From NCBI GenBank assembly GCA_037447655.1, contig JBBHKE010002983.1, forward strand, positions 1 to 64,000: DNA of 64,000 nt. Direction: 5' to 3'. This document shows positions 1 through 64,000 of this stretch, piece by piece. The notes beneath the pieces are model-generated. The model saw only the letters and a program-made list of their open reading frames with translations. It was not told the DNA's origin and did no database searches. The first letter of the stretch is position 1; the number at the start of each line of letters is the position of its first letter. The translations under genes and the position numbers were made by a program. The stretch is from Zygnema cylindricum (Eukaryota > Streptophyta > Zygnematophyceae > Zygnematales > Zygnemataceae).

Positions 1-181
1 GCAAAACAATGAAGTAAACACGCTTGAATATAAAAGTTTAACACCCTAAAAAATCCATTCCGTGTCAAGTTTGTTAAGAATGACCAGATCTTTGATTTGT
101 ATTATCCAAGGAAAACCGCTAAAAAAAACTAAAACAAGCACATCTTACACTTGTTTTCACATCCTGTTTTGTTGGCCACAG

Positions 182-3100
182 GGTCCGATGCTGGCTCATT
201 TAACTGTTATTATTTTCCGTTTGTATCGCCTGAATGCGAAAAACAAGCACTTAAACTTTTATCGGAACGGGAAAATCCGTTTGATACACTAGATAATGAG
301 GTTAGGCTTGCGACAAATTTTCGGGTTATTGAAATTGCGGAGGAAACATGGTACCCATTTTCATATTGGCATCCAAAGTACGCCCGATTTACTTTTTTCT
401 GAATTTTGTAAAACACTTATAGAACTCATTTGTTATTTATGGAGCAAGGTTTGGGCATAGCATTATCCTTATCCAATGGAACATTCAATCTATTTATCCG
501 AATTTGACGCAAGTTTAACCGAAAACAATAAAAGATAATATAAATTAAACCTTGTTTTTTTTTGCCCATTTACCTTTTTTTGTTTTTGGCTTTGGAACCA
601 TTTTATGACATCAGTTGGACCGACGACTTTTGGATGAGAACACCTTTGAAGGATCCAATAAGTATTGAAAATCTGGGAAAGGCTTTAAAATTTTTGGGAC
701 ACCAGCAACGTGACAGTTATGGGCCAGTAAATGTCATGTCACGACTATTTTTGCAAGTGAGTTGATCCTTTAACAATGATTTTTTTCTAAGATTAAAAAC
801 AATGTTATGTTTTTCAATGATAATGAAAAAAGGATTCCAATGACTGTTTTTTTTAAGGCTATTTTGAGTTTTGTTAGAATTTTAAGTGTTTTTTTTTGCA
901 ATTATAGTGTTATTCTTGGTCGTTACACGCCCGCGTGTTTTTTTGGCGTAAAAATAAAGCAATCATTTATCAAACAATTGTACCTTACCTAGCGGTTGTT
1001 TCTGTTGATTGTTTCTTACTAGAGTGCAAGGCATTCTTTGCAATTAGTGCCATATTCTCACACCAAAGGGAGATTATAGTTTGGCAGTTAAGGCTATATT
1101 CTCATACAAAGGGAGAACATGTTTTGGCAGTTAGTGCCATAGTCTAATACTTGTCTTTTTCACATTAAAACTTCGTCGCTCATCCGTTGTGGTTGGTGAC
1201 GCTCGAGACAAAAAGGTGTAACTTCCTAATGACATTCTTGCTTCTTGTCTTCCGAAACTTTTACGTTTTAACTGAACCAGATATCTCTTCAATCTAGAAG
1301 ATATACTTCACAAACTGTTGACTAAGAGTATCGCATAGGTGGGGAAAATACTGTATTTACCTCCATAGGCGTGCGGTGACTCGAGAACTAAGCCGAGGAC
1401 GGTTCGGTTCTCGGGGCTCCCTATACACCTAGGGATAAATTTTGTATTTCCTTCCAATTCGATAACCGGCACGTATTTTTTATTGTGCAATAGAGACCTG
1501 AATGGTGGATGCTTGGATGGATGGGTAGGTGAAAAACCGATGGACAAATGGATGATGGATGGATGAATAAACCAATGGATGTGAGGATGGATCGAATAAA
1601 CGGATAAATGAATGGATGAAAGGATGATGGGTGGTGGATTGATAAGATGGACGGATGGACGGACGGATGGATGAATGGATAGATGATGGATGATTAAATT
1701 GAAAGATGATTTTGGATCATATGGTGGATGAACAATTGGATGGATGGTTGTCATTTTGACCAGGTGGGATGGTGGCGGGCACAAGCCCTCCGATACATGC
1801 TTCGATGGCCTTCCAGAAGCCTCTGCCATGCGACCAATCAAGCTCGACAGGAAGTGTATGGAATCGAGGTCGCAAAAGGTGTAATTAATTCCGTTCTCGG
1901 CACGAAACTAATGGAGGCTGTAGCTGCAAACTACAGCGATTTAGAAGTTCGTCGTTTGCGAAATATGGATCTCCATACAAAGCCTCTTGAGAAAGGAGTT
2001 TGGAAAAGATCGGAGCCGTATATTCCGAGACCAATTGTAAGCATTCATGTCCGTTTGTCGGATAAGGGAGCTGAAATGCGACTGTTCTCACTCGCATCGC
2101 ATATGTGGTTGGCTGGACGGCTTCGACGACATGTACCGAATATTCGTCGCATCTGGTTGACAACAGAATATCAGGTGATAACATAGCCCCAAGTCCTACC
2201 GAAACATTTGGTGGGTCTTTTCATCGATCAAAAATGTATTTTGTGAACGCATATTATACAGGCAAAAGTAGTAAAATAGAGTGGGAGCTATTTTCGCCTT
2301 TATTTTTTGTACAGTTTTATTGTGTGCTATGTTCGCAAAAGCACAAAAGGAGTAAACCAAAAATGAAATTTGTCGGTATGAAAACATATGGCAACCCGCA
2401 GTGGGAAAAGATCGCGAGAAAGGGGCTACGTGAAAGAACCGCTAAGAACTATGAGAATCTTCACAGTAACTCTAATGAGGGGCCTTAAACCGTAAGTTAT
2501 TACTAATTTAAAACTCTAGTTGCATGCACGTCACCGATAACTAAAACGGAATTGATATGTCCTAATGGTTCCTTTACTAGCCGCAAACAATTTTATTTTA
2601 GTTGTTGTCCTAAGATGCTACATCTTCAAATGTGGGTTTTGCTAACATGTTTAAGATTGTGTCAACATCGCCAATCCATACTAATCTTTGTATCTTTTTC
2701 TTGGGTTATATGGAATCCACACTAATTTATGTTTAGAATCCAACAGTTATAGTAGCTCGTTCGTCTAACAAAGCCTGTAAAGAGAGACGCATCATAGATA
2801 TTACACCAAACTAATACCTGTGAACTACGGAGCATTATCTCAAAGGTCCTTGTAAAGATAGGCTCTACTCTACCCAAAAAATGACCATTAGTAAGTTTCA
2901 TCTCAAGCTTTCTTTTTAGTCCAAATTTATTTACACCCTTTAATCCTTTCTCTTCCTCTCTCCCTCTCCCCCGTCTCCCCTCTCTCTCTCCCTCCCTTCC
3001 CCTCTCTCTCTCCCCTCTTTCCTCTCCTTTTTCTCTCTCACTCTCCTCCTCTCTCTCTCCTGTCTCCCTCTCCCCTCCGCCCTCCCTCTGCCCCCCTCCC

Positions 3101-3450
3101 CCCCTCCTCCCCTCCCTCCTCCCTCCCTCCCTCCCTCCCTCCCTCTTGATGTAACCTTTTGTCTCTATTTGCAGCCTGTGATCGACGAATCCAAACAGTT
3201 TAAAAAGTGGATATTTTACTATATCAATAATTCCCGGATTTCTGGAGAAATTCAGCCTGAAAGTGAATTTTTTGGTGAGGAATTGGGGAAATTGACGATG
3301 TCCACTTTTGCAAATTTGCAAATAACATCTCAATGTGATTATTTTATCGGGACTTTAGGTTCCAATTGGGGTAGAGTGATAAATGAATTGAGATTAACGA
3401 GTGGACGGTTACGTTCGGGATATTTGTCGCTCAATTTCGACGAACTTTGA
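182..3450 (+). CDS. FUT8-like (GT23-type) fucosyltransferase, 5'-truncated by window edge
   Basis: Exons are 182-377, 615-756, 1764-2174 and 3175-3450 (TGA stop), giving 340 residues without internal stops. The first exon follows an acceptor (ccacag at 176-181), so the N-terminal exons lie before the window. Each junction is GT-AG and phases match (1/2, 2/1, 0/0, 0/0); the first donor (GTACGC) is weak. The large third exon carries SIHVRLSDKG, the counterpart of the HVRRTDK donor-binding loop of FUT8/NodZ, and the last exon carries an ANLQITSQCDYFIGT block typical of the second Rossmann half. Known FUT8 enzymes add fucose to N-glycan cores in the Golgi; the acceptor here is inferred only. The second Arg of HVRR is Leu. 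It pairs with the paralogue at 8186-15759: the same exon layout, and the third exon is exactly 411 bp in both. Introns are 237, 1007 and 1000 bp, the last ending in a long CT tract. Confidence 0.8.
1500..1740. repeat. GGAT/GATG-type microsatellite in intron
   Basis: Degenerate tandem tetranucleotide (ggat-ggat and gatg variants) fills the end of the 757-1763 intron, just before the acceptor of the 1764-2174 exon. Open frames across it are low-complexity and not real genes. Confidence 0.85.
2945..3150. repeat. Long CT-rich tract next to last-intron acceptor
   Basis: About 200 bp of almost pure pyrimidine (ctctccctcc variants, ending in a run of ccct units) lies about 25 bp upstream of the acceptor of the last exon at 3175. 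It probably serves as, or extends, the polypyrimidine tract. Confidence 0.9.
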
Positions 3451-4698
3451 TTTTATTTCTGTTTATACCATTTGATTTGATTTTATTTTTACAATCCATT
3501 TTTCTGTTTTTTTTTAAGGCGCTTAGACATTTTTCGACTTTTTTTTTGTTCTATCCACTATTTTTTTAATTGAACCAGTTACGAAAAAGAAACAGGTTCA
3601 TATAACCTAGAACGTGTTTATTTTCGATGAAATTATTCTTTTTTAGTTAATGATTTATTTTTTTATTTATCATTTCTTTTTTTCATTGATTGACTTTAAG
3701 GAAAATTTTCCACTAAACAGTGTGGCTCGGATCATTGAAAATCAATGTGATATTTAACGTTTTCAATAATGTTTCATTGGGTATTAATAATGGAATTTAC
3801 TGCTAATATATGTGTGTCTGTTTTAATTGCATGCAACAGCATAGTTGTTCAAACCGCAATTTACGCACGATTCAAACGCGCGAATTATACGTAAGTAACC
3901 CATTGAACGATTTGAACAAATCGTTAATGAATTTGTATCCGTACTATTCTGTACATGTAAAAAAAAATGAATTTTACATGTACCGCAGTTTGTAAGTTTT
4001 CCGCTAAATGAGTGCTAAACAATGGTTTATATTTATATAGATTTCACGCACGTGAGTATCGGAACTTCTACATCAACTGGTAACGGACAATTTTTAGTTA
4101 CGCTACTGCGGAAACCTGTAGCGCCAGGTTCAAATACTGGCTAACGCAATTTTTTTTGTCAGTATTTGTCTGTCTCGGGCTATCTGACAGGCAGCCATGG
4201 CCATTTCTCTCTATCTCTCAGAGAGCGTACAACTGCATACGTCTACTTCCGTGGCGTTAGTAATGGCGGCTTCCTTGAAGATTCGTTTTCATGGCGGCTT
4301 CTTTGAAAAAAAATTGAAGAAGACGTTCGTACAGATTTCAAACTTACTGCGCGCAAATAGTGTAGCACTGCAACGTCTCTTTTTGTAAATGTCCGTACAT
4401 TTTCGATAAAATTCCATACATTTTTCGTGAAATTTCTGTTCAGTTTTTTCCGGACAGAAAGTACTAATAAGTGCAACGTATCTTTTCGTCAAATCCCGTA
4501 CATTCCCGTAAAATACCGTACATTTACCGTAAATTTTCGTTCAGTTTACCGGACAGAAAGTACTCCGCGTTTTTTTGTGATTTTTTAAAAAAGTCACGAA
4601 TTATAAGTAGAAATCGAAAAAAATGAAAAATAGCACGATTTGAACAACAGCGATCAACAGAGAGTCGCATGGTATTCATAGAACAAAAATTACGACAG
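3451..4698. other. 3' flank, no gene seen
   Basis: A/T-rich 3' flank of the + strand fucosyltransferase gene. I see no coding region. The only structured piece is a weak tRNA-like segment near 4060-4160. Several short tracts of gtac/cgta type resemble the transposon sequence to the right. Confidence 0.5.
4060..4160 (+). other. tRNA-like (SINE-like) segment, tentative
   Basis: A possible T-arm (ccag-gttcaaata-ctgg, near 4128-4144) contains a B-box-like ggttcaaatac. It is preceded by a hairpin (gctac...gtagc) like the long variable arm of a Ser/Leu-type tRNA, and followed by a run of T that could end Pol III transcription. The D-arm/A-box (aactggtaacgg) is weak and the acceptor stem is not convincing. 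A tRNA-derived SINE is likelier than a working tRNA. Confidence 0.25.
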
Positions 4699-4700
4699 TA

Positions 4701-4914
4701 CACCATGTATCGTTATTAGGGTCATGTTTCAAATTTTCTCTTTGCACAATGTTGGGTGTAACAATCCGACGGCTGCGATGGAAAGACAAGAATCTTACTT
4801 TCCAATTGCCGATCGCTGAACAGAAATCGGACGAATGTGCACGGAGAAAATTTGATTGAAGGGACTAAAAAAACATTTACTTTTACAGTTTTACGCTAAT
4901 AACGATACGCGGTG
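4701..4914. mobile_element. MITE, TA-flanked family (copy 1)
   Basis: A 214-bp non-coding element with inverted ends CACCATGTATCGTTATTAG / CTAATAACGATACGCGGTG, flanked by TA on both sides. TA duplication is the Tc1/mariner habit, but no transposase is present. Other copies are at 13333, 16349, 23847 and 63838; the interior resembles the copy at 13333-13548. Confidence 0.7.
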
Positions 4915-5436
4915 TACTGTTCGTACTTAAAATGAACTATTGACTCAAGTACAGTTATTACTTCGTACTTCTTCCGTACTAGAAAGCCGGCACCGACGTG
5001 GCAGTACCATGTGTCACACGTCTTACAAATTTTAGGTCTTTTCTATGTGACGTTACTGTAGTTCTGGTCGGAGTATGTCCGCACTTTCAAAAAATTATAC
5101 AAGGGAATTGATCATGACAGTGACTGTTTTGGTTGCGCACAGTCACTTACGTCACTTTGTCAAAAATTGTACGTTTGAAGTACATAGTGGTACAAATAAA
5201 GTACCATTGAGTACAAATTTGACGGTCAACCGTTTGGACAACTTTGACTTTCAAAATATTGTTTCAACCGCTTAAAGTTTTGCCGCGCTTGCAGACGTCG
5301 ACCGTCATAATAATATTAGCAATTCACACGGCCGGCAAACGTTTACGGTAACAAAACTGCGGCAACCACATGTAAATAAATGTGTTGCAGACAGTCACTT
5401 TTTGTCTTTACGTGAGCTCCACGGTGAGAGCACGTA

Positions 5437-6213
5437 GGGTGCGTCTCCATGTGCCTAAGTAAGGGTTTTTTTTGTCGTTTTCCTGTAAAACTTAGATCCG
5501 TACCGCGTAAGATTCAACCGTACAAAAAAAAGAAAAAATGAGAAGTACATTTTGCGTCATCATCGAATTTAAGATGTACTTCATATTGTCGTTTTGTGTT
5601 CTTCAACCCACAGCCACACCAAAAAACGTCATCTTCAAACTTTTCTTTAAAACACAGGGAAGATGTGTTTTAAAACAAAGATTTTTTGAAAAACAAATAA
5701 AAACACGCAGTCGCACGTGTAAGAAATTTCCAAGAAATTTCAAAAGAATTCAAGCGACGACGAAAAGTGCACGATCCGCTATGTTTTGTCCGTTTGCGTT
5801 CAGGTACGACAATGCAAAGTAAACAATTTGTTTGGTTTTGTTCGTTTGCGCCTGGTACGGATTTTATTTCGCCAGGGGTCTCAAGATCCGATGCCATTTC
5901 ACGTCGCGCGGACAAGAGACGCAAAGGCAAAGTGCATCTTCGTCAACCGTGAAACGGCACAGGCTGGATGGCGGTACGTCTACAATGTCGCGAAAACTCA
6001 TGCGACGTCACAACCCGCTACAAAAAATAGCGTGCGTCATCACAGATTGTAAACGTTGACAGCCGTCACGGGCATTGTCAGCGTATACAATCGTCACACG
6101 CTTAAGTAACTATGTCGTTGTTACGCATAGGGACACCCGAAATCCGGGTCCGCCGGATCTGGGCTAAAAAACAAAGTTTTTTCTCTAAGTTTCAAGTACA
6201 TGGAGACGCACCC
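5437..6213. mobile_element. 777-bp TIR element, GGGTGCGTCTCC family (copy A)
   Basis: Ends read GGGTGCGTCTCCATGTGC and GTACATGGAGACGCACCC in inverted orientation. It is inserted in the left arm of L1. It shares its interior, including a 'gtccgccggatctg' block near the right end, with the copy at 52929-53702. The flanking trinucleotides are GTA and TTA, so the duplication is imperfect here. The frames inside look non-coding. Confidence 0.75.
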
Positions 6214-6372
6214 TTACCCGCAAAATTGAAATTTAATCGTCTAAGCGTTACATTGAACTTAGACGCAAATTGAAACTAAACCTCTTTAAACTAAAGTACT
6301 ATAAGTCTTGTACGGAAACATTAAAACGCACGAAACGAAATAAATTTTGTGCACAATAATAAAACGAACTAA

Positions 6373-6641
6373 GGGTGGAATTCCATTAGAAGAAAAGTGT
6401 GGTTCGTTACTGGACGCCTTACAAGTTCGTACATATTGGTACCACGCCGTACCTTAATTTTTTTTTTGTCAGACGAAAAATCGTTACTGGAAAGCTGTCG
6501 GGAAGCTCCAATGATGTAGGCGTAATTCCTGGCCGTTGGATATTCCACTTTTTCCAAATCCGCGAAGCAATCGTCTTCCAGTAAACGCTGCCAGTAGAAT
6601 TTTCCGTACATTTACTGGGACGGCCTAATGGAATTCCACCC
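6373..6641. mobile_element. MITE, GGGTGGAATTCCATTAG ends
   Basis: A 269-bp element with inverted ends GGGTGGAATTCCATTAG / CTAATGGAATTCCACCC and an exact TAA duplication (6370-6372, 6642-6644). The TWA target and the GGG start fit PIF/Harbinger-derived MITEs. It lies in the centre of L1. A related element is at 20436-21175. Confidence 0.8.
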
Positions 6642-7384
6642 TAAGTGAAAAAAATGCTTGTCGTTACGCGCGACGAAATCGAGCCACAATATCTACGAAT
6701 CCACATTCTTACATTGACAGCAAAATTTCGTTTCGTGCGTTTTAATATTTCCGTACAAGACTTATAGTACTTTAGTTTAAAGAGGTTTCGTTTCAATTTG
6801 CGTCTAAATTCAATGTAACGCTTAGACGATTAAATGTCAATTTTGCGGGTAAGTGCTCTCACCGTGAAGCTCACGTAAAGACAAAAAGTGACTGTCTGCA
6901 ACACTTTTATTTACATGTGGTTGCCGCAGTTTTGTTACCGTAAACGTTTGCCGGCCGTGTGAATTGCTAATATTATTATGACGGTCGCCGTCTGCAAGCG
7001 CGGCAAAATTTTAAGCGGTTGAAACAATATTTTGAAAGTCAAAGTTGTCCAACCGATTGACCGTCAAATTTGTACTCAAACTTTATTTGTACCACTATGT
7101 ACTTCAAACGTACATTTTTTGACAAAATGACGTAAGTGACTGTGCGCAACCAAAACAGTCACTGTCATGATCAATTCCCTTAAACAAATGCCAATTTCTT
7201 TCGGTTATTAAACTCTATCGTGCCAAAATTGAAAATTGGTATTGTCACTAGAACAGTGTGCGTACTTCGTACTGTAAGTAATTAACTAATTATAGTGCGA
7301 ATAGGACGAAAATGAATTCGTCCACTCTGTACCATTTGCTCTATGATGATTCAGTTTCCTATTTCGCCTCATGTTTTGCACTCG

Positions 7385-7660
7385 TCACCTGTCTCCTCCT
7401 CCTCCCTCTTCTTCGTCTCCTTCTCCATCATCTACTTTCCTCCTCCCCAGCTGTCTCCGCATCATTGTTCGTCTCCCTCGCCTTCTTCCTCTCTTTCTCC
7501 ATCTTATGCTTCTTCTCCTCCTCCCTGGCTTTGTCTTCTTCTCCTTCTGCTCCCTCTCCCTCCTCTCCCTCTCCTTCCTCCTCTCCTCAATTTTATGCTT
7601 CTTCTCCTCCTCCTCACCAGCTCTGCCTATTCGACATTCTTTTACCAATTTACCGGTATT
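7385..7660. repeat. Imperfect TCC/TCT microsatellite
   Basis: About 275 bp of pyrimidine-rich low complexity (tcctcctcttc variants). All three forward frames stay open because of composition only. The A/T-rich interval 7661-8185 that follows holds no recognisable gene and leads into the 3' end of the - strand fucosyltransferase. Confidence 0.85.
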
Positions 7661-8185
7661 TGATAGTTATATTTGATATGTATGATGATATACAATTCAC
7701 GATTATGATCATTTGAAATTTGAAAAATAAACACAAAAAAACGCAAAAATTCAGAACAAATGCATGGATGTTCCTTCAAAAGTCAAAATCCTGACACCCA
7801 AACATATTACAAGCTCTTAAAAAACTGTAACGGAAAAGTAAAAACAAAAAACGAACCAAAAATATATCAAAAGATTAAAGGACCGACAAACAAGGTCAAT
7901 CCAAAATAGAACCATTCTCATTGATATCTCAAACAAAAACGATGACGAGTAACATAAGACCTCATTAATAATAAACTTCATTACTTTATATAATAAATAA
8001 CACAATGTTTTCCACCTGTCAAATATTTCATAAAGTGTTACAAAAGTAGCCGAAACCCTAAAAAGCCATCGCTACATTTGAAGCAAAAACCTTCCATCTT
8101 TCTCGACCACAAACCTCTAACATACACTAATGAAAAAAACCACATTATATACTTTCCAGTTTTCGACAATTTTCAAATTTCTACA

Positions 8186-11100
8186 CTAATACTCGTTAAA
8201 ATTGAGAGCTATAAACCCCGATTTCGCTTGTCCATTAGTTAATCGCAACTCGTTTATTAATCGAGCCATATTGGACCCCAATGTCCCAACAAAATAATCA
8301 CATTTATGTGATATTTCCAAATTTGCGAAAGTTAAGAGAGTTAATATTCCTAACTCTTTTTTCCCTTCAAATTCACTCTCGGGATGGCTCCTAGTGTTTG
8401 CTTCCGGCGAAACTCGAGAACTATTCGAGAAGTAAAATTTCCACCGGTCAAAAAGGCTCGTTTCATCAATTACCGACTACAAAACGGAAAAAACAAGAAA
8501 GAGAGTCGAAGGAAAAGAAGAACAAAACGTTACAACGGCGATTAGACATAAGATAGAGCGAAAGAAAAAAAAAACTGTATCCACTGGACAGCAAAAAGAT
8601 TCTTTATGTGATTGTAGGACCACGTGAAAAACCTTCAAAAAAAAAAGTAAAGAAAAATAACAAATCAGACAATGTTTTGGACGAAGGCTGTAAGCATTCC
8701 AATTGCTGTAAAACTGTAGACATTCATTTATTTTAAGTTTTGTTGGCATATTACTTTCTGTTTTTCTTTGAAAAAAAACTGTGTCTCTGACGACATTTCT
8801 AAAATAAAAAACATATCTTTCTGTAATTCTCGTTACGTTCAAAAAGAATATCTGAAAACTTAATGTAACACAAGGTCACTCTCTTTCCCTCTCCCTCTCC
8901 CTCTCCGTCTCCTTCTCCCGCCCTCCACCCCGTTCCTGTCCCTCTCCCTCTTGCCCCTGTTCCCGCGCTTCCTCCCTCCCCCTCTCCCTCTCTCCCTCCC
9001 CACCTCTCCCCACCTCTCCCCACCTCCCCCTCTCCCAATTAATCCATACAAATTTTAAAACGTAATCTCCCTCCCTTCCTCCCTCCCTCCCTTTGTCCTT
9101 ACCTGAGATTCCGTACTCAACCATATATGACGTGCATTCGGGACGTGACGTCGAATCCTTTCCGCCATCCACATGTGCGCCCCAAAAGAAAATAATTTCA
9201 TTTCGGTTCCTTTATCGGATAACCGAACATGAATACTAATTATGGGTCGAGGAATGTACGGTTCCGATGTTCTCCAAATCGTTTTCTCCAACGGTCTTTT
9301 CGAGAAATCGATGTTTTGCAAAAGTTTTTTTTCCTCTTTTCGGAACTTTTCGCTAACGGATTCCGACAATTCCATGCCTTTTACAGTTTCAACGACTTCT
9401 TTGGCAACTTCCATTCCGTAATTCTCGTGTCGTACTTTGTTTACTGCGTGACAAAGTGTTGCAGTGGGAAAACGGAGCATGTAACGAATCATTTGACCTC
9501 GGGCCCAAGATGCCTACATAAAAAGCAAATAAATAGAATAAAGGAACAAATAAGTATACATACGGAAACAAATAAGTAAATGTATTAAACAAATAAATCA
9601 AATAATCAAACAGGGAGGATATGGGAGCATTTAAAGAAAATCTGAAAGGAGAATACCACTGTAAGTACAGGAGGCTGAAATAAGGAGACGAGAGAGAGAG
9701 AGAGAGGGAGAGAGAATGAGAGAGTGAGAGAGAGGGGGGGAGAGGGGGAGAGGGAGAGGGAGAGGGAGAGGGAGAGAAACAACAAAACTACAAGTAATTG
9801 AAAGAAGAAGCGGAAAAAAAGGGGTTTCAAATGCGTCAATGAATTGTTAATTGTGTTAAAAACATTACACATATGATTGTCTACCGATCATATCCTCTTG
9901 TTTTTTTTTGCTCTTTTTTGTTTGGTCTTTTGGATATTTCCCCACTCCTCTTCTATTTTTCGGGTTTTTCGACCGGAAAAAAAAAGGGTTTATAGCTAGG
10001 GGAAAAAAAAAAAAAAGCCGAAGGAAAAATAATGAAAAAAAAGGGAAAGAAAAAACTTACAGCAGCAAATGGTCTTGACAAGACATTCGTCGGTTGTCCC
10101 TCGGAATCGTATTCTTGAAAGTCATTTTTAAATTTTAAAGTTGACCCGAGATGTTCGATTGTAACCGGATCGTCCAACCAACGTTCTTCCATTCCCCTGT
10201 GACCAAACAGATAAATAAATAAAAGAATTTCATAAACAAATAAGCAATAATAAAAAAAGAAAAGGTGCTGCGTGGAAAAAAAGAAAGGGAAAACGGTTGA
10301 AAAATATATCAAGGTGAAGTCAAAACAAATAATTCTTTGCATTGAATAAATCAAACATAGACAACAGTAAATAGATTAATAATGAATAATAATTAAAAAC
10401 TATATTAATTAAAAACAACAAATAATAGAAAACAATAACAATAATAATAGTAGAAATAATGACAAAAAAAAAACAAACGAAAAAAATGAAAAGAACGGAA
10501 GAGAGAAATCAAGAAAACGAAGGGAAAAAAAAAGAAAGAAAGAAAAAAAAAAACTACTCACTTCGGATACCACCAAGAATGGGGACCCCAAGTTTTTCGT
10601 CTCACATAAATGACGCGAGTATTTAAAGAAAGTCGTTCGTTCGCCGATAATGCTTCGTGTTGTTCTTCATCTGATTGTTCATCTAAAATTTGATAAGCAA
10701 TTTTTACACATTCTTGTTTTACGAGCGGGAAAAAAAAACAATCGAGAGAGAGGTTGGCCGTTCCTGTCGTCACAAAAAAAATATGGGAGAGAGGAGAGGA
10801 GCCGAAAACAAAGAAAAAACGGCTTTACGCCCTTTTTAGAGTCAATTTTGGTTTTTGGGGTTTTTCCAAGCTGCTTTGTTAAGGTTAAGGGTCTCTGGGG
10901 TTTTTGAGGTTTTTGAGGTTTTTGAGGTTTTTGGGGTTTTCGAGGTTTTGGGGGTTTTTGAGATTTTTAAGGTTTTTAAGGTTTTTAAGATTTTGTTACG
11001 GTAAGTCAAAATGGGTCGGCGAATTTCTTCACACCAGAAGATTTTTTTTGTCTTTGATAGATTTTCCTTTTCCTTCCTATTTTTTGAAGCTTTTGACTAT

Positions 11101-14100
11101 CCACACTAATCTTCCTGCATTATACGTTCCAAACTAATTCATGTTTTAGATAAACGTTTGTTCCTAATTCAGTTAGGAAAACTAAAAATAGATATATAGA
11201 CGAATAAACAAATCAATTTACTTTCAAAAATATTTCAGCCCTTATTAACAAAACAAACAGTGAATTTCAAGAAACGAGAGACATTTTTTGAATCCCCAGA
11301 CCAAGTTTTCTGTTGATAATAAAAAAAAATATGAGATTTATATTCAAAATTTCTCCGGACCTCAAGTACAGAGGGAAAAAAAGGAAAAATATCTACAGAG
11401 AGAAGAAGACAAGAGTAAAAAGGAAGAAAGACAGTGAGGGAGAGAGTGAGACAAGAAGAGAAGAGGACAAATGCATTTAGTGTGCGGACAGAGAGAGGGA
11501 GAGGGAAAGGGTGAGAGAGGGCGAGGGAGAGGGAGAGGGAGGGAGGGAGGGAGGGAGGCCGGGAGGGAGGGAGGCCGGGAGAGAAAGGGAGGGAGAGAGA
11601 AAGAGAGAGATAGAGAGAGAGACAGAGAACGAGAGAGAGAGAGAGAAAAAAAGAGTGAGAGAGAGAGACCGAGTGAGAAAGAAATAGCAAGAGAGCGAGC
11701 GAGAGGAAAAGATAGCGAGCGAGAGAGAAAAAGTGAGAGAGAGAATTGTACCTCTGCAGGAACTATGAGTCGCTCTTTCGAACGTTCCGGAAGCCGGAAT
11801 CACGATTCGATTTTGTCCGATTCCCTCGGCCATCGCTTGAGCGAACACGTGGAGAGTCGATCCAAGGCCATGCTCCGACATTTTCGCCCATTCAAAAATG
11901 GCAAATTTAAGGTTTGGATCGGAACAATTTTGAGGGTTTTGATGCTTCCACAAATAGGATTGAATGTAGCGAGTCATCGACCAACTGCCGGAGTTCGAAC
12001 CGGAAACCTAGAGGGAAGGGAAGGGAAGGGAAGGGAAGGGAAGGGAAGGGAAGGGAAGGGAAGGGAAGGGAAGGGAAGGGAAGGGAAGGGAAGGGAAGGG
12101 GAGGGAAGAGAAGGGGAGGGAAGGGAAGGGAAGGGGAGGCGAGGGAGGGAAGGGAAGGGAAGGGGAGGCGAGGGAGGGAAGGGAGGGAGAGGGAAGGGGA
12201 GGGAAGGGAGGGAGAGGGAGGGAAAGGAGGGAAAGGGAAGGGAAGGGAGGGAAAGAGAAGGAAGGGAAAGGGAAGGAAAGGGAAGGAAAGGGAAGGAAAG
12301 GGAGGGAGAGGGAGGGAAGGGAGGGAAAGAGAGGGAAAGGGAAGGAAAGGGAAAAAAAATGATGGGAAGAAAGAAAAAAGGAAAAAGGGAGAGGGAGACA
12401 GTAGAGTGTCATTTTAATTGTCATGGAAAAGGACAAATGAGGTGTTCCTTTTACTCAAAAGGGGTTTTAATTTAGTTATTTTGGGATTGACAGCTATGAA
12501 GTCCTTTCCGATGTTCACCTCACTTTCAAGCTTTTACTTTCTCCCTCTCCCTTTCCTCTCTCACTTCTCACTTTCTCTTGTCGTCCTCACTCTCTTTCTC
12601 ACTTCCTCTTGTTCTCTCTCCCTCCTCTCATTTTCTCCATCTTCCAATTTTACCTGAATGCTGGTTGTCTTAGATTTATATGCCAATTATTAAAATGAAA
12701 ATCTTCCTGTTTCGGTTTTTTCAAATAAGGAACAGAATGAAAACGTAACGATAACCAAACAAAAATAAAGCAAGAACTGAAAACAAACACACTCATTAAC
12801 AAAATGGAGCGGAAAAAGAAACAAAAACGAAACAGAACAAAACAGAAACGGAACAAAAACAGAAAAAAAAAATGCAAAGTCAGCAGTCAAAAAGTGAAAG
12901 ATTCTCACCCACGGAGGATCGGCGTCTTTTAATGGCTCTCTAGGATTGAGCCACGCCGGTGGTTCGTTATTTGGGCCCCAAGAATCCAATTCTTTTCTCA
13001 CTTTTGTGACATATTCACAATCTTGCAAATGGGGAGCCAATGGGTATTCCGAACCCTTTATCCAATTTTTTTTCGGTCTTATCTCTTTATGAGGATTTTC
13101 CTTATCCAAGCGGTACATGGAGCTCCATGTCTGAATCATGTAAATAAGAAAATACGGACCATACATAAAAATTCGGAACGTTGGATTTGGAAAGAGAACA
13201 AACACGATAAGAACCATCGACGGTGATTATTCGACATTTACATTGAGAAAGAGCAATGCCAACGACATCTATACTGAGAAAGAGCAATGTCAACGATATT
13301 TTGTGTAAAAAGCCCACATGTATAGGCAAATACACCATGAGTCGGTATTAGAGTTGATATATTTTTCACCCTTCAACCCATTTGTATGTGCCTACAATTG
13401 TCAAACTTTTAATCGAAAGATTGCGATGGAAAAGTCGAGGTCTTCCCTTCCAATTGGACACTTTCAAGTGAAAAGCGGAAACGTATGCATGGAAAGATTC
13501 TAATTTAAATGGAAAAAAAAGCATTGACTCTAATAGCGATACAAGGTGTAGTACAATTATATCGAGCATTCAAAACCAGAAATAATTTATGAGTTCGCAT
13601 AATTGGTCAAGTCGTGGCCCAAAATGAGCTCTAAATTTAGCGAAGGCAAAGGAAAATCAATTGTATGTTATGAAGATTTTGGAAAGCATGAACAGAGGAC
13701 TAGGGATAATTATGAGGCATATATTAGTAAAGATTTGGAGAAAATTATGACTATGTAAAATCATGTCAAAGTATCAAAGAGCTTGCAGTGAAACTCTTTC
13801 TAGTTGGGCCATGGAAGGAGTAATGAATCAAGGCTAGGTAGGATAAAATACCAGATTCTTTTTTTTTCCTTGAAAGTATACATTGGTGGAGGACAAAAAT
13901 ATTTATTTTCCTTAAATAGTTGGCATATTATAATGTGAAAGATGAGGGCATTTTTTGTTACATTGAACGCATTATGAGCATTTTAGAATTGTTTTTCTAA
14001 TAAAAGACAAAATCTAAAACAATTAGAGATGAAATGTTTATCAATAGAGAGGAACCGAGTGTAGGCTTTGGAAAAAAATACTAGCCTGAGTTTGGAACAT

Positions 14101-15759
14101 TTGTAAACATGATGTTTTAGTCTACCCGACATTGTCAATTTCTATAACTCATAAAAGATATAACTTTATTATAATTACTCATGTGGTTTGGAGGTTCTAA
14201 TTGCAACCAAGATCAGAAAATTGTAAATTGTAAATGTGTTCATTTGTAAATATTTTTTTTATAAAAATGTCCCAAAACTATAGATAATTGCTTAGTATAA
14301 TGATAGCTTGATATCATACATAACTTTTTAACAGAAGCAAAACTTTCTTGAAATTCAAAATTTAGGACACATATATTCATATTAGCGATTTTGACCAGTA
14401 AAAGATGTCATAACGATTTTGCATGTTTCATTGAAAATTTGTGATGGTATAGCAATTTTTGTTTCTTCTAAAGGCTAATGTTTTACAAAAACCTCAAAAG
14501 ATGCTAAAACATACTGTTAGATCTTCCCTAATAGAAAGTGGGAAAAAAAATAATAATAATAATGGAAAATGCAGAAAATCTTAAGCATCACAATGGCACA
14601 GGATACTGGAACTTGAACACAACTCTAACTAATTGGGGAGTCCATGATTTCAACAAAAAGAATAAGCATTCAGGGATACGATAAACAATTAAAGTTGCAA
14701 TCTCCTCCCAGAGGGATATGTATCCATTCTATTAAAAGATGGTCAAGAACTTCATTCTCCAAATCAACATCCAAGTTTAACAAAATTCAGCGTCGGTGAG
14801 ATAAAAATAAAGCATATGGAATGTATGCAAAGAAATTCTCTTAACTCATTCTGTTTTTATCCCGTAAGCTTGGAAATTGAACCTGCAAATCGAACACCGG
14901 ACATTGGACATAGAACATCGGCCACCGAACATCGGACATCAGACATCAGACATCGCACGTCGGACAGTGGACATTGAACTTTGGACATCGGACATTGGAC
15001 ATTGGTCGTGGGACGTTGAACATAGGAAGTTAAAGACTAGGCATTGGACATTGGCCGCTGGACATTGGATATTGGACATTGTGCACTGGAAATTGGAAAT
15101 TTGTTACTGGAGAACGGATGAATTTGTCACTGGACTTTGGATGTTGGATTTTTAGACAATGGATAAATTGGATACTGAAGGACAGAAGCCTTGGATGATT
15201 TCATTGGACTACAGGGAGGATTGATTCAAGAAAAGTTCATCATACACTTCAAAATTCACATTGATTTCACACAAAATTGTAAAATGCTGCACTGTATTCA
15301 AGCAATTTTATTTGAAACGAATAAAAATATTGAACATTTTTTATTAAAAAAATTGAAACCAAAAATTGGATAAAAATCCTCAATTTGCAACCAACGACCG
15401 TAAAAGAAAATAAAAAAATCAGGCATTAAAGGAAATTTGAATGTTCAAAAATGGTAATTTTTACACATCTTCTGGAATTTTTTCATCCAATAAGTCTTGG
15501 ATCATTTTCACAGTTTGGCACGTGTGAATATTCAGCTCACCCTGTAAAGATCCTCGACAGCTGGCGAAGTCTTCGACAGCGGAGGTTGGCCATGGACTGA
15601 ATCACAATTTGACACGTCATCCGATGCATTCTGGTAAGCAGGATTAAAAGCCAAAGAGCAGTATAATGCCAAAAGAGAAAAAACAAGGCTGAGAACCATA
15701 GACACATTTACAAATGTGAATAAGGACAAAAAGTTGACAGACGACGATAGCTTGGCCAT
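8186..15759 (-). CDS. FUT8-like (GT23-type) fucosyltransferase, apparently complete
   Basis: Seven exons on the - strand: 15541-15759, 12909-13130, 11752-12007, 10562-10763, 10061-10196, 9103-9513 and 8186-8476. They join in consistent phases (0,0,1,2,0,0) at GT-AG sites into 578 residues ending TAG. Exon 1 has a short cytosolic tail and one hydrophobic segment (about residues 12-38), as in Golgi type II enzymes. Exon 3 has the HQNPQNCS and HGLGSTLHVFAQAMA blocks expected in FUT8. Exon 6 has SIHVRLSDKG (His440, Arg442). Exon 7 has CDYFVGTLGSN. Known FUT8 moves fucose from GDP-fucose to the innermost GlcNAc of N-glycans; that activity is inferred here. Length is near human FUT8 (about 575 aa), but the protein stops about 136 residues after the HVR arginine, so the animal C-terminal SH3 domain is missing. 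Exon 1 is the least certain: a 2.4-kb intron, supported by phase and by the membrane anchor. Confidence 0.82.
8876..9096. repeat. CT-rich (+ strand) tract in the last intron
   Basis: About 220 bp of ctccct/cctcc repeats in the intron between the exons at 9103-9513 and 8186-8476. On the gene's own strand it is G/A-rich and starts a few bases after the GTAAGG donor. Confidence 0.9.
9690..9776. repeat. GA microsatellite in intron
   Basis: A gagaga / gaggga run of about 85 bp inside the 9514-10060 intron. It is pyrimidine-rich on the coding strand of the - strand gene. Confidence 0.9.
11400..11743. repeat. GA/GGGA-rich tract beside a splice donor
   Basis: Purine-only low complexity (gagaga, ggga, gagcgagc variants) immediately downstream, in gene orientation, of the donor GTACAATT at 11744-11751. 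Long open frames here on both strands (for example toward 11690) come from composition, not coding. Confidence 0.9.
12012..12357. repeat. AAGGG pentanucleotide array abutting a splice acceptor
   Basis: About 17 near-perfect AAGGG units (roughly 12016-12103) followed by degenerate GGGA/AAGGG variants to about 12357. On the gene's strand this is (CCCTT)n running directly into the acceptor (ctag at 12008-12011) of exon 11752-12007. The G-rich strand could form quadruplex structures. Confidence 0.93.
13333..13548. mobile_element. MITE, TA-flanked family (copy 2)
   Basis: A 216-bp element with ends CACCATGAGTCGGTATTAG / CTAATAGCGATACAAGGTG and TA on both sides. It sits in intron 1 of the - strand fucosyltransferase. 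The interior matches the 4701-4914 copy (a shared 'gattgcgatggaaa'-like core). Confidence 0.7.
14885..15180. repeat. Degenerate 9-bp minisatellite
   Basis: Tandem units of about 9 bp around ggacattgg / gacatcgga, heavily diverged, inside intron 1 of the - strand gene. The open frame over it (14877-15155) is repetitive and not considered a gene. The flanking 13549-14880 interval is A/T-rich intron with no other feature seen. Confidence 0.8.
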
Positions 15760-16348
15760 GTCGACGGTTTTTCTTTATATCCCTTAGAATTTTTTGTTCC
15801 TTCGGCTTATTTTTTAATTTTTCAGTCTCGTGAAGATTTGAAGAAAAATAGGTCAAGCAGCAGTAAGCATTTAGATTTGATTTCGGGAAGAATACAGAAA
15901 AGCTAGGGCAAATAATCTGCGCATCATGTCAATATTGGTTGGGCGCAAGCGCTTACGTCAGAGTGTCCAGAATAGTCCCATCGACCGTACATATTATTAC
16001 AGATTTGGCAATCGTTGACGCGAGATTTGACGATCAGTACAGTAACTTAAAGAGCTTGCAACGATTTGTAATCATCCGGCTAAAATTTTGCCGCGCTGCG
16101 AACGTCGACCGTCATGTGATAGCAAGAATCCACACGGCCGGCCAAGCGTTACGGTGACGAAACTGTGGCGACCGCATGTAAATAAGTGTTGGGGGCAAAA
16201 TTAGTGAACAAAAGCTACGTGAACTTCACAGTGTTCATTTGGTTCTTTTAGGCGTGTACGTTTTTATTTCGTGTATTTCGCCACGTGTGAAAGGTTTGTT
16301 TTGTTTCGTACGAGTTTGCTTAAGAAGTACAAGACCTTTAGTACAGTA

Positions 16349-17374
16349 CACCGCCAATCGCTATTAGCGTTGTGTACGCTAATTCCGTCCCGATTTTTTT
16401 TTTTTTTATTCTCCATTAGCGTAGTTCATTCTATTTTTTTCATAGTTCAAAAGTAGGTGACCGTATGCCCATACAATATGCCTATTGTATGCAAAACATA
16501 CAATATGGCCTTAAGACCCATATTGTATTGGCCGCAAAATGAAATAAAATAGTAACAGGGTTGAGTTGCACATGGATCGATAGAGAATTAAACGTCATGT
16601 CTAAATTTGAAAAAAAAATCGGACAGAAAAATCTTTTTCTGTGAGTTTTGAGCGACTTTTTATTCAAACCGTCAGATTCGGACGATCTGACGGTCGTTGA
16701 TGAGAGTAACGATCTAAGAAGATCACATGAAAAGCCCATAACACAACTTACGATAGGACTATCGTCAGATTCGGACGATCGGACGGTCGCTGATGAAAGT
16801 AGCGATCTAAGAAGATCACATGGAAAGCCCGTAATACAACTTACGCTAAAGGCGGCCTACAAAAGGCCTACCAAAAAACGCCTACTTTTGAACTATGATT
16901 TTTTTCTTTACTCTATTTAGGGTTAATTTTTTAGTACCGTACAAAATAGAAGTACGCCATCAGTTAATTAGTGTGGTGTACGGACAGCGTCAGACCGTAC
17001 AAATTTGTAATTTTTTAAGTGAAAAAGTATAATTAATGAGTTTTAGTAGCCGCGGACGCATGAGAATGTGCGCTTTAAAAAGGGGGTCTAATCGGGTTGT
17101 CAAATATCACGTTCGCACATATTCGTCCAGCAACCACGTTTCGACTGTGTGAACGTACTATTTGTGTACGATTTGTCAGATTTTGTACGAATATCTATAT
17201 TAGTGTAAGCATGTTTGCGACCAACATTTTTTTTTTTTAAAGACCCAAATTAGAATTATTAAACAATTAGAATGTATGTTTTTTTTCAAAATTTTCAAAT
17301 TCTTAATTAGCGTAAACCATGGTAATTATTCATATACGCTAAAGAAACTTCTACGCTAATAGCGATTGGCGGTG
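16349..17374. mobile_element. TA-flanked TIR element (copy 3), 1026 bp with insert
   Basis: Ends CACCGCCAATCGCTATTAGCGT and its near-exact inverse at 17353-17374, with TA on both sides (16347-16348, 17375-17376). It is longer than the other copies even without the 457-bp hAT-like insertion, but no coding frame is recognisable. Confidence 0.75.
16441..16897. mobile_element. hAT-like MITE (copy 1) with exact 8-bp TSD
   Basis: A 457-bp element with inverted ends CATAGTTCAAAAGTAGG / CCTACTTTTGAACTATG and an exact 8-bp duplication ATTTTTTT (16433-16440, 16898-16905), the hAT hallmark. It contains an internal direct duplication of about 98 bp (units starting near 16669 and 16767) that is single in the copy at 19819-20124. 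Confidence 0.88.
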
Positions 17375-17880
17375 TACTTTCGGTTGAGTACTGTACGGTA
17401 GTTTCATTTCACGTCTCTCCTTAATTTGTGTCCGCCGGATCTGCCCTAAAAAACAAAGTAAGTTCGGTAAGTTTCAAGTACATGGAGACGCACTCTTAAG
17501 TTCAATGTGATGTGTTGCGAATTAGATTTCAATTCTGCGGCCAAGTTAAAAGTCAACGTATGATTTCACTACGGAGTTCACATAGCTTTTGTTCACTAAT
17601 TTGGTAGAAAAAATGGGTTGCGCGCAAAACTTTTATTTACATGCGGTCGTCACAATTTTCTTACCGTTTAGATCGACCGTGTGGATTGTTGCTTTTTTAT
17701 GACGGTCGACGTTCACAAGCGCGGCAATATTTTAACCGGCTGATTACAAATTTTTGAAAGTCAAACATTTTCAGCGGAATGACCGTCGGTCCTGAACACA
17801 AGACCAAATTTAAAATTTTGTACTGATGCGTACTTGTCCTGTGCTCTTGTCACGAAACTGCCTGCGCCCAACCAAAATGC

Positions 17881-18777
17881 TAGTGTTGTGTATCGGAAAA
17901 AAACTTATCGCGATAACACCGATACCGATAGTTATCGGTTATCGAACGGTCAGAGGTACCAATATATCGGTCCGAGACCAACAAACTCCATATCGGCGAT
18001 AACTATAAAAATATATAGTACGCATACTATATTACGTTATTAAATACTGTATTATACTATTTTCATTAAATAGCGTGTCATGCCACGTGTACGATTCTGT
18101 TCCGTAATTATTAACTGGATATTATTACGGGCAACGCAGCACAGAAAACGCTGGCCGGTTAACTGTACAAAAAAATTTTACGGCAACGTACGAAATTTAC
18201 AGACAAACTGGTGAGCATGGAACGGGAAAGGACGGCGGACACAAAGTACAACGGTCGCAAAATAATATTCTGCGCGCCGCCGGAATCGAACGGACGACTT
18301 GGAATGAAAAAGTACGAGCGGACGGCCAGCGTGAGCCCGGAATGGCTCTTTTGGCAGCGTTTGCCAAAAAAGCTGACAGATTGACACGTGGCAGGTGTCC
18401 AGTGGATCCCAAGGAATAAAGGGACAAAGCCATGGCGTCGGATGTGAAAGGTACATCGTTTTTATTGTATCCGTACCAAAACAGTACAGACGTCATGGCG
18501 GCTACTGTACTTTCTGCATGTACGGGGAATAAGACGTACAGCTGAGTGTACATGCCGTACATTTATGTGTACGGCTAGTACATTTAGCTGTACGGCACGT
18601 ACATTTATCGCCAATAGCTATCGTTAACGGTGTTATCGCCGATAAGTACCCGATATTATCGGTTACTTATCGGCGATAAGACCGATAACGATATATCGAC
18701 CCAATATATCGATTATCGGAAACCCGAAAAATGGTCCATATCGGTTATCGGTAAATACTTACCGATACACAACACTA
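17881..18777. mobile_element. hAT-like MITE, TAGTGTTGTGTATCGG family (copy 1)
   Basis: An 897-bp element with inverted ends TAGTGTTGTGTATCGG and CCGATACACAACACTA and subterminal TATCGGTTATCG-type repeats. The 8-bp target duplication is CAAAATGC / CAAAATAC. An unoccupied version of the same site exists at 18959-18966 in a neighbouring duplicate of the flank, which supports the insertion. No transposase is present. A second copy is at 56741-61271. Confidence 0.85.
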
Positions 18778-19300
18778 CAAAATACACAATCTGCCTCAGC
18801 AAAACGAGATTTGTACTGCTATGTACGTAGATTGTACTATTGAAAGTAAAACATTTTCAACGGAATGACCGTCGGTCCTGAACACAAGACCAAATTTAAA
18901 ATTTTGTACTGATGCGTACTTGTTCTGTGCTCTTGTCACGAAACTGCCTGCACCCAACCAAAATACACAATCTGCCTCAGCAAAACGAGATTTGTACTGC
19001 TATGTACCTAGATTGTACTATTGTGGACGATCTGACACCGTTGTGGACAATCTGACAAAACCGCTTACGTCCAACCAAAATACACAATCTGACTCAACAA
19101 AACCCAAACTGTACTCATATGTACGTAGGCTGTACTATTCTAGACAATCTGACGTAACCGCGTGCGCCCAACCAGAATATAGTATACACAACGCTGACTG
19201 TACCGATATGGACAATCTGACGCATCACAAAGCAACGCGACAAAAGGATCCAAGCACGACTTCAATTTTAGTCCAATACATGTGCAGGATTCACACTAGA
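18778..19300. repeat. Tandem copies of transposon-arm sequence
   Basis: About 120 bp of the L2 right arm (17750-17876) recurs at about 18843-18966. A 'tacacaatctg' unit recurs at about 18781, 18963 and 19080. This is a degenerate tandem array of subterminal repeat; no gene is seen. Confidence 0.6.
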
Positions 19301-19316
19301 AACGGATGGTGAATGA

Positions 19317-20432
19317 GGGTAACCTTCCATCAGGCGTTCCCAGTAATCGTACGAACACGTTTACTGGCAGTAATATTTGTAACACCCTTCCATCAGGTCG
19401 TGCCAGTGAATGAGGTGTTCTAGATTGCGATTGGTACCACGTACTGTTGAGCCGCCCGGGAATAATCATCATTTCCAAAAGGACAAAATCGCAGCTGCGT
19501 ATGTGTAAGGGCAGACGCCGATTAAAATATCTAGTAGCGTCACGCTAATGTACAATCTGAACGTTCTTAGGGTTGTTGTGGTATCAACGGCCACTAAAAC
19601 CGTTGCAAAATTAAAGTTTGTACCAATGTCCAAGAATGTACCATTTGAACGTGAATCGCTGTATCGCACATTTATGAAGGAGACGTCACAGGATGTCCTA
19701 CAACCAAGTTTTTTTTGTCGTCGAACAGGCTGGCTATACAACCAAGAATTTTTTGTCGTCGAACAGGCTGGCTTTGATGTCAAACGGTACCCTCCATTTG
19801 CCACATGTAAGTTTATTGCATAGTTCAAAAGTAGGTGAAAGTAGGCCCATACAATATGCCTATTGTATGCAAAACATACAATATGACCTTAAGACCCATA
19901 TTGTATTCGGACCTATTCGGACCAATTAAAACATTCGGACCAAAAATTGGACCAATTAAAACATTCGGACCAAAAAAAATTATTTACACCGTCAGATTCG
20001 GACGATCGGACGGCAGCTGATCAAAGTAGCGATCTAAGAAGATCACATGAAAAGCCCATAACACAACTTACGATAAAGGCGCCGACCAAAGGCCTACCAT
20101 AAAAACGCCTACTTTTGAACTATGGTTTATTGCTTCACGTCTGTCGTGGATCGACTCTGACTTTACAAGTGGACCAAAACACGCGTCCAGTAATCACAAA
20201 CTCTCCTCCCGAGGACAATTGGAGGAGACTAGCTACGTACTGGAAAGAAGAAGCGTTTGCGTCGAAAATTGAAAATCGGACGGTGGTATTTTTCTCCAAG
20301 AAGTCTGGAGAATCTCAACGAATTTTTAGTAAACATCTTTTGTAAAAAAAAAAAAAAAAACAGTACGGCCTAGTACGGAAGGGTACTTTCTCCAGTAAAC
20401 AACACCACTTTTCGCCTGATGGAAGGTTACCC
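19317..20432. mobile_element. TIR element, GGGTAACCTTCCATCAGGCG ends
   Basis: A 1116-bp element with 20-bp perfect inverted ends and an exact TGA duplication (19314-19316, 20433-20435). It contains the hAT-like MITE at 19819-20124. The GGG start and 3-bp duplication fit a PIF/Harbinger-like non-autonomous element. No transposase is evident. Confidence 0.82.
19819..20124. mobile_element. hAT-like MITE (copy 2) with exact 8-bp TSD
   Basis: A 306-bp relative of 16441-16897 with the same CATAGTTCAAAAGTAGG ends and an exact 8-bp duplication GTTTATTG (19811-19818, 20125-20132). Confidence 0.9.
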
Positions 20433-20435
20433 TGA

Positions 20436-21175
20436 GGGTAACATTCCATTAGACAAAAAGTAGGGTTCGTTACTAGACGTCGTACGTATTCGTACAGCAC
20501 CGTACATATCCGTACCATCAATTTTTTTTTGGTCAGACGAAACATCGTTTCTGGAAAGTTGTCGTGAAGCTCCAATGATGTAGGCGTGATTCCTTACCGT
20601 TGGATGTTTCACTATTTTAGATCCGCGAAGCAATCGGGCACATCATGTAGTGGGCCCCAACTCTCATCGCCCACGAGAGTTGGGGCCCACGAGATGATTG
20701 CCATTGGTACACGTCAAAAATCAAATACATATCTACTTTGAATAAGCGATCACAGGCGTGCACGTCGTACAGGCCATGTGCCGCCTGCCACGCTGAATGC
20801 ATGTCAAGTTGAAAATATCCTCGCAGGCTCCGTCTGACATCCACCGACATTCAAGGTTTTGCCGCGACCTTCAAAGTTTGCCTCGTCCTTTTGCCATTCC
20901 GTTTCAAAATTTCGATTTCTATTTTCAAAATCAAAATCTGGCCGAAAACTTTATGTACAAATCATTAACTACCTCCGGTCGTACATATATTTAGTACAGA
21001 TATCCCATTTGTAGATTTTTTAAAGATTTTTAGAATCTGGATTGTAACCTATGTGGCGCCAATCATAATTGAGAAATGTTTGTTATTGGCCCGACATAAT
21101 GGAGCGGACTTCTATTAAACGCTGTCAGTAGACTTGTCCGTACATTTACTAGGACCGCCTAATGGAATGTTAGCC
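20436..21175. mobile_element. TIR element, GGGTAACATTCCATTAG ends
   Basis: It starts one trinucleotide after the previous element, so the two share the TGA at 20433-20435. The right end is CTAATGGAATGTTAGCC, one mismatch from the inverse. The interior includes a strong 16-bp hairpin (20650-20690). Confidence 0.65.
20650..20690. repeat. Perfect 16-bp hairpin
   Basis: Arms gtgggccccaactctc and gagagttggggcccac around a 9-nt loop (20666-20674), inside the element at 20436-21175. Its function is unknown. Confidence 0.9.
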
Positions 21176-22673
21176 TGGAGATGACGAAATGAATGCTCCC
21201 GTACCATTCATTTCGCAAAAAAACAAAAAACAGAGGCGCCAAACAGCTCGACCGCTCGGCTGTCAACCTTTTTGGAGCGTAGTGACAGACAAAATACACT
21301 TTTTGGAGCGTAGCGGCGGACAAAACATACGGTCAAGTGTGTCAAATTTTGACAACTGTGGTAAGTCATTTTCTTTTCCGGAAACCCTTTTCGGAATGCA
21401 TATTTCTGATTTAGAAGACAAATGAAGTCGCATCCCAAATGAATGATCCGTACTATAACCTTTTTTTTTTTAAATGCTAACCCATTATCAAACAGCCAAT
21501 CAAAATCATCTAAAATAAAACGTAAAAAAAAGTAAACTTAAAACTTCTTTGGAACTTTGACGAAACGTCCTCCCCCCTTCTTATCGATGGTTTGGTACAG
21601 ATGGATTTGAGTCATCGTCGCATAATCGTACGGCAACATGAGTCACATCGCGACGTTTTTGTTGACGTGAGATGACGTTAAAGGCGATTCACGTCCAAAC
21701 AAATAAAAAAGGACATTCATTTCCTCATCTCATTCATCATCCATTTCTATGTGAATCTTGTAATGAATACAAGTACAGTACCGTACACATTGTACGAAAC
21801 GATAGTTGTAATTCTGCAAGTCGATTAACGGTTTGCCATGTTGTGGGTAAGTGGAGTGGCGTAGACGAAGTGGTTTGCGACTTTGCATAACACTTTGCTT
21901 ACACGTGGTCATTATGGTTATGTTAACGAAACAACGTGCAGGCCGTATCAATTGTGGGCTTTATTATGACGGTTGACGTTCACAATCGCGGCAAAATTTT
22001 AACCAGTCAAATGCAATTTTTTCGAAGTTAATCAATTGATTGACTGTCAAATCCTGACTCATAGCCTGTTCCCACGGGAAAAAAAATCACATCCGCAACA
22101 GACGGACGTTCAAATAATGTACGGATTTCCGAGCACCGACTTTTTTGTTTTTGGAAATTTTCGGAAAACCGTACAAACTAACTTCCTCAAAAAATTGGGG
22201 GATATTGGAGTCGGGTTAAAGTAGCGTATTTCTGTGAAACAGACCAACGGTAACCCGAAAAGCTGACGTAGCAAAAATAACATCCGAACGGCTATTTCGT
22301 TGTTTTCGCGCGAAAAATCTGCAAGAATTTAAACCACCGTCGTCGTCCTTCGAACATAATAAATTTGAAAATCTGCAGGTTTGTTTTCGCGCCTTTGTTT
22401 GATGACGTCAAATCGGGTGACGTGTCACAAGACATCTTCATTGGAAGTTACGTGCCGAAATTCTGGTGTGAACAAGACCCGTTTTCCGATGAGTTTTCGG
22501 AAAATCATCGGAATGTGCAAAAAGTTACAAATGCTCCGGTGGGAACATGCTATCAATGACTCAATTGTATTAAAAGTATAGTATTGTGTACATAAATGGT
22601 ACTTTTTTTCACTGTCCGACGTAGGCGGTTGGGCCCAACAAAAATATGGCATGCCTTTATCATTTCACATAAG
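21176..22673. other. Transposon debris, no gene seen
   Basis: Contains one arm of the L1/L2 long-inverted-repeat family (about 21890-22060, with 'ttattatgacggttgacg') and otherwise unassigned A/T-rich sequence. The short open frames show no family resemblance. Confidence 0.5.
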
Positions 22674-22764
22674 GTAATGCCCCATGCGGCTAAGTAGGGA
22701 TTTTTTTTCTTGTTTTCCTTTTAAACTTAGCGCCATACTGCTAAAGTTGCAACCGTACGAATAA

Positions 22765-23468
22765 GGGTGAGGTTCCAATAGGGGGAAAATGTCGTTGTTT
22801 ACTGAAAGCCGTACTGTTTCATACAGTGTCGTACCAGTAAAAAAAATGCCAAACAAACAAGGCAACTAAATGACATATTTGATACTCCATGTATATTGGC
22901 AAAAACCTAGACCGCCGGATGCAGAATCAGATACGCCATCGGTTGAACCTTTCAGTTTGCAACAAGTGACCTGAAGGAGGTCAATTTTAAAAGCCTGAAC
23001 GAAAAACATTTTGCTGCGCGTAAAAGTTAAAAAATATCTACGATGAACACGAAATCAGGTGGCTATATGTCGCATAGGCCATGTGCCTTACGTCAGGGCG
23101 GATGCGAGGCCAACGGAAGCCATGAGAAAATATTTGACGGAGGATATTATTTCACGCTCCTGTTGCCACCCACTAACCATTCTGACATTTTCGTACACTT
23201 ATATAAATCTTAAGTTTCGTCCGCCCGTAGAGATTTTATCGAATGCCTCGTACGAGTCACTTTTTATCTCCGCTTGTACAAATATGTGGTCACACTTTGG
23301 TGTCAAAGATTCTATATAGATTCGCACAATCGTAATAATTTCTTACGTGGAGCCAACCAACATGTGCCACGCAAAAAAAAAGTTGGTTACTGACCCGACA
23401 CAATGGAACGAAGGCTTCAGTAAACACATTTTTGACGTTTATTGACACCACCTAATAGAACCACGGTC
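22765..23468. mobile_element. TIR element, GGGTGAGGTTCCAATAGG ends
   Basis: A 704-bp element with an exact TAA duplication (22762-22764, 23469-23471). The right end is a diverged inverse (CCTAATAGAACCACGGTC). It belongs to the same GGGT / 3-bp-duplication group as 6373-6641. Confidence 0.6.
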
Positions 23469-23846
23469 TAAATCGTAAAATTGTAAAGTACAATTCGTGT
23501 CATCCTCGAACTTAAGATGTACAAAAGTTGTCGTCTTATGTTTTTCCGACCCACTGTCACGTCATCTTCAAACTTATCTTGAGGCAATGTGTTTTATATC
23601 AAATAAAACTGCTTTCACCAATATAAAAATAGATTCGCGTGAAAAGTTTTCAAAAAATTTTGAGGACGAAAAAAAATACAAGGTTGTTTTTTTTTTTTGC
23701 TTGCATCTTATATAATTTATTTTTTTGCAGGGGTCTCAAGGTTGGAATGTCATTTCACGGAAAGGTGAAAAATCAATGAATGCACCACTGCAGCTCGCGG
23801 CTCTCTCACCTTGCTCACCTCATCTCCTTCACTCCAAACTTCACTA

Positions 23847-24045
23847 CACCGTGAATCGTTATTAGCCTTATGTACGCTATATCGGCACCCCAAAATTTTG
23901 ACATTGATACCTTAAATATAATCAATTACACTATCTAAGGACGTTGACCATAATCTGCCTCGTCTCCTGGCACTAAATTAGAATGAATGACGCTAATTTT
24001 TTCTTTACACTAATAATTTCTATACGCTAATAATGATTCAAGGTG
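23847..24045. mobile_element. MITE, TA-flanked family (copy 4)
   Basis: A 199-bp element with ends CACCGTGAATCGTTATTAG / CTAATAATGATTCAAGGTG. The flank is TA on the left and TT on the right, so the duplication has decayed. Confidence 0.65.
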
Positions 24046-24564
24046 TTCTTAGTGGCACTAATAGAGGAAGGCACAATGTTGAGGGCGGTTGCACGTGCGC
24101 GAACAACGTCACGCAGGGAAGAATCCAACAAACACACCTAAAAAAAATGTTTTCTATTTTGCAAGTGCCTCAAGAATTCTATGTCCATTTATGGCGACCG
24201 ATTAGGAGGGACAAACGCAAAAGCATCTTATTAAGACATGGCTCGAAGGTTATACGTCTAAGATGTCACGCCAAGATATGAAACGTTCCAAAACGTTTCA
24301 GAAAATATAATGTGCCATACGCATTCCAATTTTTTTCGAAAAATACGATGTGACTAACGACGCTTCAAAATCTTCGAAAAACACGGTGCGTCAATATATA
24401 TTGTTGATGTTGACAACCGTCACGAGCATTGTCGACGTATACAGTCGTCACAACGAGAGTTAAATAACAATTTCATTGTTACACATGAGGACACATGAAA
24501 ATTCTGTACGGAGAATATGTGCTAAAATACAAAGTAAGGGCACTTCCCTATGTGATAAAATACG

Positions 24565-24772
24565 GTATTTTGTCTGTCGTTTTCTTCCAAAACTTAGCCC
24601 GCAACAAGAAAACACGCAATCGTACCAAAAAATCAAATTACCACATTACAATTTGCGTCAATTTGAAACTTTAAATGTACTACTGTTTGTCGTCTAGCGC
24701 GTTTTGACACACTTTAACGTCCCTCCAGCTCATTTTCAAACTTCTACTCAAATCACCGCGCGAGGTGATTTT
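24565..24772. other. Left arm of an inverted pair ending in a 22-bp palindrome
   Basis: About 185 bp here is a diverged inverse of 52753-52928. The inner end is the palindrome aaatcaccgcgcgaggtgattt (24750-24771, one central mismatch), directly against the copia LTR that starts at 24773. Confidence 0.65.
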
Positions 24773-26497
24773 TGTTGGATCTTAAACAAAAGACATTTAC
24801 TCAAAATAAATTCACAAAACAAAAAACATTACACAACGAAAGCTCATAATAGACAAGAGGAATATTCAGTCAAAAAAAATTATAATTGTTCTTGGCCGAA
24901 GCCTCTTTTCATCATCTCTCTTTTCTCTTCTCTCTTTTCTCTCTTTCTTTAAATAATCTCTACTCCAAGATTAATCCTGTAATATCGATTTTCTGCAGCT
25001 GTGCTGCCTATATACTCGCTACTCTGTGTTGTTTTAAAGACTTAGTTTCGTACACATTTGTTTTAGTGTAGCCTTAATAATACGGTATGAGGCGTATGTA
25101 ATTTGGGGGAGCGAACGATTCGTGATTTACGTGATTTGGTGCGAGTTCATTTGGAGGATTCGGTTTGTAAAGCAACGACTTGAATACTAGCACGTGGCGT
25201 ATGATTACCCGTGGAGTATCGTGCAGATTATTTGCGGCAGTACAATGAGGAATAGATTCTGGAATATTCGCTGCAGTTCGCGGATACACTTTGAGTACTT
25301 TGGTGACACGCGGCATTTCGTTCACGATGTCGATTTGGGTACACGGACGGTGGACGAAAGATCGCCGACAAATGATGACTCAGGAAGACCACATTAATGA
25401 TTTGATGACTCAACGAGCATACTTTCGTGTCTGCGTAAATATTTGGTTCAACAGTGGTTTGACTTTTTGTAAATATCCAATTAGTGTAGTTTTATCAGTT
25501 TTTGACATACCTTGTATTTTTAGGTATACCAACACCTCTGTAGTGAATGTAGGAGGTATTTAGCGTACGGCTGGGTATGCCACCGTAATTCAACAAGGAG
25601 TCTGATTGGTGGACAGACTTAGTAGTGTATTCTGTGAGGGTATAGATGTAGGACTTGTGATTTTTGTTGAATAGCAACTTTTTGGACCAAAAACTGTTTA
25701 TGGTGATTTGTGGTAACTTTATCTGAGGATTACTCTCACATGTATGGTCAGAATTATCTGAAATTCTGTATGTGTGCTCCTATACATATTTTTAATATTT
25801 TCACAGATTTTCAGCCCTATTGTGTGCCTGGTCTGTGTTTTGCTTCATTGTGAAGTTGGTCGGTCGACTGTTTTTCTGCAACTTTGACTTGATGATGTGA
25901 TCACTCTGTTAATTATTTTTGTCTGAAACTTTGTAAGGTTATTTTATAGCCTAGAAAATATTTGTGATTGTATTTTCAGCTTGTTTTGTTGTTTCTATAG
26001 AATTTTGTGTTGATTCAAATTAGGCTGTTTTTGGGTAGTCTGTGGTGCTTCCGAGGGTAAATCCATGGCTGAAAATGGCTATGGACAACACTCTGCACTA
26101 ACAGACAACAAGGTAAGACAAGCAAGACTTAGCAAAGCGACAAACTCTGTTCCTAGCTAACTGTCGCACACTGCACTGAATTTTCCACGAAAGAAGACGC
26201 ACAGACTTTCTTCTTTCGAAAGGACAACTCCAAAAGTAAACTTAAACACATGTCGCCTCACGAAAATACCTGTACACAAAATCATACATCTGCGCACGAA
26301 ATAAAGTACATGGTACACAAGATTTGAACACCTGTCCAAAAGTAAAAGTTATGCGAAACGAAATAGTATGACTCGTTCACGGATGCCGAAAATAGTGTTG
26401 CGAAACGACATCGCACATTTTGTACGATGACGCGACACTTTAAGTTTTTTTGAAACATCGGTTTGCGTTAAAGTGGCGATTCGACGATATCCCAACA
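24773..26497 (-). mobile_element. 3' LTR of - strand copia element (copia-1)
   Basis: On the - strand it starts TGTTGGGATATC and ends GATCCAACA (short inverted ends), 1725 bp. It is preceded on that strand by a purine tract (ATAAGAGGGGGGT) that fits the plus-strand primer site. Pol lies upstream in the same orientation. Confidence 0.75.
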
Positions 26498-26571
26498 ACC
26501 CCCCTCTTATTGACGTAATCGCCAAACTTTTCAACATAATCCAAGTTTTAGCGCCCCCTCTCAAATACATT

Positions 26572-29500
26572 CTACGTCGCAGCCTTACTAAACAAATCAG
26601 CCGCCTCCTCTTTCGTCGGTATGTACGAAAATAGAATCTCGTTCGACGTCACCAAATCTCTGACAAAATGCCATTGGATCATGATGTGTTTCGTCCTCTT
26701 GTGAAACACTGGATTTTTCGCCAACGCCATTGAACTCATGCTGTCAGAATAAATTGTTATACAACCAATGGGAACGCTTAACTCATTTAACATCTCTTTA
26801 ATCCAAATAGAAGCCTTCGATGCATGACACGCAGCCATATACTAAGATTATGTAGAACTCAGCCGAACCGTAGGTTGTAGCATAGAATTCCACAAGATCG
26901 CGGCTCCTCCAAAATTAAATGCATACTATGACGTGGACCTAATTGAATCAAAATCGCTGCCCCAATCCGCGTCACAATAACCAACACAATCTAAAGATTT
27001 TTTGTCTGAAGTAAACAGGAGTCCAAGATCAATCGTATCAACCAAATATCTGAAGATAAGTCGTACGGCCTCTAAGTGCGCCTTCTTTGGCTCGTGACAA
27101 TAATGGCTGACGATGGAAACCGCGACCAAAATATCTGGACGGGTACCAACGCTAAGGTTCAATAGTGAACCACCCGCCTCTCGATATGGTACGTCGACAA
27201 AATCTTCTTCCTCAACCTTGCGAATGTGTAGATTTGCATCCAACAGCGTAGAAAGCGATTTTGCGTCATTCATATCAAATCTCTCCAAAATCTCCTTACA
27301 ATATTGAGCTTCACTCAATTTAATGTTCCACTCTTTGTCGCGTATCACTTCATGCCCAAAATATAGCGTACCTCTCTAAGATCTTTCACTTTGAAATGTA
27401 ATCCAAGATAACGTTTGAACTCATAAATGCGCTCCAACTTGTCGCTTGCCATCAAGAAATCATCCACATAAACAGAAAAGATGATTTGGTCAACTCTTTC
27501 ACCTTTCCTGTAAACTCGAAAATCAGACGTAGTCCGTACAAATCCGAATTTCAACAATACTTGATGAAGTCTCAAATACCACGTGCGGGGTGCCTGTTTC
27601 AAACCATATAATGACTTTCGCAATCGCCATACATTTCCTTTTTGCAAAGGAGACACGCCTTCCAGTACCTTCATGTATACCTCTTGGTCTAACTCACCAT
27701 TTAAAAACGTCGTTTCCACTTCCATTTGATGGATGTGCTTCTTCCCTATCGTTGCAAGTAAAATAGTAATCCGCAGTGAGTCAAACTTCACTACGGGAGC
27801 ATAAGTCTCATTAAAATCGATTCCCTCACGTTGTTGGAATCCCTTACAAACAAGCCTCGCATTGTATTTAATAATTTCACTCGAAGCTCCAGTCTTGGTC
27901 TTAAATACCCACTTTGCATCAATCGCCTTTTTCCCCTCAGGTAATTTAACTTTCTCAAAAATTCGATTATCTACCACCGACTTAAATTCTTTCTCCCACG
28001 CCGGTTTCCACTTACTCTCCCAATCGACCGACCTCGACATAAGATTGAGGGTTGCCGGTCATATTTTCCGTAAGTGATTGCTATAAAAGAAACTCTGTCT
28101 CTTTAGCATCGAAATGAAAATAATGTGAATTTGATGCATTTTCCCCTTTTTTATCGTAAGTGAGTTTCTCCGGTTTCTTCCCCTTTGTACTCGAAGAGCT
28201 CCTCCTAAGAACTTCTCTTCTTCATTTTCTTCTTTCTCTTTCTTAGATTCGATTTCAATTTCCTTCTCACTCGATTTAGAACTCGATTTAGAGCTTTGAG
28301 ATCTCCGAATGTTCGATGGCACTCGGGAATCGAAAGATCCGTTACTCTTTCTTTCAAATTCAATTTCAACCAATTTCCCCAATTTCTTTTTCTGAGTTTT
28401 CACATTCGGTTCTTCATCGGATTTCAAATCCGCAATGTACGGAAAACTCTCAATTTCACTCTCTTCATAAAAATCCAAATTTTCCTTATATTTCCCAACG
28501 GAATTCATGGCGGATTTGAGATCCTCTTGAAAATGCACATTCCGAGATTCCTCCACGGTGTGACGAGCCGGATCATGCACTCGATAAAAATTCCTCTTCG
28601 CACTATAACCAATAAAAATTCTCGGCCAACTCCTTGGTGCAAATTTCCCCTTCCTCTTAATTGATTCCACATAAACTGTTGCATGATATCCCTAAATTCT
28701 CAAATGATGAACCGTGGGCTTTCTACCGCTCCACAACTCCTCCGGTGTTTTACTTCTGGAAACCGAAGTGAGTCTTTGGTTACAAATGTAATTTTCCGTA
28801 CGAATCGCATCTCCTCACAAAAACATCTCTCGTCCGGAGCTATGAATCATCGCACGGATCAGTTTTTGTAAGGTACGATTCTTCCTCTCAGCCACTCCAT
28901 TTGACTCCAGAGAATAAGGCGCCGTGAATTGATGCCTTATCCCCCACTACTTACAATACCCCTCAAAAACAACAAACTCCCCTTTATTATCCGACCGAAT
29001 GGACTTAAACTTCTTATCAATTTGCCTTTCAGCCATTACATGCCAATCCTTAAATGTTTCAAATGCATCCGATTTCTTTTTCAATAGATATACTCATGAA
29101 TTCCGAGAGAAGTTATCAAAAATTAACAAAGTATACTTATTACCTCCAATTGTCTCAGGTTTAATGTGTCCACAAAGATCGATGTGACAAAGCCCAAAGG
29201 ATTTTGAGCTCGATGCTTGATGTCTTTGTTCGGATGGGATTTCCGAATTTGACGTCCTTGGCTACATCCTCCACATCCGTTCACTTTCTCACCGGATGCG
29301 AGGTCCAACCCCTCAACGAAGAATGAGAAATCATCTTCTTGAAACTTACCTCGGATATGAGACACATCCGGTGATGCCATAAGGTAAGATCACCTTTCAA
29401 CTCCAAAATTTGATGTGAAATTCCCTCGGTGGGAACTTTAGATTTTGGCCTCCTCCATAAGAGCCGACTATGATTCACATCCGTTACAACCCCTTCTACA

Positions 29501-30068
29501 ATTACATTCCCATTCTCATTCCAAATCTTAATAGATTGATCACCTCTCGTAAGTAAGCTTTCACCACTCTTTTGGATTTGTGGAACGCTTAACAAATTAA
29601 TCAAACCGTTCGAAATATAAAGAGCATTTTGTAGATGATACTCCATCGATTTCTTTTTCCCATCATTATCCCATGAAAGGAGATCAAGCCAAATCGTGCC
29701 AACCATACAAACCGAAATGACATGGCTGCTTGCAAGCGTAATAGACATTGAAACCGCAAGTTCCCTTATGTCTTCAAACAAGGTGGCATCCGTGCAAACA
29801 TGGTGGGATGCCCCCGTATCAATAATCCACTCATCCTCCAAGTTTCCTTCACTACTCACCGAATCAAGGGTAAGGTTAAGAACCGGAATAACATCACCGA
29901 TTTCATTACCATACTCAAAGTAATTTGCAAAAACGTAACCACGGCCGCCACCGCGGCCACCTCTTTGGCCGCCACCTCGGCCGCCTCTATCCCCTCCTCT
30001 ACCTGCTCTTCCACCTCCAAAATCTCCACTATTCGCAAAACATTGGGGGCTCGTATGCCCCCACTTAC
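26572..30068 (-). pseudogene. Ty1/copia gag-pol, 5'-truncated and interrupted (copia-1)
   Basis: Read on the - strand in order: the end of Gag with a zinc-knuckle remnant (KWGHTSPQC) and an RGG-rich tail (about 30068-29950); aspartic protease with IIDTGASHH (about 29820); GAG-pre-integrase; an integrase zinc-binding segment and core (about 29300-28700); a charged linker; reverse transcriptase with KSLYGLKQAPRTWY and the YVDD box (28040-27345); and copia RNase H ending at 26572. Known elements copy themselves through RNA in cytoplasmic particles. Several frameshifts and stops break the integrase and RT/RNase H, so this copy is dead. The 5' part of gag and the 5' LTR are missing, because a + strand copia-like LTR begins at 30069. 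Confidence 0.85.
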
Positions 30069-31082
30069 TGTTGAAATCATTAGATTTATAAAGTATTTTC
30101 TAGGCCTGAATAATTTAGTAGAAAAAAAAAGAAAAAGCGCAGGCAGTCTGCATCCGTCTCTTTTTTCTATCCCCCATACTTGTTGTAGTCATTGAAAGAG
30201 AGAGAGAGAGTAGTGGAGCCATGGCTGCCTTAGCTCCTTAGGCAGGACTAAAGAGTGACTTAAGTCACTCTCAACAAAAGGTTAAGTTTGGTATGACTCG
30301 AACCTCCGACCTTCAGAGCGCGTCCTAGCCATCAGCTCTAACCAGTATGTTGTAGAAGTCCGTTAAAATACATAGGGTGTGATTACTACTTAAACTGTGA
30401 TATGGTCTTGAAACCGTTTAACTAATTAATGAACGAATGAACATAGAACATGTTAATATTTCAGTGCGAAAGTCATTTCGCACGAAACAAATGAATCGGA
30501 CATTTGTTTCGACGGCTAACATTCAATGTCGGATATAGTCCTACGGCATATATCGCTGCCGGGATTTCGAAATGGTCACTTTGGCGTTTGTGGACGTCGC
30601 ATGACCTAGCGCCATGTGGAGGGAAAAAAGTTGGTCGTAGGAATTCTTGGGAGCGTACAAACGAGTGAAAGGTTGACACGCGTCCACTCAGCGGCCTTGT
30701 CGGCCTTGTCGTACACAAGCTGTACAAACAGGACATCGGCCGTAGTACCTTTCTATACTTTAGAGTTATGTGATAGGGTTGTACTGTAGAAGATAGGGGT
30801 TGTGAGAGGGAAGAAGGACTTAGCATATATTTAGAGAGTCACCTCTCTCTTTGAGAGTTTTGTATAAATTGGCTCCTTTGCCACCTCATAACTTATCGGC
30901 ATGTTGGCCGTTTTCATTGATTCTTTTTGCTACAGACTTAGGAGAGTCTAGACTGCACACAAGTGCAGTCAGACTGTTAATTTGTCCACTTGGGCAGCAG
31001 TGGTTGTGACTGAAAGTGGGCAATTTAAAAGCTATCTAGAGGCTTCCTGAAATTGTAGTCCAATGGAGGACACATAATTGCA
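30069..31082 (+). mobile_element. 5' LTR of + strand copia-like element (copia-3)
   Basis: Starts TGTTGAAATC, ends ATAATTGCA, 1014 bp, directly followed by the primer-binding-like AGTTATGGGCCCACC. It shares segments with the 1180-bp LTRs at 41356 and 44418. It contains an antisense tRNA-like block at 30289-30345. Confidence 0.75.
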
Positions 31083-31932
31083 AGTTATGGGCCCACCCTC
31101 TAGGGTGCCCACCTTCAATGGATCTGGGTTCATCTATTAGGAAGCCATGATGATGGGGGCTTTGTTCGAAAATCGATATTGAGGTATTGTCAGTGGACAA
31201 GTGAAACTTCAACCTCAGGGAACTCCACCAAGGTTTGGTGGAATTAGGTTTTCTGTAGCAACCTCTGTTGTAACAGAGAAGGCAGATGATGGGAACTACA
31301 GTGTGTCCGAAAAGGGGAAAGAGATGGAGACGCCTCTTACTCTTATTGCTCCTATTACCACGGCACTCGGATTGTCGACCGTGAAGACTAGGGAGAACGA
31401 TACCCAAACGTGGGAAGACATCAACATGGCTGCCAAAAACTTCATTCTAAGACACCTCACTCAGACTTTGGCAACCCTCCACCTTCACATTTACAAGGCC
31501 GAGGATTTGTGTGTGAGTTTGGTGGAAATCTATAAAGTTGGTTTTATTCAGGAGCTCTAGTTGGCCGAACAAAAGTTAGGGAATTATACTTACAAAGGGG
31601 GAAAGATGTTAGACTATTGTAATGATCTCTCTTGTTTGTATTTGGCGATGGAGAGTGCTGGGTGGACAGTTACAATGAAGATGAAAGTTAACACTCTCAT
31701 CATAAAGTTACCCGACGAGTATAAAAACATAGTGTATCGAGTACAGGAAATGAAGGACAGTTCATGGAAATGGAACATAGTAGTCCGAATGATACTTGTG
31801 CAAGAGAACACAAGTGAGATTAGGAGGGGAAGAAAGAGCATCCAAGCTCTAGCTGCAACAGGAAACTGATGGGGGAAGGATCTGAAGAAACCATTCAAAG
31901 GAGAGAGAGATCAGCCTGGAGGACAGAAGCAC
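31083..31932 (+). pseudogene. Copia-like Gag fragment (copia-3)
   Basis: It starts with a Met-Gly-Pro-Pro type N-terminus overlapping the primer-binding site and carries the UBN2-type Gag core (for example LIIKLPDEYKNIVYRVQEM near 31700). Stops and a frameshift occur around 31130 and at 31558. It ends just before the expected zinc knuckle, where the gypsy sequence starts at 31933. The Gag resumes at 49628, which shows that the 17.7-kb gypsy block interrupted it. The closest relative in the window is the - strand Gag at 43199-44443. Confidence 0.75.
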
Positions 31933-33122
31933 TGTCATGCCGCATCTTGTCGGTCACTTTAATTGTTTATATGTAGGTGTTAGGACGGGCAGCCGCCACA
32001 CTAATTCGTATTTGGGTGTTATTTGGGTTTCGCAGGACCGTACCACGTGTAACGTACGGCCTATATTTCTCCCAATTTGCGTAATGACGATTTGGACCGT
32101 ACCCGCGGTCCTACCGTACGACATATATTTTCCGCGATTTCCGCCGACGGTGGATTCGATTGTTTCGCGTCGACCGTACGACTTACGTTGACCGGAATTT
32201 GACCGTTTCGCGCAAAGGAGCATCTTGATTGTCAATGCGAAAATATACAATTTCGAAAGGTGACATCTAGACTGTTGACGCATGTGACAGACAAAGCGAC
32301 TGTCAGTTCTGACAAAGCGACGTCATTGGACCATTTTAAGTCGTGAACCATTTGGAAGTTCATGCATTCACATGTAGATAGGAAGGGTTTTAATCCGTAG
32401 GTTATAGATTTTGTAACGTAGGGCATAGGATTTCGGCTTTCTATTGGCGAATACAAACTAGACGCAAATACTTACATAGCACGCTGTACTCTGATTGGCT
32501 TGTTCTCACTAGGCGTAGGTTTTGTTACTTAGTTCATTTCGGATCCTTTCTGCACACAATTTTCAAGTGCAGGAATTATTTATTTTCAGTATTGAGGATT
32601 TTGTGCAGCCATCTTTTTATTTGTAAAATTATTCGGACAGCTTAGAGGCAATTTTCTGCCTTTGGGTGAAGCGTCTAGTTTTCTATTACATTACAAATAT
32701 CTTGTAAAGCCTTACAAATTAATCTATACGGCCTCGGCCGAGACCTACACGGTTTTCCTTCACTTTTCTCGTCCTTTTGAGTGGATTTCGACCGCGTTCT
32801 CACGACACAAACTTCTTTTCTCGGTTGTGGCTGAGCTTTTATTAGTGTGGAAGTTGCATGTTGGGATTATTGATTTGTTGTTTTTATTTCTTGTGATTGT
32901 GTATTTATTTCTATTTGCTTATACGCATCTTTTGAGTTTGGCTATCTCAAACATCATAAGTGCCGGGCATATTGTCATTTTCAGTTTGTTATTTGTCTTT
33001 CTCGGTTGTTTATGCTTTGATTTGTTTTATTTAAGTATAAATTCAGATTATCCTTGATAAGGTAACCCCTGCAAGGAATATAAATAGACCGTGGGGCCTA
33101 GTGGTCATCCATCGCCTTAGTA
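31933..33122 (+). mobile_element. Left LTR segment of gypsy element (part B only)
   Basis: Matches 48033-49434 of the right LTR from TGTCATGCC to CTTAGTA, but lacks the first about 190 bp of that LTR. A TATAAATA box is at 33079-33086. It is shorter than the right copy because the right copy has extra subrepeats (about 48160-48380) of a 'ccgcgatctccgc' type. The two copies differ visibly, so the element is not recent. Confidence 0.75.
33079..33086 (+). promoter_or_regulatory. LTR TATA box
   Basis: TATAAATA about 36 bp before the end of the shared LTR segment, conserved at 49391-49398 in the right LTR. It is a probable Pol II promoter for the gypsy transcript. Confidence 0.5.
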
Positions 33123-34047
33123 TTCCTGCAATTGAAAATTGTCGTATTTTCTTTTTTCGCTTGTTTGTTTTTATTTCAATTTCGGTTTTCTTTTTATCTA
33201 AAGAAAAAAATAACAAAAACATTTAAAAAATCAAAAATATATATTTATAGATACATTTCTACAAAAATCTATAACTAGCTTGACATATATAATTACCATT
33301 TGCTTGTTAGTTGACGTTTTATCTTATTGGCCAATTTTCGGCCAACAATATACTACACTAACTTAAGTATTTGGTTTTTGTTTTCCCCATTTTCTTTGTT
33401 ATATATAAGGGGCATCGTTTGCTCACATTGAGACATACTTCACTAAGGAGTGGAGTTCGTGGAGCGGATCCGTTCTTGGGAGCTTTGCAAAACTTTGGTT
33501 GTAGGGAACAACCGCAGTTCACCGTTGGCAATCACCTGATTGCTAAGAGTGTTATGTAAGTATCACGATGCCCTGCTGGTACAGACGCGTGCTAAGGTAG
33601 TCGGTTGATTGTATAGAGGGATCCTGTTTGGAGTGGATTAGTGTTAATCCACTTGTATTGAGCATTGCATTTGTCCAGCTTTCCCTGGTTGCTATTTGGC
33701 CCTGAGTGGCCTTGGCTGAGTTTGCTTTGACCGAAGTGGGATTTCTTCCATAGATCTTGCCGTTCGAGGCATTGGTTAGCTCTTTTGTGGATTGTGCCGC
33801 TTTTGATCTGCACTTGGGGGTGCTTGGATAGTAAGTTATTGCCTTTATCGATCTGGCCCTTCGGCCTTGTCCCCTTGTTTGCAGGGTAAAAGGTTTTGGT
33901 AATACGGCTTCCAGAAAGATTTGGCCATCGAGGCCCTGTTAGAGATTGATTGGCTGATTGGACAAGAGAGTGGTGTGGCCTGGCATTTGAAGCATATCGG
34001 ATAGACCAGTTTTGTTTTCTGGTCATCATTTGGTGTTATCATTTTTT
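33123..34047 (+). other. Gypsy untranslated leader
   Basis: No coding signal. Another TATATAAGG is near 33403. I could not recognise a tRNA-complementary primer site immediately after the LTR segment. The frames seen on the - strand (33592-34042) do not resemble known proteins. Confidence 0.45.
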
Positions 34048-35433
34048 ATGCCCACCCATTGGGATAATCTTGATTATCCTGTCGAAACCACTCGATCGTC
34101 GGCCTCGTTTAGGCCCACAGAATCCGGACCATCAGATTTATCTAGTCTTTTGGACCATCCCTTCCTAAATATCTCGGGTCAAATTTCCCCTTCGGTTCGA
34201 TCTACTCTCACCTCGGTATCTTCCTTATCATCAGTGTCTTCCACATTTTTTGAAGAGGAATCTGACCACGATTCCCTTGACGGGTCGGATTCCAATTCAT
34301 TATCTTTTTGGTTTCCACAAATTACAAATTCATTAATATCCCATTATTGGAAATGGTTTCCACATCCGAGGGAGGGGGTCGCCTTCATTTTTGTTTTTCA
34401 AGAATGAAGAACACCATGACTTTATCACATTTTCGAATGCTATTCGATACTGAAATGCGTGATCTTCCATTTCGGTACCAAGATCGGTTCGACCTACGGG
34501 TCGCTTTCTCTCTTTTAGGCCATTACCTTCGCGGTTCAGCCATTACCCTTTATTTCCGCAAGTATGATTCCGTATTTGCAATGACAAAGTTTTCTCCAGC
34601 TTTCGCTGGGAGTCCAACTATTATAGGACAACCGGAAATTCTCTACCAACCGGCTATTCCAGAAGTCCTTGATCTCAACGGTGATGTTATTACAGCAGAA
34701 TTTGCGAAAATACCGCAGCAATTCGCTATAGTCGCTCGTGCTGAAATTCTAGCACGACCACCTATGACGATCCCTATATTGGATCCGCTCTCTGTCATGT
34801 TTGAAATGTGCAAGCGGAATACCGTATGCAAAATCCTGACAAAGTTCGTGAGTTAATGAACTTCGAACGTAAGTTAGGAGAGACCGCCCTTGCATGCGTT
34901 CTCGTATGGAAGCTCTTCGTGAAGCATTGCCAGACTTAATGTCGAATGTTGAAGCTGTCTAGAAATTTGTAGGATAGTTTTTGAGTCAGTCTAAGAAATT
35001 TATTCACAGTCACCTGACTGAAATGTACGGCTTGAAGTTCACTTTCGACCAAGCCGCCCAGCATGCCGTGGATTACGAAATGCAAAATTGTTGGTGGGAA
35101 GCCCATGACCGTCCTAAAGCAGTCCCGAAAGAACCGATTGTTCCAACATGGAACAATCCTCGTGCTAACAACCGGCCTTCTAAAATCTCGGCCATGGGAA
35201 CCCCACTTGTTGCTCCCGGAAACCGATTATGTTTTCGATGTGGGAAGACGGGGCATGATGCCCGAATGTGTCCAGACAAAACCGTTACCTGTACACATTG
35301 CAAGCAAACCGGACACTATGTCCGACGTTGTTATATAAAAAACCCAGAATTTTCCTATGAAAACCAAATTAAAAATGATGGCATTCCCGCTCGATTCGCA
35401 AAACCGGTTCAACCGGTTAAAGAACCGGAGTAA
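34048..35433 (+). pseudogene. Gypsy Gag with two zinc knuckles
   Basis: It starts at ATG 34048 with a Ser/acid-rich N-terminal region. A frameshift near 34370 leads into a capsid-like segment (about 34390-34850); another shift follows, with in-frame TAG codons at 34960 and 34975. From 34981 the frame carries two CCHC knuckles: C-F-R-C-G-K-T-G-H-(4)-C and C-T-H-C-(4)-H-(4)-C, near 35230-35335. Gag packages the element RNA. The stop at 35431 is followed in the same frame by continuing sequence, so the original Gag-protease frame was longer. Confidence 0.8.
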
Positions 35434-36240
35434 GACACCACTCCACCTAGGGTATCTCGAAGAGAGAGAGAGCGTTTAGAAATGCAAGAGCAAATGGCGG
35501 CTATGATGAAGGAATAATTCGCAGCCTTCATGACTCAAATGAAGCCACAATTTACACGTATGGCTCGCACTGTCGTACACATGCCCACGTTGGCAGGTCA
35601 AATCTTACGAGATTCCACCATCCAACATCAAGAGGCTACGTTCGACAAAGGTTCGACCGATCAGAGCCGTGACGGTAAAACTCCTAACACACGCATTCCT
35701 TTGTCATTCACTAAGGAACTTCCTTCTCCCTTGCCCGAAACCGCTTCAGCCATCCCGGCTGAAGCTCTCAACATAGTGGATCGAACTATATACGAGGCAC
35801 ACCGTGTGAAGTAACGCTGGGGCATTCTATCCACCATGATTTCCGAATCACCAAAAATCTCCCCTATCTCCTTTACCTCCGATAGCTCCGCTGCAGCTGC
35901 CGCGTTACAAGCACTTCAACTGCACATAAATCTTGCTGCTATTCAGCCTATTTTCATAACGGAGCGAAATTCTCTCGATCCTCATATCAGTTTTTTGGAT
36001 AACGGGAAGGGTGCATTGTTGATCAATGGTATAGCCCCTTCCTTTCCTCTCATGGATACGGGTGCAAAGCCGGTGATATTGGGCTCTAGCTTGGTCTAAC
36101 TCAGGACAAGCTTCAGTCCACTTCTACTTGTCAAGCTCGTGTGCTTCACAGGCACCCCTTTTATCTTACCAAGGATTCTCGGGCCTTTTTCCTCTGTACG
36201 GTCATTAAAGTACGGGGAAAAGAGCGCACTCAGCCAGACC
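35434..36240 (+). pseudogene. Gypsy Gag-protease linker and N-terminal half of protease
   Basis: Continues the frame of Gag past TAA codons at 35515, 35812 and 36097. The retroviral-type protease active site is MDTGAKPVILGS (36052-36087), with the catalytic Asp in DTGA. The frame shifts after 36099 (LGLTQDKLQ reads in another frame). The C-terminal half of the protease resumes only at about 38730, beyond inserted DNA. Confidence 0.7.
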
Positions 36241-37501
36241 AGATTCTTCTATTTTCTTAATTGAACGGAACGCGCTTTATTTCGCGCCTAACGGAGGCCG
36301 AACGACGGAGTTACTCCGTTCCAAAGATTACCATCCTGTTACATGTGACCAGTTGCCAACTGTCCCATTGGGGGCTACATTGGGGAACGCCACGTAACTT
36401 TTGGGATAGTCTTGTAGATTTTGCTGTTGGCTATCAGTAGGACGTTAGTTTAGGTCCACCAGCCGGGTAGAGTATTTATTAATGTGAGTGAAAGTTAGGC
36501 GTTTCACGTCAATTAGAACTTTGTTGCTCACGATTGTGTCATAGAAAAACTCGTGGCTTCTAATCTAGCCGGAGATAGTCGCCTAAATTTTTGCCTTGAG
36601 TGTAGTACAACCTGTTTTGTCTTATGTCTGTACGATAACAATTCCTGGCCGGTGATTGGCTCCTGGTATTGCTTTGACTTTGGTACTATCGGTAGGACAA
36701 ACTTTGCTTGTATAAGGCACTTGGGGCCGAGGGAGACAGGTTGCTGTTTCAGTACTGTCTCCTGAGAAAAACCCTAGAAATTCCAACAAACTTTCTTGTG
36801 GAGAACTTTTGTTTTGTATGTGATTGTGACCCTATTGCCATCTTGGTTTGCATCGTCCTTTGTGGAAATCGTAGTCCAGTTGGGTGGTTGGCACCGTCTT
36901 TCCTGTTTTGGGCGATTTGGGGACTGGTGTTTGTTGGAAACCAAGAAGGGTCTTGCCGGTTCCGGGTCGCGGAAACCGAGGAGTTAAGGAGGCCTTACCT
37001 ATTCCGGTGTTTTCAAGGGGAGATTTCGTCTCCTTTTAGGTTGTCCACGTTACGCTTTGGGGGTAGGTTCAGCTCGCTTGCTATTATTCCATATTCTAAC
37101 TTTATTCTCTATTTTTCTAAGGGCAAGGTGATATTGTTAATTCTGAGACAGCATTTTTATATTTCTATCGTTTCATTTTACTTAGTGGAAGCATCTAGGT
37201 TCTCTCTTTGGTAGTCCTTTTTGGGGCTCTGGTTGGGTTTCTTCCGGGGTCGATCACCAGAATCTTTTGTACCAGAATAGTGGATTTTGAGAGGATTTTT
37301 GTTAGGCTTCCAACAAACCGTCACAAAATTAAGGACCCGGCTCCTCCTCTAAGGATTCCCTAATTTCCTCCGGCCAGGAGGGGGAAAGAGAGGGGGGAGG
37401 GGATATCTTTTCGCCTTCCCCAATCACTCATCCCCACCTTTGCATGCATGCTCACAGGAACAAGGCGGGCAGCATTGGGCACAAGCATGGTTGTGGGGAG
37501 C
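36241..37501. other. Unassigned insertion within gypsy
   Basis: About 1.2 kb that does not read as gypsy protein. It has a TATAAGG at about 36710 and a purine-rich tract (37374-37401), so it may be an LTR fragment of another element. The frame 36708-37214 has no recognisable domain. Confidence 0.35.
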
Positions 37502-38729
37502 TGTTGATATTTGGGTATTTTCTAGGTCTTTATTAGATAGAAAAGATTAGAGACAGTGTGCCTCTGACTCCTTTCTCCAAGCCCCCACACTTGTTGTAGT
37601 CACTGAAGGCTGGAAAGGGAGCTAAAGCCATGGCTGCCTTAGCTCTCCAGAGAGACAGAGGTAGATAAATATAGATTTACTAAAAGGAATGTAGACAGAC
37701 CTAGGAATTGATCCTAGTACCTGCCGTCCGTCAAGCAATGCATAGCCGTTAGCTTTAGCCGTTAAGTCTAGTACTAGTGTTACGTGACATAGGGTTTGAA
37801 AACAATATATATAGTGATACGTAGAGTAATTCGTTAAACGGGAAATTGATTCTTAGTTCATAGATACAGTTTATTTAGTACGGAGTACGTTAGAGGGACG
37901 GAACGGATACCGCGCATTTGTTTCGATAGCGAAACAAATACCGCGCACCAACTTTCAACGGCTACAATTCAATGCCGAAATAAATCAGACGGCCGTGATT
38001 AGCGCCGACTACGCGAAAGGATGATTTGGCGGTTTGCGGACGTCACCACTCCGGATGACACGTGGTGACATCGTAGAGGTTGCGGAATCTCCGGAACGGA
38101 ACACAACAAATCCGGATGTGACAAATGTCACATTGTGGCAATATCGTACACTCCGTACAAAAAGTACTCCGGCACCTGTAATTTCTTGTACGGTACCGTT
38201 TACTGACGTGGCATAACCTGGCGCCACGTGGAGAGATAAGATTTGGACGCGGGAATTCTGGGGATTACAAGAGCGAATACGGATAAAACATGTGTTGACT
38301 TTTTAGCCGTGTCGTACGATGACCGTACAGAAGGTACACCGGCATTTGTACCTTTATGTACTATACACTAATGCGATTGGTCCGTACCTCAGTACTAGAG
38401 GGTTTAGAGAGGGGTTTAGGACTTAGAATAGCACCTTGTATAAATGGCAAACTTTGGCCAGCCATACCTATCAATTCAGTTGACCAAATTCAGTGATTCT
38501 TGTTGCTGCGGACTCACAGGAGTCCAGGCTACACAAGGGTGTAGTCGGTCAGAGTCTTTGCCTGCCTGGGTGGCTGCATTTCTTAGGGAAAGTCAAAGTG
38601 GGTGAATGTGTCCAAATCTCATATTCTAACTTTGCATTCTGTGGTGGAACTGAGCACAAAGAAAGTGTTAATTCACAAGGGTGAAGCTATATTGGGGTTC
38701 TGATTGTCAAGGGGTCAATCATTTCGGCC
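37502..38729 (+). mobile_element. Copia-like solo LTR, 3'-truncated
   Basis: Starts TGTTGATATTTGGGTATTTT and follows the 1180-bp LTRs (inverse of 45597 downward) almost to their end, stopping at '...ggggtcaatcat'. The last about 100 bp of the family LTR is absent, and gypsy protease coding follows. It includes the antisense tRNA-like block near 37695-37765. Confidence 0.7.
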
Positions 38730-39194
38730 ACAACCTTTGTTGAGATCTCGGTTCACGCTCTGGTCATTAAATGTAGTGACTATGAATGCCTAGTGGGACA
38801 GGAGGTTATATTTCGTGTAGGAGGTGGAGTTGACATGCATGATTAGACATTTTCTTATAGGCCCACTCACTTCCCGGAACGCAAAATCTGCATTCCGCTA
38901 ATTTCCGCTAGGAAGCCCATGCCTATTATGGCAAATCCGGCCACATCCATACCTTCATTTTGAAGGAATTCGGTGGGGGCCAAAATTTTTTATTCATTGT
39001 CAGTTAAAGAAATTCTGCCCGATTGTTCTTTCTTACCATAAATTTTCAGTGACCCATGTTTTCTTATAGATACGAGGGAATTTGACCGAATCTATAACCA
39101 AACCTTGTCAATTCCACTTTCTCCGGCCTCTCCTACAATCTCAGCCCCTACAGACTCTTTTAGGTTTCTTGTCATTAATTAGAATGCGTTCCAA
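38730..39194 (+). pseudogene. Gypsy protease C-terminal half and linker
   Basis: Reading from about 38728 gives VEISVHALVIKCSDYECLVG followed by a GGGVDMHD segment, which fits the second half of a retropepsin (hydrophobic strand, then Leu-Val-Gly before the C-terminal strands). In-frame stops occur near 38844 and 38956. The linker to the methyltransferase is about 300 bp and poorly conserved. Confidence 0.55.
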
Positions 39195-40251
39195 TTGAAA
39201 CCTCATCCAAATGGATTGGTGATTTTGGACCTTTTCGCTGGAATAGGCACTTCCCTCCTTGCATGTTTGCCGAATGGATTATTAATACGATTTTATTATT
39301 CGGTTTAGATTGTTCCGTTAGCATGGAAAGCACAATTACATCATTGTAATTTGTTGTATTCACAATACCCGCAATTGTTACCAAAATCCGCATACGAGCA
39401 TATGCATACCGCCCTCCCACAAGACATCCGGATTGTGGGCAACCATCACTTACAGGATATTGGTCCAATCGATCTAGTTTTTGGCGGATGGGAGTGCCAA
39501 GGAATGTCTCGGGCCGGGAAAGGTCTCGGATTAGCCGATCCCCTTACCAAATTATTTTTTGAATTGATCCGCATCCTGCATTTTCTACAAACTTTAGATC
39601 ATCCTATGGAGTATATCTTGGAAAATGTCGTAGCCTACAATGATTCAAGACCTACAGTCTTGGCTGATTATCAACGGATTGAACAATTAATTGGTCTGCC
39701 TCTTATTATTGACGCGGCTCGCCATGGCTCACTAGCACACCGGGTTCCCTCCAAATGGACAAACCTGATCGATATTGGTAGACTCCGTGAGGCCAACTCG
39801 TTAGTTCGTCCTCCTCCTACAGACATTCAGGCTGCCCTTCTTCCTTTCTATAAGGTGCAGTCTTGCATTTAAAAGGACTGTCCCCCTAATTCCAGTGTCA
39901 ATGTCTAGGGTCAACCTCTTAAGGTGCTTCCTACCTTAGTTTGGTACGCACATTCACATACATTCTCTAATGACGGTCTTAGCGTGCTCCGAAACATTCA
40001 TACCGGTGAGCTCAAAGAGCCTACCTCTACGGAACGAGGACTCCTCATGCATTTCATTCCTGGCACTACAGCCGCCCGGTCTTACAAAACGTCAAAGATG
40101 CGCTTTATTTGGTCGTGTCATAGACCCTCAGGCTTTGTCTTTTGTTTTAGGTCTCGAGTTTGCAGTTGGTTGCCACTTTCAAGCACATCCGACTCAACTA
40201 GCTGGGGGGGAGAATGCATCACTAAGAAAAATTTTCCGTCCCACTCTCTAA
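39195..40251 (+). pseudogene. Cytosine-5 DNA methyltransferase domain inside gypsy Pol
   Basis: The motifs are in the standard order. Motif I is VILDLFAGIGT (39219-39251), the S-adenosylmethionine loop. Motif IV is DLVFGGWECQGMSRAGKG with the catalytic Cys codon at 39495-39497 (the usual Pro before Cys is Glu). Motif VI is LENVVAY (ENV at 39621-39629). A motif VIII-like AHRVPSKWTNL follows. Motifs IX-X (ERGLLMHFIPGTTAA, then KRQRCALFG) lie near 40035-40125 across a frameshift. The ENVVA...P-IDA...AHR...W-NL spacing resembles DNMT3-type enzymes. Such enzymes methylate cytosine C5. It lies between protease and RT in the gypsy coding order, so it was part of the element. In-frame TAG at 39306, TAA at 39870 and a further TAG near 39907 mark decay. 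Capture of DNMTs by retrotransposons is known from charophytes and dinoflagellates, as I recall. Confidence 0.85.
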
Positions 40252-40409
40252 CGGACTACATTTCAATTTTTCCTCTTTCCTTCTCCAATTCCACCAGTTT
40301 CGAAAATCTCTATCTACGATTTCCTCAATCCTAGCTATATGTCCTGGTCTATTCCCACATACACGGCTGTCTAGTCTACAAGTCGCATGCATATTCCACC
40401 CACCCCTCA

Positions 40410-41355
40410 TTGGAGTGGTGCTTTTCCAACAAGCAGTTGGAATCATTCGGTAATTGCCTTAAACAGACACCTGTAGCTTACGAGTTAGGTCAAAGGCTTA
40501 TCACAGATGAGCAGTTGGCCTTTGCACAAGCCATGGAAGCTATGACAACCGAAAATTTCGATGCTCCTAAATGGAAATTTGGCACCAATCTAACAAAGGC
40601 CGAACAAGAGTTATTGAATGACGTAGTTTTACGAAATATTGATGCCTTTGCCTTTTCTATGAACGATTTGGGTCCTCACACCGCTTATAAGATGTGGATA
40701 GATCTCGAAGATGATCACCCTATATTTAAAATGAAACATCGTTTGTCACAAACTAATCGGAAATGGTAGACAAGCGATGTGCTAAACTAGAGGAAAGGGG
40801 CCTAAGCTATCGGTCAGACTCCACATTTGCAGCTCCCACTGTCATGCCCTGGAAAAAGGATTCCGAGGGTAATTTTAGTGAACATCGAATGTGTGGTGAC
40901 TATCGTGAACTAAATGTAAGAACGGTTCAAGATCGTCATCCCATGCTTCTTGCCGAAGAAATATTTGATCACATAGGCGGAGCAAAGTATTTTAGTATCC
41001 TTGACCTCCGTCAAGGATTCAATCAAATTGAGATAGAGGAAAAACACCGGCATAAAACTGCCTTTTGGGGTAGCGATGGCGGATGGGAATGGGCCGTAAT
41101 GCCATTCGGACACAAAGATGCTCCGGCAGTATTTCAAAAAGTCATGGACTCCGTTCTTGGAGGCTGTAAGTTTGCTAGATGTTACATCGATGACCTCATC
41201 ATTGCCTCGGCTACTATTGAAGAGCATGCTGCTCACATCGAATGGGTATTGACTGAATTGAAAAAGGTTGGATTAAAATGTCATCTAACGAAATGCACCT
41301 TTGGAGCCGAGAGAGTGCGTTACCTCGGCCATTTTATCTCGGCTGAGGAGATCAC
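40410..41355 (+). pseudogene. Gypsy reverse transcriptase (first part)
   Basis: The N-terminal pol segment (40410-40769) is followed, after a one-base shift near 40760, by the RT fingers and palm. Visible motifs are FSILDLRQGFNQIEI, MPFGHKDAPAVFQKVM and the catalytic CYIDDLIIAS (near 41185). The frame stops at the ATCAC target site (41351-41355), where the gag-only LTR element is inserted, and continues at 45603. Confidence 0.9.
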
Positions 41356-42535
41356 TGAAATTCTATGGGCTCCATTGCCACACAGAATTCGCAGGTCCAA
41401 AGGAAGCTAATCTAGATAGTGCCGAATCCAACTTGATATAAACCCAAATGATTGACCCCTTGACAATCAGAACCCCAATATAGCTTCACCCTTGTGAATT
41501 AACACTTTCTGTGTGCTCAGTTCCACCACAGAATGCAAAGTTAGAATATGAGATTTGGACACATTCACCCACTTTGACTTTCCCTAAGAAATGCAGCCAC
41601 CTAGGCAGGCAAAGACTCTGACCGACTACACCCCTGTGTAGCGTGGACTCCCCTGAGTCCGCAGCAACAAGAATCACTAAATTTGGTCAACTGAATTGAT
41701 AGTTATGGCTGGCCAAAATTTGCCATTTATACAAGGTGCTCTCTGTGATAGGCAGCTACTTACCAGAAATATTCTAAGTCCTAAAACCCCTCTCTAAGCC
41801 CCTTAGTACTAAGGTACGAAAAAATAAGAAGACTGTAAAGTACATAAAGGTACAGGTACCGGTGTACCTTTTGTACGACCATCGTACGATATGGCCAAAA
41901 TGTCGACAAATGCCATATCCAAATTTGTTCCTATTATCCCCGGATATGCCGCAAGCCAATGTAATGTTGCCACGTGTCAATTGACGTGGCGGTGACCGCA
42001 AACTGCCAATAACATATTCCGCGATTTCGATGTTTATCGCGGCAGTCAGATCTAGACTGGCATTCAATTGTAGCCGTCGAAAATTTGTGCGCAGTAATTG
42101 TTTCGCTATCAAAACAAATGCGCGGTATCCGTTGTGTCCCCTTATCGTACTCCCTACTAAACGAAACGGTATCTATGCACTAAGTATATATTTCCCATTA
42201 AATGAATTAGTCTACGTGTAACTATTTATATAATTATCAAACCTTGTATGTTGTAACAGTATTCTTAGATTTAACGGTTAAAGCTAACGCCTACGGGTTA
42301 CTTGAGGGACGGCAGGTACCAGGATCAATTCCTGGATCCGTCAACATTCCTTTTAGTAAATCTATATTTATCTACACCTGTCTCTCCGGAGAGCTTAGGC
42401 AACCATGGCTTTAACTCCCTTTCCATCCTTTTGTGACTACAACCAGTGTGGGGGCTTGGAGAAGGGAGTTAGAGGCAGACCGCCTCCACTCTTTTTCTAT
42501 CTAATACAGACCTAGAAAATACCCAAATATGAACA
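41356..42535 (-). repeat. 3' LTR of gag-only element
   Basis: On the - strand it begins TGTTCATATTTGGGTATTTT and ends ATAGAATTTCA; 1180 bp. It also carries a copy of the Gag start codon region at its end. Confidence 0.9.
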
Positions 42536-43198
42536 CTCCCCTTATTTTCTAGTCTACTTCCTTTAAACTCTTACAAACAAAATAAACAAAACACTCCTTA
42601 CCCTTTTTCCTTTTTTCTTTTCTTTTTCCTTTTATATAACTTAAGAAAAATACTATCGTATTTAAAACTATGCATTAGATGAAATGAAATAATAATTGCA
42701 TCACACATTTCATTTAGCATCCCACTTATCATAAATCAGAGCAAAGATTTTATCCACCTCATCTCTTTTCCATCCACACTAAATCCACTTTCCCTCTTGC
42801 AATTCAAACAACCAGCCCCATCTCCAATCTGCAACACACACCCTAAGGCTAACCCTTTTACAGGCACACATTCATAAATGTCATCACTCCCTTTAGTGAT
42901 GTCAAACCCAATACCCCCAAAACATGAACTTTCCTCACTCTCTCCCATGGATTTCTTTCCACTCACTTTCTAAATTTATTCCCAATCAATATTTCTCCTC
43001 CCCTAAACCTTTCATTAAATCTTTCTCTTCTTCCTTATCCTTTAAAACCCCTTCTAGTTTCACTTCTCTCCTTTCCTCGGAATCCGTTAAAGTCTCCCTT
43101 TCCGACCAGTTTTCTAATTCTAAAATACCTATAAAATTATCCTCATTAATTATTTTTCCTGTTTTCACTTATGGATCCTAGATCTGACTTTCTTATTT

Positions 43199-44443
43199 CT
43201 AAGTCATACACTTTACACTCCTCGACATCCTCAAGTAACTTCTCTCTCTTACTTCCCTTATACCTCCAAAAGCACACTGTTTCCTTCGTGGAATTTCAGT
43301 GTACTTTTCTCTCTTCTCCATTCTACCGATGTGAAGAAGCTCCAAGATTTCTTCATCCTCTTTCTCGTTTTCCCCTTCTTCCTCCTCATTCACACTCCAA
43401 CTTCTAAGTTCTTCCAAACGAGGATACTCCTCCATATGGTAACCTAGTTCTCTACAAAAGAAGCAAACCCCTTTTTCCAAAACTCCCAGTTCTTTTCTTC
43501 TCCCTCTCTTTCCACCAAAGTTCCGATAAGGTTTACCTTTGTCTTTATTCCTCTCATCACGCTTCCGCTCATCACCGCCGTTCCTCTCATTACGCTTCCG
43601 CCAGTCACCACCAGCTGTAAATGCAGTCACCCTCTCACTTCCCCTACGAAGCTCCAAGGTGCTTTCCCTCATAAGTATTATCCCCATGGTGATGCTCCAA
43701 GTCCACGAGGAGCCATCCATTCCCTGCATACGGTAAATGATGTCTTCGTACTCATCTGGGAGTTTCATGATTAGTGTATCAATCTTTCTCTCCTCAGTTT
43801 CTACATATCCCGCACTAGTAAGCTCAACATATAACGCTGCAATATCATTGCAAAACTCTATGATGCTACCGCCTTTATAAACATAGGTCTCTATTTCTTG
43901 TTTTACTAACTGCTGCCTCTGTATAGTCTCACTCTTATAAATCTGAATTATTTTTTCCCAGATTTCCGAAGACTTGATTAGACTTAAAAGAGTGATAGCT
44001 ATGGACTTAGACACATATCTAAGTATGAGATATTTTGCTATAGTGTTTTAATATTTCCAAATTTTCCTATCATTTTCTTCAGTTTTTGGTGTTGTTATAA
44101 TCCCCACAAGTGGAACCATAGCCGACAGCCTAGCTCCCCTCACCATAGGTGTCCCTTTATCCTTCTCCCCTATTTCCCTTTCCACGAAAATGATTTTCCC
44201 TTCACCTTCCGTTGCATCTGAACTCACGTTGGTTTTCTGGGCAGCCTCAGATGATTCTCTATAGTGAGCTCCTCCAAAGCTCGGTGGCGGACACCTCACT
44301 TGTCCTGAAACAATTCCCCATAAGTGCTTCTCGAAAAGCAATCCCTCCATGTTAAACTCACAATAACTGAAGTTTGTTCCATCGAACATAGGCACCCTAA
44401 ATGGTGGGCCCATAACCTGAAATTCTATGGGCTCCATTGCCAC
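43199..44443 (-). pseudogene. Copia-like Gag (UBN2 type) of gag-only element
   Basis: A 415-codon frame from ATG 44443 with one in-frame TAA (44048-44050). The first nine codons lie in the 5' LTR, and the primer-binding site is translated. The core has FCNDIAALYVEL and LIMKLPDEYEDIIYRMQG blocks. A basic region follows, then a zinc knuckle CFFCRELGYHMEEY in which the last Cys is replaced by Tyr, and an acidic tail. Gag would assemble particles and package RNA. It ends about where the related copia-3 polyprotein enters protease, consistent with deletion of the whole pol region. The remainder to 42536 is short, broken, Ser/Glu-rich sequence without a known domain. Confidence 0.8.
44401..44417 (-). 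promoter_or_regulatory. Primer-binding site, half-tRNA-iMet type
   Basis: Directly after the 5' LTR on the - strand is GGTTATGGGCCCACCAT. The first 13 bases complement the anticodon stem-loop region of initiator tRNA-Met, the arrangement known for Drosophila copia. The copia-3 element has the same site with one change (AGTTATGGGCCCA at 31083). Confidence 0.7.
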
Positions 44444-45597
44444 ACAGAATTCGCAGGTCCAAAGGAAGCTAATCTAGATAGTGCTGACTCCAACTTGATA
44501 TAAACCCAAATGACTGACCCCTTTACAATTAGAACCCCAATATAGCCTCACCCATATGAAATAACACTTTCTTTGTGCTCAGTTCTACCACAGAATGTAA
44601 AGTTAGAATATGAGATTTGGACACATTCACCCACTTTGACTTTCCCTAAGAAATGAAGCCACCCAGGCAGGCAAAGAATCTAACCGACTACACCCATGTG
44701 TAGCCAAGACTCCCCTGAGTCTGCAGCAAAAAGAATCACTGAAAATGGTCAACTGAGTTGATAGTTATGGCTGGCCAAAGTTTGCGATTTATAGAAGGTG
44801 CTCTCTGGGAGAGGCAACTACCTACCAGAAATATTCTAAGTCCTAAAACCCCTCTGTAAGCCCCCTAGTACTAAGGTACGAACGAATAATAAGACTGTAA
44901 AGTACATAAAGGTATAGGTACCGGTGTACCTTTTGTACGACCATCATACGATATGGCCAAAATGTCGACAAATGCCATATCCAAATTTGTTCCTATTATC
45001 CCCGGATATGCCGCAAGCCAATGTAATATTTCCACGTGTCAATTGACGTGGCGGTGACCGCAAACCGCCAAAAACATATTCCGCGATCTCGGCGTTTATC
45101 GCGACCGTCAGATCTAGACCGGCATTCAATTGTAGCCGTTAGAAATTGGTGCGCGGTATTTGTTTCGCTATCGAAACAAATGCGCGGTATCCGTTGTGTC
45201 CCCTTAGCGTACTCCCTACTAAACGAAACTGTATCCATGCACTAAGTTTATATTTCCCGTTAAATGAATTAGTCTACGTGTAACTATTTATATAATTATC
45301 AAACCTTGTATGTTGTAACAGTATTCCTAGACTTAACGGTTAAAGCTAACGTCTACAGGTTACTTGAGGGACGGTAGGTACCAGGATCAATTCCTGGATC
45401 TGCCAACATTCCTTTTAGTAAATCTATATTTATCTACACTTGTCTCTCTGGAGAGCTTAAGCTGCCATGGCTTTAGCTCCCTTTCTAGCCTTAAGTGACT
45501 ACATCAAGTGTGGGGACTTCGAGAAGGGAGTTAGAGGCAGATTGCCTGTACTCTTTTTCTATCTAATAAAGACCTAGAAAATACCCAAATATCAACA
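44418..45597 (-). repeat. 5' LTR of gag-only element
   Basis: 1180 bp, TGTTGATATTTGGG to ATAGAATTTCA on the - strand. It contains an antisense tRNA-like block (about 45330-45405) with a perfect T-arm-like stem (cagga...tcctg). Confidence 0.9.
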
Positions 45598-45602
45598 ATC
45601 AC

Positions 45603-46292
45603 TCCTCTCGAAGCAAAGGTAGAGGGAATCAATAAATTGCCTGCTCCCACAGACCTCACAAGTCTGCGAGCCTTTCTCGGACTTGCTAATTATTATTGCA
45701 GGTTTGTATCTAATTTTAGCACCATCGCATCTCCGTTAAACGACCTTCTCAAGAAGGAAGTGGAGTTTATATGGGGTCTGGATCAGATTTCCGCATTTCA
45801 TAAATTAAAAACCGCTTTATCGAGTGCTCGAATTCTTCGTCCTTCCAATCACAAACTCCATTTTTGTCTCCAAACAGATTTTGGGAAACCCGGAATCGCT
45901 GCCATTTTGACACAAAGAGAGTTGAGCGGAGAGGAATACCTAGTTGCTTACGCGAGTAGAAGCAATAACCGGGCTGAATCAAATTATAGTAGGTACGAAG
46001 GAGAGTGTCCAGTAGCGGTTTGGGGTGTCGTTCACTTCCGCCATTTTTTGTACGGAAAACCTTTCACACTCCTAACTGACCATCAGCCCTTACATTGGCT
46101 AATGACAAACGATAAGCTTTCCGGGAAGCTAGCCTGATGGGATTTAATCTTACAAGAATATGACGTTGATATAACTCACCGACCCGGTCTGCTTAGTCTA
46201 AACGCAGATGGAATTTCCCGAAATCCTTTGCCCCGAACAATAGATAACGGAGTTCGACAGGATTTCGATGACGACGATGTTCCCGTCATGTG
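45603..46292 (+). pseudogene. Gypsy RT thumb and RNase H (continuation)
   Basis: The frame resumes in phase after the ATCAC duplication: LRAFLGLANYYCRFV (RT thumb/connection), then the RNase H-like region with LQTDFGKPGIAAILTQ, CPVAVWGVVHFRHFLYG and LLTDHQPLHWLM. An in-frame TGA at 46135-46137 interrupts what should read on as WDLILQEYDVDITHRPG. It matches Ty3/gypsy RT-RNase H organisation. Confidence 0.88.
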
Positions 46293-46359
46293 AATTGGTT
46301 CTTATCTTACTCACTGCCTGGCGTCTATTCCGAACCCCGTCCTGCCACAGATCCTTGGC

Positions 46360-47534
46360 GTGATGGGGCTCTCATTCTTTTCCTATCCTCCTAGACCTTC
46401 ATGTCCGACACTACCTCTGACAAAGAAGACAGAGTTAAAAAAAAGGGCCAAAAGTTACCTTTGGCTCGGGGGATCTTTAGTTCGGTTGTTTGTAGACGGA
46501 AGCCATAGGCACGTTCCACGGCCCACCGAGCGTCTTTCTCTCATTGAGCAAATTCACACTGATCTTGGTCACTACGGTACCAAGCAAACGTTAAGTCTAG
46601 TTCAGGCACGGTATTGGTGGTTAGGAATGCAAGCTGATGTCGCTGCTATAGTACACAAGTGTGCCACCTGTGACCGTCTCCGAACTTTTTCTCTAATCGG
46701 CAGACTACGCTTCAACCTCTTTCCATTAAGGGTTTATTCTATTGATGGTTCGGTCGATCTGGCCGAATTTTTTCCCATCTCACGTAGAGGGAAACAATAC
46801 ATCATGATTATGATCGAAAATTCAGTAAGTGGGTAGAAGTCGTAGCCCTTCCTCATTAGACAGCTAAGTTGACCACCGCAGCATTGAAGGAACATGTCCT
46901 TATGAGATACAGTGCACCACCCGAGGTCCTTACGGATCAAGGTACAGAATTTCGGGGAGAATTTCAAGAGATGCTTGATGAGGCTCTCATCGATCATCGC
47001 CGTACTAGTCGGGATCACCCCCAGGCCGATGGCCTGGCTGAACGGGCAGTCCAGACATTTAAGCGTGCCTTGCGTAAGCATTGCTTATAGAAACACATTT
47101 CGGTTTGGGACGAGTCCCTCGGTTACATTACCATGGGATATCGCATGTCAGTTCAAGCTAGTCTGGCTAATTTCAGCTCGTATTATGTTTTATTTGGACG
47201 ACAACCGTTGCTCGGTTGTAATATTCAGAAAGTTGCAAGCTTTCCACTTCCGTTGATGTCTGACACTATCTTTTTGGAAGAACTCACTCGTCGTGCTTTG
47301 CTTTTTGCCCGTGAAATGCCCATGGCTTTTGATAACCTGCAGATTGCCCAGCATCGGGACACACTTCGGTTTGCCACCACTCGAAGCTCCAGTTATAGGC
47401 CGCAACAGAAGCCCTATCGGGTGGGAGACTATGTTTATCTTCATAGGCAATCTTTCGACCTTTTGGACACTAATGATTTTGCACACATCCTAAGGATCAT
47501 TGAGGTGGATCCGAATGGAATGTTGGGATTATAA
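46360..47534 (+). pseudogene. Gypsy integrase, frameshifted
   Basis: The zinc-binding HHCC module reads HTDLGHYGTKQTL...HKCATCDR (46556-46680). The catalytic core shows SIDGSVDLAEFFP (first Asp), VLTDQGTEFRGEF (second Asp, 46925-46965) and DHPQADGLAERAVQ (Glu). A one-base deletion near 46825, TAG at about 46858 and 47086, and TAA at 47532 break the frame. Integrase joins element cDNA to host DNA. After the TAA the same frame runs into the PHD finger, so the two were one polypeptide. Confidence 0.85.
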
Positions 47535-47597
47535 GGAGCGAACACACGGACTTTTCGAGAGCACTCCAAGAATTGTGCTCCACGTTACTTAACTGAT

Positions 47598-47825
47598 TTG
47601 TCGCAAGATATGGATCCTATGCGGATGCCAATTACGGAGGGGACAACATGTACCTTTTGTCATCGATCGGACGGGGAAACTACCATGTTACTTTGTGATC
47701 ATTGCAATCAGGGGTTTCACATGGAGTGTTTGGTGCCACCATTGTTGGCGGTTCCGGATGGTCACTGGTTTTGCCATGGATGTCGCGAGCTTCCGGTCGT
47801 GTTGGTCAGCTCCTCTGCCAGCTAA
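47598..47825 (+). pseudogene. PHD finger at the C-terminus of gypsy Pol
   Basis: A complete Cys4-His-Cys3 pattern: CTFCHRSDGETTMLLCDHC, then QGFHMECLVPP, an aromatic GHWFC and HGC. It lies in the same frame as the integrase, 21 codons after the TAA at 47532, and ends TAA just before the G9 purine tract. PHD fingers generally read histone H3 tail marks. By analogy with the chromodomain of chromoviruses it may steer integration; this is inference. All eight metal ligands are intact. Confidence 0.85.
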
Positions 47826-47831
47826 AGAGTT

Positions 47832-47841
47832 GGGGGGGGGA
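47832..47841 (+). promoter_or_regulatory. Polypurine tract of gypsy element
   Basis: GGGGGGGGGA directly before ATAAACC, after the last pol codon. Its position sets the start of the right LTR at about 47842. A similar G-run lies at about 40204-40213 after the methyltransferase region. Confidence 0.55.
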
Positions 47842-49434
47842 ATAAACCGACCTAACCATAACCAGCTAAGTCGTTGACCTTTCTTTTTCTACCTTGCCTG
47901 TTGTTATATTTATTCATTTTTCTCTTTCATGTCTTATTTCATTCACAATATATTTTCATCATTTGGGTTTAAGTGGAGCACAACTGGTGACATTGCGTGC
48001 ATCTTCACGTTATTTGACACATGCACGACAGTTGTCATGCCACATCTCGTCGGCCATTTTAATTGTTTATATTTAGGTGTTAGGTCGGGCAGCCGCCACA
48101 CTAATTTGTCTTTGAGTGCTATTTGGGTTTCGCAGGACCGTACGAGTAGTACATTACTACATATAGTTCTCGAGATCTCCGCGACGACTTGTACTGTACA
48201 ATTTATTCTTTCCGGGTATTCCGACGACAGTGAATCGTGCCGTTTCGCGTCGACCGTCTTTAATTATTTTTCCTAGATTTTCCGCCGACGACTCATTTCC
48301 GAATTTACGTTGGTTCAAATAAACTTTCCGTACCATATACATCTTCCGCGATCTCCGCTGACGGTGGATTCGATTATTTTACATCGACCATACGACTTAC
48401 ATTACCCGGAATTCCCGCGACTACAAATGGGACCGTACCTTCGGTCCTACCGTACCTACAGTCCTACCGTACCTACTTTCATTTCTCGAAATCCCGGCTG
48501 ACGACAATTTTGAATCATTTCACGCGAGGGAGCATCTCGATCGTAGATGCGGAAATATACAATTTCGAAAGGTGACAACTAGACCATTGACGCGTTTGAA
48601 AGACAAAGCGACCGTCACTTCTAACGAAGCGACGTGATTGGACTATTTTAAGTCGTGAACCATTTGGAGGTTCACGCATTCACATGTAGATAGGAAGGGT
48701 TTTAATCTGTAGGTTATACATTCTGTAACGTAGGGCATAGGATTTTGGCCTCCTATTGGCTGAATCCAAACTAGACGCAAATACTTATATAGCACGCTGT
48801 ACTATGATTGGTTTGTTTTCGCTAGGCGTAGTTTTTGTTACTAAGTTCTTTTAGATTATCTCCTGCACACAATATTCAAGTGCAGGAATTATTTATTTTC
48901 AGTATTGAGGATTTTCTGTAGCCATCTTTTTATTTGTAAAATTGTCCGGATAGCTTATAGGCGATTTTCTGCCTTTGCGTGAAGCGTCTAGTTTTCTATT
49001 ACATTATCAATATCTTGTAAAGCCTTACATATTAATCTATATTGCTTCAGCCAAGACCTACACGGTTTCCCTTCACTTCTCTCGTCCTTTTGAGTGGAAT
49101 TCGACCGCGTTCTTACGACACAAACTTCTTTCCCCGGTTGTGGCTAACTTTAATTAGTGTGGAAGTTGCATGTTGGGATTATTGATTTGTTGTTTTTATT
49201 TCTTGTGATTGTGTATTTATTTCTATTTGCTTATGCGCATCTTTTGAGTTTGGCTATCTCAAACATCATAAGTGCTGGGCATATTGTCATTTTAAGTTTG
49301 TTGTTTGTCTTTCTCAGTTGTTTATGCTTTGATTTGTTTTATTTAAGTATAAATTCAGATTATCCTTGAAAAGATAACTCCTGCAAGGAATATAAATAGA
49401 CCGTGGGGCCTAGTGGTCATCCATCGGCTTAGTA
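47842..49434 (+). mobile_element. Right LTR of gypsy element (parts A+B)
   Basis: From ATAAACC after the purine tract to CTTAGTA, 1593 bp. Part A (47842-48032) is missing from the left LTR; part B matches 31933-33122. A TATA box is at 49391-49398. The terminal dinucleotides are not the usual TG/CA. Confidence 0.65.
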
Positions 49435-49627
49435 ATAAACCGGCCTAACCATAACTTACTAAGTCGTTGACCTTTCTATTTCTTTCACCTTGCTTGTTGT
49501 TATATTTATTCATTTTTCTCTTTCATGTCTTATTTCATTCACAATATATTTTCATCATTTGCGTTTAAGTGGAGCACAGCTGATGATATTGCATGCATCT
49601 CCACGTTATCTGACACATGCACGACAG
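49435..49627 (+). repeat. Extra copy of LTR part A after the right LTR
   Basis: 193 bp, ATAAACCGG to ACGACAG, a near copy of 47842-48032. It ends exactly where part B would begin and is followed by copia-3 Gag. With the left end starting at part B, the inserted block runs B...A-B-A. Confidence 0.8.
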
Positions 49628-50372
49628 CCCCCAAAGGGTATTTCTCATTTTTGCAAAAGCCGGGACACTTCATAGCAGATTGTGTCAAGCAGTCGGAGCT
49701 GAGGCTTCAAGAGAATCGTGGAGGGGGTTCTTCCAGAGGGAAAATAAGGCACTTGTGGTCACAAAAGTTAAAGGAGAAACCGAGTTTGAGTCCTCAAAGG
49801 AGGAGGATGGGGAGCTTCTTCTTGACGAGAGTTTGGAGGAGAAGGTGATCCCTTGGAAACATAAGTGTGCTCTCGGAGCAATTTAGGAAGCTCCACAGGG
49901 AGGATGGATCATCGAATTAGGTGCATCTATGCACATGTGTCGTGATAAGCACCTCGTCACTAAGCTAAGAAAGATCCCAACTGTAGAGATAAAATATGGG
50001 GATGGGAGAGTGGTTACCACAGATCTAGTGGGGTCGGTAGATCTGAAAGTCTTAGTGGAGGGTAAGAATTCTATACTCACCTTCTCAAATGTACACTACA
50101 TTCCTCAGCTGAGTAAAAATCTTGTCTATTCGTCTGTGTTAGATGACAAAGAGTTTGATACCTTCACTAGAAAGGGAGTCTTTACAGCTAAGAATAGGGA
50201 TGAATTCAACGAAGTACCTATATTGGCGAGTACTTATGGCCGGATACTTGGAGGAGAAAGGACTCCTACATGTGGTCGACAGCTTCTTCTCACGAATGGC
50301 AAAAGCACCGGTTGAAGAGGAGGTTGGAGAGAAAACTGTAAGCAAAGGGAAGGCTGAAGCATCCTCTGCATT
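49628..50372 (+). pseudogene. Copia-like Gag end and protease (copia-3, continuation)
   Basis: It begins with a degenerate zinc knuckle (QKPGHFIADCVKQ). At about 49899 comes a protease segment GGWIIELGASMHMCRDKH, in which the catalytic Asp-Ser-Gly is Glu-Leu-Gly, so it is inactive. LVEGKNSILTFSNVHYIPQL and LDDKEFDTFTRKG follow as expected for copia proteins before integrase. A frameshift occurs near 50240. It stops at the tandem repeat near 50373; no integrase or RT of this element follows. Confidence 0.75.
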
Positions 50373-50718
50373 TTCTAGTGAGGTAACGCTAGAAAACATA
50401 AAAGTAAAAAACATTTTATTTACATGCATTAATGAAGACACAACTGTAACATGCATGCAGTTTTTGATTGGAATAAGAGTTAATCGAAATGCTCTCACAA
50501 TTACATAAATGTCTCAATGAGGAAGCGAAGTTGAAATTCTGCATCTTCTAGTGAGGTAGCGCTAGAAAACATAAAATTAAAAAACATTTAATTTGCATGC
50601 ATCAGTAAAGATATAACTTTAACATGCATGCGGTTTTTGATAGGAATAACAGTCAATTGGAATGCGCTCACAATCACATAAATGTCTTAATGTGGAAGCG
50701 AAATTGAAATTATATCAA
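50373..50718. repeat. Two tandem 173-bp units
   Basis: Units 50373-50545 and 50546-about 50718 begin ttctagtgaggtarcgctag and share most bases. Their origin is unknown; they may belong to the neighbouring copia LTR. Confidence 0.8.
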
Positions 50719-51291
50719 ACAATATAACACATTGAAAGCTTATAATCTAAGATGAAGACAAATTGAATACTCAATAAAATAAACTCATATTAACTTTATC
50801 CTTAAACATTACACTTCTTTTAATTCATTCTTCCTTAATTGACTCTTGATTGATTCCTAATTTTCTCTTTACTTAATTTAAGCTAACTCACATAATGATT
50901 TTTAACTTAGTCATCGAAACAATCTAGAACACTATTTCTAGAAGCGTCACAATGTACTTAGACGCAAATATGGTACAACCCAAAATGAAAATAATAGAAA
51001 CGGAACTGACAAAGTCCTGTACGACAAACGTAACTTACGCGAAACGAAACTACTAGACGTACGTCGCGCAAAACGAAACTTCCCGAAGTACAAATTTAGA
51101 ACTAAAACGAAACAAAACAAAACAAATCAAATCAAATCGCGTACATGCGAAACGTACACGTACGAAATACTTAATCAAACTAAACGAAACAAAACCAAAA
51201 TAAGCAAACCGACGCACGACCAAATCTAAATCCATACTAACTACAAACCAAAATTACGTAAACATAGATTCAACAATAGTAAATCCTAACA
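50719..51291 (-). mobile_element. Probable 3' LTR portion of copia-2
   Basis: The upper end reads TGTTAGGATTTACT on the - strand after a purine tract (CTAAGGGGCAT). A segment near 50725-50760 resembles the copia-1 LTR near 24825-24870. The lower end was not located. Confidence 0.45.
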
Positions 51292-51359
51292 ATGCCCCTT
51301 AGAATGTTGAATCTATACTAACTCCAAAGCAAACTCAAAATAATCCTAACTAAGGCCTT

Positions 51360-52752
51360 TCTCTTACAAAGACATCATACATAGCAGCTTTAGTTAACAT
51401 GTCAGTTGCTTCTTCACCCGTTGGCACAAAAATAAACTCAATCTCACGAGCATTTACTTAGTCTCTCACAAAATGCCATTGAATCCTAATATGCTTCATC
51501 TTATAAAACAGTGGAATCTTAGCCAATGCAATGGTTGATATACTATGTGAAAACAACTTTATACACTTAATAATAATTCCCAACTCACCTAACATTTATC
51601 TAAACCAAATTGAAGCTTTGGCAGCATGGCAAGCCACCATATATTCGGCCTCCGTTGAACTCAAATCCATCGTAGGTTGAAGTATCGAACTCCACGAAAT
51701 TGCACCTCCACAAAATACGAAAGCGTAACCGGATGTTGACTTTCTCGTGTCGAAGTCTTCACCTCAATCGGAATCCCAATATCCAAAAAAAATTAAATCT
51801 GAATCCACCTTATTAACAAAACCATAACTTAAGGTTCCAACCAAATATCAAAAAATCCTTTTAACACTCTCCCAATGACACTTTTTAGGTTCCAACCAAA
51901 TATCTAAAAATCCTTTTAACACTCCCAATGACACTTTTAAGGTGGTTGACAGTTCTTACTCACAATACTAACAGTAGCTGAAATATCTAGTTTAGTTCCA
52001 ACGCTAAGATATATGAAACAACCAGCTGCTTCTCTATAAGGTAAATCAATTGTTGGCTCACTTTGTGCTTTACTCAACTTAACTGTATGATCCAAAGGTG
52101 TACTCAAAGGCTTAGCATTCAACATAGAAAACCGAGCTAAGACTTCTTTACAATATTGTTCCTGACTAAGTTTCAAGTAACCAAACTCATCTCTTATCAC
52201 CTCAATCCCAAGTATGAACTTAGCTTCTCCTAAATCTGTAACTTTGAATAATTTACTAAGAAAACATTTCAATTCTTAAATTCTTTCATGACTATCTGAA
52301 ATCATAATAAATTCATCAACATACACACTAAATATAATTTGATCAACTCCTTCCCCTTTCAGATAAACACCTAAATCTCAAAATGTACGAACAAAGCCAA
52401 AATCCAAAAGTACCTAATGAAGACAAGTATACGAAGTCCTTGGTGCTTGCTTAAGTCTATAGAGCAAACTTTTTCAATTTCCACACATGTCCAAGTTTGC
52501 CCGAAATCTCCTTCTGGAATCTTCATATAAACTTCTTCTTCCAATTCTCCATTTAGAAAAGCAATTTCCACATCCTTTTGGTGGATATACTTTCTCTTAG
52601 CAGTAGCAATCGCAGTAATCATCCTTAAACTATCAAACTCAACTACACGTGCACATGTTTCTGTATAGTCTATACCTTCTTTCTCCAGAAAAAACCTTTA
52701 CCGACTAATTTTGCTTTATATTCGATAATTTCACCTGATGCAACTTTTGTTA
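51360..52752 (-). pseudogene. Copia RT and RNase H relic (copia-2)
   Basis: On the - strand: the RT start (VASGEIIEYKAKLVGKG), an AFLNGELEEEVYMKIPEG block, a degraded middle with frameshifts, a 51937-52272 frame (LGEAKFILGIEV, then YREAAGCFIYLSVGT), and RNase H remnants to about 51360. The YVDD region is badly altered. The upstream pol and the 5' end are absent: coding stops at 52752, where a 22-bp palindrome begins. It belongs to the same general family as copia-1 but diverges. Confidence 0.75.
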
Positions 52753-52928
52753 AAATCACCTCGCGAGGTGATTTCAGTAGAAGTTTGAAGATGAGCCGGA
52801 GGGACGCAAAAGTGGGTTGAAACGCGCTAAAGACAAACTGCTGTACATTTAGAGTTTCAAAGTGACGCAAGTTGTACATATAATATCATTTTTTTTGTAC
52901 AGCTGCGGAAATTCTCCCTGCGAGCTAA
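52753..52928. other. Right arm of inverted pair, starting with 22-bp palindrome
   Basis: aaatcacctcgcgaggtgattt (52753-52774) is a perfect palindrome. The following about 150 bp is a diverged inverse of 24565-24749. Confidence 0.7.
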
Positions 52929-53702
52929 GGGTATGTCCCCATGTACATAAGTAAGGGTTTTTTTCTGTCGTTTTGTTGTCTTAGCGCCGTACTGCCTAAA
53001 TTCCGACCGTACGAAGGAATATCAAATCTGTAATGTACAATTTGCGTCATCCTCAATCTTAGGATTTACGAAAATTTGTCGTCTTGTGTTTTTCGACCCA
53101 CTTCGACGACAAAAAATGTCATCTTCAACCTCATGATTAAAACACATGCGCGATGTGTTTTAAAATTAGGGATTTTATTTAAACAAATAGGAACATATAT
53201 TCGCACGTGCCGTGATTTTCAAAAATTTTCAAACGATTTCAAGCGACGTGGAAATGTACACGATTCTCTATGTTTTGTCTGTTTTTGTTTAATACAACAA
53301 AGAGAAGTACACAGTTTGTTTTGTTTTTTCCATTTCCATCCGGTACAGATTTTTTTTTTGCAGGGGTCTCAAGGTTCCGCTGCCATTTCACGTCGAACCG
53401 ACAATAGACGCAAAGGCAAAGCGCCTCTCCTTCAATCGTGAAACGGCACAGGGTGGAGGGCGGTAGGTGTACCATGTCACGAAAAGTCACGCGACGTCAC
53501 AAGCCGTTACGGAAAATAACGCGCGTCATCACAGATTTTAGACGTTGACAGCTGTCACGGGAATTGTCAGCGTATACAATCGTCACACCCTTAAGTAACA
53601 ATTTCGGTGTTACACATAGGGACACTTGAAATCCGGGTCCGCCGGATCTGCGTTAAAAAACAAAGTAAGTTCGCTAAGTTTCAAGTACATGGGGACATAC
53701 CC
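52929..53702. mobile_element. 774-bp TIR element, GGGTATGTCCCC family (copy B)
   Basis: Inverted ends GGGTATGTCCCCATGTAC / GTACATGGGGACATACCC with an exact TAA duplication (52926-52928, 53703-53705). It shares its interior with 5437-6213. The GGG start and TAA target suggest PIF/Harbinger ancestry. It has no transposase. Confidence 0.85.
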
Positions 53703-53705
53703 TAA

Positions 53706-54364
53706 GTTTGGGGGGAAAAAAAGCCATTTATTTATCACATAGGAAAGTGCTCTTAGCTGCAGTTACATGGGGTTGTACACCCCCGTTGTTGGGTAGTCTT
53801 CGATCTTTGACCGCCCGCGGCCAAGCCCTCGAGACGACTTTTATTCTTTATTTTTGTTTTACACACGTGCACCATAAAGGACAATCTGCCGGCGAAACTA
53901 TTGAAAAAGTACGTACTGCCTGCAGAAGTTTTGTACTTCTCAATCGATATAAAAATTTTAAACGTTTTCCTGCGGAACCAAACGAAATCCAGAAAATCCT
54001 GCGAAATCCAGACGACTGCCGTGATTCTTACGCACAGTGGTCAAATATCATTGGCTACCACCTGTACGTCTGGATATCCTCGACATCCTCCACGTCAGCA
54101 TATTAAAGTCTTTTCAGACGGCAGCCAGCAACCTATTCCGTACAATATGCACAGTCTTCCACAACTCACACCACCGACAATCCCGCGAGAGACCTCGACG
54201 CTTTCATATTTAATCCCAAACCTTCCTAGAAAAAAAAACCGTGTTCTTCGCTCCTCTTCAACTCTCCCCTCTCTCTCTCTCTCCTCCTCCTCCATTCTTC
54301 TCCGCCATTTCCTTCAGAAAATCCTCATATTGACTCTCTCCCCTCTCAAATCTCTCCTTCCTCT
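53706..54364. other. Upstream region of the cysteine-rich gene
   Basis: No coding family recognised. A CT microsatellite (about 54262-54300) and pyrimidine-rich sequence precede the ATG at 54365 and probably form the 5' leader. Confidence 0.5.
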
Positions 54365-55057
54365 ATGGTGCCACGTGTCGCTTTCCTATTAGTCCTCATT
54401 CTTCCCGCCCTTGCCTCCGCCACATCCCTCCGATCCGGTCTCCCAGATGGCAAGCCTTGCGCCATGACCGCGGCCGGAGACCCCGTAAAGCCGTTCTGTA
54501 TAGACCCGCGGAAGTGTCTAATTAACAAAGTTCCGGCGCCGAATTCCAAATGGGCGTACAGCGGAAATTTGAACGGCACATGTAACTCCAAACTGTATAC
54601 GTCGCAAGGTCCTCCGTACTGTATGTACCGCAGCATTTATTTCGCCGTCGGTACGAAAAATATGCTCGACAAATCGACGTGCGAAAAGTGTACTTGTACT
54701 TTGCATCCGGAGCGTCCAAAAGGACAACAAGCGTCGTGCGATTGCCAAAAGGGTTCAGATTGTTACGTCGACCGAAACGGAGTTTCAGTTAAACCTCTTT
54801 GCCCGAGTCCTATTGTTTCGCAATGCTTGTTGAGCAAATTGAATGTGGCTTTGAATGGGAAGACGGTGGATAAAGGGAATTGCTATTTTGGGTCGGCTCC
54901 CGGACAATGTACGGCCGCGGGATCGAAATTTACGGCGAAGTTCTATGCGAATGGGACCGTTGGGATTCCTCAGGATAATAATAGGTGTCAGGCTTGCACT
55001 TGTTTGAATGCGAAGAAAGTTAATTGCCGTCCACTTGTTGGGTGCGCGGTTCCTTAG
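54365..55057 (+). CDS. Secreted cysteine-rich protein, family unknown
   Basis: An intact single-exon frame of 230 residues. The N-terminus MVPRVAFLLVLILPALASA is a typical signal peptide, with cleavage expected near residue 19-21. The mature part has about 22 cysteines in clusters (CEKCTC, CDCQKGSDC and CQACTC) and two similar halves: each has a short hydrophilic start with VKPxC, a central CNSKL / CTAAG segment, and a CxxCTC end. This suggests an internal duplication and a disulfide-bonded extracellular or wall protein. It has N-glycosylation sequons (NGT). I do not recognise the family and assign no function. G/C content is higher than the surroundings, and no stop or frameshift is present. 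The start is the first ATG after the CT-rich leader. Confidence 0.75.
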   Translation: MVPRVAFLLVLILPALASATSLRSGLPDGKPCAMTAAGDPVKPFCIDPRKCLINKVPAPNSKWAYSGNLNGTCNSKLYTSQGPPYCMYRSIYFAVGTKNMLDKSTCEKCTCTLHPERPKGQQASCDCQKGSDCYVDRNGVSVKPLCPSPIVSQCLLSKLNVALNGKTVDKGNCYFGSAPGQCTAAGSKFTAKFYANGTVGIPQDNNRCQACTCLNAKKVNCRPLVGCAVP

Positions 55058-56740
55058 GATTGGGGAGCTATTATTAGTGTGGAATGTGGTCGTAGTGGCT
55101 GGTTTTTTTTGTTTTTTGGGTAGGAGGATGGATTTAGTTTGGTTTAATGAGGGATATATGAAGAGGGGATGTGGTTATTTGGTGGAGTTGATTCTGTTTT
55201 TTGTTGCAGTTTTAGTTTTGTTTCAATTTTATTCCATAAGACATTGCATTTGAAGTACTGATTTTTTATTAGATGTATTTCATGTGCTTTGTCAATGTTG
55301 TTCTCCTTTTTTTTTGTGCCATGATTTCTTAATGTTTATGGTTTCTAAGTGTTACCATTATGCCATCCTATGCAACAAATGTTAAGAGTTTGGGTTCGAA
55401 GAAATGGATAAGGACAACAAAAATTAAACATTATCAGTTTTTGTTTTCGTTTCAAGCACAATTCATATACTCTCAATATGTGACTTTCCATTGAACATTG
55501 TGCTTGGATATCGCAGTACATAAAATAATGAAAACGAATGTTACTATCCCACAAGACATGTTATACTCGATGAATTGGAAAATCAACCCGATCATGTTTT
55601 ATTGAAGTTAGTGGCATTGGAACTAAAAAAATCTTAGTGACCTGATTGGGCATGGCTGGCTGAAAAAAGAAAAAAAAAATTGAAGATTTTGCCAAGTTAT
55701 CCTGATGGTAGAAGTGAAAAATATACCGCATTATTAGATAAAGCATTTTTTGGGCATTTGAGGCGTTAAACATTGTGATCAATCATTGCATTTTTTTTTT
55801 TAATTTGAGGGAAGCGAAATCGTCTTTACCCACTGATCGTGATGTCACGACCGAAAGTCGAAAACTTGTACCTTGACTCTTGAAAATTGATTGTTATAAT
55901 AATGATGAGCAATATAGTATTCGATTTTCGATTTGGAGCATAAAGTAAGCATTTTTCACATTTGATGCTGTGGACAATCCATATTTTGTATTTTATGAGA
56001 TAATGTTACCTACAATAAAGACCGATTCTTCAGACATTTACATGTAAGGATGTTTTGGAAGATTACTTGATGAGTCATAAGACCAGATAATACAAAGTTT
56101 GGAAGATTGCAAGAAAAAAAGAACGTCACAACGTCTAAATTGTTAACTTTCCAGGCATGAGTGGCTTATAGGTTGGCGATTGTGGATTGTCGCTGCTTCA
56201 ATATTTGAACCTAAGTTTAATAAAAGGAAGTGAATATTAATCTACGCTCATTCATACGGATCTCCAATTGTTTGAATCCACGAGTGGTACACCTTGCGAA
56301 ATATGAACTTTGATGTGAAATTGTGCTAAAGTAGCCCCTTTGTGTGGACAAAATCCGGATCAGGATTAGGTTAGTTCACTAAATCGTTAAGCAACAAAGT
56401 ATACAAAGGATGGAATACAATTTAATCACTCGCACTTACATGTTTTGCAACAAATCTCACTACTCTCACTATTGTGTACATTCAAGAGACAAAGCAATAA
56501 AGTTGAATGATGTCAATGGCACCTTTGGTTGAGATAAATATTCTAAAAACTAACACAGTATGTACAACCTGACCACTGTGACGAATGTCACAAACCAAAT
56601 CTCAATCAGAAAGCTTGTCTTTTGCATCCGTAGCCTCTTCCCGATGATCGCAATGTAATTTTTTTTGACCGACTGACAATCAATAATTGGCCCAATATTT
56701 TGGTAGGAAAATTATCGTTTTTTTACCCAAGTATCAAAAC
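55058..56740. other. Intergenic, no gene seen
   Basis: A/T-rich sequence after the cysteine-rich gene. The first part is probably 3' untranslated. The short frames have no recognisable content and no clear repeat was found. Confidence 0.5.
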
Positions 56741-57439
56741 TAGTGTTGTGTATTGTGAAAAAACTTATTGCGATAAAATTGATACCGATAGTTATCGGTT
56801 ATCGAACAGTGAGTGTCTAGTTATCGGTTATCAAACAGTGAGTATCTGGTATATCGCTCCGAGACCAACAGATTTGTTATCGGCGATAAGTGGATAAAAT
56901 ATAGTACGCTATATAATAGTTCTTTATAGTATATTGTATTATATTTTTTATTTGTATATAGCATGGCATGCCACGTATGTAATCTCTTCCATATTCTGTA
57001 TGACGGAAGACCGGCAGTTCAGGACAACTGAATAAATCGTACAATTGCGGGGTATGAACCTTACAACTATCGCGGATAGTTATCGAACCGGTGTTATTGT
57101 GATAGAAAACCGATAATATCTGGTTTTTATCGCGATAACACTGGTACTGATATGTAGTGCCGATGCATCGATTATTGTAGGCCAAAAAAAATAGAGGCAG
57201 GATAAATTAAAAAGCACTATGGTAACCTATCTGAGTCCAAGGTACAAAAGGGGTGGCATGGCCAAAACTGAAAAACTACAATATAAAACAAATAGAGCGA
57301 TGGGAACAAAAAGAAAAGAAAAGAAACGATCAACAAGGAAAATAAAAGCACCCAAACTCAAAATGAAAAGCACGATAACTCAGAAAACCAAAACCACAAC
57401 CCCAACCCCAAAACAATTAAATATCTACGAAGAGCAACC

Positions 57440-60400
57440 CCATAAGTCCCCCCAGCATGGGGGAGCACGTTGAGGGAGTTCCGAAACACGGCGACGATCC
57501 ATAACCCCAACAGCCGATCGGAGGATAATAGAAGCCTGCACTCGATATAAAGCCACCGATAAGCGTTGACGATAAAAAGAAGTAAGGACCGAAGAAGGAG
57601 GGCTCCTAGGTCTTCAACGCACGGAAGCACGTCGAGCACACGTACGAAGAAGCTCGTCCAGTGCAACCCCCAAACAACCAAAGATCTCGACCGCCATCGG
57701 AATAAAGTCATCCATAGGTTCCCGGTGGGCAAAATCACGCTCCTTCGCTTTAGCACCATCACGAGCTGCCACCCCAACATGTCGAGCCGCCTGACCAACA
57801 ACTGTAGCTGAAGTAGGGTGACCAACAACGGTAGCTGAAGTAGGGTTTGACCAACAACTGTAGCCGAAGTAGGGTGACCAAAAATTGTAGTTGAAGTAGG
57901 GTTTGCCAGAACAATATCACCGAAGATGCGACGGGCACCATCAAGAAAAGTAACATCGATCCGACGCGAGAGAATGATATGAGAAACCTCTCGACGCACA
58001 GAAAAGCCCCCTACCGAAGCGATAGTGGCAATGTTGTCGCGAATAGCGTTATGCGCCTGGATCAAATATCCCCCATGGGACAAACGAAGCAAATGGACAC
58101 CATCGGGCCCCAAGACACGACCACATGCACAAACAAGAGAGCCAAGTAAAAGAGGATGGGGGAGGCCCAGGCAAAATCGGAGGGCGGTAGTGAATTGAGC
58201 AAGTGGCTAAAATAGGTGTGGCGAAAAGCCAAGATCCAGAACCAGGTCCACCACATGAGAGAAGACGTGCACGAGAAGAATCAGAGGGAAACGCCTTGAG
58301 AAGGTCAGATTTAATGGCGGCGACAACCCGATCAGAAATCGATTCCTGGACACGCTCAACAGATTTGGTAACAAGGGTGGAGAAAATTGGCACATCCACT
58401 AGGGCATGGGGAGGAAAAGAACGTGAGGCGTCCAATAGAGATCGATGGAAGGCAAACACACCGTCTAAAACCCGGGGGATAACACTAGCTAGAACGGGGG
58501 TGTCCTCAGCCAAGAAACGGGGACAAGAGTAGAGGCAATAAGACACCAACTTCCCAAATAGGCAGCGGGAGCAACACGAGCAGTGGATGATTGACCCAAC
58601 CCCCCAGTAGAGACAGGGAGGGATGCCTGAATGCGGGCTGATGGCCCAGACTCGGGATCAAATGCCCCTTGACCTAACAAAGTGTGGAGGACTTCCATGA
58701 GGCGATAGTCAAAGGCTGAGAGAGAGGAGATAAATGTCGGGGTGGGAGGGGAAGTACGAGTAAGATAAGAAGGGCGGTGGGGAAAACACCTGGTTAACAT
58801 AGCAAAAGCAACTTGGGGATCGGGAAGGCGAGGAAGATCGTTCACTTTGGCTAGATCTTTTGTAAAGCATCATGAAAGAATTGGGTCATGATAGTATCCG
58901 AACCAAAGGGGCAACCAAGCACTCGAATGCCATCGGAGGGAGAAGGGGTTTGAAATCAAGAGGGGGAATAAACGAAAGTGGAATATCCTGAGGAGACCAA
59001 ATAACACACTTCGACGGCTGGATTGAAAGGTTGAGTTCGGCTAAACGTTCCTTGAAAAAATCGTATGCCAACACGACTTGTTCTCCGGGCCCAATAATGT
59101 GCGTATCACCTGCGACCGAAGGGAAAATGCAAGAAGGGAAGGCGGTCGCGGATGCACGAAGGGCCCGGTAATGGGCAAGGGTGAACAAAGGGCCGCCGAG
59201 AGGGTCGCCTTGGCGAGTGCCAGTAGCATAGGAAAGGGGAATGAGATCACCATCGGCCGAGAAGGAAAGGCTGCTTGTGAAAGAATAAAAAGCCCTCACA
59301 AAGGGGAATAATATGACAATCGGAGATGGAGCTGCTTGAAGCTCTAAAAAAACACGTTCCGATCCACCGTATTAAAGGCATTGGAAACGTCGACCTGAAG
59401 GACCAACCAATCCGGATGTACATCAAACAAAACCCGAATCCCGTGGACCACGACCTCACAACCCCCTCTCGTGGCCACTCCAAACTGATGAGGAGAAAAA
59501 TAATCATGGAAAGCTGGCTGGAGCTGCAGACATATCGCACGAGCCACCAATCTATATAAAACCTTTCCCACGGCGATAGGGCGGATCCCACCATTAGGTT
59601 TAGCGACTGTCACAAGGCGCGACGCCGTGAAAATATCACAAATCTGAGGAGGAACATCCCCACTAGCAATAAGGGAACACACTAAAAAAAACACATCAAG
59701 CCCCCGGGCACCCGATTCACGGGGCAAAATATCGTGAAACAACTCATACACTGTGTGCGAGGGCCCCCCCTGCTGAAAGTTGAGGAGAAGAGCTAAGAGC
59801 CTTAATTAAAACCTCCCGATCCAAAGTAAAACTCTCAGAAGGCTCAAAGGCGTGGATGGAAGGGGGTAAAGGGGAACAGGCAAGAGGGTGGAGAGCTCGA
59901 AGAACCTCAATAGTGGAAGAAGATCCGGGGGCAGGGGTGAATGGCTGTAGGGCCCGAACCGCTCGAGAAAGCTCACGAACACAACCTAAGTGAATTGCTC
60001 GACGATAAGAGGTCGGGACATCTGATGGCCTAGGTGGGCGACGTGGTATGAAAGAGGTGCTTGATACCTGATCCTCATGCTCGGCGTGGAGGGCCTTCCA
60101 GTCACCACGAAGGAATCAGTGACAACGGGCCATAGTTTCCCTAGCCCCACTACCCCCTCCTGGACTAGCACCCAGAGAGAGAACATAAGAAGAAGGTGCC
60201 AAAGAGTAATGTCCGCCGGGTTTGAAGAAATGTGGGACAAAGGGAGGTGGAGGGCATCTTGTACTATTGTCCTGACGGCACCAGGAATACGGGTGTACAA
60301 TCGCGGGTGATGGGCTCCCAGATCGTAAGCCCCCAAGACATCCAACTCACGGAGGAAATTCCAATCCTCATCTGTGGGGCCGGACGGGAGTGTGGTCGAC

Positions 60401-60564
60401 AACGATTGAGGAGAGGTGATAGACAAAGGACCACCCAGGGTTATACAAGGTTGACAACTCCGTGTATGGAGGGAAATCTGTGTATGAAAGGTTGTAACCC
60501 AGGACATTCTAACTGCCGAGGTTAGGTTTAGAGGTGGGAGAAGAATGGAAGAGGACATGGTCAA
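57440..60564 (-). pseudogene. Non-LTR retrotransposon ORF: RT plus restriction-like endonuclease
   Basis: Read on the - strand across at least four frameshifts. An N-terminal region (60564-59760) is followed by RT motifs: ASRLVTVAKPNGGIRPIAVG, CLQLQPAFHDYFSPHQFG, VLQVDVSNAFNTVDR (palm Asp) and GTRQGDPLGGPLFTLAH. The catalytic box reads VAGDTHIIGP, with Asp-Asp altered to Gly-Asp. A thumb/linker (58845-58490) follows. The C-terminal module has a Cys-X-Cys zinc-binding start, HLLRLSHGGYLIQAHN and SRRIDVTFLDGARRIFGDIV, which fits the R-x-D...D core of a PD-(D/E)XK nuclease as in R2/NeSL/Utopia-type elements. The tail has four 29-bp tandem units (57795-57906) within coding, then DDFIPMAVEIFG. It nicks target DNA and primes reverse transcription in intact relatives; this copy is defective. 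Confidence 0.78.
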
Positions 60565-60888
60565 TAGGTGAAAGCCATGGAATGGGAAGGTGAGGAAGAG
60601 GAAGGTGGATGGAAGGAAGGCTCAATGGATGCGAAATTAATTGAAGTGGGCGCTGGATTAGTTGATCTGCTCGAGGTGAGGGAGAGGGGGGTTGAAAATA
60701 TGTTGGTAGAGGAAGAGGGTGAAGAAATGTATGGTGGTTGTGCGTGCGTGTTTTGCGTATAATTTTGGAACTATATATAGGGGATAGGGTTTGCGTTTCA
60801 TAGGAGTGAGAGTAGTAATGTTATAGGGGTCACACTAGTGGTTTCGCCAATGTGCGTGCTGTTGGCTGCGGCTGCAGGCCAGATCCGG

Positions 60889-61228
60889 AGGTACACGGCT
60901 ACGGGAAGTAGGAGCTGTGTCGTGTAGTGCAGGAGGAAAAGACGAAATAGAGGTCATCCGGAGGTACATGGCTACGGGAAGTAGGAGCTGTCGTGTAGTG
61001 CAGGAGGAAAAGACGGAATAGAGGAGATCCGGAGGTACACGGCTACGGGAAGTAGGAGCTGTCGTGTAGTGCAGGAGGAAAAGACGAAATAGAGGAGATC
61101 CGGGGTACACGGCTACGGGAAGTAGGAGCTGTTGCGTAGTGCAAGAGGAAAAGACGAAATAGAGGTCATCCGGAGGTACACGGCTACGGGAAGTTGGAGC
61201 TGTCGTGTAGTGCAGGAGGAAAATACGG
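60889..61228. repeat. 71-bp tandem repeat, about 4.8 copies
   Basis: Units begin atccggaggtacacggctac and include gggaagtaggagctgtcgtg. They lie at the 5' side of the - strand RT, where some LINEs carry promoter monomers. Confidence 0.9.
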
Positions 61229-61271
61229 AAAGTATCGGTTATCAGCATATGTCTACCGATACACAACACTA

Positions 61272-62233
61272 GAAAATAGGTTTATAAAATATATCTGAAC
61301 ATCCGTTATCATTTAAGTGATGCAATAAACATTCCTAAGTGTAATGTTTAAACTTCAAAGTTTTTAACCAGTCTCTGGATTGAATTTCCGTTTTGATCCA
61401 CATTCTTATAAAATGGTAAATAAATGACAGCAAGGATACGCTGCTTTAAAATTTCAATGCACTAGTGTGTTTTTCTTTTAAAAAAATATTTGTTTGCTAG
61501 AGTCCTTTTCTAGCTTATGACAAATAGTAGGAGGTACAAACCATCTACTTTTCAGATCTTGATAAAAAAAAGGATAAATTTTCATAAAAAAAGTCGATTT
61601 GGAGACGATTGGTATGGCATTTCTGTTACTGTAGTTCTAAAAAATCAAAACATTGACCAAACTCGAGTTTAGCCCCAAAATAAATTAAAAATCTAAAGAG
61701 TACCATTCCTGCATCATAATTTGACCAACTTTCTATGACATGGTCACTGCCTCGGTGACATCGTTTGTTTGTTAGACGCTTTGACAAGAAAAACTTTCAT
61801 GGTGAACAAAAAAAAAGATTTTATCACACATCAACACAAAGTAAAGGTCAAACTCTATTTCAATGATTGCACTCATTGTCAATAACTAGAGATCACAACT
61901 TCTACTTCAGGCCATAACAATCTCCAACTAACAACCTAATTTTCTACTTTTATACCCTACATCAACACATATTATCAGTCAAACTAATTCTACAAAAGGA
62001 CAATCTACCTTCCACTACGCCATAGATGTCCGACTAATTTTCAAAACACAAAGTTTCACAGGCTTCAACCTAACTTATCTTGATCATTGACACTCTAATT
62101 TTTAATTTCTTGAATAACGCCATATAACATTATATAAGCTCATATAACATCATATACAACATCATATACAACATCATACCTACCTACAATACTGAATAAT
62201 ACTTTTAATTTGACTAAATCTTAAGGTCAACCA
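61272..62233. other. Intergenic, no gene seen
   Basis: A/T-rich. A short tandem 'catatacaacat' repeat is near 62140-62180. It is probably 3' flank of the DUF1295 gene. No coding signal. Confidence 0.5.
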
Positions 62234-62695
62234 CTAACTCGCCTTTGTTTTAGGGAACCAAGGAATCCAAACTGACGTTGTCTTCCGATAATTCTCATAT
62301 ACCGATGTCCGTTTTTTGTCTTCTAACATTCTCCGTTCGACAAGAATGGTTACGTAAACCATACACATAGAATTCACAAAGGTTCCCCACATAGTCCATC
62401 CTTTTCCGAGTCCACAAGCATATAAAGCAAGTCCCCACCACCATAATTGTTCCCCGAAATAATTTGGGTGTCGAGAATAACGCCACAAGCCCGTGTTTAA
62501 CAACAAATTGGGAGCTTTCCCTTCCTTCTTTCTTCGATTATTCTCCGTGACAAAGTGGTACAATTGCGTGTCGGCAAAATAAGCGATAGATATTGCTGAA
62601 ACACAAATAATTGTCGCAACTGAATCGACAAAGTTCCACGAGGAATCGGAAGAAAATATGGCGTAGAATGGGAGACAAATGCCTACAAGGAATAC
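62234..62695 (-). CDS. DUF1295 / steroid-5-alpha-reductase-like membrane protein, last exon
   Basis: A single 3' exon of 153 residues plus stop, after acceptor tttag (62696-62700). It has a hydrophobic segment at the exon start (VFLVGICLPFYAIF), then ADTQLYHF, GLWRYSRHPNYFGEQLWWWG and a TTSVWIPWFP end. The RHPNYFGE motif and surrounding membrane helices define DUF1295 / isoprenylcysteine-methyltransferase-like C-termini; plant homologues have the same block order. Such proteins are multi-pass membrane enzymes, probably of the endoplasmic reticulum, with reductase- or methyltransferase-like folds; the substrate is unknown. The family is about 300 residues, so upstream exons are expected. I could not find the preceding exon (an R-x-x-H-N-Y-F-R-R type segment) up to the window end, so the next intron is either over 1.3 kb or the gene is broken. 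Confidence 0.8.
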   Translation of the reverse strand, partial: VFLVGICLPFYAIFSSDSSWNFVDSVATIICVSAISIAYFADTQLYHFVTENNRRKKEGKAPNLLLNTGLWRYSRHPNYFGEQLWWWGLALYACGLGKGWTMWGTFVNSMCMVYVTILVERRMLEDKKRTSVYENYRKTTSVWIPWFPKTKAS

Positions 62696-63836
62696 CTAAA
62701 AGACCAAAAGCATTTCATTTTCAAAGTTAGCTTGCAAAAAATACGAGTCAATTTTCTCTTTTAGTTTCTCTTTTCTAATAAACCCAATCGTGATTTCCCG
62801 TAGATGACAAAGGGCGAGATTGGTAAGAACAAGCCAACATGGAGGATATTGGATAGGATAACTACAAAAAAAGATAAATTTTTGGATGAAGAAGAACAAT
62901 AGACGGAAAACCAAAATGAGAAAAAAAAGTGTGATTTACATTGACGGTAAAAAACATCGATGAAAAACACCAAACCAATATATAGAGTGGGGTAAAAATA
63001 AAAAACATACTATGACCAAATTTTCATCTAATTTTGTGGAGACAAAACTTAACAGTCAAGATCATCATTATCCAGTGATATACACATACATGAAAGTTGA
63101 AAATAATATTAGGAAGGTTATTTTGCTCTTCATTTTTATGACTCTTTTATGTAAATGTCTAATAATCACGCTGATGATTATGAACCAAAAATGCAAAAAC
63201 AGTGTAGAAAAGATGCTTAGAAACTTGGTTACCGGAGATAGTGTGGTTTGGCTTATTCCAACCTCAATACTAAAACAAATCATAATCGAGGAGAACACGA
63301 ACCCCAATTTACAGCTTATATTCAGTAATTAACCAAACTCGGGGAAAAAAAAAACATATTTGCAGACACCCAGTCATAAGCAAAACAGAGAAAACAGAGA
63401 AAATAACCGGACAGGAAAAAAACAATGAAGTAAGTTCTTGAAAAAAAAATGGGATTCTCCATCCCTTCCTGCCTCCCTCCCTCCCCCCTTCGTTCTCTTC
63501 CAACCCTTACAAATAATCCACATCGTCAAATCGGAGAGAGAGTGAGACAATCTCTGCCTCTCCCCATCCTTCCCTCCCCCCCTCCTTCCCACACACTCTA
63601 CCTCCCTCCTCTCCTCCATCGCTCCCCCCCACCCTCCCTCCCTCCCTCCCGACCAACCCTAAAAAAAAATTGGCATCGGAACTTCGATATCGTATCGGCG
63701 TCATATCGCTGTATCGCAGCACATCGGCACGTCGGGTAAAAATAGAAAAAATAGATTTTTAAATATATCAGTTCAAAATTTTCATCAGCGCATCGCAAGT
63801 GGTTCATCCAATCCGACAGCATCACTACACCGCTCA
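62696..63836. other. Probable intron of DUF1295 gene, with CT tract
   Basis: No exon was recognised. A pyrimidine-rich tract of ctccctcc type spans about 63455-63655, like the intronic tracts of the fucosyltransferase genes. Confidence 0.4.
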
Positions 63837-63837
63837 T

Positions 63838-64000
63838 CTTTATTAGCGTTAAAGATTTATTAGTGTTAATGCGGAATTAGAATTAATAATACTAATTTAG
63901 TGCAAGGAGACGTGGCAGATTGTAGTCCACGTCATTAAAAAATGTTGTTAACTTTATTTTTTGATTTTTGGCCAAAAATATTCGCGACCGATTAAGTGTT
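63838..64000. mobile_element. TA-flanked family element, left end (copy 5, cut by window)
   Basis: TA then CACCGCTCATCTTTATTAGCGTTA at 63836 onward matches the left ends at 16349 and 23847. The right end lies beyond the window. Confidence 0.5.

Follow-up and report, generated by a model that had tools for sequence, protein, structure and literature searches.

The closest described system is KnitGypsy-Dnmt3 of Klebsormidium nitens, a gypsy LTR retrotransposon whose Pol ORF includes an intronless Dnmt3-class domain (de Mendoza et al. 2018, PMC5890265). As described there, the family combines gypsy domain content with DIRS-like repeats and has several copies with Ka/Ks under 0.2; its methyltransferase domain produced no methylation in yeast, a result that the authors call inconclusive. 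The same paper describes SymbioDIRS-Dnmt3 of Symbiodinium, in which a Dnmt3 domain in Pol is accompanied by the DIRS plan of split repeats, A-coding-B-A-B, and CG methylation in yeast was obtained with two distant copies, as well as DIRS elements with a Dam-like adenine methyltransferase, which likewise unite split repeats and a methyltransferase within a retrotransposon (PMC5890265). In a 2025 survey, retrotransposon-borne Dnmt3 in streptophytes and dinoflagellates is mentioned as earlier reported (PMC12344493). Our literature search found KnitGypsy in one paper alone and no paper combining Closterium, Dnmt3 and retrotransposon.

Here we analysed a stretch of 64,000 nucleotides (hereinafter the window), in which an initial annotation made from the sequence alone had proposed a cytosine-5 DNA methyltransferase domain at 39195-40251, captured in a Ty3/gypsy Pol. 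That annotation pointed to earlier reports of retrotransposon DNMTs in charophyte algae and dinoflagellates, and the Klebsormidium and dinoflagellate elements bear this out (PMC5890265). Going by the published description, to which our comparison is confined, KnitGypsy-Dnmt3 equals the window element in repeat plan and domain content, and the kind of element is thus already known. The present elements differ from it in forming two subfamilies (with WECQ and WPCQ catalytic loops), in having a PHD finger (the word PHD is absent from the main text of PMC5890265) and in showing a palindrome where B meets A and, in some copies, short target duplications. SymbioDIRS-Dnmt3 is similar in its Dnmt3 domain and A-coding-B-A-B repeats; it belongs, however, to the DIRS class and encodes a tyrosine recombinase in a separate ORF, whereas the present elements have a gypsy integrase. 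The Dam-like DIRS elements also use a tyrosine recombinase, and their enzyme is unrelated (PMC5890265). What appears to be added here are members in Closterium and in the present genome, a subfamily with the ECQ loop, a PHD finger, the palindrome at the B/A junction and short duplications, some of which may be in print elsewhere. Taking the analysis as a whole, we consider it very probable that this is a gypsy Pol with a Dnmt3-type enzyme that belongs to the element and is kept by selection; its split repeats would be cut at the B/A palindrome.

Judged by its domains, the host element is a Ty3/gypsy-type retrotransposon spanning 31933-49626 of the window. It reads, in order, A1, gag, protease, methyltransferase, reverse transcriptase (RT), RNase H, integrase, PHD finger, G-rich tract, B1, A2 and B2 (Table 1); the polyprotein domains thus stand in gypsy order with a gypsy-type integrase, and the protease is recognized by its motif alone, there being no Pfam protease match in that region. 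In place of two conventional LTRs the layout is A-coding-B-A-B. A1 and A2 are 88% identical over 1189 aligned bases and 91.5% identical over the 3' part (K2P 0.13 and 0.09, respectively), and K2P between B1 and B2 is 0.07. The gag and knuckle pieces of a better preserved copy from the same genome (locus L025, see below) align at 34015-34974 and 34978-35421. For the integrase, the Integrase_H2C2 match is clear (E 3.8e-16), and the rve match (E 4.2e-4) falls under the cut-off in the broken window copy. An Rfam scan gave no matches at gathering scores.

Table 1. Features of the retrotransposon in the window and of the insertions within it (positions in the window).
Feature	Positions	Strand	Evidence
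Repeat A1, left end; begins TGTCATGCC; TATAAATA at 33079	31933..33122	+	repeat comparison with A2
Gag remains, two CCHC zinc knuckles	34015..35421	+	zf-CCHC E 2.9e-8
Protease region with LMDTGA	35443..36093	+	L025 piece 58%; DTGA read in sequence
Relic of repeat A of the sister element (family 2), inside element	36129..37168	+	72-74% to A of L012, L018, L020, L023, L024
Solo copia LTR, inverted and related to that of the nested copia	37495..38727	-	79-83% to 41443-42541 and 44505-45597
Linker, protease to methyltransferase	38724..39221	+	L025 linker piece 58%
Dnmt3-type C5 cytosine methyltransferase, loop GGWECQ at 39483-39500	39222..40149	+	Pfam, PDB, profile, L025 alignment
Linker, methyltransferase to RT	40150..40754	+	L025 piece aligns
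Reverse transcriptase	40760..41362	+	RVT_1 E 4.7e-27; 86% to L025
Nested copia, LTRs 41356-42538 and 44418-45597, TSD ATCAC, gag inside	41356..45597	-	LTRs 92% identical
RNase H	45610..46326	+	RT_RNaseH_2 E 3.8e-25; 78% to L025
Gypsy-type integrase (H2C2 zinc binding, rve core, C-terminal part)	46408..47531	+	68-76% to L025
PHD finger, Pol C-terminus	47535..47822	+	PF00628 E 1.1e-11
G-rich tract directly before B1, polypurine-tract-like	47832..47840	+	sequence
Repeat B1, ends ...CACGACA	47842..48030	+	93% to B2
B1/A2 junction GACAGTTGTC, one base from family palindrome GACAGCTGTC	48027..48036	+	sequence
Repeat A2	48033..49434	+	repeat comparison
Repeat B2, right end of element	49435..49626	+	repeat comparison

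The methyltransferase was identified in several ways. A Pfam scan matched PF00145 at 39309-39869 on the forward strand (E 4.6e-9; score 36.6 bits, curated cut-off 22), within the interval 39219-40125 where the initial annotation had expected such a match. When the 2013 six-frame pieces of the window were searched with a profile of four methyltransferases from Closterium retrotransposons, there were only three matches at E <= 1, at 39309-39869 (E 3.9e-26), 39909-40331 (0.018) and 39183-39305 (0.09), which are collinear and keep the motif order. The open domain of L025 covers 39222-40076 at 72% identity (E 1e-137) and, in a second alignment, 40075-40149; on this basis we place the domain bounds at 39222-40149; the segment first annotated thus does contain the domain but is wider than it. 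Cytosine-5 methyltransferases share a set of numbered conserved motifs, of which motif I reads FAGIGT (39234-39251), motif IV GGWECQ and motif VI ENV (39621-39629); the catalytic Cys of motif IV and the C-terminal motifs are in standard order, the C-terminal part being frameshifted in this copy. The motif order and the position between protease and RT on the same strand, as first annotated, are therefore upheld by the profile match and the L025 alignment.

Among 43 sequences at E <= 1 in a PDB search, the best solved relative was DNMT3A (E 3e-11), followed by DNMT3B (2.5e-8), HaeIII (4.7e-4) and DNMT2 (0.12); by these ranks the enzyme is classed as Dnmt3-type, nearer DNMT3 than DNMT1, DNMT2 or the bacterial enzymes. 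We rejected an identity with DRM (rearranged Dnmt3), as the order here is I-IV-VI-...-X, lacking the DRM permutation. A protein search with the window methyltransferase piece yielded 101 candidates, none at E <= 1e-3, and none of 21 pattern matches in an IMG/VR scan was confirmed.

The window copy itself is, to judge from its reading frame, dead: the domain is interrupted by three in-frame stops (39306, 39870 and 39906) and shifts frame near 40076, and the element has been broken by nested insertions. Two of the later insertions, the family-2 A relic and the solo copia LTR, fall in the gap between protease and methyltransferase, and the latter has no clear target duplication at its ends. The enzyme that the initial annotation saw is present; the stops, the frameshift and both gap insertions are corrections to that reading, which did not mention the PHD finger or the split repeats. 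Inside the nested copia, the interior of about 1.9 kb has a gag (Retrotran_gag_2, E 1.1e-11) and no pol was seen; it is perhaps a non-autonomous, gag-only element.

With just one such enzyme-bearing element seen in the window, and that one full of later insertions, a fragment of a host methyltransferase might have landed by chance in a single gypsy copy. We searched the window's genome (352.8 Mb in 2689 contigs) for further copies. Of 782 candidate PF00145 matches 123 were scored, and 10 kb was taken around each of the 20 best-scoring. Nineteen of these 20 loci carry the same type of enzyme, with a forward RT downstream in 15 of the 19 and a PHD match reached in 10; of the four fetched stretches lacking a forward RT downstream, L011, L013 and L027 have none and L028 has one on the opposite strand only. 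The twentieth locus (L017) has no match to the element's enzyme type and resembles what we take to be a host gene of another, CMT-like class. Four loci (L014, L015, L025, L026) are of the window type, 70-75% identical to it in the domain (family 1), and the other 15 form a sister family, about 40% identical to the window domain (family 2). A second set of 20 domain stretches, picked by a match shape resembling family 1, contained the enzyme in every case, 19 belonging to family 1 and one (L060) to family 2. In L022 (3456-9837) two family-2 methyltransferase-RT segments lie in the same orientation within 7 kb.

In L025 the matches from zinc knuckle to PHD finger lie in one frame, inside an open frame of 2395 amino acids, and in L016 those from methyltransferase to PHD finger are likewise in one frame. 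Since this type of enzyme is present in 39 of the 40 fetched stretches, and is followed by RT in 15 of the 20 long ones, the methyltransferase is best read from these sequences as a lasting part of the element and no stray insert. Together with the in-frame enzyme of L025 and the presence of related enzymes in Closterium Pol proteins, these recurring copies refute a chance insertion, whose probability we regard as negligible. The capture by a gypsy Pol that was first proposed thus finds corroboration in genomic copies of the same order and in Closterium; copies of the family uniformly lacking the segment, which would have marked it as a later insert, are not what the genome contains.

The families differ at the catalytic loop. 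ECQ is found in all 24 family-1 copies examined, the window included (L060, as a family-2 member, is outside this count), and WECQ in 22 of them, the two others reading stop-ECQ (L014) and SECQ (L015), while all 15 family-2 loci have WPCQ. To our knowledge the Pro of the PC dipeptide before the catalytic Cys is normally invariant; family 2 has it at 15 of 15 loci, and family 1 has Glu in its place at 24 of 24. The initial annotation had left open whether this copy or its subfamily was altered, and looked to copies with an intact ECQ or PCQ loop for support: both loops exist, and it is the subfamily that is altered, not the window copy alone.

Selection was assessed in family 1 on the six of 24 copies with open domains. 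For 11 of their 15 pairs pS is 0.78-0.82 and pN only 0.10-0.14; the remaining four are close pairs, with pN/pS of 0.16-0.32. In family 2 the median dN/dS is 0.25 for the methyltransferase (18 pairs) against 0.12 for RT, the enzyme being less constrained than the RT; this estimate used nine of the 15 methyltransferase loci and nine RT loci, leaving out stop-bearing copies (1 and 3, respectively), pairs that were saturated (every one involving L028) and those with dS <= 0.02. Selection has maintained the catalytic Cys, ENV/ENI/ENL and the motif-I region. Because ECQ is present in 24 of 24 copies and pN is low relative to pS in the open ones, the Glu is, on the evidence of these alignments, a kept trait of the subfamily under purifying selection rather than decay.

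What the enzyme does is a separate question, and family-1 enzymes could be inactive or altered through the replacement of Pro by Glu. One may consider another job, such as RNA methylation, non-catalytic nucleic-acid binding (in the ECQ family 1) or modification of host chromatin near new insertions. The ECQ in place of PCQ throughout family 1, the ECQ or DCQ in all three Closterium proteins that reach the loop and the link to chromatin suggested by the PHD finger speak for this, as does the inactivity in yeast of KnitGypsy-Dnmt3, in the report's own words inconclusive (PMC5890265). Against it stand the selection on the catalytic Cys, ENV/ENI/ENL and the motif-I region and the WPCQ retained in the sister family. 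We consider such a job unlikely, though it keeps an appreciable share of the probability, and prefer DNA methylation on behalf of the element, as set out below.

The named nearest RT relatives of the window element are from Closterium. In Closterium NIES-53/54, seven proteins (P0012 and P0060-P0065) have a related methyltransferase directly upstream of RT, with an identity of about 29-38% over most of the domain. Three of them (P0061, P0062, P0064) match PF00145, whereas P0012, P0060, P0063 and P0065 comprise the C-terminal part of the enzyme and RT, the RT of P0060 lying under the cut-off. Two of the three proteins that reach the loop have WECQ and one WDCQ. In a tree of RTs limited to rows with some 110 or more aligned residues, the window groups with P0001 (100/98); the backbone of the tree is without resolution, so it does not show whether there were one or several acquisitions. 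The methyltransferase tree, flagged for long branches and with only two phage enzymes as outgroup, unites family 1 and Closterium (85/85); translated, the two phage enzymes are distant relatives with a PCQ loop. From these sequence comparisons, the ECQ loop of family 1 and Closterium is likely shared by common descent. An AlphaFold model of P0061 (7 sequences) was poor, with a mean pLDDT of 35, and was set aside.

The split repeats recur together with the enzyme. A repeat of 191-243 bp (B) follows the PHD finger and reappears 0.9-1.7 kb further on in seven of the 20 loci; of the three PHD-reaching loci without a second B, the L015 stretch ends too early, and L016 and L029 carry B1 but read A-coding-B. 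The upstream A1 was found in L025 (100% identical to A2 over 931 bp), L024, L018 and L012 and partially in L023, and was not found for L020 and L026 in the upstream stretches taken. Genome-wide, 40 of 334 candidate B matches were scored, of which 14 form same-strand pairs 1.5-2.1 kb apart on seven contigs; one further pair is 3.8 kb apart, and on C46 and C2158 an A lies between the B pair. It could still be asked if the arrangement is an artefact of ordinary LTRs rearranged in the window copy, which, taken alone, has many lesions. The recurrence of the plan in both subfamilies, in L025 with its identical A1 and A2, in the B pairs of seven contigs and in the Klebsormidium family as published (PMC5890265) refutes this reading, which we hold to be extremely improbable. 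L016 and L029, read with L040-L043, are family-2 copies with A-coding-B, no second A-B adjacent and no target duplication. In L012 (8091-10000) a G-run and a B-like start follow B2, and the region is repeated in tandem at 71%, which may reflect a nested insertion or one in tandem.

GACAGCTGTC stands at the B1/A2 junction in six of ten cases (L012, L020, L024, L025, L026, C1811) and one base off in the other four (L018, L023, the window, C46), the junctions of C1811 and C46 having been sought by pattern where the A and B matches place them. The elements end in TGTC...GACA, and a G-rich tract lies at or just before B1 in the seven own-genome copies read. At the A2/B2 junction L025 retains three G of this tract, as a ligated end would. 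Among eight copies with both ends read, two have exact 4-bp target duplications, TTGG in L025 and ACGT in L018; L024 and C1811 show duplications of 3 bp, in the window three of four positions match, and none was found in L012, L016 and L029. L025 and L018 also have the most similar A1 and A2 (100% and 98%) of the five copies measured, and simple arithmetic puts the chance odds of two exact 4-bp matches among eight at about 4 in 10,000.

Split direct repeats are a hallmark of DIRS/PAT elements, here coexisting with a gypsy integrase. The repeats might arise by replication of the DIRS/PAT type, with an element-spanning RNA and ends restored from the internal B-A, and hence no cutting of a two-LTR-like circle. 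Such a route would fit the A-coding-B-A-B layout, the published DIRS plan (PMC5890265), and the lack of a TGG-type primer site in the first approximately 18 bases after A1 in the window, L025 and L024. It sits poorly with the gypsy integrase, the G-rich tract abutting B1, the TG...CA-type ends and the exact 4-bp duplications of two copies, and no tyrosine recombinase was matched among the Pol pieces scanned against Pfam. We therefore judge it improbable, if still a serious contender, and favour cutting by the integrase.

Under the favoured mechanism the methyltransferase was probably acquired once, before the subfamilies split, and would most likely be made within Pol and packaged along with RT and integrase. 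With the G-rich tract immediately ahead of B1 and the internal region after A, the repeat unit set by reverse transcription would be B-A. The gypsy integrase would then cut a DNA intermediate, circular or head-to-tail, at the palindrome GACA(GC)TGTC between B and A, with a short target duplication, giving an inserted copy of the form A-coding-B-A-B; a head-to-tail DNA cut at this point would explain both the layout and the TGTC...GACA ends, and the structures above are consistent with it. The A-coding-B form of L016 and L029 could come from a one-unit circle or from later recombination. The enzyme would most likely methylate the element's own new extrachromosomal DNA before or at integration, which the PHD finger probably steers by reading histone tails; the initial annotation had envisaged that the ancestor of the window copy might methylate its cDNA or its insertion sites.

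More speculatively, and as an idea that we hold to be rather doubtful, capture of a methyltransferase may go with split-repeat replication in general (DIRS with either a Dam-like adenine enzyme or a Dnmt3 enzyme, the Klebsormidium gypsy and the present gypsies, all with A-coding-B-A-B repeats), the enzyme acting on extrachromosomal, perhaps circular, DNA, with the integrase cutting inside the repeat at the B/A palindrome and family 1 and Closterium using a new, selected ECQ loop.

The surroundings of the element contain further traces of mobile DNA. By eye, an older copia gag appears to enclose the whole gypsy element, with the gag in its left flank and the zinc knuckle of that gag in its right. 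A further GACAGCTGTC site at 53547, beside a repeat at 52928-53703 that resembles 5436-6214 (79%), is possibly the relic of another split-repeat element. An open frame of 275 codons at 54230-55054, cysteine-rich and by eye with a secretion-signal-like stretch, has no Pfam match. Short tandem duplications are present at 50365-50711 (174 bp) and at 60881-61230, the latter forming an array whose shift is about 70-140 bp.

The PHD finger bears on the gene content of the host. PF00628 had 984 candidates in the genome, of which 150 were scored, many of a uniform length of 135 bp, that of the window included. In the published account of Zygnema cf. cylindricum SAG 698-1a, the PHD class is at least 9-fold larger than in other strains, and Copia elements make up 29.8% (PMC9915684). 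If the host is Zygnema cf. cylindricum, transposon copies could explain the PHD class reported there, and transposon-borne PHD and methyltransferase copies may more generally inflate host gene counts.

These elements extend the retrotransposon Dnmt3 beyond Klebsormidium to Closterium and to the window's genome, which suggests a partnership older or more mobile than the one described in PMC5890265. That a gypsy integrase occurs with DIRS-like split repeats, and in some copies with short target duplications, calls into question the usual pairing of repeat layout with integration enzyme. Moreover, the natural WPCQ and WECQ sister subfamilies offer a ready comparison of the need for the Pro of the PC dipeptide and of the role of the enzyme.
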